Part shown: piece by piece, positions 1 through 42,943 of the stretch
Numbering within the stretch: position 1 is the first letter of the stretch
How the letters are laid out: each line of letters opens with the position of its first letter
DNA from: Nitrospinota bacterium
GTDB taxonomy: Bacteria > UBA8248
Length of the DNA: 42,943 bases
Assembly (NCBI GenBank): GCA_026706735.1
Contig: JAPOYD010000100.1
Location: forward strand, 1-42,943
Reading direction: 5' to 3'
Translations under genes and position numbers: made by a program
Notes under the pieces: generated by a model
Seen by the model: the letters and a program-made list of their open reading frames with translations, nothing else
What the model was told of the DNA's origin: nothing
Database searches by the model: none

Positions 1-157
1 ATTCACGAAAGCGTGGCTCCTCGCCCTCCTCCTGGAGGAGAGCGGCGTAGCCGTGGGCGAGGTCGAGCGCGAATTTACCGTCGGGGGTTTGCGCCAGAGC
101 GCCGATTCGCGAGATGTTTCCGAGGGGGGTGGCGATTTCAAACGTAGCGAATTTCAT
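1..157 (-). CDS. FAA (fumarylacetoacetate) hydrolase family protein, 5' part only
   Basis: Reading the minus strand from ATG at 157 gives 52 codons that run off the window edge, so the ORF track misses it. The start is preceded by a good ribosome site (GGAGAAAG). The peptide begins MKFATFEIATPLG and continues with GALAQTPDGKFALDLAHGYAALL. This is the N-terminal lid-like region of FAA-hydrolase proteins and matches in pattern the start of the complete paralogue at 19028-20011 (MKLASYQNLSPG, then GAVLKDGRMLDLRLAYASYL). The family cleaves C-C bonds in, or decarboxylates, acylpyruvate-like products of aromatic catabolism. The catalytic C-terminal domain lies outside the window, so the substrate and the integrity of the gene cannot be judged. 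Confidence 0.75.
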   Translation of the reverse strand, partial: MKFATFEIATPLGNISRIGALAQTPDGKFALDLAHGYAALLQEEGEEPRFRE

Positions 158-480
158 TGCTTTCTCCATGAATGAAGCCGGCGAAACGAGAGTTTTCGGA
201 TGGCTTGGAAAATAGCACAAATCACCTCGAGCGGGGAGCGAGGTGTGCCCGAAATCCAGGGCCGTGCGACCCGAGTCCAAGAAGTTGGAAAAAATCCCTA
301 AGGGGCTTGACTTCGGGCAGGCCTGTGGGTAGTTTTAAGCGTTTTTCGGGGCCGGATATCAAGCCATGCCCCTGAAAACCATACGAATTCAAACGCCATT
401 CCCCGATGGTTTTCGTGGAAGCGCCTGACCTCATGCGGGTGGGCTTGCGCCCGTTAGGGGGCATGATGGCAGAGGTAGCG
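158..480. other. Intergenic region between FAA hydrolase (minus) and atp operon (plus)
   Basis: This 323-bp divergent spacer has no convincing ORF; the small track ORFs here lack ribosome sites and family character. It holds a 7-bp hairpin (CACCTCG at 223-229 with CGAGGTG at 239-245) and the candidate atp promoter listed separately. The in-frame extension of the first atp gene back to 406 lies here and is probably untranslated leader. Confidence 0.5.
307..335 (+). promoter_or_regulatory. Candidate sigma-70-like promoter for the atp operon
   Basis: TTGACT at 307-312 and TAGTTT at 330-335 are separated by 17 bp. The -35 box matches consensus at five of six positions. The -10 box is weak but keeps the conserved first T, second A and last T. 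It lies about 145 bp upstream of the chosen atpF-type start at 481. Confidence 0.35.
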
Positions 481-1059
481 ATGATCCGCCTTTTTCGTTT
501 GAAACGATTCGCGTTCTGTTTAACGCTGGTTCTCATGGTGTTGGCCGCGCCCTCCATCTCTTGGGCGGCGAGCGCCCCCCAAAGTGGGTTCGGCGCCTGG
601 CTCGCGGGCTTCAACGTGGGAAGCGGCGCCCTCATCATCAACCCGATCGTCATCCTGATTCAGTGGGCCAACTTTCTGATCCTGCTGATTGTCCTCAACA
701 AGATTCTGATTAAACCCCTGATGAGCCACATGGAATCTCGCGACGCGCAGATTGCCGGCGACTTCGAGGCCGCCGAACGCGACAGGGGCGAGGCGGCCGG
801 TTACATCAGTCAGTACGAGGATGCGCTGGCGGAAATTCAGCGCGAGAACACCGAAGCCCTCATCGCGCTCCAGCAGGAGATGACCGAAGCGACCCGCAAG
901 CGCCTCGATGAGATTCGCGAGAGAACAAGCCGCGAGATCGAGGAGACACGCCAGTCCATTTCGGCGCAGGCGAAACAGGCAGCTTCCGAACTCGAGAGCG
1001 GGGCCGGCCGGCTGGCGGGTGAAATCGCCACGAGGCTTGCGGGCCGCAGTATCGCCTAG
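481..1059 (+). CDS. atpF: F0F1 ATP synthase b-type subunit (b' position)
   Basis: This is a peripheral-stalk subunit of the membrane ATP synthase, linking F0 to F1. I chose ATG 481, giving 192 aa, because AGAGG lies just upstream and the protein then begins with a basic, hydrophobic leader (MIRLFRLKRFAFCLTLVLMVLAA). The ORF track extends to 406 without support. A second hydrophobic segment follows (IVILIQWANFLILLIVLNKILI), then a long charged coiled-coil rich in Glu, Arg and Ala. Two consecutive b-type genes (b' and b) ahead of delta are known from Deltaproteobacteria, photosynthetic bacteria and relatives; pairing as a heterodimer is inferred. Only 3 nt separate it from the next gene. Confidence 0.85.
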   Translation: MIRLFRLKRFAFCLTLVLMVLAAPSISWAASAPQSGFGAWLAGFNVGSGALIINPIVILIQWANFLILLIVLNKILIKPLMSHMESRDAQIAGDFEAAERDRGEAAGYISQYEDALAEIQRENTEALIALQQEMTEATRKRLDEIRERTSREIEETRQSISAQAKQAASELESGAGRLAGEIATRLAGRSIA

Positions 1060-1062
1060 AGG

Positions 1063-1677
1063 ATGCGAAGAGCCGTGTTTTCAGTGAAAAAATCCAGCAG
1101 CCTTTTGAGCTTTCTGATTCTGGCGGCGGCTCTGTTTTCCGCCGACTGGGTTCTGGCCGCGGATGCCGGAGCGCACGTTAAGGCGTTCAGCTTTACCGAG
1201 GAACTCTTCAAGCTCGTCAATACGCTTATCGTCGTGGCTATTCTCTACAAGGTCGCGTTTAATCCTATCAAGAACTTCCTCAAAGACAGGAGGGAGGGGG
1301 TTCGCAAGGCGCTCGAGGAATCCCAGGCGGCCCGTGAAGAGGCGGAAAAACAGCTTGCAGTGCAACGCTCCAAGGTAGCTGATCTGGAAGCCGAACTCGA
1401 GCGTGTTCGCGAGCAGGGCGAGAAAGAGCGCGTCGCGATGCGGGAAAGACTTGAAGAAGAACAGGAGAATCAGGCGCGGCGCCTGCTCGAGCAGACTAGG
1501 ACGACCATAGAGCTTGAAGCATCCAAGGCGCGCGCGGAACTTCAGAACCAGGCGGCGAGTCTGGCGTTGAACCTGGCCGAGGAGATGCTCAAAAAAGAGT
1601 TGGGTGAGGCGGATCAGGAAAGATTCGTAGAGAACTATCTCGCCAAGCTCGACGATAGAAACGGAGGATCGCTGTGA
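1063..1677 (+). CDS. atpF: F0F1 ATP synthase subunit b
   Basis: This is the second b-type stalk subunit, 204 aa. It has a hydrophobic signal-like leader (about residues 11-32, SSLLSFLILAAALFSADWVLA), then the membrane/neck segment LFKLVNTLIVVAILYKVAFNPIKNFL. A long coiled coil follows (KALEESQAAREEAEKQLA), with the conserved C-terminal region (LALNLAEEMLKKELGEADQERFVENYL) that contacts delta. The start is uncertain: ATG 1063 has TAGAGG almost touching it, and GTG codons at 1075 or 1084 are better spaced. It overlaps the next gene by 4 nt (GTGA), which supports translational coupling. Confidence 0.9.
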   Translation: MRRAVFSVKKSSSLLSFLILAAALFSADWVLAADAGAHVKAFSFTEELFKLVNTLIVVAILYKVAFNPIKNFLKDRREGVRKALEESQAAREEAEKQLAVQRSKVADLEAELERVREQGEKERVAMRERLEEEQENQARRLLEQTRTTIELEASKARAELQNQAASLALNLAEEMLKKELGEADQERFVENYLAKLDDRNGGSL

Positions 1678-2216
1678 TTGGTGGTGAGGCGGCGCGCCGT
1701 TATGCGCGGGCATTGGTGGACATCGCCGAGAGCCGCGATATTCTGGATGAGACCGGAGAGGCGCTGTCGGAGATAGCGGGCGAGTTTCAGGGAAACCAGG
1801 AACTGCGGCGCGTTTTGCTCAACCCGCGTTTCGCGCGCGCTGAACGGGTGAAGATAATCGATGAGATCATGGCCGCTTCGGGCGCGAGTGAGTTGCTGCG
1901 CAATTTCGTTCGCGTGGTGGCCGAGAAAGACCGCATCGGCGAACTTTCCGACATGGCGCACAGCTACCAGCAGCTTGCGGATGAGAAGCGCGGCCGTGTA
2001 CGCGCCCAGGTGAGGGCGGCCTACGACCTGGATGCAAACGCCATCGAGGGACTCCGTGAAAAACTCTCCGAAATTACGGGCAGCGAGGTGCACATGGAAG
2101 TCGATACGGATGAGACACTGATTGGCGGGCTGGTCTGCCGCGTGGGCGGCGTCGTCATGGACGGCAGCATCAAAAACCAGCTACGCAACTTAAGGGATAC
2201 GTTGATTACGAGTTGA
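1674..2216 (+). CDS. atpH: F0F1 ATP synthase subunit delta
   Basis: The delta subunit (OSCP-like) joins the top of F1 to the b stalk. GTG at 1674 overlaps the preceding TGA, with GGAGG seven bases upstream; the product is 180 aa, normal for the family. The N-terminal helical domain is recognisable ([17 protein letters not shown]). So is the C-terminal signature ([42 protein letters not shown]), which matches the G-G-x-x-x-x-x-G-x-x-x-D-G-S pattern of AtpH. Its place between b and alpha is the standard order. Confidence 0.95.
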
Positions 2217-2254
2217 TACTCCAAGAACCAGTTGAAGGATCAAGGGGGCAATCC

Positions 2255-3796
2255 ATGCAGATTCGCGCCGAAGAAATTAGCCAGATCATCCAGAAACAAA
2301 TCGAGGGATTCGACGCCTCGGTAGAACTCGCCGAGACCGGCAGCGTCATTTCGGTGGGCGACGGCATCGCCCGCGTATACGGCCTGGAAAAATGCATGGC
2401 CGGTGAGTTGTTGGCCTTCCCCGGTGATTTGTTCGGGATGGCTCTCAACCTCGAGACCGATAACGTTGGCGCCGTGCTTTTAGGCGATGATCGCGCCATC
2501 AAGGAGGGCGACGAGGTCCGGCGCACGGGCCGCATCGTTCAGGTGCCCGTCGGCAAGGCCCTGGCTGGACGCGTCGTGAACGCGCTGGGACAGCCTATCG
2601 ACGGAAAAGGCCCCATTGAGACCGAGGATACCCAAAACCTCGAAGTCATCGCCCCCGGCGTTGTGGATCGCCAGCCCGTGAAGGAGCCATTGCAGACCGG
2701 AATCAAGGCGATTGACGGCATGGTGCCGATTGGCCGCGGACAGCGCGAACTCATCATCGGCGACAGGCAGACAGGCAAGACTGCCATTGCGATCGACGCC
2801 ATCATCAACCAGAAAAACACCGACGTGTACTGCATCTACGTCTGCACCGGCCAGAAGCGCTCCACGCTAGCGCAGGTGGTGAGCACCCTCGAGGAATACG
2901 GCGCGATGGACTACACCGTCGTCGTGGCGGCCACGGCGTCCGACCCGGCGCCTCTGCAGTACATCTCCCCGTATGCGGGCTGCGCCATCGGCGAATATTT
3001 TCGTGACAACGGCATGCATGCGCTGATCATCTATGATGACCTTTCGAAACAGGCGGCGGCTTATCGTCAACTCTCCTTGATGCTCAGGCGCCCGCCGGGC
3101 CGCGAGGCCTATCCCGGAGACGTCTTCTACCTGCATTCGCGTTTACTGGAGCGGGCGGCCAAGCTGAGTGACGACCTCGGCGGTGGTTCGCTCACGGCCC
3201 TCCCCATCATCGAGACGCAGGCGGGCGACGTATCGGCCTACATCCCGACGAACGTGATTTCCATCACAGATGGGCAGATTTACCTCGAATCCGCCCTGTT
3301 CCACTCGGGCATTCGTCCGGCCATCAACGTGGGGCTTTCCGTCTCCCGCGTGGGCGGCGCCGCCCAGAACAGGGCCATGAAGAAGGTGGCCGGCACCTTG
3401 CGCCTCGATCTGGCGCAATACCGCGAGATGGCGGCTTTCGCGCAGTTCGGCTCCGAGCTTGACGCGGCCACGCAGGCGCAGTTGGCCCGGGGTTCGCGTC
3501 TGACCGAACTGCTCAAGCAGCCCCAGTATGCGCCCGAAATCGTGCATCGCCAGATCATGTCGATCTTCCTGGGTACGCAAGGCTATCTGGACAAGGTGGA
3601 CGTCGATGACATTCAGAAGGTGAACAACGACTTCCTGACCTACATGGAGACGAGCCACTCGCAGCTGGTGAGCGATTTGGCGGAAAAACGCGAGTTGACC
3701 GACGAGATCACCGAGGGCTTGCAGGCCGCGTGTGAGGAGTTCGTGAAAACGCTCCAGCCGGCTGAACCGGAAACAGCGGCGGCCGCGGCGGAATAG
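2255..3796 (+). CDS. atpA: F0F1 ATP synthase subunit alpha
   Basis: This is the regulatory nucleotide-binding subunit of F1, 513 aa from ATG 2255. That start follows AAGGGGG and gives the usual N-terminus [16 protein letters not shown]; the track start at 2213 (TTG) adds 14 unsupported codons. Walker A is GDRQTGKT. The conserved GQKRSTLAQ and [26 protein letters not shown] stretches, and [10 protein letters not shown] with the downstream arginine region, are intact. Nothing unusual was seen, and it should be functional. The C-terminus ends in an Ala/Glu-rich tail ([11 protein letters not shown]). Confidence 0.98.
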
Positions 3797-3803
3797 GTGC
3801 AAA

Positions 3804-4685
3804 ATGGCGTCTACCAGAGATTACAAGCGCCGCATACGCAGCGTAAAGAATACCCAGCAGATCACGCGGGCGATGAAGCTCGTGGCGGCATCGAAGGTGC
3901 GGAGAGCACAGGAGCGCATCGAGAGCGCCCGGCCCTACAGCGAGAAGATAGAAGAGTTGGTGAATTCGCTGGCCGCGAAAGTCTCGGCGGACACCCACCC
4001 CCTTCTCCGGGACGACATGAAGGACGATCGCGTGCTTCTGCTCGTCGTCACCTCGGACAAGGGCCTTTGCGGCGGGTACAACACCAACCTGCTCCGGCAG
4101 GCGTTTCAGTTCCTGAGAAAGCGCGAAGACGAGGGCAAGGAGACCGAGATTATCGTCGTGGGCCGCAAGGGCCGCGATTTCCTGGCGCGCAGGGAGTTTG
4201 CGTTCAAGGAGCAATTCACCGACGTATACGGGAAGATCGATTTTGCCCTTGCCACACAACTGGCCGAAATCATGACCAGGGCGTATCTCGAAGAGGGCTT
4301 CGATGAAGTTCACATCATCACCACGGAGTTTCGCACGATTCTGAGTCAAAGCCCGAGGCTATCGCGACTTCTGCCCCTGGCTCCCCCGGTGCCCGAGTCG
4401 GTCGACGCGCAGGGCGAGCCCGTGGCGGCGGAGTATATATATGAACCCTCGATGGAGGGCGTGCTGGAGACCATTTTGCCGAGGCACGTCCGGGTGCAGA
4501 TTTACAGGTCGCTTCTCGACGCGGAGGCGAGCGAGTTCGGCGCCCGCATGACGGCGATGGACAACGCCTCGAGAAATGCGGAGGAGATGATCGGGACGCT
4601 CACGTTGCAGATGAACCGCGTGCGCCAGGCATCGATCACCACGGAATTGCTCGAAGTGGTGGCCGGGGCCGATGCGCTGGCATAG
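3804..4685 (+). CDS. atpG: F0F1 ATP synthase subunit gamma
   Basis: This is the central rotor shaft, 293 aa, a normal length. The N-terminal helix carries the family signature (MASTRDYKRRIRSVKNTQQITRAMKLVAASKVRRAQ). The Rossmann-like domain shows VTSDKGLCGGYNTNLLR. The C-terminal helix shows RMTAMDNASRNAEEMIGTLTLQMNRVRQASITTELLEVVAGADAL. It starts 7 nt after the atpA stop, so the two are co-transcribed. Confidence 0.97.
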   Translation: MASTRDYKRRIRSVKNTQQITRAMKLVAASKVRRAQERIESARPYSEKIEELVNSLAAKVSADTHPLLRDDMKDDRVLLLVVTSDKGLCGGYNTNLLRQAFQFLRKREDEGKETEIIVVGRKGRDFLARREFAFKEQFTDVYGKIDFALATQLAEIMTRAYLEEGFDEVHIITTEFRTILSQSPRLSRLLPLAPPVPESVDAQGEPVAAEYIYEPSMEGVLETILPRHVRVQIYRSLLDAEASEFGARMTAMDNASRNAEEMIGTLTLQMNRVRQASITTELLEVVAGADALA

Positions 4686-4753
4686 AGGATTCGAATACGA
4701 GAAATCATCCCTGAAAAAAGCCGCTCGATGAGTCGGCCAAGCGGGGAGTTTAG

Positions 4754-6193
<1,440 letters not shown>

Positions 6194-6197
6194 CGGG

Positions 6198-6623
6198 ATG
6201 GTTGAAGGCAAGATGATGCTCGACATCGTAACGCCCGAACGCAAGCTCGTCTCCGCCGAGGTGGACGAGGTGACGGCTCCGGGGTTTCATGGTGAGTTCG
6301 GCGTATTGCCCCAGCACACGCCCTACCTGTGCCAGCTCGGCGTCGGCGTGCTCAGCTACCGCACGGGCAGCGCCCGGTATTTCGTCTCCATCATCGAGGG
6401 ATACGCCGAGGTGGGACCCGACAAGATAACCATCCTGGCGGAGAGCGCCGAAAGGGCCGAAGACATCGACGCCGCGCGGGCGCAGGAATCGCGGCAGCGC
6501 GCGCAGGAGCGCATGGCGGGGCAGAAGGCCGACGAAGAGTTCGATTTCGATCGGGCGGAACTGTCCTTGAAGCGCGCCATCGCGCGTATTTCCGTGGCGA
6601 ATCAAAGCGGCCTCAACAACTAG
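6198..6623 (+). CDS. atpC: F0F1 ATP synthase subunit epsilon
   Basis: The epsilon subunit couples gamma to the c ring and can inhibit ATP hydrolysis. It has 141 aa: an N-terminal beta-sandwich (MLDIVTPERKLVSAEVDEVTAPGFHGEFGVLPQHTPYLCQL, family signature) and a C-terminal two-helix arm with FDFDRAELSLKRAIARISVA. It is the last gene of the operon, 4 nt after atpD and followed within 15 nt by an intrinsic terminator. The a and c subunit genes are not in this window and are expected at another locus. Confidence 0.97.
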   Translation: MVEGKMMLDIVTPERKLVSAEVDEVTAPGFHGEFGVLPQHTPYLCQLGVGVLSYRTGSARYFVSIIEGYAEVGPDKITILAESAERAEDIDAARAQESRQRAQERMAGQKADEEFDFDRAELSLKRAIARISVANQSGLNN

Positions 6624-6637
6624 CGGGCATCTCGTAT

Positions 6638-6684
6638 GGGGGCTGTCGCTTACCCGAGGGGGTGAATGACAGCCCTCTTTTTTT
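6638..6684 (+). terminator. Intrinsic terminator of the atp operon
   Basis: GGGGGCTGTC (6638-6647) pairs with GACAGCCCTC (6668-6677), a 10-bp stem with one G-T wobble, followed directly by seven T residues (6678-6684). It lies 14 nt after the atpC stop. Confidence 0.9.
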
Positions 6685-6791
6685 GCCGTATATCTGATTC
6701 CGAAACCGCGTCCTGATCAAGCGTATCGGCGGGCGCGCCCACCATAATATGCCGTATGAAATGGAAGTTTCGTTTTCCAGGAGATGATGCC

Positions 6792-7235
6792 ATGAAAATC
6801 GTGTCCCTCGTTGTTTTCGCGTTTGTGATATCGCTCGCCCTGGCGGCGCCCTCCCATCCGGCAGGCGACCCCAAGCCCGAGATGGCCGGACAGAATTATG
6901 CGCAAGGAGAGGAAAAGGCGCGGCAGGGAAAATGGGCGGAGGCGGCGGCCTTGTTTCGCAAAGTCATCGAAGAAGACGAACAGCATTACAAGGCCTTCAA
7001 CATGCTGGGTTATTCCTTGCGCAAGATGGGCAAGGCGAAAGAGGCCATCGCCGCCTACGACAAGGCGCTCTCCATCAAGCCCGACTACGCGCCTGCCCTG
7101 GAATACAGAGGCGTCGCCCACGTCATGGCCGGGAACAAGGCGGCCGCCCTGGCGGATTTGGGAAAACTCAAAAGTCTGAACTCTCCTCTCGCCGAGGATT
7201 TGGGAGAGAAGATCGCGGCCATGCCGGCCAACTGA
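6792..7235 (+). CDS. Small exported tetratricopeptide-repeat protein
   Basis: 147 aa from ATG 6792. I preferred this over the track start 6756 because CAGGAG precedes it and a clean Sec signal peptide then begins the protein (MKIVSLVVFAFVISLALAAP). The mature part is made of about three TPR units: YAQGEEKARQGKWAEAAALFRKVIEED, HYKAFNMLGYSLRKMGKAKEAIAAYDKAL, and DYAPALEYRGVAHVMAGNKAAALADL. TPRs mediate protein-protein contacts; no enzyme domain is present. It is a monocistronic gene between the atp terminator and its own terminator. The partner is unknown. Confidence 0.85.
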   Translation: MKIVSLVVFAFVISLALAAPSHPAGDPKPEMAGQNYAQGEEKARQGKWAEAAALFRKVIEEDEQHYKAFNMLGYSLRKMGKAKEAIAAYDKALSIKPDYAPALEYRGVAHVMAGNKAAALADLGKLKSLNSPLAEDLGEKIAAMPAN

Positions 7236-7252
7236 TCTTCCCGATAATATGA

Positions 7253-7275
7253 GCCGCCCCACAGGGCGGCTTTTT
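7253..7275 (+). terminator. Intrinsic terminator after the TPR gene
   Basis: GCCGCCC (7253-7259) pairs with GGGCGGC (7264-7270) around a 4-nt loop and is followed by five T residues. It lies between convergent genes. The stop codon of the minus-strand M24 gene (7274-7276) sits in the T tract. Confidence 0.85.
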
Positions 7276-8464
7276 ATATGCGCATGAACTTCATGGGGAA
7301 CTTCTGGAGCGCGCGCGCGCCCGTTTTGGTGACCTCCACGAGATTGCCCACCTGAAGGCCACGTCTGCCGTCCGCCGTGCAGACGTTGGGCTGAATCACC
7401 ATGAGCATACCTTCCGTAAAAGTGATTTCGTTCTGCGGACGCTTGATGATGGTGGCGCCTACATCGACGCGGGGGTTTTCGATGAGCAGCCCCCAGCCAT
7501 GGAAGGTGGCGTCGAAGGTCGTGAAGCCCTCCTCCTCGATGATGGAGCCTGCGCGTTTGATGTCCTCATGCGTGTTGCCCGGCTTGAGTGCCTTGAATAT
7601 GCGCTCGTAGGCCTCCACGCCCACCTCGTAGAGTTTCCGGTAGATGGGCGTCGGCGCCACACCGACGGAGATGGGCCGGTGCGCCTGGCCGGGGTGCATC
7701 TCGTAATCTGCGGAGAGTTCCGTCAAAACGATGTCGCCTTTTCTGATCTTGCGGTGCGAGGGGAACTGGTTCGGAAAAATGAGTTGCGGCCTCGCCATGG
7801 ATGTCGAACCCACGAAGATGAGTTGCGGGCTTCCGCCTTTTGGCACGTATGCGCCTGAGATGGTGGCGGCGAGTTCGAACTCGCTCATGCCGATCTTCGC
7901 TTTTTTATCCAGGGCTTCGAAGGCCATGTCCGTGAGCGCCGCTCCGCGTCTGAACCACTTGAGTTCTTCGCGGCTCTTGATGAGCCTCACTTCGGCCAGG
8001 ATGTCCGAAGCGTCGGTGAAATTCGCGCCTTTGAGAGCCTTGCGCCAATAGTCCACCACGCTGAACGGCAGGGACACTGGCAGAATGCCGCGAAAGCCGA
8101 CCAGGCCGATGGTTCCTTTTGCAAGCCCCAGTTCACGGATGCGGCCTTCGACCTTGAGGCCCGGCTCGTAGTCCACGGCCTCTGTTTTCGCGATGATGCT
8201 CATCTTTTTGGCGTAGGGGAGGTAGAGCCTGTTCGAGATGAAAAGGGCGGGCGCGCCCCTGAGCGGAAAGACGGAGAAGCTACTCACCGGGTCCTTGTAG
8301 TTCGTGACGTATTTCAGGTTGGCCTGGTTGCCGCCCTGCATTCCCGAATCCCCGTAGAAGATGAGGACGTCGATTCCCCGCGCGCGCATCCTTTTTCTGA
8401 TCTCGCGGTAGCGGCGGGCGTATTCGGTTTTCGGGTAGCGGGGAAAGTCTTTTGCAGAGGCCAT
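7274..8464 (-). CDS. M24 peptidase-fold (Xaa-Pro aminopeptidase/creatinase-like) protein with altered metal site
   Basis: 396 aa from ATG 8464, which has AAGGAGA upstream; the 611-aa track ORF is run-through antisense to the next gene. Residues about 10-160 form a creatinase-type N-terminal domain (YRKIRKRM-like start, VLIFYGDSGMQGGNQANLKYVTNY). Residues about 165-395 form the pita-bread fold (EVRLIKSREELKWFRRGAALTDMAFEAL). Active M24 metallopeptidases keep Asp, Asp, His, Glu, Glu. Here the two Asp regions read VLTELSADYEMHPGQAHRP, the His region TFHGWGLLIENP, and the usual T-x-E-P region IQPNV. Most metal ligands therefore look substituted, as in metal-free creatinase. The reaction is unknown. 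It lies 29 nt downstream of the LLM gene, so they probably form one operon. Confidence 0.8.
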   Translation of the reverse strand: MASAKDFPRYPKTEYARRYREIRKRMRARGIDVLIFYGDSGMQGGNQANLKYVTNYKDPVSSFSVFPLRGAPALFISNRLYLPYAKKMSIIAKTEAVDYEPGLKVEGRIRELGLAKGTIGLVGFRGILPVSLPFSVVDYWRKALKGANFTDASDILAEVRLIKSREELKWFRRGAALTDMAFEALDKKAKIGMSEFELAATISGAYVPKGGSPQLIFVGSTSMARPQLIFPNQFPSHRKIRKGDIVLTELSADYEMHPGQAHRPISVGVAPTPIYRKLYEVGVEAYERIFKALKPGNTHEDIKRAGSIIEEEGFTTFDATFHGWGLLIENPRVDVGATIIKRPQNEITFTEGMLMVIQPNVCTADGRRGLQVGNLVEVTKTGARALQKFPMKFMRI

Positions 8465-8493
8465 AGAAGTGTCTCCTTGGGGGTTCGGGCGTC

Positions 8494-9501
8494 CTATGCC
8501 TTCAGTGCGGGCATGAGTTCGTCCGAGATGAGCCGCGCGCTTTCGAGCGCCGAGGAGGCGGGCATGCCGATCCAGTGCGTGCGGATGATGAGGTGGTTCA
8601 CGCCCATATCCTTGTAGGGTTTGAGCTGCTCGTAGCAATCCTCCGGCGAGCCGATGACGAAGCGATCCCTGAGCAGGTCCTCGAAGGGCTGATCGAAAGT
8701 CTCGTCCTCGGGAAGAGCCTTGTCCTGCCCCCAGCGGGCGTAGTCCCTGTATTTCTGGCCGAGATAGGGGCCGGCGAGTTCGAGCGCCGTTTTCCTGTCC
8801 CTGGCGCAGAAGACCTCCTTCATGCAGGGAAGATCTTGCGGGAATGGTTTCCCCGCTTCGGCCAGGCCTTCGCGGTAAATGTCCATCTGGCGCGCGATGG
8901 TCTGCGTGGTGGCGTGGGGGTTGATGAAGAGCGTATCGCCCATGTGCGCCGCGCGCTTCACGGCCGGGTCGCTGTTCGCCGCGAACCAGATGGGGGGATG
9001 GGGCTTCTGGACGGGGCGCATGTTCATGCGCACGTCTTCGAGCGTGCAGTATTCGCTCTCGAACGACACGGATTCCTCCGTCCAGAGGCGCTTCACCAGT
9101 TCGAGGCAATCCACGAAGCGCTTCAGCCGCTCGCCCCGCCGGACGCCGAAGGCGTCGAACTCCACATCCCGGTAGCCGAGGCCGACCCCGAACGCCATGT
9201 TGCCCTCGGCGATGACGTCCATGGTGGCGACGGTCTCCGCCACGTAGACCGGGTTGTGCAGGTTGATGAGCAACACGCCGATGCCGAGCATCATGTCGCC
9301 CGCCTCGGCCTTGAGTCGCGCGAGAAAGGGCAGGTTCTGCAGGTGCTGCACGTTCCCCTCGCTCAGGTAATGCTGGCCGGTGAAAAAAGAATCCCAGCCC
9401 TTGTCACGCGTCAGTCGGACCAGGTCGATTTGAGAGCGGAACGCATCGACCAGATTGGCGTCCAGGGTCTGTTGCGCGGACAGAAAGATGCCGAATTTCA
9501 T
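8494..9501 (-). CDS. LLM-class flavin-dependent oxidoreductase (luciferase-like monooxygenase)
   Basis: 335 aa, a TIM-barrel monooxygenase that uses reduced FMN or F420. The family features are clear: MKFGIFLSAQQ start, GWDSFFTGQHYLSEG, LGIGVLLINLHNPVYVAETVATMDVIAEGNMAFGVGLGYRDVEFDAFGV, and RPVQKPHPPIWFAANSDPAVKRAA. The substrate cannot be told. It starts 40 nt beyond the terminator of the upstream solute-binding protein gene and precedes the M24 gene by 29 nt. An 11-codon copy of its 5' end survives at 11470-11502, showing that the duplication to its right had one edge inside this gene. Confidence 0.9.
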   Translation of the reverse strand: MKFGIFLSAQQTLDANLVDAFRSQIDLVRLTRDKGWDSFFTGQHYLSEGNVQHLQNLPFLARLKAEAGDMMLGIGVLLINLHNPVYVAETVATMDVIAEGNMAFGVGLGYRDVEFDAFGVRRGERLKRFVDCLELVKRLWTEESVSFESEYCTLEDVRMNMRPVQKPHPPIWFAANSDPAVKRAAHMGDTLFINPHATTQTIARQMDIYREGLAEAGKPFPQDLPCMKEVFCARDRKTALELAGPYLGQKYRDYARWGQDKALPEDETFDQPFEDLLRDRFVIGSPEDCYEQLKPYKDMGVNHLIIRTHWIGMPASSALESARLISDELMPALKA

Positions 9502-9540
9502 GGTTGAACCTCAGAAAAAAAGCGATGTTCGTGAAGGTAG

Positions 9541-9577
9541 AAAAAAACCGCGGGGGGCGTTGAGCCACCCCCCGCGG
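9541..9577 (-). terminator. Intrinsic terminator of SBP copy 1
   Basis: On the minus strand, CCGCGGGGGG pairs perfectly with CCCCCCGCGG (9548-9557 with 9568-9577) across a 10-nt loop, followed by seven T (9541-9547). It lies between the SBP stop (9601) and the LLM start (9501), so LLM expression needs read-through or its own promoter. Confidence 0.93.
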
Positions 9578-9600
9578 CGTGGTGCGGCGAAAACACCCGC

Positions 9601-11130
9601 TTAGTTCATGCCGAGCACTTCGATCTCCCAGGGGAGAAGCGTCTCGTCGTGGCGCGGGGTCCACTTGAGATTCGCCCGGTGGCCGAGCACGTCGTGGATT
9701 TTGACGACGATCTTGTGCGTGGCCAGTTCCTTCATCTTGTCGGTCACGGCCTCGAACGCGGCCTGCTGCGCTTTCTCGTCGGCAGTGGCATTGGCCTTGT
9801 CGATCATCTTGTCCAACTCGGGGAAGCACATGCCGCTCCAGGCGCCTTTGCAGCTCGACGTTCCGCGAAGCACGCCGGAGGAATCACCCCCGCCGTTGCC
9901 GAAGCCCATGTAGTAGGCCGCGGCGCCTTTTTTCTTGCCGGCCTTATAGGCGCGGTGGTTCTTCTTGAAGAGCGGGAAGCGCTGGGAGTTGCACGTGGCG
10001 TCCACGCCGACTTTCTTGACCATGCCTGCGATGGCCTCGCAAGTGGCCTTGTCGCCCGGGTAGCGACCGTTCGTGGCGATGATCTCCATCTTGAAGCCCT
10101 TCTCGTGGCCAGCTTCCTTCAAGAGAGCCTTCGCCTTGGCCGGGTCGTAGCCCCACCATTTCTTGTTGGGGTTGTAGCCCGAGTAGTTCCAGGGGTGGAG
10201 CATCTGGCCGAAGAGGTCCGCGCGTCCGCCCAGGATGGTCGAGCGAATCGCTTCCGCGTCGATGGCGTAGTTGATCGCCCTGCGCACCTTTGCATTAGCC
10301 ATCGGGCCGCCGTGTCTCGTGAAGAAGCCCATGTGCATGATGCGCACGGCGGGGACGACGGCGACTTTCGTCTTCGGGTTTTTCTCAAGTTGGGGGATGA
10401 ACTGCGGCATGATGCCCCAGGCAACGTCGATCTCACCCACCAGGAGCGCCTTGGCGCGTGTGGCGGTCTCTCTAATGCCACGGAGAACGATGCGCTGCGG
10501 CCGTTTCGGAAAGTTCTTGTTGTTCCACCAGTTCGGGTTCGCCTCGAACTCCAACCTCTGGCCCTTTTTGAAAGATTTCAGGATGTAGGGGCCCGTGCCA
10601 TAGGTGTTGCGCGTAAGGTGGGCAAGCTCCATCTTTTTGGTCTTCAGGCTGATTGGGCCGGCCCAGCGGGTCAGGCGATTCCACATGCCGCTGTCATACT
10701 CTTTGTTGTGATAGATGAAGGTGTTGTCGTCCACAACTTCGATTTTATCAAGGTTTTTGAAGTATGTTCTCTGGCGCGCGGACTTCATGATGCGGCTGAA
10801 GGTATACTTGACATTTTCAGCGGTCAGGCGCGTGCCGTCAGAGAACTTCACGCCTTTTCTCAGATGAAACTTCGCGCTCTTGGGGGATAGCTTTACCCAC
10901 TTGGTGGCGAGCCAGGGTTTTTTCTTGCCTGTTCCGGTCTCGGCATGAATCAGGGTGTCATAGCTCCAACGCCAGACCATCGCGCCGATGAAGCTCGAGA
11001 CGCGGTGCGGGTCCATTGTGTTGGGCAGGTTCGAGAGAGAGATAGTGACGGTGCTTTTCGCATGCGCCGTCGTGAGCGCACCCATCACCAGCATGGCGAA
11101 GACGGCCAGGATTACGAGAAACTTCCGCAT
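9601..11130 (-). CDS. ABC transporter substrate-binding protein, family 5 (peptide/nickel type), copy 1
   Basis: 509 aa from ATG 11130 (GGAGGAA upstream). The track start at 11214 adds upstream residues before the clear signal peptide MRKFLVILAVFAMLVMGALTTAHA. The mature protein shows the Dpp/Opp-type pattern: PNTMDPHRVSSF, AETGTGKKKPWLATKW, FHLRKGVKFSDGTRLTAENVKYTFSRIM, and GTGPYILKSFKKGQ. Family members bind peptides, opines, nickel or other small solutes in the periplasm. It is a paralogue of 11601-13130 with the same length. No permease or ATPase gene is adjacent; the nearest matching permeases are at 20270-22234. Confidence 0.93.
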   Translation of the reverse strand: MRKFLVILAVFAMLVMGALTTAHAKSTVTISLSNLPNTMDPHRVSSFIGAMVWRWSYDTLIHAETGTGKKKPWLATKWVKLSPKSAKFHLRKGVKFSDGTRLTAENVKYTFSRIMKSARQRTYFKNLDKIEVVDDNTFIYHNKEYDSGMWNRLTRWAGPISLKTKKMELAHLTRNTYGTGPYILKSFKKGQRLEFEANPNWWNNKNFPKRPQRIVLRGIRETATRAKALLVGEIDVAWGIMPQFIPQLEKNPKTKVAVVPAVRIMHMGFFTRHGGPMANAKVRRAINYAIDAEAIRSTILGGRADLFGQMLHPWNYSGYNPNKKWWGYDPAKAKALLKEAGHEKGFKMEIIATNGRYPGDKATCEAIAGMVKKVGVDATCNSQRFPLFKKNHRAYKAGKKKGAAAYYMGFGNGGGDSSGVLRGTSSCKGAWSGMCFPELDKMIDKANATADEKAQQAAFEAVTDKMKELATHKIVVKIHDVLGHRANLKWTPRHDETLLPWEIEVLGMN

Positions 11131-11259
11131 GGTTCTTCCTCCTGAAAAAGAAATGTACTGTTCCAAGACCTTACTGTTTCGAAGACGGGCTATCCATCTT
11201 CTTTCATCAATCACCGAAACTGCCGGCGATGTTCTATTCTCTATAGATGTGTACCTGAA

Positions 11260-11287
11260 TTTATCATGGATACGAACGAAGCGTCAA
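11260..11287 (-). promoter_or_regulatory. Candidate promoter of SBP copy 1
   Basis: On the minus strand TTGACG (11287-11282) and GATAAA (11265-11260) are 16 bp apart. Both hexamers and the spacing are identical in the second copy (13224-13251), although the spacer has changed at about five of 16 positions. That pattern supports function. Confidence 0.55.
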
Positions 11288-11406
11288 AGCAAGGAAACGA
11301 CCTGTCGCCGCCTGGACTCCTGGTGAACGCGGGGTGCTTCGTTGTGCAAGCTGGGGCATCGCGAAATGTTTGAATACGTCCGACGTTTCAACGAGGATCA
11401 GGCTGC

Positions 11407-11484
11407 ATGGTGGAGAACGTAATCGACTCGTGGTTTCGGCATTACGGGGAGCACTATCTTTGGCCGCAGTTGCTGAACGGATAA
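11407..11484 (+). pseudogene. 5' stub of FrsA-like alpha/beta hydrolase gene (duplication remnant)
   Basis: ATG 11407 opens a 25-codon frame, MVENVIDSWFRHYGEHYLWPQLLNG, then stops (TAA 11482-11484). It matches the first residues of the intact hydrolase at 13362 (MAAENIIGSWFRYFPENYLWSQLMSG). The ribosome site of the intact gene (AAGGAGG) is degenerate here. The stub marks the right edge of the ancestral 2-kb duplication and is not expected to encode a functional product. Confidence 0.85.
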
Positions 11485-11502
11485 AAAGATGCCGAATTTC
11501 AT
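11470..11502 (-). pseudogene. 5' stub of LLM oxidoreductase gene (duplication remnant)
   Basis: On the minus strand, ATG at 11502 reads MKFGIFLSVQQ before homology ends; the intact LLM gene begins MKFGIFLSAQQ. The upstream spacer up to the SBP copy 2 terminator is also shared with the intact locus. The stub overlaps the hydrolase stub on the other strand. Both parent genes share a short TTG at the corresponding point, so joining by microhomology is plausible but inferred. Confidence 0.8.
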
Positions 11503-11541
11503 ATTTGAACTTCAGAAAAAAAGCGATGTTCGTGAAGGTGC

Positions 11542-11577
11542 AAAAAAACCGCGGGGGGCGACGAGCACCCCCCGCGG
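11542..11577 (-). terminator. Intrinsic terminator of SBP copy 2
   Basis: The hairpin CCGCGGGGGG/CCCCCCGCGG (11549-11558 with 11568-11577) followed by seven T on the minus strand is the duplicated counterpart of 9541-9577. The stem is unchanged while the loop differs, so the structure has been kept. Confidence 0.93.
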
Positions 11578-11600
11578 CGCGTTGCAGCGAAAACTCCCGC

Positions 11601-13130
11601 CTAGTTCATGCCGAGCACTTCGATCTCCCAGGGGAGAAGCGTCTCGTCGTGGCGCGGGGTCCACTTGAGGTTCGCCCGGTGGCCGAGCACGTCGTGGATC
11701 TTCACGACGATCTTGTGCGTGACCAGATTTTTCATCAAATCGGTTACGCCCTCGAACGCCATCTGCTGTTTTTTCGGGTCGACGGTGGCCGTGGCCGCGT
11801 CGATGGCCTTATCCAGCTCCGGGAAGCACATGCCGCTCCAGGGGCCTTTGCAACTCGACGTTCCGCGAAGCACGGAGGTGGAGTCGCCCTGGCCGTTGCC
11901 GAAGCCCATGTAGTAGGCCGCGGCGCCTTTTCTCTTGCCGGCCTTGTAGGCGCGGTGGAGCTTCTTGAAGAGCGGGAACCGCTGGGAGTTGCACGTGGCG
12001 GCCACGCCGATTTTCTTGACCATGCCGGCGATGGCCTCGCACGTGGGCTTGTCGCCCGGGTAGCGGCCGTTCGTGGCGATGAGTTCCATCTTGAAGCCCT
12101 TGCCGTAGCCGGCTTCTTTCAAGAGGGCTTTCGCCTTGGCCGGGTCGTAGCCGTACCATTTTTTCTTCGGGTTGTAGCCCGAGTAGTTCCAGGGATGGAG
12201 CATCTGGCCGAACAGGTCCGCGCGTCCGCCCAAGATGGTCGAGCGAATCGCCTCCGCGTCGATGGCGTAGTTGATCGCTTTGCGCACCTTGACGTTGGCC
12301 ATCGGGCCGCCGTGTCTCGTGAAGAAGCCCATGTGCATGATGCGCACGGCGGGGACGACGGCGACTTTCGTCTTCGGGTTTTTCTCGAGCTGGGGGATGA
12401 ACTGAGGCTCTATGCCCCAGGCCACCTGGATCTCGCCCGCCTGAAGCGCCTTGGCGCGCGTGGCGCCTTCGCGGATGCGGCGGAGGACGACGCGCTGCGG
12501 CCGTTTCGGGAAGTTCTTGTTGTTCCACCAGTTCGGGTTCGCGTCGAACACCATCTTCTGGCCCTTGGTCCAGGATTTAAGGATGTAGGGGCCCGTGCCG
12601 TATGTATTGCGAGAGATGTGGGCGAGTTCCATGCCCTTGGTCTTCAGGCTGATGGGGCCAGCCCAGCGGGTCAGGCGGTTCCACATACCACCGTCCGCTT
12701 CCTTGTTGTGGTAGATGAAGGTGTGATCGTCGATGACTTCGATTTTATCAATGTTCTTGAAGTACTGCCTCTGCCGCGCGGACTTCATGATGCGGCTGAT
12801 GGTGTACTTGAAGCTCTCCGCCGTGAAGGGTGAGCCGTCCGAGAATTTCACGCCCTTTCTCAATTCGAACTTCCACTTCAGGGGAGTGAGCTGGGTCCAC
12901 TTGGTGGCGAGCCAGGGTTTTTTCGCGCCCGTTCCGGTCTCGGCGTGAAGAAGGGTGTCGTAGCTCCAGCGCCAGACCATGGCGCCGACGAAGTTCGAGA
13001 CGCGGTGCGGGTCCATCGTCGGTGGTTCGCCCGTCAGGGCGATGGTGACGGTGCTTTTCGCGTCAGCCGTCACGGGCGCGCCCATCGCCAGTATGGCGAA
13101 GACGGCCAGAATTACAAGAAACTTGCGCAT
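11601..13130 (-). CDS. ABC transporter substrate-binding protein, family 5 (peptide/nickel type), copy 2
   Basis: 509 aa from ATG 13130 (AAGGAGG upstream), with signal peptide MRKFLVILAVFAILAMGAPVTADA. Most of the sequence is shared with copy 1, including the C-terminus HDETLLPWEIEVLGMN. Differences cluster near mature residues 30-37 (ALTGEPPT versus SLSNLPNT), residues 80-95, and short stretches of the second lobe. Altered ligand preference after duplication is possible but inferred. Each copy has its own promoter and terminator, so the two can be expressed independently. Confidence 0.93.
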   Translation of the reverse strand: MRKFLVILAVFAILAMGAPVTADAKSTVTIALTGEPPTMDPHRVSNFVGAMVWRWSYDTLLHAETGTGAKKPWLATKWTQLTPLKWKFELRKGVKFSDGSPFTAESFKYTISRIMKSARQRQYFKNIDKIEVIDDHTFIYHNKEADGGMWNRLTRWAGPISLKTKGMELAHISRNTYGTGPYILKSWTKGQKMVFDANPNWWNNKNFPKRPQRVVLRRIREGATRAKALQAGEIQVAWGIEPQFIPQLEKNPKTKVAVVPAVRIMHMGFFTRHGGPMANVKVRKAINYAIDAEAIRSTILGGRADLFGQMLHPWNYSGYNPKKKWYGYDPAKAKALLKEAGYGKGFKMELIATNGRYPGDKPTCEAIAGMVKKIGVAATCNSQRFPLFKKLHRAYKAGKRKGAAAYYMGFGNGQGDSTSVLRGTSSCKGPWSGMCFPELDKAIDAATATVDPKKQQMAFEGVTDLMKNLVTHKIVVKIHDVLGHRANLKWTPRHDETLLPWEIEVLGMN

Positions 13131-13223
13131 CGTTTTTCCTCCTTTAGGAAAAGTACAGGTCCGAAAACCTCACTTCTGTGAAGATGTAAATCCCTTTGAT
13201 TTTTGCATAACCGTATGACGATA

Positions 13224-13251
13224 TTTATCACGGATGCGAATCTAGCGTCAA
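13224..13251 (-). promoter_or_regulatory. Candidate promoter of SBP copy 2
   Basis: TTGACG (13251-13246) and GATAAA (13229-13224) on the minus strand are spaced 16 bp, the same boxes and spacing as the copy 1 promoter. It lies about 94 nt upstream of the start codon. Confidence 0.55.
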
Positions 13252-13361
13252 AGCCTGGAGCGAGTGTTTCACGTGTGATTTCCTTGTGAACACACAAGCC
13301 TTGCATGTATGTTCTTCGCATCGCGAAATTCATGAATGTACAGAAGTTAAGGAGGCTTTTC

Positions 13362-14537
13362 ATGGCGGCGGAGAACATCATCGGCTCGTGGTTTCGGTAT
13401 TTCCCGGAGAACTATCTCTGGTCGCAGTTGATGAGCGGCCAAATCAACATCGCCGCTGTGGGGGGCTCGAACTTCCACGAAATCGATCAGATCGGCAAGC
13501 GGTTGAGCGGACGTGCCGGCGACGCCGAAGCCTGGCACGACGCGTGGTCCTGGATGTCGGACAAGACCCTCGCCCGGGCGGAGGATGAGGAGCGAAAGGG
13601 CCACACGCACACCGCGATGGCGGCCTTCGTGCGAAGCGCAATTTACCGCTACGCGAGCGAGCGTTTCGTCCATCCCGACGACCCGAGAAAGACCGAATCC
13701 TACAGAAAGCTCCTGCCCCACTACGAGAAGGGGATGAAATTCCGCGTGCCCGGGTTCGAGCGCGTGGAGGTTCCCTACGAGGAAGGCCCTCTGGCGGCGT
13801 ACCTCCTTCCCCCCAAAAACCCGACGGGCCGTGATCCTTACGTCGCCTTTTTCGACGGGCTGGACGGCTCCAAGGAGATCACCGTGCTTTGGGGCGCGCT
13901 TGCTTTGATCGAGCGCGGCGTCGGGGTGCTCTGCGTGGACGGGCCGGGACAGGGCGAGACGCTCAGGCTGCGCAAGATACCGAGTCGGTTCGATTACGAG
14001 GTGGCCGGAACGGCGGCGTTCGATTTTCTGGATGCGCGACCAGAGGTGGATTCTGATCGGGTCGGCCTGATGGCCATGAGCATGGGCGGATATTACGCGC
14101 CGCGCATCGCCGCCTTCGAGCATCGTTACGCGGCGTGCCTCACCTGGGGCGCGCATTTCGATTACCACGAGGTCTGGGTGCACAGGAGACGCGTGCTGGA
14201 AAGCGGAGGCACCATCTCCTCATCCGCCATCTGGCAGTTGCCCTGGGTGCTGGGCGCGCCGGACATGGATTCCGCGATGGAAAAATGCAAGGCCTACACC
14301 CTGGCGGGCGTCGCCGAGAAGATACGCATGCCGATTTGCATCACCCACGGCCAGGACGACAACATCGTGCCGGTCGAGATGGCCCACAGGCTCTATGAGG
14401 CGTGTGGTTCCGAGGAGAAGGAACTCAAGATTTTCACCGTAGAGGACGGCGGGAGCCAGCACTGCGCCTTCGATAACCTGCCGATGTGTGGGGACTGGAT
14501 TGCGGACTGGTGGATGGACAGGTTCAAGACTGCGTAG
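13362..14537 (+). CDS. FrsA-like alpha/beta hydrolase (dienelactone hydrolase/esterase type)
   Basis: 391 aa from ATG 13362, chosen because AAGGAGG lies 7 nt upstream and the N-terminus aligns with the duplicated stub; the track start 13305 has no such support. An N-terminal helical cap (about 1-130) is followed by the hydrolase core. The nucleophile elbow is AMSMGGYY, the acid is in HGQDDNIVP, and the histidine is in DGGSQHCAFD, so the Ser-Asp-His triad is intact. VDGPGQGE is the typical oxyanion-region strand. The family includes esterases and C-C hydrolases such as 2,6-dihydroxypseudooxynicotine hydrolase; the substrate is unknown. Paralogues lie at 38332 and 41137. Confidence 0.9.
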   Translation: MAAENIIGSWFRYFPENYLWSQLMSGQINIAAVGGSNFHEIDQIGKRLSGRAGDAEAWHDAWSWMSDKTLARAEDEERKGHTHTAMAAFVRSAIYRYASERFVHPDDPRKTESYRKLLPHYEKGMKFRVPGFERVEVPYEEGPLAAYLLPPKNPTGRDPYVAFFDGLDGSKEITVLWGALALIERGVGVLCVDGPGQGETLRLRKIPSRFDYEVAGTAAFDFLDARPEVDSDRVGLMAMSMGGYYAPRIAAFEHRYAACLTWGAHFDYHEVWVHRRRVLESGGTISSSAIWQLPWVLGAPDMDSAMEKCKAYTLAGVAEKIRMPICITHGQDDNIVPVEMAHRLYEACGSEEKELKIFTVEDGGSQHCAFDNLPMCGDWIADWWMDRFKTA

Positions 14538-14610
14538 GCAATATTTTCACGGCGGGGGTTTCCTGACTCGGAGACCTCCGCCTTTATCTTGTTTCCATAA
14601 GGAGAAGAAA

Positions 14611-15018
14611 ATGGCGGAAGAAACCAGAGAGGAAAAGGTAAGGCGCATCACGGAGAAGATTCATGGCGACAGGGGTTTCGTCTACGACGTGCTCGGCTTC
14701 GGCGCGCAACTGGACCCGGATTATTTCGAAGTCTACTCGCAAATGCACTGGGGGTTTTTCAAGGAGGAACCACGCCATCTGGACCCCAAGACGCGCGAAC
14801 TCATCGAAATCGGCCTGCTCGCCTTCAAGGGCATGAAGCACGAGGTCTACACCCACACGAAAAAGGCGCTGCGCCTGGGCGCGACGATGGAAGAGGCGCT
14901 CGAGGCGTTCGAGGTGGCGAGCATCGGAGGCGGCGCGCCCGTGCTGATGGAGGGCCTCTATGCGCTCAAGCGAATCGCCGACGAGCAGGCCGAGGAGGAA
15001 AAGGCGAAATCCGGCTGA
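14611..15018 (+). CDS. Carboxymuconolactone decarboxylase/AhpD-like protein
   Basis: 135 aa from ATG 14611 (AAGGAGA upstream). It shows the CMD pattern: LDPDYFEVYSQMHWGFFKEEPRHLDPKTRELIEIGLLAFKGMKHEVYTHTKKALRLGATMEEALEAFEVASIGGGAPVLMEGL. The redox-active C-x-x-C of AhpD is absent; the position reads KGMKHEVYTH. A thiol peroxidase partner role is therefore unlikely, and a CMD-like lyase or unknown role is more probable. It lies 73 nt after the hydrolase and may share its transcript. Confidence 0.85.
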   Translation: MAEETREEKVRRITEKIHGDRGFVYDVLGFGAQLDPDYFEVYSQMHWGFFKEEPRHLDPKTRELIEIGLLAFKGMKHEVYTHTKKALRLGATMEEALEAFEVASIGGGAPVLMEGLYALKRIADEQAEEEKAKSG

Positions 15019-15104
15019 GGACTGGCCCGACGGGGTGATTTGTGAGAGTCTTGCACTCTCCAAATAAGAAAACTCCATCTTCCTGCGTTTGAGGAGAAAG
15101 TCTT

Positions 15105-16073
15105 TTGTCAGAAGATAAAGCGCCTCTGAGCGAGGAGCGCATGCAGGCGATGTACCGCGACATGCTGCGCATACGAAGGTTCGAGGAAACGGCGTTCGAG
15201 CTGTTCGAACAAGGCGAGGTCATGGGCGGCATCCACGTGAGCATCGGCCAGGAGGGATGCTCGGTCGGCGCGTGCAGCACGCTCCGGGAAGACGATGCGA
15301 TTCTCACCACCCACCGGGGCCACGGCCATTCCATCGCCAAGGGGACGCGCCTGCCCGAGATGATGGCGGAGCTTCTGGGCAAGGCGACGGGTCTTTGCCA
15401 CGCCAAGGGCGGCTCCATGCACATCGCCGACGTGTCGAAGGGCCACTATGGTGCTCATTCTATCGTGGGTTCGAACATGCCCATGGCAGTGGGCATCGGT
15501 CTCGCCTTTCATTTCGAGGGAAAAGGCCAGGTGGCGGTCGTCTTCTTCGGCGACGGCGCGGCGAACGAGGGCAGCTTTCACGAGTCGCTGAACCTGGCGT
15601 CGATCTGGAAACTCCCCGTCATCTTCTTTTGTGAGAACAACCATTTCGCCTCGAGCACGCGGGTGCAGTACGCCACTTCGGTGGCGGACATCAGCGCGCG
15701 GGCGGGAGGATACGACATCCCCGGCGTGACGGTGGACGGCATGGACGTGCTGGCGGTCCATGAGGTGATGGTCGAGGCCGTGGACCGCGCGAGGAGGGGC
15801 CTGGGTCCCAGCCTGATCGAGGCGAAAACCTACCGGTATTTCGGCCATTCGAGAAAAGACCCGCAGTTCGGGCCGTACCGGACGGAAGAGGAGTGGAACG
15901 AGTGGAAGGCGAAAGACCCCCTGCTCGTGGCGGAGGAAATTCTCGGCGTGACCGAGACGCAGAAAAAAGCGCACCTGGACGCTGTTGAGGATGAATTGCA
16001 AGATGCGCTCGCCTTTGCGCGGCAAAGTCCCGAACCCGAACCAGACGATGTGTATGAGGATTTATATGCCTGA
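15105..16073 (+). CDS. Acetoin/pyruvate dehydrogenase-type E1 alpha subunit, pair 1
   Basis: 322 aa from TTG 15105 (GAGGAG nine bases upstream). It is a thiamine diphosphate enzyme subunit acting on acetoin or a 2-oxoacid. Marks of the family are MLRIRRFEE, HVSIGQEGCSVGACSTLREDDAILTTHRGHGHSIAKG, and GGSMHIAD. The ThDP/Mg motif GDGAANEGSFHESLNLASIWKLPVIFFCENN (GDG to NN) is intact. It overlaps the E1 beta start by 8 nt. A small 6-bp hairpin (15044-15060) lies upstream. No E2 or E3 gene follows, so the acyl acceptor is not encoded here. Confidence 0.92.
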   Translation: MSEDKAPLSEERMQAMYRDMLRIRRFEETAFELFEQGEVMGGIHVSIGQEGCSVGACSTLREDDAILTTHRGHGHSIAKGTRLPEMMAELLGKATGLCHAKGGSMHIADVSKGHYGAHSIVGSNMPMAVGIGLAFHFEGKGQVAVVFFGDGAANEGSFHESLNLASIWKLPVIFFCENNHFASSTRVQYATSVADISARAGGYDIPGVTVDGMDVLAVHEVMVEAVDRARRGLGPSLIEAKTYRYFGHSRKDPQFGPYRTEEEWNEWKAKDPLLVAEEILGVTETQKKAHLDAVEDELQDALAFARQSPEPEPDDVYEDLYA

Positions 16074-17052
16074 GGTGAAGACGCGGACTATTTCATATTC
16101 GACGGCGATTAACGAGGCGCTCCATGAGGAGATGGAGCGCGATGAAAAAGTCTTCCTGATGGGTGAGGACATCGCGCTCTCCGCCATCTCGCCCGCCACG
16201 GCGGGCTTGGGGGATAGGTTCGGTCATGAGCGCGTGCGCAACACGCCCATCAGCGAGCTGGGCTTCACCGGTGCGGCCGTAGGCGCCGCGATGGCGGGCT
16301 ATCGGCCCGTGCTCGACATGCGGCGCATTGATTTCATGATGCTGGCCATCGACCCCATCGCGAACCAGGCGGCCAAGTTGCGCTACATGCTCGGCGGCCA
16401 GGTGAGCATCCCGCTGGTCATCAGGGCGCCCGAGGGCGGCGGCTCCCAGAACGGCCCTACGCACAGCCAGTGTCTCGAGGCCTGGTTCATCCAGGTGCCG
16501 GGCCTTCGCGTCATCGTACCCAGCGACCCCGCCGACGCGAAGGGGCTTTTGAAGTCCGCCATCAGGGAGGATAATCCCGTGCTTTTCGTGGAGTACCGTG
16601 CTCTCTACTCCCTGGAAGGCCCTGTTCCTGAGGGCGATTATACCGAGCCTATCGGGAAGGCGGCGGTGAAACGAGAGGGAAGCGACATCACCCTCATCGG
16701 CATCGGAAGCCAGGCGCGCAACTGTCTCGAAGCGTCGGATTTGCTCGCGCGAGAGGGCATCGACGCAGAGGTAGTGGATCCCAGGACCATCAATCCCCTG
16801 GACGTGGAGGGACTTGCGGGGTCTGTGCGGAAAACGGGCAAGTGCGTCATCGCAGAAGAGGGACACAAAAGCGGCGGCGTGGGCGCCGAGATCGCGGCCT
16901 CGGTGCAGGAAGCGGCCTTCGGTGCGCTTAAAGCGCCCATCATTCGCGTGGCGGCGCTCGACGTGCCCGTACCCGTTCACACGAAACTCGAAGCCATCGT
17001 CCTGCCCAGCACGGAGAAGGTCGTATCGGCAGCGAAAAAGCTGCTTTCATAG
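16066..17052 (+). CDS. Acetoin/pyruvate dehydrogenase-type E1 beta subunit, pair 1
   Basis: 328 aa from ATG 16066, which overlaps the end of E1 alpha by 8 nt and has GAGG upstream; the track start 15985 lies inside E1 alpha. Family features are SYSTAINEALHEEMERDEKVFLMGEDIA, RVRNTPISELGFTGAAVGAAMAGYRPV, and LRYMLGGQVSIPLVIRAPEGGG. The transketolase C-terminal domain begins near residue 200 (GIGSQARNCLEASDLL). It forms the alpha2-beta2 E1 with the preceding gene. Compared with pair 2, DIALSAISPATAGLGDRF has a few extra residues in the region after GEDIA. Confidence 0.92.
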   Translation: MPEVKTRTISYSTAINEALHEEMERDEKVFLMGEDIALSAISPATAGLGDRFGHERVRNTPISELGFTGAAVGAAMAGYRPVLDMRRIDFMMLAIDPIANQAAKLRYMLGGQVSIPLVIRAPEGGGSQNGPTHSQCLEAWFIQVPGLRVIVPSDPADAKGLLKSAIREDNPVLFVEYRALYSLEGPVPEGDYTEPIGKAAVKREGSDITLIGIGSQARNCLEASDLLAREGIDAEVVDPRTINPLDVEGLAGSVRKTGKCVIAEEGHKSGGVGAEIAASVQEAAFGALKAPIIRVAALDVPVPVHTKLEAIVLPSTEKVVSAAKKLLS

Positions 17053-17065
17053 GGGACTTGTCTTG

Positions 17066-18031
17066 GTGAAGTCGAATTCCGGGTTGTCCCGAAAGCGTCT
17101 GGGCGAGATGTACCGCACCATGCTCAGGATCCGCCGTTTCGAAGAGACGGCGGACGATCTCTACATGGCGGGCAAGGTGGTGGGCGGCGTGCACGTGAGC
17201 ATCGGCCAGGAGGCGTGTTCCGCCGGCGTGTGCGCGGCCTTGCGGGAGGATGACGCCGTACTCACCACCCACCGGGGACACGGGCACTCCATCGCCAAGG
17301 GAACGCGCCTGCCCGAGATGCTGGCCGAACTGATGGGGAAAGTGACCGGCCTTTGCCGCTCCAAGGGCGGCTCGATGCATATCGCAGACGTTTCGAAGGG
17401 CCACTATGGCGCTCATTCCATCGTGGGCGCGAACATGCCAATGGCGGCGGGCATCGGCCTCGCGTATCAACTCGAAGGGAAAGACCGCGTGGCGGTGGTC
17501 TTCTTCGGCGACGGGGCTTCGAACAACGGGGCGTTTCACGAGGCGATGAACCTGTGCGCCATCTGGAAGCTGCCGGTCGTTTTTTTCTGCGAGAACAACC
17601 AGTACGCCGTCAGCGTGCCGGCGGAGTATTCCACCTCGGTGGACGACATCAGCGTGCGCTCGAAGGGCTATGACGCCCCCGGCCTGACGGTGGACGGCAT
17701 GGACGTGGCGGCGGTCTACGAGGCGAGCCGCGAGGCCGTGTCGCACGCGCGGCGCGGTCTGGGGCCGAGCCTCGTCGAGGCGAAGACCTACCGGTTTTTC
17801 GGCCACTCGCGCGGCGACCCGCACTACGGCATGTACCGGACGAAAGAGGAATGGGAGGGTTGGAAGGAAAGAGACCCCCTCATCGTGTGCGAGAAGATGC
17901 TCAAGATGACGGCAAAGCAAAAGAAAGCGCATGCCGATGCGGTGGAGGCGGAGATTCGCGAAGCGATCGAGTTTGCGGAGAACAGCCCCGAGCCCGAGGA
18001 AAGTGTGGCGCTCGAGGACATCTTTGCCTGA
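17066..18031 (+). CDS. Acetoin/pyruvate dehydrogenase-type E1 alpha subunit, pair 2
   Basis: 321 aa from GTG 17066 (TTG at 17063 is equally possible; AGGGGA at 17051-17056 serves either). The track ORF reaching back to 16814 is out-of-frame overlap with E1 beta 1. Its sequence follows pair 1 closely: MLRIRRFEE, HVSIGQEACSAGVCAALREDDAVLTTHRGHGHSIAKG, and ThDP motif GDGASNNGAFHEAMNLCAIWKLPVVFFCENN. The clearest differences lie in the N-terminus, around AVSVPAEYSTSV, and at the C-terminus. It lies 13 nt after pair 1, so all four E1 genes are probably one transcript. Confidence 0.92.
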   Translation: MKSNSGLSRKRLGEMYRTMLRIRRFEETADDLYMAGKVVGGVHVSIGQEACSAGVCAALREDDAVLTTHRGHGHSIAKGTRLPEMLAELMGKVTGLCRSKGGSMHIADVSKGHYGAHSIVGANMPMAAGIGLAYQLEGKDRVAVVFFGDGASNNGAFHEAMNLCAIWKLPVVFFCENNQYAVSVPAEYSTSVDDISVRSKGYDAPGLTVDGMDVAAVYEASREAVSHARRGLGPSLVEAKTYRFFGHSRGDPHYGMYRTKEEWEGWKERDPLIVCEKMLKMTAKQKKAHADAVEAEIREAIEFAENSPEPEESVALEDIFA

Positions 18032-18042
18032 GGAAACCCGGT

Positions 18043-19026
18043 ATGCCTGAACTCACATACGTCGAAGCCCTGAACGAGGCGCTCCATGAAGAGATGGCGC
18101 GCGACGAGAAGGTGTTCCTTATGGGCGAGGACGTGGCGTTCGATTATTTCGGCGTGTGCTCGGGGTTGGCGGATCGCTTCGGCCGCGACCGTGTGCGCGA
18201 TACGCCCATCTGCGAACTGGGATTCACGGGCGCAGGCGTGGGCGCGGCGATGGCGGGCTTTCGGCCCATCGTGGACTTGCGCTTCATGGATTTCACCACC
18301 TACGCGCTCGACCCCATCGTGAACCAGGCGGCGAAGCTCCGCTACATGCTCGGGGGACAGCTTTCGGTTCCCATGGTGGCGCGGATACCCAGCGGCGCGG
18401 GGCTCCAGTACGGCGCGACACACGGGCAGTCGCTCGAAGCGTGGTTCATGCAGGTGCCTGGATTGAAGGTCCTCTACCCGAGCTGCGCGCCCGACGCCAA
18501 AGGGCTGCTCAAGGCCGCCGTCCGGGACGACAACCCGGTCATGTTCATCGAGCACAGGCTGCTCTACGCGCAAAAGACGAAACAAAGCGTTCCCGAGGGC
18601 GATCACACCACGCCCATCGGGGTGGCCGACGTGAAGCGAGTGGGCGTGGACGCCACCATCGTGGGAATCGGCTATCAGATGGGCCATTGCCTGGAAGCTG
18701 CCGAGGCTCTGGCGGTAGAGGGAATCGAGTGCGAGGTCATCGACCCGCTCTCGCTCTCGCCCCTGGACGTGGAGACCATCACGGCCTCCGTGCGCAAGAC
18801 GAGCCGCTGCGTCATCGTGGAAGAGGGCCATCTGAGGAGCGGCGTGGGCGCCGAGATTTCCGCCGCCATACAGGAGGCGGTGTTCGAATACCTCGATGCA
18901 CCCATCGGCCGCGTGGCCGCGCTCATGGCGCCGATTCCCGTTCAGACGAAACTCGAGAAGTTCGTGCTCCCCAGCACGGAGAAAGTCATCGCGGCGGTGC
19001 GCAAAACCCTGGGCGTCGCTGCCTGA
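18043..19026 (+). CDS. Acetoin/pyruvate dehydrogenase-type E1 beta subunit, pair 2
   Basis: 327 aa from ATG 18043 (TGAGGAA upstream), 11 nt after E1 alpha 2. Motifs are MPELTYVEALNEALHEEMARDEKVFLMGEDVAFDYFGVCSGLADRF, RDTPICELGFTGAGVGAAMAGFRPIVD, and LRYMLGGQLSVPMVARIPSGAG. The FDYFGVCSGL stretch is the usual GxFxxxxGL-type pattern of acetoin and branched-chain enzymes, which pair 1 has lost. The stop is 1 nt from the stop of the convergent FAA hydrolase gene, leaving no room for a terminator. Confidence 0.92.
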   Translation: MPELTYVEALNEALHEEMARDEKVFLMGEDVAFDYFGVCSGLADRFGRDRVRDTPICELGFTGAGVGAAMAGFRPIVDLRFMDFTTYALDPIVNQAAKLRYMLGGQLSVPMVARIPSGAGLQYGATHGQSLEAWFMQVPGLKVLYPSCAPDAKGLLKAAVRDDNPVMFIEHRLLYAQKTKQSVPEGDHTTPIGVADVKRVGVDATIVGIGYQMGHCLEAAEALAVEGIECEVIDPLSLSPLDVETITASVRKTSRCVIVEEGHLRSGVGAEISAAIQEAVFEYLDAPIGRVAALMAPIPVQTKLEKFVLPSTEKVIAAVRKTLGVAA

Positions 19027-19027
19027 C

Positions 19028-20011
19028 CTAGTCCTGAGCGACGATGGGGTTTCGCAACAACCCCACGTGCTCGACCTCGCATTCCACCACGTCTCCCGGC
19101 TTCAGGAGGAAGGGTTCGGGGTCTTCCTGCTCCAGCGCCACGCCGCAGAACGTGCCCGATGAGATGATGTCTCCCGGCTCCAGCGACATCTGGCTGTAGA
19201 AGGCGATGAGCTCGGGGATCTTGAAGATCATGTCGGTCAGAAGCTCGTCCTGGCGCGTCTCGCCGTTCACCCGGCATTGCACGCGCAGGGATTCGGGGTT
19301 CGGCACCTCGTCCGCCGTAACGATGTAGGGGCCGATGGGGTTGGTGGTGTCGAAGTTCTTGCCCAGGAACACCCCGCCTAAAGCGGCGGAGCGCTGCACT
19401 TCGCGCGCCGTGATGTCGTTGTAGACCGTGTAGCCCATGATGACGTCGAAGGCGTTCTCGGGCTTCACGTCCTTGCAGTATTTGCCGATGATGAAGCCGA
19501 CCTCCACCTCGTAATCCAGCATTTTGGTCTGCTTGGGATAGAGCACCGGCTCCTCGTGGCCGACGAGCGAGGAGTCGAAGCGCGGCGCGCCGGGCACGTT
19601 TTCGGGAACCGCATGACCCGTGTTCGCGACGTGCTTGTTCGAGTTGAGGCCTGTGTGGAAGAACTTGCCGGGATGGGGGATCGGCGCTCTCAGGCGAACG
19701 TGCCTGTCTTTCAGGGCGGCGAACTCTCCATCCGGCCCCGCAGGTTCTCCGCCTGAGGCGATTATCTCTTCCGCGTGACCGAGCGCCGCGCCCGCCGCTG
19801 CCATGGCCGGTTCGCCGCCGCAGAGAAATTCGCGCATGTCCCTGGGGATCCGTGCGTTCGCCATGGCGTAGGGGCGCCCTTCGCCTTCCGTTTCCACGAG
19901 ATAGCTCGCGTAGGCGAGGCGCAGGTCGAGCATTCTCCCGTCTTTCAGGACAGCGCCAAGGCTGTCTCCCGTGGCGCCCGGTGAGAGGTTCTGGTAGGAG
20001 GCGAGTTTCAT
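19028..20011 (-). CDS. FAA (fumarylacetoacetate) hydrolase family protein
   Basis: 327 aa from ATG 20011 (AAGGAGA upstream). The 1155-aa track ORF is read-through antisense to the permeases. The N-terminal domain is about residues 1-95. The catalytic domain carries the metal-binding Glu/Asp set in DYEVEVGFIIGKYCKDV, with YNDITAREVQ and GKNFDTTNPIGPYIVTADEV, then SSGTFCGVALEQ. Family members hydrolyse or decarboxylate 2,4-dioxo compounds from aromatic degradation, or act as ureidoglycolate lyase-like enzymes. It is convergent with the E1 operon and divergent from the permease operon. A related gene is cut at the left window edge. Confidence 0.92.
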   Translation of the reverse strand: MKLASYQNLSPGATGDSLGAVLKDGRMLDLRLAYASYLVETEGEGRPYAMANARIPRDMREFLCGGEPAMAAAGAALGHAEEIIASGGEPAGPDGEFAALKDRHVRLRAPIPHPGKFFHTGLNSNKHVANTGHAVPENVPGAPRFDSSLVGHEEPVLYPKQTKMLDYEVEVGFIIGKYCKDVKPENAFDVIMGYTVYNDITAREVQRSAALGGVFLGKNFDTTNPIGPYIVTADEVPNPESLRVQCRVNGETRQDELLTDMIFKIPELIAFYSQMSLEPGDIISSGTFCGVALEQEDPEPFLLKPGDVVECEVEHVGLLRNPIVAQD

Positions 20012-20180
20012 GGACGTCTCCTTTCGATGATGAAAGCAAAGAATAGCGCAAGTTATGAAGGGACGCGCATCGCAATTTCCGCATCCTACAGAACGGAAGC
20101 GCGGTCTGTCCATAAAGAGGGGAGCCGCCCGGCGCATGAAGATTTGAAATGTTTCAGGTTGTGCGCAAGTGCCGTAGCTC

Positions 20181-20209
20181 TTGACGAGCCGCCGAAAGAA
20201 GGGGATAAG
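20181..20209 (+). promoter_or_regulatory. Candidate promoter of the Dpp-type permease operon
   Basis: TTGACG (20181-20186), a 17-bp spacer, then GATAAG (20204-20209), 61 nt upstream of the permease start. The boxes resemble those before the two SBP genes (TTGACG and GATAAA), so shared expression is possible. Confidence 0.45.
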
Positions 20210-20269
20210 TAATCTCTCACGTATATAGGGCGTACTTGTGTTCAATCGTTTTTCGGCAAGGGTTTCACC

Positions 20270-21289
20270 ATGCGCACTTATATCATCAGACGCTGTCTGC
20301 AGAGCTTCATCGTGTTCGGGGCGATCCTGATCATCGTGTTCTCGATGCTGCAGATCACGGGGAACCCGGCCGCCGTCCTGATGCCGCTCGATTCCACCGA
20401 AGAGGACATCCAGGCCTTCAGCAAGGAGATGGGCTTCGACCAGCCCATACCGATCCAGTTCGCCAAGTTCATGCTGGGCTCGGACCTCGTGGACGACTTG
20501 CTCGGCGCCGAACGAGAGAAAGAAAAGGTCGATGAACTCGAACGCGACCCCGATGCGCCCAAGATCGTGAGGACCAAGGGCGTGATTCGAGGGGATTTCG
20601 GTTTTTCCTACCGCCACGAGATTCCGGCGATGGGCCTCGTGCTCGAGCATTTCCCGAACACGGTTCTCCTCGCTTTGGCGGCGGTCCTGATAGCCGTGGT
20701 GATCTCCATACCCGCCGGGGTCTTGTCGGCGACTTTCCGCAATACGTGGATCGACTACACCAGTTCGGTCGGGGCGATGTTCGGCCAGTCGATGCCGAAC
20801 TTCTGGCTCGGGCTCTTGCTCATCATATTCTTCGCCGTGTATCTCGGCTGGCTGCCCACGTCGGGTTACGACGCCTGGTATTACATCATCCTGCCGGCGA
20901 TCACGGCGGGGCTCTACGCCACGGCGCGCATCACGCGCCTCGTGCGCTCCCAGATGCTCGACGTGCTGGGCATGGACTACGTGCGCACGGCGCGCTCGAA
21001 GGGAATCGTGGAGTGGATCGTGGTGGTGCGCCACGCGCTCAAGAACGCGTCCATCCCCGTCGTCACCCTGGTGGGCTTCGAACTGGGCATTCTGCTCGGC
21101 GGCACGGTGGTGACGGAAGCCGTCTTCGCGTGGCCGGGGGTGGGTTTTCTGGTGGTGGACGCCATCAACAATCAGGACTATCCCATCGTTCAGGCGGCGG
21201 TGGCCCTGCTGGCGTTTGTATTCGTTTTCGTGAACCTCGTGGTCGACATTCTCTACGCATGGCTCGACCCGAGAATTTCCTATAGCTAA
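20270..21289 (+). CDS. ABC transporter permease, DppB/OppB family
   Basis: 339 aa integral membrane protein. It starts MRTYIIRRCLQSFIVFGAILIIVFSMLQITGNPAAVLMP (first membrane segment, typical DppB opening) and has five further hydrophobic segments. The EAA-type loop, which contacts the ATPase, is DYVRTARSKGIVEWIVVVRHALKNASIPVVT. The periplasmic region after the first segment has a charged stretch (LLGAEREKEKVDELERDPDAPKIVRTKG) longer than I expect for this family. It pairs with the next gene 15 nt downstream. The window has no DppD/DppF ATPase and no binding protein beside it; the two family 5 SBPs at 9601-13130 are plausible partners. Confidence 0.92.
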   Translation: MRTYIIRRCLQSFIVFGAILIIVFSMLQITGNPAAVLMPLDSTEEDIQAFSKEMGFDQPIPIQFAKFMLGSDLVDDLLGAEREKEKVDELERDPDAPKIVRTKGVIRGDFGFSYRHEIPAMGLVLEHFPNTVLLALAAVLIAVVISIPAGVLSATFRNTWIDYTSSVGAMFGQSMPNFWLGLLLIIFFAVYLGWLPTSGYDAWYYIILPAITAGLYATARITRLVRSQMLDVLGMDYVRTARSKGIVEWIVVVRHALKNASIPVVTLVGFELGILLGGTVVTEAVFAWPGVGFLVVDAINNQDYPIVQAAVALLAFVFVFVNLVVDILYAWLDPRISYS

Positions 21290-21304
21290 GGGGTAAGGCG
21301 CACG

Positions 21305-22234
21305 ATGGTTGTCGACGACAGGGCGGCGACGCTCGACATAGAAATCGATGAGGACATGGAACGCGGACCGAGCGATTTTCAGCTCGCAATGCAGGAGTTG
21401 AAGCGCAGGCCGCCTGCGATCTTCGGCGCGTTCTTCGTATCTCTCGTTATCATCTTCGCCCTCGTGCCCGAGATATTCTCCCCGCTGGATCCGCTTTCCC
21501 AGGACCTGGGGCGCTATCTCAAGGCGCCCGGCTACGTGGACAAGGCGGGAGATACCTACTGGCTCGGCACCGACCAGCAAGGCCGCGATATCCTGAGCCG
21601 CATCATCTGGGGCTCGCGCATATCGCTCATCGTCGGCATCGCCGCCGTCATCGTGAGCGGGCTCATCGGCATCACGGTCGGCATCTTCGCGGGCTATTTC
21701 GGCGGCTGGGTGGACACCATCATCAGCCGCATCATCGATACGGCCCTGGCCGTTCCCTTCATCCTGCTGGCCATCAGCCTGGTGGCGATACTGGGGCCGA
21801 GCCTGCAGAACATCGTCCTGGTCATCGCGCTCAGGACCTGGCTCGTCTACGCGCGGGTGGTGCGCGCCGAGGTTCTCTCCATCAAGGAGCACGAGTTCGT
21901 CACCGGAGCGAAGGCGACCGGCTGCGGCACGCTGCGGATCTTGTTCATCTATCTCTTCCCGAACGTGGCTTCCACGACCATCGTCATCGCCACCCTGTAC
22001 CTGGGCCGGATGATCATCATCGAATCGGCACTCTCCTTCCTCGGGCTGGGCGTACCGCCTCCCACGCCGACGTGGGGCGGAATGCTCGCCGACGGCAGGA
22101 GCTTTCTCGACACGGCCTGGTGGATAGCGCTCTTCCCGGGCCTCATCCTCATGCTCACGGTCCTGAGCGTGAACCTTCTGGGCGACTGGCTGCGTGACGT
22201 GCTCGACCCGAGAATGAAGCGCCTGGCCGAGTAG
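21305..22234 (+). CDS. ABC transporter permease, DppC/OppC family
   Basis: 309 aa. A cytoplasmic N-terminal tail rich in acidic residues (about 1-35) precedes the first membrane segment (AIFGAFFVSLVIIFALVPEIFSPLDP). The signature HWLGTDxxGRDxxSR-like stretch reads YWLGTDQQGRDILSRIIWGSRISL. The EAA loop is EFVTGAKATGCGTLRILFIYLFPNVASTTIVI, and the C-terminus has SFLGLGVPPPTPTWGGML and NLLGDWLRDVLDPR. It is complete and should form the channel with the DppB-like protein. The next gene follows by 25 nt, so transport and catabolism may be co-transcribed. Confidence 0.93.
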   Translation: MVVDDRAATLDIEIDEDMERGPSDFQLAMQELKRRPPAIFGAFFVSLVIIFALVPEIFSPLDPLSQDLGRYLKAPGYVDKAGDTYWLGTDQQGRDILSRIIWGSRISLIVGIAAVIVSGLIGITVGIFAGYFGGWVDTIISRIIDTALAVPFILLAISLVAILGPSLQNIVLVIALRTWLVYARVVRAEVLSIKEHEFVTGAKATGCGTLRILFIYLFPNVASTTIVIATLYLGRMIIIESALSFLGLGVPPPTPTWGGMLADGRSFLDTAWWIALFPGLILMLTVLSVNLLGDWLRDVLDPRMKRLAE

Positions 22235-22259
22235 CGCCCCTGACGGGAGGAACCTCTCC

Positions 22260-23252
22260 ATGTCGAACCCCGAACTTCCCCCGAGCGTTCTGGTGCGCGA
22301 CGTCGTCATGCGTGACGGCATCCAGAACCTGAAACAAGTGCTGCCCACCGAACTCAAAATCGAGATCATCGAAGGCCTGGCGGACGCAGGCATCCGCCGC
22401 ATCGAGGCCACGAGCTTCATGAACCCCAAGGCCGTGCCCGCCACGGCGGACGCGGACGAGGTGATGCGCCGCATCAGGCGAAAGCCGGGCGTCACCTACG
22501 AGTGCCTCGTCGCCAACGAGCGCGGCGCGCGCCGGGCGGTGGACGCAGGGAGCGACGGGGTGCAGCAGGTCATCTCCATCACGGACGTCCACAACCGAGC
22601 GAACGTGAACCGTTCCGTGAAGCAGAGCCTGGAAGAGATGGCCAGGATATCCAAAATCGTGAAGGGCGCGGGCATCCCCTTCAGCGGGGCGATCAGCCTC
22701 TCGACGGGGTGTCCCTACACCGGACGCGTGGCGGAAGAGTTGGTTTACGAGGTCGCCGAGAAGTACGACGGGCTGGGTGTGGACGAGTTTTTCCTGTGTG
22801 ATTCGATGGGCATGGGCGACCCCGCGCGGATGGCGCGCATGGTGAGCGAGCTGCGCCGCCGCTGGCCGGAGAAGGGCCTCGTGGTGCACCTGCACAACAC
22901 GCGCGGCATGGGCCTCGCCAACGCCCTGGCATCGATGCAGGCGGGCGCGGACGTGCTGGACGGCTCTTTGGGCGGCATCGGGGGCTGCCCCTTCGCGCCG
23001 AACGCTTCGGGCAACATTTCGACTGAGGATCTGGCCCATATGCTCTGGCTGATGGAGGTGGAAACGGGGGTGGACGTGGACGCTCTCATCCGCCTGGCGG
23101 AAAAGCTGGCCGACGCCATGGAAGCCCCTCTGCACGGCACGGTGCTCAAGGCGGGCAAGAGCTTCAAGAAGACGCCCACACCCGAGTGGCTCCTGGTGGA
23201 TGAGGACGCCCGCACCACCCAGGCGGTGGATGAGCTGGCCGTACGGTTCTAG
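22260..23252 (+). CDS. Hydroxymethylglutaryl-CoA lyase-like enzyme
   Basis: 330 aa from ATG 22260 (GGGAGGAA upstream). It is a DRE-TIM metallolyase: RDGIQNLKQVLPTELKIEIIEGLADAGIRRIEATSF near the N-terminus, metal-site HLHNTRGMGLANALASMQAGADVLDGSLGGIGGCPFAPNASGNISTEDLAHML near residues 205-260. The Cys of GGCPFAP is the catalytic position in HMG-CoA lyase. The family splits 3-hydroxy-3-methylglutaryl-CoA, or a related branched hydroxyacyl-CoA, into an acyl-CoA and a ketoacid. It lies next to a CaiB transferase gene, consistent with CoA-thioester breakdown; the exact substrate is unproven. Confidence 0.9.
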   Translation: MSNPELPPSVLVRDVVMRDGIQNLKQVLPTELKIEIIEGLADAGIRRIEATSFMNPKAVPATADADEVMRRIRRKPGVTYECLVANERGARRAVDAGSDGVQQVISITDVHNRANVNRSVKQSLEEMARISKIVKGAGIPFSGAISLSTGCPYTGRVAEELVYEVAEKYDGLGVDEFFLCDSMGMGDPARMARMVSELRRRWPEKGLVVHLHNTRGMGLANALASMQAGADVLDGSLGGIGGCPFAPNASGNISTEDLAHMLWLMEVETGVDVDALIRLAEKLADAMEAPLHGTVLKAGKSFKKTPTPEWLLVDEDARTTQAVDELAVRF

Positions 23253-23307
23253 GAAGCGCAGGGAGAGCGGGGTTTCGCACAATCACCCCCAGGCATTATT
23301 GCCGACC

Positions 23308-23340
23308 AAAAAGTAGGGACAGGTCGCGACCTGTCCCTAC
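23308..23340 (-). terminator. 28-bp perfect palindrome acting as terminator of the CaiB gene
   Basis: GTAGGGACAGGTCG is followed immediately by its exact reverse complement (23313-23340). On the minus strand it is followed by five T (23312-23308), which makes an intrinsic terminator for the CaiB gene ending at 23375. It belongs to the dispersed palindrome family found also at 41025-41048. The rest of the 122-bp convergent gap holds nothing else. Confidence 0.75.
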
Positions 23341-23374
23341 AGAGTCAATAAAAAACTGCACGCTTATCCTCCCA

Positions 23375-24586
23375 TCACCCCAAATCGATTCCCTCGGCTT
23401 TCAGTTTTTCTTCCGTGTAGCCGAGGCGCTCGATTAAAACTTCGCGGTTGCTGCTCCCCAGAGGCTCGCCCGCGTGGCGCACCATGCCCGGCGTGCGCGA
23501 CAGCTTGCCGAAGGCATCCTGCATCCGCACCGGGCCGCCCAGTTCCGCATCTTGCACCTCGGTGATGTTCCCGCGCGCGACCACCTGTTCGTTCTCCACC
23601 ACCATCTTCACGCTGTTGATGGGGGTGGCGGCGCCCTCGAATTCGGTCAACCGATCCATCACCTCATCAAGGGTCAGGGTTCTTACGGTCTTCTGGAGTT
23701 CTTCCTCGATGGCGTCCGCGTTTTTCATGCGCTCTCTGTTGTCGGCGAACCTGGGGTCGGCGATCAAGTCCTCGCGGCCCAGCCCCTTGCAGATGTTCTC
23801 GAAGATGGACTGGTTCGACCCCGCGATGAGCACCCAATGGCCGTCTTTGGTCTCGAAGTTGTTCCGGGGCACCGCGAACTCGAGGCGCGAGCCGCTCCTG
23901 CCCTGGATGAAGCCGAGCTGGTCGTAATAGATCACCTGGGGACCCAGCATGGTGAGCAACTGCTCGTAGATCGCCAGGTCTATCTGCTGGCCCTCGCCGC
24001 CCCTTTGCTCACGCTCGTGGAGTGCGACCATCACCAGAAACGCCGCGCCGATGCCTGTGGAGCAATCCCCCAGCCCCCAGGAGGGACTCAGGGGCGGACC
24101 GTCCGGGTAGCCGTTGATGTGGCTGAAGCCCGCGAAGGCCTCGGCCAGGGAGCCGAAGCCGGGGCGGTTCCTGTACGGCCCCGTTCTGCCGAATCCCGTG
24201 ATGGAGAGCATGATGACGGCGGAGTTCACCTCTTTCAGGTTCTCGTAGTCGAGACCCCATTTCTCCAGCACGCCGGTGCGGTAGTTCTCCACCACCACGT
24301 CGGCCTCGGCCACGAGTTTTTTCACCGCCTCGACGCCGAAGGGGGTTCTCAAGTCGAGCGTCACACTCTTCTTGTTGCGGTTGATCATCTTGTAGTAGAG
24401 GCCCACGCCGTTCTTGTTGTGGCCCCAAAGGCGCATGGGGTCGCCGCCCCTGGGATTTTCGATCTTGACGACATCCGCTCCGTAGTCTGCGAGATACATG
24501 GTGCAGAGCGGCCCCGCCAGATAGTTCGACATGTCCACGACGCGCACGCCCGCCAGGGGCATGCGCGCGGTTTGCTCATCGTTCAC
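23375..24586 (-). CDS. CaiB/BaiF family CoA-transferase (class III)
   Basis: 403 aa from GTG 24586 (GAGGA six bases upstream). Class III transferases move CoA between carboxylic acids. Family marks are GVRVVDMSNYLAGPLCTMYLADYGADVVKIENPRGGDPMRLWG, NRNKKSVTLDLRTPFGVEAVKKLVAEADVVVENYR, and GFGRTGPYRNRPGFGSLAEAF. The catalytic Asp lies in GLGDCSTGIGAAFLVMVALHER, as in formyl-CoA transferase. The C-terminal half has the usual PRNNFETKDGHWVLIAGSNQ. Donor and acceptor are unknown. It is divergent from the amidohydrolase gene and convergent with the lyase gene. Confidence 0.95.
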   Translation of the reverse strand: MNDEQTARMPLAGVRVVDMSNYLAGPLCTMYLADYGADVVKIENPRGGDPMRLWGHNKNGVGLYYKMINRNKKSVTLDLRTPFGVEAVKKLVAEADVVVENYRTGVLEKWGLDYENLKEVNSAVIMLSITGFGRTGPYRNRPGFGSLAEAFAGFSHINGYPDGPPLSPSWGLGDCSTGIGAAFLVMVALHEREQRGGEGQQIDLAIYEQLLTMLGPQVIYYDQLGFIQGRSGSRLEFAVPRNNFETKDGHWVLIAGSNQSIFENICKGLGREDLIADPRFADNRERMKNADAIEEELQKTVRTLTLDEVMDRLTEFEGAATPINSVKMVVENEQVVARGNITEVQDAELGGPVRMQDAFGKLSRTPGMVRHAGEPLGSSNREVLIERLGYTEEKLKAEGIDLG

Positions 24587-24695
24587 GGGTTGTCCTCACG
24601 AGAAAGCCTTCGCCTGCGTGTTCAGGAAACGGGGAGAATGCTATCATCCGGCGAATCCTTTTGGAATCAACCGAAGACTTTACGGGGAGAAAGCG

Positions 24696-25808
24696 ATGGG
24701 CTACCGGGGGATGCACGTCGTGGATGCCGACGCGCACTATCTCGAGGAAATCCGCGATTTCGCCAGGTATCTGAAAGGCCCCTCCGTCGAGCGCTTCGCC
24801 GACTGGAGCGGGCAGTACCACATGCCTGCCCTGGTGGGGGATCAGTACGACGTCATGCTCCACGGGCGCACCGTTCGGGGCGCAGAAGCGGGCAAGGGCG
24901 ATCAGGACGAGATGCTCGGCATGTCGAGTCCCGCCGACATACCCGTCGTGATGGAGCGCTTCGGCATCGACACCATCGTCATGATCCCCACCTACATGCT
25001 CATGGTCGAGTTCGTGCGCAACGCGAACCACGCCATGGACATCTGCAACGGCTACATCGACTACATGCTGGACGGCGTATGCGCGCCGGAAGAAGGAATC
25101 TACACGCTGGTGGTGGCCGCAGGCCGCGACCCGGCGCGAGCGGCGAAGATGATTGACCGCGTGGCGGGCAACCCCGCCGTTTGCGGGGTGGAGATGCTCG
25201 GAAGCGCCGAGCTTCCCCTGGGGGCCGAGGCGTACAACCCCATCTACGAGGCGGCGCAGCACCACGGGCTTCCCATCGTCTTGCACGCGAACTTCCTTGG
25301 GCCGGATCTGTCCAGTTTCGCCAAGTTTCCTTCCTTTTTAGAGAGCCACGCGCTGGACATGACGTGGTGCAACCAGGTGCAGCTCGTGAGCATGGTGATG
25401 GAGGGCGTGCCCGAGCGCTTCCCGGACCTCAAGATCGTGTTCCAGGAAAGCGGCATCACCTGGGTGGCGGGCCTCATGTACCGCCTCGACACCGAATACA
25501 TGCGCCGCCGCGCCGAGGCCCCCCTGCTCAGGAAGCTGCCGAGCGAATACATCAAGGATTTCTACTTCGGCACCCAGCCGATGGAGGATATGCCAAGAAA
25601 GCACCTCAAGATGTTCTTCGACCTGCTCGATGGGGAGAACAACTTCCTGTTCGCGAGCGACTGGCCCCATTTCGATTACGACGAGCCATCGGCGGTCGCC
25701 GACCTCCCGTTCCTGAGCGATGCGGGCCGCCGCAAGATCATGGGCGAGAACGCGCTGGGCGTCTTCCGCTTCACGGAAAAGACGGTGAACCTGGAGGCGA
25801 GCGCCTGA
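24696..25808 (+). CDS. Amidohydrolase-2 family protein (ACMSD-like metal-dependent hydrolase/decarboxylase)
   Basis: 370 aa from ATG 24696 (GGGGAGA upstream); the track start 24531 has no support. The metal-site pattern of this TIM-barrel family is visible: VVDADAHYLE at the N-terminus, GLPIVLHANF in the middle, and FASDWPHFDYDEPSAV near the C-terminus. PERFPDLKIVFQESGITWVAGLMYRLD is the standard barrel strand 6-7 region. Members decarboxylate or hydrolyse aromatic or carboxylic intermediates. The stop overlaps the start of the Rieske gene (TGATG), so the two are translationally coupled and probably act together. Confidence 0.92.
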   Translation: MGYRGMHVVDADAHYLEEIRDFARYLKGPSVERFADWSGQYHMPALVGDQYDVMLHGRTVRGAEAGKGDQDEMLGMSSPADIPVVMERFGIDTIVMIPTYMLMVEFVRNANHAMDICNGYIDYMLDGVCAPEEGIYTLVVAAGRDPARAAKMIDRVAGNPAVCGVEMLGSAELPLGAEAYNPIYEAAQHHGLPIVLHANFLGPDLSSFAKFPSFLESHALDMTWCNQVQLVSMVMEGVPERFPDLKIVFQESGITWVAGLMYRLDTEYMRRRAEAPLLRKLPSEYIKDFYFGTQPMEDMPRKHLKMFFDLLDGENNFLFASDWPHFDYDEPSAVADLPFLSDAGRRKIMGENALGVFRFTEKTVNLEASA

Positions 25809-26185
25809 TGGCGAGGCGGCTCTGGGCGGCGCGCGCGTCCGAGATAGGCCCCGGCGAGCGGATTCGCCTGGAGCTCGGCGGCCTCAAGCTGGGGATATTC
25901 CGGCTGAGTGACGGTTTTTTCGCGCTGGAAGACAAATGCCCCCACCAGCAGGGCCCTGTCTGCTCGGGGAACCTCTTCCGCGAGATCACGGCTTCCGTGG
26001 GGAAGGACGGCAGGGTGCGCGAGCGCTACGCGCGCGATGAGGCGGACGTGGTCGCGTGCCCCATGCACGGCTGGGAGTTCGAGGTCAGGACGGGGGAGTG
26101 CCTCGCCAACCGCAGGCGGAAAGTCCAGCGCTTTCCCGTGGAAGTCGACGGGGAGGACCTCTATGTCATTCTGCCGGGGGGTTGA
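25808..26185 (+). CDS. Rieske [2Fe-2S] protein with long inter-motif insertion
   Basis: 125 aa from ATG 25808, overlapping the amidohydrolase stop by 1 nt. Both cluster-binding boxes are present: CPHQ (C-x-H) near residue 45 and CPMHGWEFEVRTGECLANRR (C-x-x-H) near residue 85. About 37 residues separate the boxes, compared with the usual 16-18. The extra segment is charged (FREITASVGKDGRVRERYARDEADV). There is no membrane anchor, so it is a soluble ferredoxin-like protein. It may donate electrons to the coupled amidohydrolase-like enzyme or to an oxygenase elsewhere; that role is inferred. Confidence 0.88.
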   Translation: MARRLWAARASEIGPGERIRLELGGLKLGIFRLSDGFFALEDKCPHQQGPVCSGNLFREITASVGKDGRVRERYARDEADVVACPMHGWEFEVRTGECLANRRRKVQRFPVEVDGEDLYVILPGG

Positions 26186-26202
26186 GGAGAATTAGTTCGA
26201 CA

Positions 26203-27180
26203 ATGAAGAAACTGGCGCTGAAGTTGTTGTTGATTGCGTTACTCGTATATATCGGAGCGGGCAGGGCTGTTGCGCAGCCACCACCGGAAACAGTTGGTTG
26301 GTGGGAGTGGGCAATCACTGCGGCGCATGCGTCGATTGCGAGTGTCAGGAGCGCAGCGATCGCGCCAGGATTGGATGAGATGCCGGAAGTGGGGGCGCGG
26401 CTGAGCCAGCGAGCGTCAGACGCGAATCAGAGAGCCAACACTGGTAACCTCAAAGGGAGGGATTTGTTCCCGAAGATTCCGGGCGGTGTACGGCTGGCTG
26501 GTCCAAGAGCGATACTGGAGTATCTCAACAAGCACGAGGTGAGCCATATTCAATCCGTTAAGCATCATCCGGAATTAGCAGCCAAACCGGATAACTTGGT
26601 CTTCGAACCTCTGAAATGGAACCGTGCGCGTGGCTCAAGCAACATGAAACTCTTGGACAAGGTCAAAGTGCGCTTCCACAACATTGCAGCGAGCATCGCG
26701 GGTGGGCGAAGGATTGTGCTTACAACCGTGGCAAAGGGTGGAGCAATCGGAACGCTTGTAGAGTTGCCGGTGACGGCAACAGTGGAGACGTTGAACGTAG
26801 TCAACCAGCGTAAGACAGCAAATCAGGCGATAGGGGATGGGGCGCAAAAGGTTGGCGTGACCGCGCTGGCAGGCGGGGCGACGGCGGGTGCGCTGACAAT
26901 GGCAAGCACGTTCGGATTCACTGTGGGAGCGCCAGTGCTGGTTCCGCTGGCGGTAGTAGGCGGAAGTGCGTACGTTTGGGTGTCGAGTGATCGCGTCTGG
27001 AATGCGCTTGATAATGAGACGCGCACTGTAATTGAGGCGCAACTTGTGAGAGTGCAAGGTATGATTCGAAACTCCGTCAGCGCGTGGCGCGACCGGGCGC
27101 GAGTGGCGACCAAGGCGGCGAACAAGACATTACAGGATTACATCAATGCGGCAGTAACCGCAGGGAAAGGGCAAGAATGA
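26203..27180 (+). CDS. Exported protein of unknown function with HNH-like motif and hydrophobic C-terminal region
   Basis: 325 aa from ATG 26203. The ribosome site is poor (GAGGAG lies 13 nt upstream). Residues 1-25 are a Sec signal peptide ending AVAQ. Residues 105-148 read LEYLNKHEVSHIQSVKHHPEL, then PDNLVFEPLKWNRARGSSNM. The His pair, Asn in PDN and N-x-x-RG suggest a His-Me-finger (HNH-type) nuclease core; this is pattern-based inference. Residues 170-262 are glycine- and alanine-rich and hydrophobic (ALAGGATAGALTMASTFGFTVGAPVLVPLAVVGG), like one or two membrane-active hairpins. Codon use differs from the neighbours (TTA, CAT, CAA, AGA, GTA are common), indicating acquisition by transfer. 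No immunity gene was found next to it. Confidence 0.7.
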   Translation: MKKLALKLLLIALLVYIGAGRAVAQPPPETVGWWEWAITAAHASIASVRSAAIAPGLDEMPEVGARLSQRASDANQRANTGNLKGRDLFPKIPGGVRLAGPRAILEYLNKHEVSHIQSVKHHPELAAKPDNLVFEPLKWNRARGSSNMKLLDKVKVRFHNIAASIAGGRRIVLTTVAKGGAIGTLVELPVTATVETLNVVNQRKTANQAIGDGAQKVGVTALAGGATAGALTMASTFGFTVGAPVLVPLAVVGGSAYVWVSSDRVWNALDNETRTVIEAQLVRVQGMIRNSVSAWRDRARVATKAANKTLQDYINAAVTAGKGQE

Positions 27181-27339
27181 GGATACACTCGCTCTAGCCA
27201 TTTTGAAGAAACGCAAAGCATTCTTGAGTAATGCCTTGAAGCCTTCCGCTTCCCAACAAGCAATTTCACCTTCTTGACAACCAAACCGCAAACGCCTCTA
27301 TAATTTCTACATATACAAAAGCTCGACCGAAACAGACGG

Positions 27340-27362
27340 GAGGATGGAGGCCTCCTCTTTTT
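27340..27362 (+). terminator. Weak candidate terminator upstream of the VOC gene
   Basis: GAGGA (27340-27344) pairs with TCCTC (27353-27357) around GGAGGCC, followed by five T. The stem is short. The gap 27181-27389 holds no ORF. Confidence 0.3.
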
Positions 27363-27389
27363 CGGCTCACTTTTTCGGGAGGGGAAAAG

Positions 27390-27782
27390 ATGTCCATGCC
27401 CACCTATGGATACGATCACCTGCATTTTCGAAGCGAAGACCCCCACGCGGCCAGAAAATTCTGGGAGGAGATGTTTGGTGCGAAGGTAGTGGATGAGGGC
27501 GACCTGGGCGGTTCGCCCCTTTTCAGCTTCGATCTGAACGGGATGCACTTTCTGGTCTCGGGCCGGGCGGAGGGCGAAAACCCCGTCCACACGACGAGCG
27601 ACCCGCGCTACGGGCTGGATCATTTCGGCCTTGTCGTCGACGACATGGACAGGGCCGAGGCCGACCTGCGCGCGAAAGGCGCCGACTTTATATGCGATCC
27701 GTGGGAGATCGGCCCGGGCACGAAGATCGCCTTCATCCGGGGGCCGGACGACATCAGCATCGAACTCGTATCGCGCGGCTAG
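27390..27782 (+). CDS. VOC (glyoxalase/bleomycin-resistance) family protein
   Basis: 130 aa from ATG 27390 (GGGAGGGGAAAAG upstream). It has two beta-alpha-beta-beta-beta modules. The first is YGYDHLHFRSEDPHAARKFWEEMFGAKVV with HFLVSG. The second is GLDHFGLVVDDMDRAEADLRAKGADFI and ends IAFIRGPDDISIELVSR. Metal-ligand candidates are His in DHLHF, His in GLDHFGL and Glu in ISIELV. VOC proteins range from glyoxalases and epimerases to extradiol dioxygenases; the reaction here is unknown. It precedes the sugar-type ABC operon, which has its own promoter. Confidence 0.88.
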   Translation: MSMPTYGYDHLHFRSEDPHAARKFWEEMFGAKVVDEGDLGGSPLFSFDLNGMHFLVSGRAEGENPVHTTSDPRYGLDHFGLVVDDMDRAEADLRAKGADFICDPWEIGPGTKIAFIRGPDDISIELVSRG

Positions 27783-27852
27783 CAAGGAGTCTCGGTTTGG
27801 ATACGGCGGTCGCCGGGCGGGGTTTCGCTCGGCTTACCCGAAAAGCGGAAAA

Positions 27853-27881
27853 TTGACAGATCGGGGGAACCCTGCTAGCAT
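27853..27881 (+). promoter_or_regulatory. Strong candidate sigma-70-type promoter of the sugar-type ABC operon
   Basis: TTGACA (27853-27858), a 17-bp spacer, TAGCAT (27876-27881). The -35 box is perfect and the spacing optimal. The start codon is about 280 nt further on, leaving a long untranslated leader. The gap 27783-28161 otherwise contains no convincing ORF. Confidence 0.6.
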
Positions 27882-28106
27882 TTCAGCATACTTGTAAGAT
27901 TGGTTGAAATTGAATGAGGATTTACCGAACGCCGGAGAGTGGGAATCGCGAACCGGTGGTATCGTCGCCTCGAGGGCCTCAGTGTCCCGTTTCGCCTCCT
28001 GCCGTGATAACGCTTCCCATCTCTTCGTCTATACATTCGAGTGATTCAGGAGCCCGGCGTAGGGCTTCTTGATTGGAGTTTTGGCTTGGTTCTGCCCCCG
28101 ATGGCG

Positions 28107-28146
28107 GTCGCCCATGCCATAGGGGAGCACAGTTCCCTTGGGCGAC
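28107..28146 (+). promoter_or_regulatory. Nested hairpin in the leader, next to the ribosome site
   Basis: GTCGCCCA (28107-28114) pairs with TGGGCGAC (28139-28146). Inside it GGGGA (28122-28126) pairs with TTCCC (28133-28137, one wobble). The outer stem ends 3 nt before the GGAGGG ribosome site of the binding-protein gene. No T run follows, so it is not a terminator. A role in translation control or mRNA stability is inferred. Confidence 0.4.
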
Positions 28147-28161
28147 GATGGAGGGTTGACC

Positions 28162-29499
28162 ATGAAAGAGCTTGGATTGAGTCGTCGGAAACTCCTTCGC
28201 AATGCTGCACTTGGAACGGCCGCCCTGGCTTTGCCCGTCTCGCGGGCGACGCCCTCGGCGGCGATGGTGAAATCGCTCAACTTCTACAGCTGGACCTACG
28301 GCATCAGCTTCGTGAAGCAGCGCATCGCCGAATTCGAGAAACTCGCCAAGGTCAAGATCAACTACGGCAACACGCCGGGCAGCAAATACCACGATACGCT
28401 GGTCGTAAAATTCACGGGCGGAGCCCCGCTGGACGTCATCTACATGATCGACGGACACCTCGCCGAGTTCGTCGAGGCGGGCTGGTTGTATCCCATCGAT
28501 GAATTTCCGCGCGTGGATGAGTACAGAAAAGAGTTTATCGGACCCACCGCCGATGCACTCACCTACGAGGGCAAGCTCTACGGCCTGCCCTACTACGTGG
28601 GCCACATGGCGTTCCTCTACAACGAGGAGCACCTGGAGAAAGCGGGCATCGGCGCTCCTCCCAAGACCTGGGACGAGGTGGTCCAGCAGAGCCTCCAGAT
28701 CAAGAGCAAGGGGATTCAGGAATATCCCTTCCTCCAGTTCCTGAAGGCCGACTTCTGGATGGGCGAATTGCTCTTCACCATGATGTACAGCCGGGGCGGG
28801 AGGTTCGTCGACGAGAAATACAACGTGATGGGCTACGACAAGGAGAATTCCGCAGCGGCGCAGGCGATCCAGTGGATCATCGACGCGGCCAAGAAGCACA
28901 AGATCACGCAGCCGGGCTTCCTGGAACTCAACGAGGTCGCCGCGCTCAAGGCCTTCAGCAGCGGCACAGGCAGCTTCGCCATCCTGCCGAACTACCGGCT
29001 GCGGGCGGCGAACGAGCCCAAGTCCTCCAAGGTGGCCGGCAAGATCAAGATGGCCCTCATCCCCACCGCCAACAACGCCAAGCCACACGTGTGCGGCTGG
29101 ACGAGGTGCTACAGCATGACGGCGCAGGCCGCGAAGGACCCCGCGCGCAAGGCGATGTCCTGGAAGATGGTGGACTTCCTGGGCGGTAAGGATAAATCGG
29201 GCACCTACCGCACCGCGAAGAAGTGGTTCACCGAGTTCGGTCTGGGCTTCGGCCACGCGCCGCTGTTCAAGGACCCCGATATCATCAAGGCGGCGAACAA
29301 TTGGGGCGAGGCGAAGCTGTTCGAGAGCCAGATGGCGCTGAGCAAGCCCAAGGACGGGCAGAAGGCCGTCTGGTACGCCGAGTGGGATCAGTTCATGCGT
29401 CCGCGTGTGCATAAGGCGATCCTGGGTCAGGCCGATCTCGTGGGCACGCTTAAGACCCTGACCAAGCAGTGGAATAGACTTAAGCGTCGTTACGGTTAG
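28162..29499 (+). CDS. ABC transporter substrate-binding protein, family 1 (sugar type), Tat-exported
   Basis: 445 aa from ATG 28162 (GGAGGG upstream). The N-terminus has a twin-arginine motif (LSRRKLLRN) followed by a weakly hydrophobic stretch (AALGTAALALPVSRATPSA), so export of a folded protein by Tat is likely. The mature protein has the family 1 pattern: VKFTGGAPLDVIYMIDGHLAEFVEAGWLYPIDEF, ALTYEGKLYGLPYYVGHMAFLYNEEHLEKAGI, and PKTWDEVVQQ. It is the first gene of a complete transporter operon. The ligand is probably a sugar, polyol or similar compound; this is from family knowledge only. Confidence 0.93.
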   Translation: MKELGLSRRKLLRNAALGTAALALPVSRATPSAAMVKSLNFYSWTYGISFVKQRIAEFEKLAKVKINYGNTPGSKYHDTLVVKFTGGAPLDVIYMIDGHLAEFVEAGWLYPIDEFPRVDEYRKEFIGPTADALTYEGKLYGLPYYVGHMAFLYNEEHLEKAGIGAPPKTWDEVVQQSLQIKSKGIQEYPFLQFLKADFWMGELLFTMMYSRGGRFVDEKYNVMGYDKENSAAAQAIQWIIDAAKKHKITQPGFLELNEVAALKAFSSGTGSFAILPNYRLRAANEPKSSKVAGKIKMALIPTANNAKPHVCGWTRCYSMTAQAAKDPARKAMSWKMVDFLGGKDKSGTYRTAKKWFTEFGLGFGHAPLFKDPDIIKAANNWGEAKLFESQMALSKPKDGQKAVWYAEWDQFMRPRVHKAILGQADLVGTLKTLTKQWNRLKRRYG

Positions 29500-29511
29500 A
29501 CGCTAGCAGTT

Positions 29512-29543
29512 GCCTCCCCCGGCGGCGCACTGCCGGGGGAGGC
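29512..29543 (+). other. Intercistronic stabilising hairpin after the binding-protein gene
   Basis: GCCTCCCCCGGC (29512-29523) pairs perfectly with GCCGGGGGAGGC (29532-29543) across an 8-nt loop. A T run comes only 10 nt later, inside the ribosome-site region of the next gene. It resembles the hairpins that protect abundant binding-protein mRNA and lower permease expression, as between malE and malF. It could also be an attenuating terminator. Confidence 0.7.
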
Positions 29544-29559
29544 GCGATGGAGGTTTTTC

Positions 29560-30513
29560 TTGGCGAATATCCTGTCCGTAGAAGGGGCAGAGCCGGCCGC
29601 CGCAACGGGCGTGAAGGGCTGGTTCGCCCGGCGAACGCAAACCGAAGGCGGAATCGCGATGTTCTTCGTGGGGCCGGCGCTGCTTCTCATGGTCCTGCTC
29701 AACATCTATCCAATCCTGCATTCGTTCTACGTCAGCGTTCACGTCTATAACCTGAAGCGGCCCCACAAAAACCCTTACGTGGGTTTTGAGAACTACATCA
29801 TGTTCCTGGAGAGCGAGGATTTCATCAACGCGTTCACGAACACGATTGTCTTCGTCGTGGTGTCGGTGATCGCCGTGGCCCTGCTGGGCCTCATCTTCGC
29901 CCTGGCGCTCAATGAACTGGGAGCGGGCGTGCGCAGGTGGGTGGTGCCGCTCATTCTCGTCCCCTGGGCGGTGCCCTACGTGGCGAATGGCCTAATCTGG
30001 GAGTGGATATATCATTCGGACTACGGGGTATTGAACGGACTTTTGGTTTCCTTAGGCGTCATCGACAAGTACCAGACGTGGCTCAGCAACCCGGACCGCG
30101 CCTTGTATACCCTTGTGAACGCCTTCGTCTGGAAGGAGGTTCCCCTCGCCACCGTTTTGATTCTCACGGCGCTCCAGGCCATCCCGGAGGACCTTTACAG
30201 CGCGGCCAAGATCGACCAGGCGGGCGCGTCGAGGCGTTTCTTTCATATCACCCTGCCGGCGCTCAAACTGGCTTTTCTGCTGGTGCTTGTCTACTCCTCG
30301 ATCATCTCGATCAAGACATTCGACCTGGTCTATATTCTTACGGAAGGAGGTCCCGGCGACGCGACGGCGCTCGTCTCCTGGTATACCTACGTGGAAACAT
30401 TCCGTAACCTGCAGTTCGGTTCCGGCGCGTCGATTTCCTACGTGATCGCCATCGCCACTTTCATCCTGGCGATCGGCTACATCAAGATTCTCTACAGACC
30501 GCAGGAGGGTTGA
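29560..30513 (+). CDS. ABC transporter permease, MalF/UgpA type
   Basis: 317 aa from TTG 29560 (GGAGG seven bases upstream). A soluble N-terminal tail of about 30 residues precedes six membrane segments, starting IAMFFVGPALLLMVLLNIYPILHSFYVSV. The family element VGFENYIMFLESEDFINAFTNTIVFVVVSV is present. The EAA loop is EDLYSAAKIDQAGASRRFFHITLPALK, and ILTEGGPGDATALVSWYTYVETF follows near the end. It forms the channel with the next gene, which overlaps its end region by ribosome-site sequence. Confidence 0.93.
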   Translation: MANILSVEGAEPAAATGVKGWFARRTQTEGGIAMFFVGPALLLMVLLNIYPILHSFYVSVHVYNLKRPHKNPYVGFENYIMFLESEDFINAFTNTIVFVVVSVIAVALLGLIFALALNELGAGVRRWVVPLILVPWAVPYVANGLIWEWIYHSDYGVLNGLLVSLGVIDKYQTWLSNPDRALYTLVNAFVWKEVPLATVLILTALQAIPEDLYSAAKIDQAGASRRFFHITLPALKLAFLLVLVYSSIISIKTFDLVYILTEGGPGDATALVSWYTYVETFRNLQFGSGASISYVIAIATFILAIGYIKILYRPQEG

Positions 30514-30515
30514 GC

Positions 30516-31454
30516 ATGGCCGCCCCGAGCGTTCCCGACATCAAGGAGATTCAGCGGTACCGCCAGGCCGCCTTCCTGGGGCGCATCGCGCTCTACCTGA
30601 TCGTCGCCTTCATGCTCTTCTATGCCATCTCGCCTTTTTACTGGATGCTGAATTCGAGCCTCCAGTTGGAAAAGGACGTGGTGTCGGTTCCGCCCAACTG
30701 GGTCCCGCCCACGCTCAACATCGGCAACTACGAGGAGATCATCCTCAGAAAACCTGCCGACACGAGCGTCGCATTCGACAAGAGCATGGCCGGATACTCC
30801 ACGTTCCCCACGGCGGACGTGCTGCCCTCGATGTGGAACAGCTTCGTCGTGGCGCTGGGCGTCACCATCATCAACGTCATCTTGGGCTGTCTGGCAGCGT
30901 ATGGTTTCGCGCGTCTTTACTTCAAGGGGAAGCAGTCCCTTTTCTACGTCGTGCTGGCGTCGCGCATCGTGCCCGAGGTGTCCCTGATCGTCCCCTTCTA
31001 TCTGATGATCCGGGGGCTCGGACTATTAGACACCTATATGGGACTCATCGTGGCCTACATCCCGATATCCCTGCCACTGGCGATATTCGTGCTGGTCGCC
31101 TATTTCGAAACAGTCCCGCAGGAGATCGAAAGCGCCGCCCGTGTGGACGGCTGCAACCGCTTCCAGACGCTCTGGCGCGTGATCCTGCCGCTTTCGACGC
31201 CTGCTATCGTCACGGCGGCCGTGTTCGTGTTCCTCACGAGTTGGAACGAATTCCTCTTCCCGCTCGTCCTGACACAGACGATGAACACCCGGCCCATCAC
31301 GGTGACGCTGCTCGATTTCGTCTCCGAGTTTTCGGTGAGCTACGCGCGGATGAACGCCGCGGGCGTCGCCTGCGTCATCATTCCCGTCGCCCTGGCCCTC
31401 ATGTTCCAGCGCTACTTCGTGCGCGGGCTGACGGCGGGGGCGGTAAAGGGCTAG
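30516..31454 (+). CDS. ABC transporter permease, MalG/UgpE type
   Basis: 312 aa from ATG 30516, with AGGAGGG seven bases upstream. The track start TTG 30510 overlaps the preceding stop and is less likely. It has six membrane segments and the MalG pattern ISPFYWMLNSSLQLEKDVVSVPPNWVPPTLNIGNYEEI. The EAA loop is QEIESAARVDGCNRFQTLWRVILPLSTPAIVTAAVFVFLTSWNEFLFPLVL. The C-terminus is QRYFVRGLTAGAVKG, typical of the family. It is complete and is followed 26 nt later by the ATPase. Confidence 0.94.
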   Translation: MAAPSVPDIKEIQRYRQAAFLGRIALYLIVAFMLFYAISPFYWMLNSSLQLEKDVVSVPPNWVPPTLNIGNYEEIILRKPADTSVAFDKSMAGYSTFPTADVLPSMWNSFVVALGVTIINVILGCLAAYGFARLYFKGKQSLFYVVLASRIVPEVSLIVPFYLMIRGLGLLDTYMGLIVAYIPISLPLAIFVLVAYFETVPQEIESAARVDGCNRFQTLWRVILPLSTPAIVTAAVFVFLTSWNEFLFPLVLTQTMNTRPITVTLLDFVSEFSVSYARMNAAGVACVIIPVALALMFQRYFVRGLTAGAVKG

Positions 31455-31480
31455 CCGGTTTTCCATAGGAGCGAGTGAGA

Positions 31481-32569
31481 ATGGCGAAGGTCGTGCTGGA
31501 GAACTTGACCAAGAACTACGGCGAGGTGGTCGCGGTCGACAATGTGGACCTCGAGATCGAAGACGGCAGATTCGTCGTTCTCCTCGGCCCTTCGGGGTGC
31601 GGGAAGACCACCATCCTGAACGTGGTCGCGGGTCTGCTGGAGCCCACCGAGGGCGCGATACTCATCGACGGGGTGGACGTTCGCCACATTCCGGCGCACA
31701 AGCGCAACATGGCCATGGTGTTCCAGAGCTACGCGCTCTACCCCCACCTGAGAGTGCGGGACAATCTGGCTTTTCCGCTTCGGATGATGAAGATGTCCAA
31801 GGCGGAAATCGAGGAAAAAGTTCTCTGGGCGGCCGAGGCGCTCGATATCGGAGAGCTTCTGGCCCGGAGGCCCCGCGAACTCTCCGGCGGACAGCGCCAG
31901 CGCGTGGCGCTGGGCCGGGCTATCGTGCGCGAGCCTTGGGCGTTTCTGTTGGACGAGCCGCTTTCTAACCTCGACGCCGCGCTCAGGGTCGAGATGCGCG
32001 CGGAACTCAAAAAGCTCCACCGGCGGCTGGAGACCACCATGATCTACGTGACCCACGATCAGGTGGAGGCGCTCAACATGGCGGACGAGATAGCCCTCAT
32101 GAAAGACGGCGTGCTCCAACAGTACGCCTCTCCCTACGCCGTCTACCACGAGCCGGCGAACACCTTCGTAGCGCAGTTCGTGGGCACGCCGCCCATGAAC
32201 CTCATCTCAGGCGCCCTGGAGCAGGAAAACGGAAGGCTTTGCTTCCGCTACGGGAATTTCGCCGTGGAGCCATCGCCGGAGCAACGCAAGCGATTGGAGG
32301 AAAAAGAGAGGGACAAGGTGATTTTAGGGATTCGCCCCGAGGACGTTACCGTGAAGGCCGCCGGGAATGATGGAGACGGCCACCTCAGCAAGGTGCTGCT
32401 ACTGGAGCCTTACGGCGCGGATCAGGTGCTCGAACTCGCCTTTGAGGACTTATCCATCATGGCGCGCACGCCCTCTACACTCAGGGTCGACATGGGGGAT
32501 GAGACACGGGTGGGGATGCGCGAGGACAACCTCTTCTTCTTCGACGCCGAAACCGAACTGGCCATCTGA
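31481..32569 (+). CDS. ABC transporter ATP-binding protein, MalK/UgpC type
   Basis: 362 aa from ATG 31481 (AGGAG upstream; GTG 31475 would add two codons). Walker A is GPSGCGKT, the Q loop VFQSYALYPHLRV, the signature LSGGQRQRVALGRAIVREP, Walker B FLLDEPLSNLD, and the switch His is in YVTHDQVEALNMADEIALM. The C-terminal 120 residues form a TOBE/regulatory domain (VGTPPMNLISG, LGIRPEDV). It energises the two preceding permeases. As these ATPases can serve several transporters, it could also serve others, but the Dpp-type permeases use a different ATPase family. Confidence 0.96.
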   Translation: MAKVVLENLTKNYGEVVAVDNVDLEIEDGRFVVLLGPSGCGKTTILNVVAGLLEPTEGAILIDGVDVRHIPAHKRNMAMVFQSYALYPHLRVRDNLAFPLRMMKMSKAEIEEKVLWAAEALDIGELLARRPRELSGGQRQRVALGRAIVREPWAFLLDEPLSNLDAALRVEMRAELKKLHRRLETTMIYVTHDQVEALNMADEIALMKDGVLQQYASPYAVYHEPANTFVAQFVGTPPMNLISGALEQENGRLCFRYGNFAVEPSPEQRKRLEEKERDKVILGIRPEDVTVKAAGNDGDGHLSKVLLLEPYGADQVLELAFEDLSIMARTPSTLRVDMGDETRVGMREDNLFFFDAETELAI

Positions 32570-32752
32570 GACCAGACGTATTCCCGGACTTCGAGGGGCT
32601 GTTGAAAAACTCATTGTCAAGGGAGTAAACCCCCAACCCCCCTTTTCGGGCTTGTTGAAAAAGTCCTCTTCGCCTCATCCTGAGTAGCGGCGAAGCCGCG
32701 TATCGAAGGATGCCCTCTCGCCCGGCGCGAGCGGGTGTGATTGGTCGTGTAG

Positions 32753-32772
32753 GGGTCGCATATATGCGACCC
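32753..32772. repeat. 20-bp perfect palindrome with ATATAT core (GGGTCGCA arms)
   Basis: GGGTCGCATATATGCGACCC is perfectly self-complementary. It shares its core with the palindromes at 32812, 34478 and 34533 but has different arms. Confidence 0.9.
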
Positions 32773-32811
32773 TGCATTTTTCGCGTCCTCACGGACACGG
32801 GCCGCATATAT

Positions 32812-32831
32812 GTCGGACATATATGTCCGAC
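32812..32831. repeat. 20-bp perfect palindrome with ATATAT core (GTCGGACA arms)
   Basis: GTCGGACATATATGTCCGAC also occurs at 34478-34497. It is followed by CTACACCAGGCTTGCGACC, nearly the same flank that follows the GGGCCGCA palindrome at 34533. Confidence 0.9.
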
Positions 32832-32913
32832 CTACACCAGGCTTGCGACCAAAACGACGTGCGGGGGAGGGACACACAGGTCCTCCCCTACAAAACCATC
32901 GTGTCTCGCGTAG

Positions 32914-32939
32914 CCGGACAGGCGCGGGGGCCTGTCCGG
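32914..32939. repeat. Inverted repeat CCGGACAGGC ... GCCTGTCCGG
   Basis: Ten-bp arms enclose a 6-nt loop. The same arms with a different loop lie at 34674-34699, each preceded by GTAG. Confidence 0.9.
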
Positions 32940-32988
32940 GGACCTATGTGTCCGCCCAGTCTCGAAACAGGCTTTTTCAACAGCCCCT

Positions 32989-33762
32989 TTACTTGTAGAC
33001 TTCCTGAATCCCGAAATACTCCGGGTTGAAGTTTTCCACTATCTCGACCACCTTGTTCACACATGCCTCGAAGTACTGGCGGCCCTTCTCCGGCGTGGCC
33101 AGGCGCGGGTCGCCGTAGACGCCGTTGTGCACCCGGCTGTCGGGCAGGCGCACGACCGATGTCACCCCGTGCTGGTAGGAGAGCACGAGTTCCGGCTTGT
33201 ACTCCCAGTCTCCCAGGCGATCGACGTGCACCATGCCCGGGCGGATGTGCATCATGAAGGACGTCTCGAACTCGTTCGCGTGGGTGCCCTCGCGGAAGTT
33301 TTCGCCGACGGCGTCGCACGCCTCCTTGTCCACCATGAAGTAGCTTCCCGCGACGATGAGCTTGTCTCCGTCCCTGCCGTAGCGGTCCATGAGCTTGAAC
33401 ATCATGGTCTGGAGCAGGGGAAGGTTGGGGTTGTGGCCGTTCAGGAAGAAAACTCGCTTGAAGCCGTTGCGAATGAAGCTTTCGGTGATCTCGGCGACGC
33501 AGGTCATGAAGGTATCGGCCGTGAAGCTGATGGTGCCCGGAAAATTCTCCCACACCTCCGAATAGCCGTAGGGAAGCGGCGGTGCGACAAGGCAGCCCGT
33601 CCGGTCGCCGACGGCTTTCGCGACTTCAAACGCGCTCGATATGTCCACCTGAACCGGCAGGTGGGGGCCGTGCTGCTCGGTCGAGCCCACGGGCTGGATG
33701 ATGACGGGGTTCTCGGGAATCAGGTCGCGGATTTCCATCCAGGTCAGGTCGCTCAGCATCAT
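32989..33762 (-). CDS. Creatininase family protein
   Basis: 257 aa from ATG 33762 (GGAGGG upstream; a second ATG follows directly). Metal-site motifs of the family are PVGSTEQHGPHLPVQVD (Glu, His, Asp), FFLNGHNPN and EGTHANEFETSFMMHIRPG, all intact. The family includes creatinine amidohydrolase, deformylases of riboflavin/F420 synthesis and MftE-like peptidases, all acting on amide bonds through two metals. The substrate is unknown. Its stop codon is contiguous with the terminal inverted repeat of the island at 32594-32988. The 29-nt gap to the upstream VOC gene suggests an operon. Confidence 0.92.
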   Translation of the reverse strand: MMLSDLTWMEIRDLIPENPVIIQPVGSTEQHGPHLPVQVDISSAFEVAKAVGDRTGCLVAPPLPYGYSEVWENFPGTISFTADTFMTCVAEITESFIRNGFKRVFFLNGHNPNLPLLQTMMFKLMDRYGRDGDKLIVAGSYFMVDKEACDAVGENFREGTHANEFETSFMMHIRPGMVHVDRLGDWEYKPELVLSYQHGVTSVVRLPDSRVHNGVYGDPRLATPEKGRQYFEACVNKVVEIVENFNPEYFGIQEVYK

Positions 33763-33791
33763 GGCGTCGTTCCCTCCATTAAATTTCGGAC

Positions 33792-34262
33792 TCAGCCGGA
33801 GACGGCCTGGGCGGGTTCACCCTCATAGATTTTGAACAGGGCCAGCTCGAAGCCGTCTGGATCATAGAAAATGGCGGCTCGCCAGTAGCGCCCGTCGCCG
33901 CGCCACGTCACCTGGGGCGGGGTGGCGAACCGCACGCCCTTGGCGACCAGCTCTTCATAGGCGGCGTCCAGGTCTTCGGGCTCGAAGGCGATGTGGCTGC
34001 TGCCCACGTCGTTCAGGGCCGGCGGATTGTCGTAGGGTTTGCCCTCCGCTTTCAGGAACTGGATGAGCTCCACGATCGCGCCTCCCGCCCGGAGCATGAC
34101 GATCCGAAGCTTGCTGTCGGGCGTGGTCGAGGCGTACTGGATACCCTCCTCGTCGGAGCTGATGTCCTCCTCTACCTCGAAGCCCAGGATGTCGCGGTAA
34201 AACGCGATGGACCTTTCGATATCCGAAACCGTTCTGCTGGAATGGTGCATGGGACCTATCAT
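33792..34262 (-). CDS. VOC family protein (glyoxalase I-like)
   Basis: 156 aa from ATG 34262 (GGGGGGAGA upstream). The track start at 34376 adds 38 unsupported residues. Two modules are seen: MHHSSRTVSDIERSIAFYRDILGFEVEED with RIVMLRAGGAIVELIQFL, and SSHIAFEPEDLDAAYEELVAKGVRFATPP with AAIFYDPDGFELALFK. Ligand candidates are His in MHHSS, Glu in IVELIQ, His in SSHIAF and Glu in GFELALF, a full set as in glyoxalase I or methylmalonyl-CoA epimerase. The reaction is not determined. It is upstream of the creatininase gene on the same strand. Confidence 0.9.
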   Translation of the reverse strand: MIGPMHHSSRTVSDIERSIAFYRDILGFEVEEDISSDEEGIQYASTTPDSKLRIVMLRAGGAIVELIQFLKAEGKPYDNPPALNDVGSSHIAFEPEDLDAAYEELVAKGVRFATPPQVTWRGDGRYWRAAIFYDPDGFELALFKIYEGEPAQAVSG

Positions 34263-34477
34263 GACGATCTCCCCCCCTTGGTCTTGAGAAAACCTTGCGG
34301 GCCAACCGTCTTTCGGGATGGCGCCCGTACCGGAAACTTCATGTACGAGATATGCAGGCAATATAACACAAAACAATTAGCGGAGCACGAAACGCTCTAT
34401 CTAAGGGGGCTGTTGAAAAAGACTCCCTGAAAAGGGGGTGGTGAAAACGTGGAGAGGAAATATTTATTTTTATGTAG

Positions 34478-34497
34478 GTCGGACATATATGTCCGAC
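34478..34497. repeat. 20-bp palindrome, second copy of GTCGGACATATATGTCCGAC
   Basis: Identical to 32812-32831. It is followed by ATATATGCGACCC, half of the palindrome at 32753, as if two units were joined. Confidence 0.9.
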
Positions 34498-34532
34498 ATA
34501 TATGCGACCCTGATTTTTTTCACCCACCGCAA

Positions 34533-34552
34533 GGGCCGCATATATGCGGCCC
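34533..34552. repeat. 20-bp palindrome GGGCCGCATATATGCGGCCC
   Basis: Perfectly self-complementary, third arm type with the ATATAT core. A half copy (GGGCCGCATATATG) lies at about 32800 in island 1. Confidence 0.9.
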
Positions 34553-34626
34553 CTACACCAGGCTTACGACCAAAACGACGTGCAGAGTGAAGTCATGAAA
34601 GAGACGAGCAGGCAAAGTCAAAATGG

Positions 34627-34646
34627 ATTCCGGCTTTCGCCGGAAT
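34627..34646. repeat. REP-like hairpin ATTCCGGC-TTTC-GCCGGAAT
   Basis: Eight-bp arms enclose a tetraloop, flanked by GG on the left and GAC on the right. The same element lies at 40980-40999 and, inverted, at 40865-40884. Elements of this kind are widespread in proteobacterial intergenic DNA. Confidence 0.9.
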
Positions 34647-34828
34647 GACGAACAAAACCGCATTCGCCCGTAGCCGGACAGGCTTCTACGCCTGTCCGGG
34701 GTTCGCGAACTGTGGGACAACCCCGAGGAGGGGTTGTCACTACAATCCCATCGTTTCGAGCCTTCATTTATCAGGACTTTTTCAACAACCGCAAACGAGG
34801 GGGTTTCCACTACAATGCCGAGCGCTTC

Positions 34829-35632
34829 TCAACTCCCCCTGAAGTTCGGTTTGCGCTTCTCGTGAAAGGCCTCCACGCCCTCTTTGAAATCATCCGACTG
34901 GCGAAGCCGCGAGTAGCAATGCCCCTCGAGCTGGATTCCCAGGGACAGGAAGGTGTCTTCGGTTTCGTTGAGCAGGCGCTTGGCCGTGCGCTGCGCGAGC
35001 GGGGCGAACTGGCAGAGTTCGGCCACCAGGGTGTCCGTGGCTTTTTCGAGTTCCTCGTCCGGCACGACCTCGGTGACGATACCCCACTCATACGCCTGGC
35101 TGCCGCTGATGCGTTTCGAGCGCATGACGATGTGCTTCGTCCGCGTAATGCCGATCATCTTCTGGAGGCGCGCCGAACCGCCCGAACCCGGAATCTGCCC
35201 CAGGCGCTGCTCGGGGAGGGCGTAGAGCGTAGTCTCCGACGCGACCCGGAAATCACAGGCGAGCGAGATCTCGAAACCGACGCCGAAGCAGTAGCCGCGA
35301 TTTGCGGCGATGGTCGGCTTCAGGCACCGCGTGGGCGCGGCGATGTTGTCGGCCAGGTTCGATACATGCTCGGGCGAGGCTTCCATGAAGCCGCGAATGA
35401 ATCCCCCCGAGGAGAAGTTGGGTCCGGTGGCGCGCAGCACGATCACGCGCACGCGCTCGTCAAGGTCGAGGTTCTCGAATGCGGCGCGCAGCTCCTCGCG
35501 CTGGCCCATGCTGATCGTGTTCATCTCGCCGCGATCCAGAATGATGTCGCCGCGCTGCCCTTCTGCGTCTATTTCGACCGTGAAGCCGTCGAAACTGGCG
35601 CCGTGCAGGTCTTCGCCGTGTAGCATCGTCAA
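34829..35632 (-). CDS. Enoyl-CoA hydratase/isomerase (crotonase) family protein
   Basis: 267 aa from TTG 35632, which has GGAGG seven bases upstream; ATG 35626, two codons in, is the alternative. The crotonase core shows NFSSGGFIRGF (oxyanion region, where many members have AGAD) and ANRGYCFGVGFEISLACDFRVASETTLYALPEQRLGQIPGSGGSARLQ. Both Glu positions of true hydratases (FEIS and LPEQ) are present. It hydrates or otherwise transforms an enoyl-CoA; the substrate is unknown. It is the last gene of a three-gene acyl-CoA cluster with the ligase and a second hydratase. Confidence 0.92.
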   Translation of the reverse strand: MTMLHGEDLHGASFDGFTVEIDAEGQRGDIILDRGEMNTISMGQREELRAAFENLDLDERVRVIVLRATGPNFSSGGFIRGFMEASPEHVSNLADNIAAPTRCLKPTIAANRGYCFGVGFEISLACDFRVASETTLYALPEQRLGQIPGSGGSARLQKMIGITRTKHIVMRSKRISGSQAYEWGIVTEVVPDEELEKATDTLVAELCQFAPLAQRTAKRLLNETEDTFLSLGIQLEGHCYSRLRQSDDFKEGVEAFHEKRKPNFRGS

Positions 35633-35661
35633 GGTTCTCCCTCCGTCTTGGGTTGTCGTTT

Positions 35662-37275
35662 CTATTCAGCGGGCGCCATTTGCAGCAGCGCTTTCTTGTC
35701 GATCTTGTCACTCGCGACGCGTGGGAATTCGGGCAGTTCGATGAACCGCGCCGGTATCTTGTAGGTGGCGAGGCCGCTCGTTCTGAGCGCTTCGGCCACA
35801 GATTCCGCGTCGAGACTCCTGCCCTCATGGGGCTGGATGAACGCCCAGGGCACTTCGCCGTATTCGGGGTCGGGCGCGGCGATAACGGCGCACTCGAATA
35901 CGACGGGGTGTTTGGCGAGCTCACGCTCGACCTCGGCCGGCAGTATCTTCTGCCCGCTGCGGTTGATGACCTCCTTGCTGCGGCCGAGCAACCGCAAGCG
36001 GCCGTCCTCGTCGATGGTCGCGATGTCGCCGGTCGCGTTCCAGCCCTCCGACCAGACCGCTTTTGTGGCTTCCGGGTCTTTCCAGTAGCCCGAGGACGCG
36101 AAAGGGGCCGAGAGTTTGAAGTGGCCGACGCTCCCCCGGGGCAACGCGTTTCCCTCCTCATCCTCGATTCGCCAGCCGCATCCCCGGTGCGGCAAACCGA
36201 GGCTGCCGTTGAGCCTGAGCGCGACGGGATCATGGAAGTCCGCGTGTGCGAAGCCGGGGGTTTCCATGCTGCCCGCCGCGAGGACGACGCGGGTACCGGT
36301 GAGGCTCTCGAAGCGGCGCGCCGCGTCCAGGTCCGCCGCCGCCGTGCCGACCCGTATGGCGCGCAGCGAACTGAGGTCGAAGAAGCCCAGGTCTTCCTGC
36401 GCCATCCGGGTGAGGATGACGGGAACGGTCGTCGCCACGGTGATCTTGGCACTCTCGATGAGCGCCAGCAAAGCGCGCGCGTTATAGGATTCGGGGAACG
36501 TGAAGGCGCACGGCGTCATCCCCGACGTCACCCAGACCAGAAGGCCCGCGCCCCCCGCCATCGGTGCGAAAACGCCGACGTTGTCTTCCTCGCTCATACG
36601 CAATCGCGCGCCGTTTGCGCGGGCGAGACACATCTGCGCCCCTTCGGGCCATTCGCACAGCTTCGAAAAGCCGCTGGAGCCGCTCGAGACCGTGATCATG
36701 GAAATCTCATCGAAGCGGAAGGCCCGGGAGGCGATCTCCTCCATCGCTCCCGCGTTCTCGGGCGGCCTGGTCAGCTCGGCCCAGGGGAGCCAACCCTCGG
36801 GAGCCTCCCCCGAGAGATCGACGCGAAGCGTGTGCGCGGCTCCGCCGATAGCCTCATCCAGCCAGGCATTCGGCAAATCGCGGCCTGATTCTGGTGAGGC
36901 GAAGATGACGCCCGGCGCCAGTTCCTGATGTGCGTAGCCCAGTTCCTGGCTGCGCCACTGCATGGGGGCGAAACAACCGATGATTCCCGCTTTCTTGAAT
37001 GCGATTCGCAGGACCATCTCGCGGTTTGAGGATGCCATCTGCACCAGGGCGCAGGCGTCGCGCTCGATTCCCCGCGCGATCAGGTTCGCGGCGATGCGGT
37101 CGGTGAGTTCATCCAGCCCCCGCCAGGTGATCTCCTCTTGCGCGTCGCGGCAGGCGGTTTTCTCGGGAAAGTCCCGCGCATAAACAGCGTAGCGCTCCAC
37201 CATCGTCTCGCGCGTCCAGTATCCGGCGGCGAGATAGGCTTCTATTTTTTCCTGGTCAAGAAAAGAAGGTTTCAT
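35662..37275 (-). CDS. AMP-forming acyl-CoA synthetase (AMP-dependent ligase)
   Basis: 537 aa from ATG 37275; the 742-aa track ORF is read-through from the neighbouring gene. The P-loop-like A3 motif reads TVSSGSSGFSKL in place of the usual TSGTTGxPKG, keeping the Ser/Gly run and Lys. Later motifs are canonical: TGDIATIDEDGRLRLLGRSKEVINRSGQKILPAEVE, and the catalytic Lys region PRVASDKIDKKALLQM. It activates a carboxylic acid to its CoA thioester with ATP. The ribosome site is weak, suggesting coupling to the preceding hydratase 14 nt upstream. The product would feed the two hydratases. Confidence 0.92.
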   Translation of the reverse strand: MKPSFLDQEKIEAYLAAGYWTRETMVERYAVYARDFPEKTACRDAQEEITWRGLDELTDRIAANLIARGIERDACALVQMASSNREMVLRIAFKKAGIIGCFAPMQWRSQELGYAHQELAPGVIFASPESGRDLPNAWLDEAIGGAAHTLRVDLSGEAPEGWLPWAELTRPPENAGAMEEIASRAFRFDEISMITVSSGSSGFSKLCEWPEGAQMCLARANGARLRMSEEDNVGVFAPMAGGAGLLVWVTSGMTPCAFTFPESYNARALLALIESAKITVATTVPVILTRMAQEDLGFFDLSSLRAIRVGTAAADLDAARRFESLTGTRVVLAAGSMETPGFAHADFHDPVALRLNGSLGLPHRGCGWRIEDEEGNALPRGSVGHFKLSAPFASSGYWKDPEATKAVWSEGWNATGDIATIDEDGRLRLLGRSKEVINRSGQKILPAEVERELAKHPVVFECAVIAAPDPEYGEVPWAFIQPHEGRSLDAESVAEALRTSGLATYKIPARFIELPEFPRVASDKIDKKALLQMAPAE

Positions 37276-37289
37276 GTTTTGTTCCGGAA

Positions 37290-38075
37290 TCAGCGGCCCT
37301 TGTACTCGGGCGCGCGCTTTTCGGCGTAGGCTTTCAAGGCCTCGCGGCTGTCCTCGGTCGCCATGCAGATGGCGTAGAGCTTGCGCTCGAAGTCGATGCC
37401 CGCCAGGAGCTCCGTTTCCGTGGAGCGCAGGACGGCGTCGCGCCCGGCGACGAACGCCATGGGGGCCTGCGCCCCCATCGCGCGCGCCAGCTCCTTCGCG
37501 CGGGGCATGAGGCCGGCCAGCGGCAGGACTTCGGTGACCAGGCCGATTTCGCGCGCGGTCCCGGCGTCGACGCGCTGCCCCGTCAGGATCATCTGCATGG
37601 CCCAGCCCAGCCCGACGAACCGGTAGAGGCGCTGCGTGCCGCCCGAGCCGGGGATCTGGCCAAAGTTGATCTCTGGCAGCCCGAGCTGGGCGTTTTCGCT
37701 CGCGATGCGGACCGTGCAGCCCATGGAGAATTCGAGGCCCGCGCCGAAGCAGTAGCCGTTGACCGCGGCGACGGTCGGCTTGCCGAGGCGCTCGATGGCG
37801 GTCGGCAGCTCCTTGCGCAGCGTCGCCGAGGGGCCCATCTCCGAGACCAGCGTGCGCTGCTCCAGTTCGGGGATGTTGGCGCCGGCGCAAAACGACTCCT
37901 CCCCGTGCCCGGTGAAGACGATGGCCTTCACCGCGTCGTCGGTCTCGGCGCGGCGGGCGCAGTCGAGCAGGTCGACCCGCATCTGGTGGGTCATGGCGTT
38001 TCGCTTCTCGGGCCGGTGCAGCGTGACGATCAGCAACTCACCGTCCATTTCGGTGCGCACGTTCTCGTAGTTCAT
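37290..38075 (-). CDS. Enoyl-CoA hydratase/isomerase (crotonase) family protein
   Basis: 261 aa from ATG 38075. Classic crotonase features are LLIVTLHRPEKRNAMT, SFCAGANIPELEQ (oxyanion hole), and AVNGYCFGAGLEFSMGCTVRIASENAQLGLPEINFGQIPGSGGTQRLYRFVG. Both catalytic Glu residues (LEFS and LPEIN) are in place. The C-terminus EDSREALKAYAEKRAPEYKGR is standard. It is the first gene of the cluster with the acyl-CoA ligase and the second hydratase. The two hydratases are distant paralogues, so two steps or two substrates are likely. Confidence 0.94.
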   Translation of the reverse strand: MNYENVRTEMDGELLIVTLHRPEKRNAMTHQMRVDLLDCARRAETDDAVKAIVFTGHGEESFCAGANIPELEQRTLVSEMGPSATLRKELPTAIERLGKPTVAAVNGYCFGAGLEFSMGCTVRIASENAQLGLPEINFGQIPGSGGTQRLYRFVGLGWAMQMILTGQRVDAGTAREIGLVTEVLPLAGLMPRAKELARAMGAQAPMAFVAGRDAVLRSTETELLAGIDFERKLYAICMATEDSREALKAYAEKRAPEYKGR

Positions 38076-38242
38076 GTGGCGTATGCCCCCTTGTTCAATG
38101 AGATTGTTATCGTCGTCTCAGGCGGCGTCCGCATCGACGCCCGCCCGCACTCCCATTGTAATCAACATCTGCGCGGTTCAAGTCAACCGGCGTTGGGCCG
38201 GTTTCGCGGATGCGCAGCATGTCTGTGAAGAGCGCCGGACGA

Positions 38243-38295
38243 AAAAAGCGTTCACCCAGGCGTCCCGGCCCTCATGCGAGAGAGCCGGGACGCCG
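38243..38295 (-). terminator. Hairpin terminator of the FrsA-like hydrolase gene
   Basis: GGCGTCCCGGC (38260-38270) pairs perfectly with GCCGGGACGCC (38285-38295). On the minus strand six T (38248-38243) follow after an 11-nt gap, so it may be an imperfect intrinsic terminator. It lies in the 256-bp gap between the hydratase and the hydrolase; no ORF is seen there. Confidence 0.6.
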
Positions 38296-38331
38296 CAGCG
38301 GGCGATGAAGGAAAGTATGCGTTCGGTCCCG

Positions 38332-39516
38332 CTACGCGCCCAGCTTCAGCTTGAGCCAGTCGAAAATCTCGTGCGCGTAGGGGGGCACGTTGTCCATCTG
38401 GCAGTGCTGGGCGCCCGTTTCGGTCCCCTTGACGACCCGGAAGGTCTTGTCTTTCGAACCCGAGGCGTTGAAAAGGTTTTTCGCGTCGGCGAGGGGGATC
38501 TGCTGGTCGCCTTCCCCGTGAATCAGCAGAAACGGGCAGCGCATGTTCTGCACCACGCCGTCGAGCTTGAAATCGGCGAGCAGGTCGAGGCACTCCTCTG
38601 TGGAGTCGGAGTTGAAAATCCACTCCAGGTGATGGCCGGGAACCGAGAGGGCCGTCTTGTAGGCGGCGGCGATACGGTCCTGCCATACCCGCTGGTAGTC
38701 CCAGATCGCCCCCCAGGCCACGCACGCCTTGAAGCGGTGCTCCATGCTGGCGTTTCTGGGCGCGTAGTAGCCGCCCAGGCTGATCGCCATGACGCCGGCG
38801 CGCTTCGCGTCCACGTCGTTTCTGCTTTCGAGGTAATCGAGCGCGGCACTACCAGCGACCTCGTGGTCGTGGCGCAGGAAGAGCTTCCGGAAGCGGATGG
38901 CTTCCCCGTTTCCGGGCGCGTCCACGGCGAGCACGCTCATCCCCCGGCGCGCGAGGTCTTCCGCGCCCAGGATGTATTGGATCTCTTTCGAAACGTCGAA
39001 GCCGTCGAAAGAGACAACCACGGGCGGTTTCCGCTTCCTCGTGTTCCGCGCGTGAATGAGGATGCCCGGCAGCGTTTTTTTGCCTTCGAAGGGGATCTCC
39101 ACGTGCTCGATGCGCGGCGCGTCCGTGAGCGCGGCGAAGCGCTTGAAGCTGTCCAGCGATTTGCGGTACGCGGCGTTCGCCGCCTTGTCCTTGGGTGTGC
39201 GGAACCGCTCGCCGAGCTGGTAGTAGAAACACGCGCGCTTGAAGAAGGCGGCGGCGGAGAGGTCGTTCTTCTTCCGCGCGGCGGCCATCCCGAGGGCGCG
39301 CATCCTGTCGGCTTCGCTCACCCATTCGGCGAACCAGGCGTCGTCGTCGCCTATCTTGCCCTTTAACTTGCGGCAGACCCTGTCGACCTCGCCCATCGTG
39401 GACGAGCCCCAGAAGGACGTGGAATAGGCGATCCCCACGCCTGCGGACCAGCGGTAGTCATTCGGAAAATACGCGAACCACGGTTCCTTGCGGACGGCTT
39501 GTGCGGCTTTTGCCAT
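38332..39516 (-). CDS. FrsA-like alpha/beta hydrolase
   Basis: 394 aa from ATG 39516 (AAGGAGA upstream); the track start 39558 is less likely. The N-terminal helical cap includes WFAYFPNDYRWSAGVGIAYSTSFWGSSTMGEVDRVCRKL and FKRACFYYQLGERFRTPKDKAANAAYRKSLDSFKRF. The core has VDAPGNGEAIRF, nucleophile AISLGGYYAP, acid in HGEGDQQIPL and histidine in TGAQHCQMDN. It is closest within this window to the hydrolase at 41137 and more distant from 13362. The substrate is unknown. It is monocistronic, with its own terminator. Confidence 0.92.
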   Translation of the reverse strand: MAKAAQAVRKEPWFAYFPNDYRWSAGVGIAYSTSFWGSSTMGEVDRVCRKLKGKIGDDDAWFAEWVSEADRMRALGMAAARKKNDLSAAAFFKRACFYYQLGERFRTPKDKAANAAYRKSLDSFKRFAALTDAPRIEHVEIPFEGKKTLPGILIHARNTRKRKPPVVVSFDGFDVSKEIQYILGAEDLARRGMSVLAVDAPGNGEAIRFRKLFLRHDHEVAGSAALDYLESRNDVDAKRAGVMAISLGGYYAPRNASMEHRFKACVAWGAIWDYQRVWQDRIAAAYKTALSVPGHHLEWIFNSDSTEECLDLLADFKLDGVVQNMRCPFLLIHGEGDQQIPLADAKNLFNASGSKDKTFRVVKGTETGAQHCQMDNVPPYAHEIFDWLKLKLGA

Positions 39517-39891
39517 GAGGCGTTCTCCTTGCGGAAGATCAGAAATTGTTGAGCGCATCTGTTTTGAGGGATGGCGCGGGAAAATCGAGAAAAACGGATT
39601 CTTGAATCCGGCAGTTCTTCGAAATTCGGGCTTCCTCGCTTCGTTGTTCCAGTGGCGGGAAATATATCACAGCGTCGTTCCGCCCGTCATCGGTGGGGGG
39701 ATGTTCCGTTCGAGGGGGAATAAATTCTCGAAGGATGGTCATAATACGTGAACGTAGCGCCGGGACAGGCCCCCGTGCCCGTCCTGATGGTATTGGTCCT
39801 GAAAAGGGACAACCACAGGGGGTTGTCCCTACGTTGACGTTCTCCCGTCTGCGCGCGAGGCCAATCCGTAGGGGCGATTCGCGAACCGCCC
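39517..39891. other. 375-bp non-coding gap with palindromic repeats
   Basis: The first 220 bp hold no ORF or clear promoter. The inverted repeat GGGACAACC ... GGTTGTCCC lies at 39806-39829, preceded by a degenerate GGGACAGG element from 39761. A GTAGGGGCG-type palindrome begins at 39868 and runs into the DUF429 gene. Confidence 0.6.
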
Positions 39892-39895
39892 CTAC
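39868..39895. repeat. 28-bp imperfect palindrome containing the DUF429 stop codon
   Basis: GTAGGGGCGATTCG is opposed by CGAACCGCCCCTAC (one mismatch). It has the same GTAGGG/CCCTAC ends and central CGCG as the palindromes at 23313 and 41025. The TAG stop of the minus-strand gene is its terminal CTA at 39892-39894. Confidence 0.9.
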
Positions 39896-40818
39896 AAAGA
39901 CTGGCCCAGCACCTCGCGGAGCGCCTCTTCATGGCCGAGGCCGAGAATCCAGGCTTCCTCGGTTTCGATGATGCGCCGCTCCTCGGTGTTGAGAAAAGGT
40001 GCGCCTTCGAACAGGGGCACTAATCCGCCGAGGGCGTCCAGGCGGGCGAAGGCCTCCGCGTTCACGCGAACCTGGGCGGCGTCCGGTATCTCGCCCTCAT
40101 TCTTTCGCTCTTCAATCTCTCTCCTGAGAAGGGAAGGGTAGATTTCGGCGACGACGGCGTGCGCTTCAGGCGCGCGCAATCCGGTCTCGAAGGGCCAGAC
40201 GGCGAGGCGACCTTCCATACGCGGGTGCTCGATGAGGCGCTTGATGGCGGGAAGACCCAGAAGTACCTGAGAGCCAACGGATCCGGCGTAGGCCAGTTGC
40301 CAGACGGTCTTGGCGCCTTTGGCATGGTGGTCGGCGATGCGTCGTTCGTTCGGATGGGCTTCCCGGCTCGTGCGGCTCGATTTGCGGGTCGGCACTTCCG
40401 GATATTGCCAGCTTTCCGGTCGGCCCCAGAATGGCCCCATACCCGGATAGGTCCGGTTGATCGCCTCAGCGACTTCGAAGCGAGTGTTGGCGTTGTCCTC
40501 TGCGTCCTCGATGCGCGCCGCCAGCCAGTCCCAAAGCGCCAGGGCCGAAGCCTCGCCCGCCAAGTGCGTCGCCACTCCGGCGGGGTAGCCGAAGGGGAAA
40601 TCGAAGCCGATCAGGACGTGGCGGGCGGCGTCGAGTTCTGCTGCGACGAGGGAGGTCAAGCGCTCCACGGCGTCATGGCGGGTGCGGGCATAGGCGGGTT
40701 CGTCCACGATGCCGCCTCGCGCGACGGCCCACCAGATGGTGTCTTTGGTCGGACGGGCGGGGCTCGGCGTCGAGCGCGCCGACCAGTCGACGATGACGTG
40801 TGTGTGGAAGATGGTCAT
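39892..40818 (-). CDS. DUF429-like (predicted RNase H-fold) protein
   Basis: 308 aa from ATG 40818; the track start 40866 lies in repeat DNA. It carries VIVDWSARSTPSP and TKDTIWWAVARGG, HVLIGFDFPFGYPAGVATHL, NTRFEVAEAINRTYPGMGPFWGRPESW, KTVWQLAYAGSVGSQVLLGLPAIKRL, VWPFETGLR and VVAEIYPSLLR. Related proteins appear in databases as DUF429 or, doubtfully, as molybdopterin/cobalamin synthesis proteins. The N-terminal Asp residues (VDW, FDFPF) fit an RNase H-like fold, but the function is unproven. There is no ribosome site: the start codon abuts a GGGTTGTTGAAAAA repeat end. Its stop codon comes from a palindrome. The gene is thus framed by repeats. Confidence 0.8.
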   Translation of the reverse strand: MTIFHTHVIVDWSARSTPSPARPTKDTIWWAVARGGIVDEPAYARTRHDAVERLTSLVAAELDAARHVLIGFDFPFGYPAGVATHLAGEASALALWDWLAARIEDAEDNANTRFEVAEAINRTYPGMGPFWGRPESWQYPEVPTRKSSRTSREAHPNERRIADHHAKGAKTVWQLAYAGSVGSQVLLGLPAIKRLIEHPRMEGRLAVWPFETGLRAPEAHAVVAEIYPSLLRREIEERKNEGEIPDAAQVRVNAEAFARLDALGGLVPLFEGAPFLNTEERRIIETEEAWILGLGHEEALREVLGQSL

Positions 40819-41136
40819 GGGTTGTTGAAAAACCCCTCCTCGCTCGGAATTGACCACCGCCGTCATTCCGGCGAAAGCCGGAATCCATTCTAATGCAGAA
40901 TGACAATGCTCCGGCTTTTCATCTCCCCGTCATTGGCGGGAATCAATCAGAAAATAAAAAGCAAAGGCAAAACAAATGGATTCCGGCTTTCGCCGGAATG
41001 ACGAATAAAACTGCACCGTCCCGCAGGGACAGGTCGCGACCTGTCCCTACAAAGACGATAACGGGGCAAAGACAGGCGCAGGGGCCTGTCCCTGCGAATC
41101 ACCTCTCCTTCATGATGGGTAGTTCACGCATTACCC
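40819..41136. repeat. Third repeat island: paired REP-like hairpins and palindromes
   Basis: This 318-bp gap begins with GGGTTGTTGAAAAA (40819-40832), the island-end sequence. It contains two REP-like hairpins in opposite orientation (40865-40884 and 40980-40999) whose flanks (CGTC and CCATT) are also mirrored. A perfect palindrome AGGGACAGGTCG plus reverse complement lies at 41025-41048, and GACAGGC ... GCCTGTC at 41071-41090. No ORF of note was seen. Confidence 0.8.
41025..41048. repeat. 24-bp perfect palindrome, copy of the 23313-23340 element
   Basis: AGGGACAGGTCG followed by its reverse complement. The right flank CTAC matches the 23313 copy; the left flank reads CGC where that copy has GT. 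Confidence 0.9.
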
Positions 41137-42312
41137 CTACCCGCAGAGTTTCTCCTGCATCCAGTCGAACATGTAGGTCGTGCCGATGGCGTAGTTGTCG
41201 CGCTGGCAGTGCTGGGAGCCGCCTTCCTTCACGGTGAAGACCTTGAGCGTCTTGTCCTTGGAGCCCACGGCGTTATAGAGCGCCTTGGCGTCCCGGAGCG
41301 GAATCTGCTTGTCGTCCGCCCCGTGGGTGACGAGGAAGGGGCACCGCATCTTCTGCACCACGCCGTCGAGCCGGAAGCCCTCGAGCTTGACCAGGGCGTC
41401 GTCGAGCGAATCCGCGTTCAGTATCCACTGGATGTGATGGCCCGGAACGGAGAGTTCCGCCTTGAACGAAGCGTCGATGCGCTTTTTCCAGGTGGCGTAG
41501 TAGTCCCATATCGCCCCCCACGCGAGGCACGCCTTATACCTATGCTCCAGGCTGGCGATGCGGGGCGCGTAGTAGCCGCCCAGGCTGATGGCCATGACGC
41601 CGGCGTTCTTGGCGTCCACGTCGTTTCTCGTTTCGAGGTAATCGAGCGCGGCCGAACCCGCGACCTCGTAGTCGGGGCGCAGGTAGATATCCCGCAGGCG
41701 GATGGCCTCGCCCGTACCGGGGCCGTCCATCACCAGACAGCTCATGCCCCGGCGGATGAGGTCTTCCACGCCGCGCGTGAACTGGAGCTCCTTGGTCACG
41801 TCGAGCCCGTCGAAAAAGACCACGACGGGGGGTTTTCTCTTCCGCGTGTTCTCCGCGTGCACGAGATAGCCGGGGAGCTTCTTCCTGCCCTCGAAGGGGA
41901 CTTCCACGGCCTCGATTCTGGGCCTGTCCGTCAGGCGCACGAAGCGGCGGAAGGTGTCGAGCGATTTCTTGAACGTACTGAGGGCGCGCTTGTCCTTGGG
42001 CGTCCGGAAGCGCTCGCCCATCTGGTAGTAGCAGGTGGCGCGCTTGTAGTGGGAGGCGGCGGAGAGGTTGCGCTTCTTGCGCTCGGCGGCGCGGCCCAGA
42101 TCGCGCACGGTGTCGCCCATGCGGTCCCACTCGCGGAACCAGAGGTTGTCGTCGCCGAGTTTCCTGTAGAGGCGGCGGCAGACCTTGTCGACCTCGCCGA
42201 TCTCGGTCCCGCCCCACTGCGCGCTCGACACCATGCCGCAGATGGCGGCCGACCAGCGGTAGTCTTCGGGAAAATACGTGTACCAGTTCGTGTTCGCGGG
42301 TGCTTCTGGCAT
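41137..42312 (-). CDS. FrsA-like alpha/beta hydrolase
   Basis: 391 aa from ATG 42312 (AAGGAGG upstream); the 486-aa track ORF is extended into the divergent promoter region. The cap domain has WYTYFPEDYRWSAAICGMVSSAQWGGTEIGEVDKVCRRLYRKLGDDNLWFREWDRMGD. The core has VMDGPGTGEAIRL, nucleophile AISLGGYYAPRIASLEHRYKACLAWGAIWDYY, acid in HGADDKQIPL and histidine in GGSQHCQRDN, so the triad is intact. It is strongly similar to 38332-39516 over the full length, including the cap. The substrate is unknown. It is divergent from the M20 peptidase gene. Confidence 0.93.
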   Translation of the reverse strand: MPEAPANTNWYTYFPEDYRWSAAICGMVSSAQWGGTEIGEVDKVCRRLYRKLGDDNLWFREWDRMGDTVRDLGRAAERKKRNLSAASHYKRATCYYQMGERFRTPKDKRALSTFKKSLDTFRRFVRLTDRPRIEAVEVPFEGRKKLPGYLVHAENTRKRKPPVVVFFDGLDVTKELQFTRGVEDLIRRGMSCLVMDGPGTGEAIRLRDIYLRPDYEVAGSAALDYLETRNDVDAKNAGVMAISLGGYYAPRIASLEHRYKACLAWGAIWDYYATWKKRIDASFKAELSVPGHHIQWILNADSLDDALVKLEGFRLDGVVQKMRCPFLVTHGADDKQIPLRDAKALYNAVGSKDKTLKVFTVKEGGSQHCQRDNYAIGTTYMFDWMQEKLCG

Positions 42313-42395
42313 GAATGGCCTCCTTGCGCCGCATCCGGGACGCGCCGGAGCGCATGTACGCCCGGTTTCAAGTCGCGCGAATGCGGGTTTTCGGG

Positions 42396-42424
42396 TTGAA
42401 TGTAAGCGCGCGGGATCATATCTT
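42396..42424 (+). promoter_or_regulatory. Candidate promoter of the M20 peptidase gene
   Basis: TTGAAT (42396-42401), a 17-bp spacer, TATCTT (42419-42424), 65 nt upstream of the start. Four of six bases match in each box. Confidence 0.35.
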
Positions 42425-42488
42425 TGTTCCACGCTGATAATCAAACCGATGAGCCGACCGCAGGCGTTTCGCGAAAGAGGAGTGTGTG

Positions 42489-42943
42489 ATGAGCGAAGGA
42501 AGTGACTTCCAAAAAGTGCTGGACTACATCGATCAGAACGCGGAGCGCACCGTGGCCGATCTGCAGGAACTCTGCCGCCAGCCGAGCATCTCGACAACCA
42601 ACGTCGGGATCAGGGAGATGGCGGCCCTGCTCGAAGCCCGCGTGGCGCGCTCGGGACTCGAGACGACGCTCCATGAGACGGGCGGCAACCCGATTCTCAC
42701 CGCGCGCTTAGGAGGCGGCGGGGACAAGACGCTTCTCTTCTACAACCACTACGACGTGCAGCCCGCCGAGCCGCTTTCCGAGTGGGACACGCCGCCGTTC
42801 GAGGCGCATATCGTGGACGGCGCCGTCATCGCGCGGGGCGCCACGGACAACAAGGGCAACATCATGAGCCGCCTGGCGGCGTTCGAGGCGTTTCTGGCGG
42901 TGCGCGGCGAGTTGCCGTGTTCGGTCAAATACATCATCGAGGG
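42489..42943 (+). CDS. M20 family metallopeptidase/dipeptidase, 5' part only
   Basis: ATG 42489 (AGGAG eight bases upstream) opens a frame that runs off the right edge (151 codons), which is why the ORF track omits it. The peptide shows the M20 pattern: LQELCRQPSISTTNVGIREMAALLEARVARSGLETTLHETGGNPILTARL. The metal-binding H-x-D follows in LLFYNHYDVQPAEPLSEWDTPPFEAHIVDG, with the bridging Asp in ARGATDNKGNIMSRLAAFEAF. This arrangement fits carnosinase/dipeptidase-type M20 enzymes that cleave dipeptides or N-acyl groups with two zinc ions. The C-terminal ligands and dimerisation domain lie outside the window. Confidence 0.9.
   Translation, partial: MSEGSDFQKVLDYIDQNAERTVADLQELCRQPSISTTNVGIREMAALLEARVARSGLETTLHETGGNPILTARLGGGGDKTLLFYNHYDVQPAEPLSEWDTPPFEAHIVDGAVIARGATDNKGNIMSRLAAFEAFLAVRGELPCSVKYIIE

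Follow-up and report, generated by a model that had tools for sequence, protein, structure and literature searches.

A tandem duplication of an SBP_bac_5 binding-protein gene in a sponge-associated Nitrospinota lineage, with a readable junction and a mosaic of gene conversion

The window, a stretch of 42,943 nucleotides, is contig C175 of a 3.79-Mb Nitrospinota draft genome (191 contigs, 3% estimated contamination). It carries a tandem pair of SBP_bac_5 binding-protein (SBP) genes on the minus strand at an offset of 2000 bp, with copy A on the side of a luciferase-like monooxygenase (LLM) gene and copy B on the side of an alpha/beta hydrolase gene (Table 1). Both reading frames are open, and the copies are 85.7% identical in coding DNA and 85% identical in protein sequence. 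The SBP_bac_5 profile matches the two proteins above its curated cut-off (E = 1.8e-76 and 5.5e-80). The ATG of the hydrolase gene at 13362 has AAGGAGG upstream and is probably the true start.

Table 1. Features of the duplicated locus (window coordinates)
Feature	Position	Strand	Evidence or remark
LLM (luciferase-like monooxygenase) gene, left neighbour, intact	8494-9501	-	Pfam Bac_luciferase, E 3.5e-56
Left breakpoint zone, LLM codons 7-11, short homology CTGTCCGCGCAACA (- strand)	9470-9483		downstream similarity ends; sequence comparison
Copy A intrinsic terminator, CCGCGGGGGG stem and T run	9541-9577	-	sequence; duplicated at 11542-11577
SBP copy A, 509 aa, SBP_bac_5	9601-11130	-	adjoins LLM monooxygenase gene
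Copy A promoter-like site, TTGACG-17 nt-ATAAAT	11259-11287	-	motif upstream of both copies; putative activity
Hydrolase stub, ~25 codons then TAA	11407-11484	+	81% identical to 13367-13443
Novel junction, hydrolase 5' end to LLM 5' end	11471-11484		matching junction in L038 at ~7649-7662, CTGTCCGCTCAGCA
LLM stub, ~8 codons, start at 11502	11480-11502	-	sequence comparison
Copy B intrinsic terminator	11542-11577	-	sequence comparison
SBP copy B, 509 aa, SBP_bac_5	11601-13130	-	adjoins alpha/beta hydrolase gene
Copy B promoter-like site, TTGACG-17 nt-ATAAAT	13223-13251	-	motif upstream of both copies; putative activity
Alpha/beta hydrolase gene, right neighbour, intact	13362-14537	+	Pfam Hydrolase_4, E 4.7e-12
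Right breakpoint zone, hydrolase codons ~23-27	13429-13442		upstream similarity ends; sequence comparison

A sequence-only reading of the window had described the SBP gene, its promoter and its terminator as present twice at a 2000-bp offset, and had named a lack of significant nucleotide similarity outside the SBP coding region as grounds against it. A 300-nt and a 103-nt direct repeat (87% and 86% identity) lie at offsets of 2000 and 2001, and a third of 77 nt (81%) at 1958. In the upstream regions of the two copies, 75% of 297 aligned bases agree (z = 13 relative to shuffled sequences), and in the downstream terminator regions 88% of 130 (z = 21), both far above chance, and the description is borne out. 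Similarity runs past the coding region on both sides and ends inside the hydrolase and LLM genes. A strong hairpin with a T run follows each copy, and since each retains a promoter-like site and a terminator, copies A and B are likely expressed separately.

Both edges of the duplication had been called readable, and so they are: similarity ends within the LLM and hydrolase genes, and the two ends meet in a novel junction between the copies. Here the beginnings of the two neighbouring genes stand head to head. The earlier count of 25 hydrolase codons holds approximately, but of the 11 LLM codons only about 8 are clearly LLM-derived, and the figure of 11 requires counting the seam itself, where homology is ambiguous. 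The hydrolase stub differs from its intact parent at 13 of 72 sites. At the breakpoints, CTGTCCGCGCAGCA in the LLM gene and CTGCCCGCTCATCA in the hydrolase gene match at 11 of 14 bases with a longest exact run of 4, the two 14-mers being present-day sequences (LLM from bin107, described below, and hydrolase from genus members G005 and G006). Random pairs of positions in the locus do as well in 0.09% of cases, and short imperfect homology was therefore likely present at the recombined breakpoints. Found together, the direct repeat that includes noncoding flanks, the novel junction of the unit ends and the short breakpoint homology mark the arrangement as a tandem duplication.

The same arrangement is found in MPNJ01000006.1 (L038), which is part of bin107 from the sponge Aplysina aerophoba (PMC5649159), one of the Nitrospinota MAGs that are the nearest named genomes to the window in the collection compared. 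Its SBP copies lie at L038 6001-7530 and 8012-9541, the gene order is identical to that of the window, and the spacer between the copies contains the window's junction, CTGTCCGCTCAGCAACTG. The promoter-like site is also there, with small changes. With the repeats and both edges in the window, and its junction and gene order recurring in bin107, tandem duplication stands as the main interpretation. Since bin107 has both copies and the identical junction, the duplication is older than the split of the two species and no assembly artefact. The hydrolase stub points the same way: over 72 nt, the window and bin107 have seven changes in common that none of the four intact parent genes in the comparison has, and five sites differ between the two stubs. 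Given seven common derived changes against five differences, the stub is older than the split. We rejected the stubs as functional peptides. All five differences between the hydrolase stubs change the amino acid (judged by eye) and the window stub ends in TAA, which makes decay the simpler reading, 72 nt being too short for a test.

The locus is present in four further genus members, G002, G003, G005 and G006; two copies are read directly in two genomes only, that of the window and bin107. The contigs of G002 and G003 terminate within the SBP gene, and in G006 one contig starts in the last SBP codons and another near hydrolase codon 5. In G005 (L040, VXPH01000105.1), 10 N at about 6531-6540 lie inside the SBP gene, NNNNNNNNNN, with about 55 bp repeated on either side; because of this scaffold gap and repeat, the record resembles a frameshifted single copy, and we rejected G005 as a single-copy genome. 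The suggested search for relatives with one SBP between LLM and hydrolase yielded no clean case among the genus members carrying the locus, G005 being a scaffolded look-alike. In G004, the SBP and hydrolase orthologs of this locus were both not found.

At diagnostic sites, the hydrolase-side fragments are B-type (23/26 in G002, 24/25 in G003 and 25/25 in G005), and they carry B-type bases at sites where the outgroups are A-type (4/6, 5/6 and 6/6, respectively). The LLM-side fragments are A-type in G003 (21/24) and G005 (17/24) and mixed in G002 (10 A, 8 B, 5 neither). Because other members thus carry B-type fragments on the hydrolase side and mostly A-type fragments on the LLM side, we date the duplication with moderate confidence to a time before the genus radiated. 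In a tree of the flanks, G005 and G006 group (97) on the opposite side of the genus, and the remaining order is weakly supported. The A/B split receives moderate bootstrap in block 1; block 2 gives no resolution for the A side.

Two other accounts of these observations have to be weighed. The window genome is a fragmented draft with some estimated contamination, which speaks for an assembly artefact or a strain mixture, yet the copies are diverged by 14% and the identical arrangement and seam stand in an independent hybrid long-read assembly; we regard such an error as extremely improbable. Bin107 is one of the bins listed for a hybrid assembly of Illumina and PacBio reads (PMC5649159), and this may be the reason why both of its copies came out resolved. 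It is also unlikely, if less so, that the duplication is limited to a subclade, with G002, G003, G005 or G006 having a single SBP, either ancestral or chimeric by inter-copy recombination. A second copy was not found in these four assemblies, and a crossover deletion would likewise leave B at the hydrolase side and A at the LLM side. However, all four assemblies break in or beside the unit, by the 10 N in G005 and by contig ends in the others, and the derived B states on the hydrolase side are not expected of an ancestral single copy.

The outgroups G012, G016 and G017, from beyond the genus, have a single SBP on unbroken contigs, between an M24 peptidase gene and the hydrolase gene and without an LLM gene, at an SBP-peptidase spacing of about 100-130 bp. 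Since this spacing holds neither an LLM gene nor a second SBP, the LLM gene, as far as the gene orders tell, arrived at or was lost from the locus separately. The ancestral order LLM-SBP-hydrolase proposed earlier is therefore retained for the genus at the time of the event, but not for the related genera with their single SBP and no LLM gene there.

Both SBP copies are under purifying selection. The comparison of synonymous and non-synonymous divergence that had been suggested gives a whole-gene dN/dS of 0.24 for A versus B in the window, 0.18 for A orthologs and 0.11 for B orthologs; together with the two open frames of 509 codons, these values agree with the earlier view that both copies are selected. 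Divergence is unevenly distributed along the gene. Among the four complete copies, 49 of the 79 informative sites are copy-grouping and the remaining 30 are not, and the two kinds are clustered (20 runs in 79 sites, permutation p = 5e-5), with nearly all copy-grouping sites in codons 48-147 and 414-487. In bin107, the paralog dS of codons 151-405 is 0.15, compared with ortholog dS values of 0.24 (B) and 0.36 (A), and the confidence intervals of the differences exclude zero. A paralog dS lower than that of either ortholog pair marks the stretch of codons ~151-405 as homogenised by gene conversion, in bin107 at the least. Paralogs are closer than orthologs in this region of bin107 only, and the dS signal of conversion is not significant for codons 151-405 of the window's own copies. 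Codons ~61-150 and ~406-480 remain copy-specific. In codons 406-480, paralog dN is 0.15-0.16, compared with 0.012 for B orthologs and 0.07 for A orthologs at comparable dS, and the confidence intervals of dN/dS are wide (0.17-1.07). As the copies do not diverge independently, their synonymous distance gives no date, and we discarded it as a measure of the age of the event.

The two proteins have their Pfam family and predicted fold in common with the DppA-OppA-NikA-GsiB class, without a curated equivalog match: none of the NCBIfam equivalogs for DppA, NikA and GsiB reaches its cut-off (best 133 bits, cut-offs 393-1005). A structure model of copy B (pLDDT 89) resembles peptide-binding SBPs in the PDB, namely, 5u4o (TM 0.83/0.89) and 1dpp (TM 0.78), and 1uqw was also matched. 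In a profile alignment, loop GFGNGQGDS (409-417) of copy B aligns with GWTGDNGDPD of E. coli DppA. Asp436 of DppA is established as the residue that anchors the amino group of the peptide. The aligned Asp and the position of Arg383 are where 8z1y and 8z1z, the latter a PDB entry for DppA R383D+D436R, differ. Three copy-specific residues (414, 418 and 419) lie around the position aligned to Asp436, and a difference in ligand preference between A and B is plausible. A Dpp/Nik-type permease pair at 20270-22234 in the same window, without a family 5 SBP gene directly adjacent, may serve the two SBPs.

What keeps the copy-specific blocks distinct is less clear-cut. They may be held by selection against ongoing conversion and specify different ligand recognition, through the 414-419 loop near the Asp436 position, or docking; we put this forward tentatively, and if true, the genes would represent a natural binding-protein pair with two specificities and a common core polished by conversion. 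To pure dosage, in which A and B bind one ligand, are kept for more protein and differ where conversion missed by chance, we give not quite an even chance. Purifying selection across the whole gene in both copies, the high amino acid identity, the homogenised middle and the promoter-like site and terminator retained by each copy all fit dosage, whereas the paralog dN of codons 406-480, well above that of either set of orthologs at comparable dS (if with wide intervals on dN/dS), and the location of residues 414, 418 and 419 do not.

For the history of the locus, we consider it very probable that one head-to-tail duplication, some 2 kb long, in an ancestor of this Nitrospinota genus gave two copies, presumably both expressed, with a gain in dosage, perhaps later ligand divergence, and conversion of the middle. 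The duplicated unit would comprise LLM 5' end, terminator, SBP, promoter and hydrolase 5' end, and would have arisen by illegitimate recombination at the short imperfect homology. With its own promoter and terminator, each copy would form a separate transcription unit. A larger amount of a peptide/nickel-type periplasmic binding protein would have been the first gain. In time the two proteins would have come to prefer somewhat different ligands, the middle of the gene being homogenised by conversion, as in bin107, and the two outer blocks staying copy-specific. The duplication is ordinary in kind and older than its appearance suggests; the mosaic of conversion is the interesting part.

Other repeated genes lie nearby. 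Two E1 alpha-beta dehydrogenase gene pairs stand in tandem at 15105-19026, a second, older duplication next door (protein identity 68% for alpha and 60% for beta; DNA 71.5% over 1.9 kb). Further FrsA-like alpha/beta hydrolases at 38332-39558 and 41137-42597 are ~38-41% identical to that at 13362-14537. The bacterial family has an expanded set of these hydrolases (3-15 per genome at E <= 1e-60), two of which stand in tandem on G010:C312. Another SBP-LLM pair, more distant in sequence and with hydrolases nearby, lies at G001:C12:134424-137065, which suggests that the SBP-LLM-hydrolase gene set recurs in these genomes.

The locus is a textbook example of tandem duplication in the sponge-associated Nitrospinota, an uncultured lineage of symbionts, and is unusually well preserved. 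As two species still show the seam, one can follow the breakpoint, the age of the event and the conversion that came after. Collapse of such pairs in short-read assemblies can leave an apparent single copy, as in G005, and binding-protein copy counts in such genomes may therefore be too low. For spontaneous tandem duplications of Salmonella LT2, a cut-off of at least 11 bp was deduced for verified duplications (PMC3411829). These are likewise head-to-tail copies with a novel junction at short homology, but the homology in the window is imperfect, and its duplication has become fixed and is old, where those are transient. Concerted evolution of prokaryotic paralogs is described in PMC6053082 as recurrent and long-lasting for 26 genes. 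By comparison, the SBP pair is homogenised in its middle only, and this is shown for one lineage.

Follow-up and report, generated by a model that had tools for sequence, protein, structure and literature searches.

The locus and its gene product

At positions 26203-27180 of the window, by which we mean the whole analysed stretch of 42,943 nucleotides, the forward strand carries an intact gene of 325 codons that is free of internal stops and encodes a protein referred to here as P0001 (Table 1). It starts 17 bp past the stop codon of a Rieske-like gene, and a VOC-family gene lies about 200 bp beyond its end; both names are our own reading of the neighbouring sequences. The ribosome-binding site is weak by its spacing, and no partner or immunity-like gene adjoins the gene among its neighbours in the window. 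A preliminary description made from the sequence alone had already remarked on the weak site and the solitary setting, and had drawn attention to the combination of a signal peptide, an HNH-like motif and a glycine-rich hydrophobic stretch, all of which this gene encodes. The signal peptide is of the Sec type and reads MKKLALKLLLIALLVYIGAGRAVA, followed by Q, with an AxA cleavage site. Further downstream, a stretch reading LFPKIPGGVR...ILEYLNK precedes the motif HEVSHIQSVKHHPELAAKPDNLVFEPLKWNRARG, which spans residues 111-144.

Table 1. Features of the P0001 locus (positions in the window)
Feature	Position	Strand	Basis and remarks
Rieske-like gene	25808-26185		named from our reading of the sequence
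SD-like AGGAG	26185-26189	+	13 nt 5' of the ATG; sequence
Genus-variable insert, ~1.1 kb	26188-27268	.	begins 2 bp past the Rieske stop codon; flank matches against G006, G007 and G008
HNH-like membrane protein gene (P0001)	26203-27180	+	325 aa; ORF; ortholog with 72% amino acid identity in L001/G004
Signal peptide, residues 1-24, AVA/Q site	26203-26274	+	sequence; hydropathy segment 1-26; AxA also in the ortholog
5' part, codons 1-50, near-identical synonymously to the sister gene	26203-26352	+	2 synonymous changes in 37 sites
Pre-HNH helix-IP-helix stretch, residues 84-109, P93 invariant	26452-26529	+	homologue alignments
HNH-like core, residues 110-146 (S114, H115, N131, E135, N140, R143, G144)	26530-26640	+	conservation in 35 homologues; register with a canonical Pfam HNH protein
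Gly/Ala/Val-rich hydrophobic region with small-xxx-small motifs, about residues 158-262	26674-26988	+	hydropathy; kept across the family
Charged C-terminal region, residues 263-325, fast-evolving	26989-27177	+	53% identity to the ortholog; omega 0.47 (residues 266-325)
VOC-family gene	27390-27782		named from our reading of the sequence

A genus-variable insert with a fast-diverging body

The codon use of the gene is indeed foreign-looking, as the preliminary description held: GC3 is 0.612, compared with 0.79-0.88 in eight nearby genes, and within the window, which is the scope of this comparison, its codon-adaptation index of 0.504 is the lowest of all open reading frames tested. Three genomes of the same genus (G006, G007 and G008) possess the flanking genes and lack the HNH-like gene. 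At the empty site of G006, the left flank matches up to position 26187 and the right flank from 27269, with 22 bp between them; at the sites of G007 and G008, some 200-270 bp of other sequence replace the gene. By eye, this other sequence at the empty sites of G008 and G007 (L011 and L012, respectively) contains palindromic REP-like repeats, which suggests that the spacer is rewritten repeatedly. In G005, the two flanks are found on separate contigs and the gene is absent.

An ortholog occupies the identical place in one other genome (L001/G004), the MAG 'Nitrospinae bacterium bin107', which originates from the sponge Aplysina aerophoba (PMC5649159), and the bacterium carrying P0001 is probably a sponge symbiont. 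In trees of the flanks, G000 and G004 do not group together, so that the gene would either be ancestral and repeatedly lost, or have moved between species. Compared with the ortholog, the flanking genes show a dS of about 0.34-0.45 and an omega of 0.04-0.09; the omega of the P0001 gene is 0.26 over its whole length and 0.095 within the core. With a core omega of about 0.1, the gene is under purifying selection and is not decaying. The earlier idea that it might be a remnant of a larger transferred module fits poorly with this constraint, with an intact gene in two species and with an insert that comprises this gene only.

The synonymous divergence from the ortholog is distributed unevenly. Synonymous changes are scarcer than in the flanking genes over codons 1-50 and more numerous over the remainder of the gene, with values of 0.35-0.75 past codon ~55, which exceed those of the flanks, and ~0.5 per site beyond codon 75 (codons 1-75 versus 76-325, Fisher p 1.3e-6). 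Furthermore, the low nucleotide identity extends beyond the stop codon. On the simplest reading, which rests on these two sequences, the body of the gene would have been swapped by allelic replacement behind a conserved leader. We considered several other accounts of this pattern and of the insert as a whole. No Rfam element matches the conserved 5' end. An exchangeable leader was discarded, as residues 1-60 occur in only the two orthologs among 18 genomes of the phylum. Likewise, the region 26000-27500 is free of the repeats and inverted repeats of a mobile element, and a typical phage gene was dismissed, as phage records gave no match and, of the viral contigs, a single one of 113 kb did.

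A family found mainly in cyanobacteria

No Pfam or NCBIfam model identifies P0001 above its curated cut-off, in agreement with the preliminary description, which had not recognised the family; NCBIfam and PADLOC return nothing, and the best Pfam match is to Tox-GHH (E 0.025, 15 bits against a cut-off of 25, residues 107-134). As a single-sequence query, P0001 matches G339 (E 3.4e-11, residues 57-256) and G717 (E 2.9e-11, residues 83-257). In this way, relatives are found in 23 of the 339 cyanobacterial genomes sampled, and a profile extends this to 40 (~12%), partial matches among them; copies on plasmids occur as well. Outside the cyanobacteria and the genus of the window, there is one clear member, in G250, from a phylum sampled by five genomes. 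The matches take in the core and the hydrophobic region jointly, and members share the helix-IP-helix stretch, the HNH-like core and the Gly-rich hydrophobic region, and can be aligned along most of P0001. We did not retain G128 and G265, the matches of which are limited to the hydrophobic region and in G128 include stops.

The actual family of P0001 is formed by cyanobacterial proteins annotated as 'HNH endonuclease' or 'hypothetical' (e.g. WP_179076706, WP_224346758 and WP_011316605). They have its full-length architecture, but are only ~17-23% identical to it and mostly lack an obvious signal peptide; one other family member, L062, also opens with a signal-peptide-like stretch. In the tree, P0001 and the bin107 ortholog form a long branch of their own. 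The distribution suggests a donor among the cyanobacteria, without singling one out.

One family member, in G453 (L068:1165-2214 and L103:6665-7717), opens with a complete PsaE domain (photosystem I subunit IV; Pfam E 4.7e-32 and NCBIfam 1.1e-28), which shares a single open frame with the HNH-membrane part. The member in G250 (L092:1201-2613 and L096:6362-7774) is flanked on both sides by CRISPR-repeat-like runs with recurring FNPFFIRAVLQT/SIPSSSGQYFR readings. Lastly, Picosynechococcus plasmids encode short proteins with the same HNH-like core (L029:2899-3237 and L122:6929-7285); the one of PCC 7002 adjoins a type III-B cas10/cmr2 gene, and in PCC 7003 a gene for about 990 aa occupies the corresponding position, in an arrangement that looks alike.

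The HNH-like core

Six residues (P93, S114, H115, E135, N140 and R143) are identical in every one of 35 homologues, and two more are nearly so (N131 in 34 and G144 in 33 of them); judged from these alignments, the conservation of the motif exceeds chance. H115, N131 and N140 are spaced as in HNH proteins. The position ahead of the catalytic His, where Asp or His would be expected, is a serine in P0001 (S114) and in all of the 35 homologues. In HNH enzymes, the residue preceding the catalytic His and an Asn or His in the helix bind the metal. Given that the first metal-ligand position is Ser throughout, E135 may substitute for it; alternatively, the activity of the enzyme may have changed or been lost.

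Several family members give sub-threshold matches to the Pfam profiles HNH, HNH_5, HNH_4 and Tox-GHH, which fall on the HNH-like motif where their positions are listed. For instance, the match of L060 spans DKHGSHIIPRSQGGSNGADNI, the equivalent of the motif in P0001. None of the full-length family members matches a single HNH profile at the curated cut-off. In addition, a cyanobacterial protein of the canonical HNH type (Pfam HNH, E 7e-15) aligns in register with the motif of P0001 and has D in place of S114. Since this protein was picked up with P0001 as the query, the pairwise E-value overstates their likeness; in a database search E is about 1, and the family profile finds it with E 0.006 among 10,041 ORFs. 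By motif, we consider the assignment of P0001 to the HNH proteins to be strong. Of the exported nuclease that the preliminary description had considered possible, we can uphold an exported protein that combines an HNH-like motif with a membrane-active region; the HNH profile scores themselves stay below threshold.

AlphaFold2 models built on 3-row alignments, in which a beta-beta-alpha metal finger would have spoken for the HNH fold, were too poor to use (pLDDT of 35 for the full protein and 45 for the core), and a PDB sequence search returned no relevant relative, its matches to designed armadillo repeats stemming from the Ala-rich region. We likewise set aside PHROGs matches to 'plasmid stability' (E 0.012) and to tail fibres, which are weak and lie in the low-complexity part.

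A partner gene in cyanobacterial relatives

In the clade around Trichormus/Nostoc, the HNH gene is followed by a partner gene at every locus examined (11 loci). Anabaena/Trichormus variabilis ATCC 29413 has the pair on a plasmid (NC_007410). The partner has a conserved N-terminus of ~150 residues, with a glycine-patch TM segment and a coiled coil, to which different C-termini are attached: actin-like (PF17989, E 6.8e-15), dynamin-like (PF00350, E ~1e-17), FGE-like (E 1.7e-46) or none. The dynamin-like partner of three relatives matches LeoBC of PADLOC, with a best E of 1.4e-10. A search of the 339 cyanobacterial genomes with the partner N-terminus yielded nine copies, spread over seven loci in six genomes, and all nine, tandem second copies counted, lie directly downstream of a family HNH gene.

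Two HNH loci of G626 (C1:1661605-1663981, L110, and C1:1548707-1551077, L113) are each followed by two tandem partners of differing length. The sole exception we saw to the pairing is a Dolichospermum plasmid, where the HNH gene is absent within 3 kb and the partner N-terminus appears in two pieces ahead of an actin-like gene (L156:3001-3714); perhaps this is a degraded pair. On the single matching IMG/VR contig (L088:5845-10317), the HNH gene and the partner are followed by a caspase-like gene (Pfam C14, E 5.5e-5) and an alpha/beta-hydrolase-like gene, possibly as a four-gene defence cassette. The partner is absent beside the P0001 gene, and a single-sequence search of the genome of the window found none, leaving P0001 as a solo and putatively exported form of the family.

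Proposed role and alternatives

We lean, at a little short of even confidence, towards the view that P0001, encoded by a single gene gained through lateral transfer, is a nuclease of the HNH (His-Me finger) kind that is exported, tethered to the membrane and meets DNA at the envelope. Sec export would strip residues 1-24, the glycine-zipper-like hydrophobic region (158-262) would enter the membrane or oligomerise in it, and the HNH-like core would cut incoming or free (foreign) DNA on the periplasmic side. For catalysis, H115 would act as the general base and N140 would hold the metal, perhaps together with E135 in place of the Asp that is usual at the position of S114. A nuclease kept outside the cytoplasm would also account for the absent immunity gene. 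The relatives of the cyanobacterial clade, which have no signal peptides, would instead be coupled to the membrane/coiled-coil partner with its variable NTPase or other domains.

This proposal is consistent with the conserved motif residues, the sub-threshold HNH matches and the register with a canonical HNH protein, with a signal sequence that recurs in the sister species, the low omega of the core, the foreign codon use and the empty sites, and with the lack of an adjacent immunity-like gene and the pairing of the related clade with dynamin-like or actin-like partners. On the other side, the family-wide Ser in place of the usual metal-binding Asp or His could mean that activity is altered or lost, the HNH matches stay below curated cut-offs, and export is not a family trait. 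As the gene has neither a partner nor a defence-island context, a role in defence would be assigned by analogy only.

Possible, but more doubtful, is the wider idea that the family constitutes a conflict system, so far undescribed, built on a membrane-associated nuclease. The constant component would be the HNH-membrane protein, of which P0001 would be a stripped-down, exported form. In cyanobacteria it would be joined by the constant TM/coiled-coil partner with exchanged C-termini (dynamin-like GTPase, actin-like ATPase, FGE-like or other), and this partner would sense or respond to the entry of phages or plasmids at the membrane.

Among the alternatives, the one that survives best, albeit as an unlikely one, is a catalytically dead HNH-derived protein that has kept its fold for binding DNA or protein and acts as a structural or signalling membrane protein. 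The serine at the first metal ligand would fit such a protein, as would the joining or linkage of some cyanobacterial members to non-nuclease parts (PsaE-like in L068, actin and dynamin partners). However, a dead enzyme would not usually keep, with hardly any variation or none, the His base and the two Asn residues typical of metal binding in HNH proteins, and the additional Glu, E135, is invariant too.

Clearly less probable is a secreted antibacterial effector, akin to bacteriocins or polymorphic toxins, whose hydrophobic part would take the nuclease across the membrane of a competitor. A signal peptide, a nuclease motif and a membrane-active part in one protein, the weak Tox-GHH match, and a conserved leader before a fast-diverging body would all suit it, and the preliminary description had thought of a toxin-like effector. 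Yet the P0001 gene is flanked by the Rieske-like and VOC genes in both species, with no immunity-like gene adjoining it, no delivery, repeat or pre-toxin domain is seen in the protein, the motif is central rather than C-terminal, and in cyanobacteria many of the relatives are lone genes on the chromosome with nothing immunity-like next to them. Finally, a nutritional or housekeeping nuclease exported to the envelope for DNA scavenging or uptake, rather than for defence, is similarly improbable: the export signal, the single gene without an immunity gene and its place among catabolic and transport genes would agree with it, but presence in only part of the genus and fast divergence are rather what conflict genes typically show, and the LeoBC similarity of the relatives' dynamin-like partners points to defence.

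Relation to known systems

The HNH motif is of a known kind. As far as the profile libraries and the searched literature show, neither the combination of an HNH core with a membrane region, nor the motif with Ser for Asp, nor the linkage to a partner has been described, and our literature search found no paper describing the family or its partner. The family thus lacks a description in the profile libraries, yet it occurs in about an eighth of the sampled cyanobacterial genomes by profile. Should P0001 be a nuclease bound to the membrane and encountering DNA at the envelope, it would embody a distinct way to guard cells or to take up DNA. The members of the one clade and the membrane partner with swappable domains, to which they are strictly paired, would amount to a new two-gene system. 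As a compact, single-gene form with a predicted export signal, P0001 would be suited to biochemistry.

With the HNH endonucleases (His-Me finger; PF01844, HNH_4/HNH_5), P0001 shares the order and spacing of the motif, namely His, GG/loop, N and N..R/K.G. It differs in having Ser for Asp/His, an extra invariant Glu, no zinc-binding Cys and a hydrophobic membrane region joined to the core, and it falls under all curated cut-offs. The dynamin-like partner of three relatives recalls, through its match to LeoBC, the dynamin defence system Eleos (LeoA/LeoBC). Unlike there, the companion is an HNH-like membrane protein and not LeoA, and no dynamin is encoded near the P0001 gene.

The Tox-GHH and polymorphic-toxin HNH domains (PMC3482391) resemble P0001 in the weak profile match and in the notion of an exported nuclease. 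By contrast, P0001 has no GHH/GQH motif, immunity gene or repeat/delivery architecture, and its putative nuclease part is not C-terminal. A parallel in layout, and in layout only, is System 4 of Kaur et al. 2020 (PMC7159879), a mainly actinobacterial, two-gene membrane-associated conflict system of EACC1 and a caspase, with a glycine-patch TM component and variable C-termini. The cyanobacterial relatives likewise show a two-gene membrane-associated layout, a glycine-patch TM segment and exchangeable C-termini, and the caspase-like gene at the L088 locus adds a further likeness; their constant parts, however, are the HNH-like membrane protein and the TM/coiled-coil protein, of which P0001 has the HNH part only. 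The cyanobacterial pair with its exchangeable C-termini resembles biological-conflict systems.
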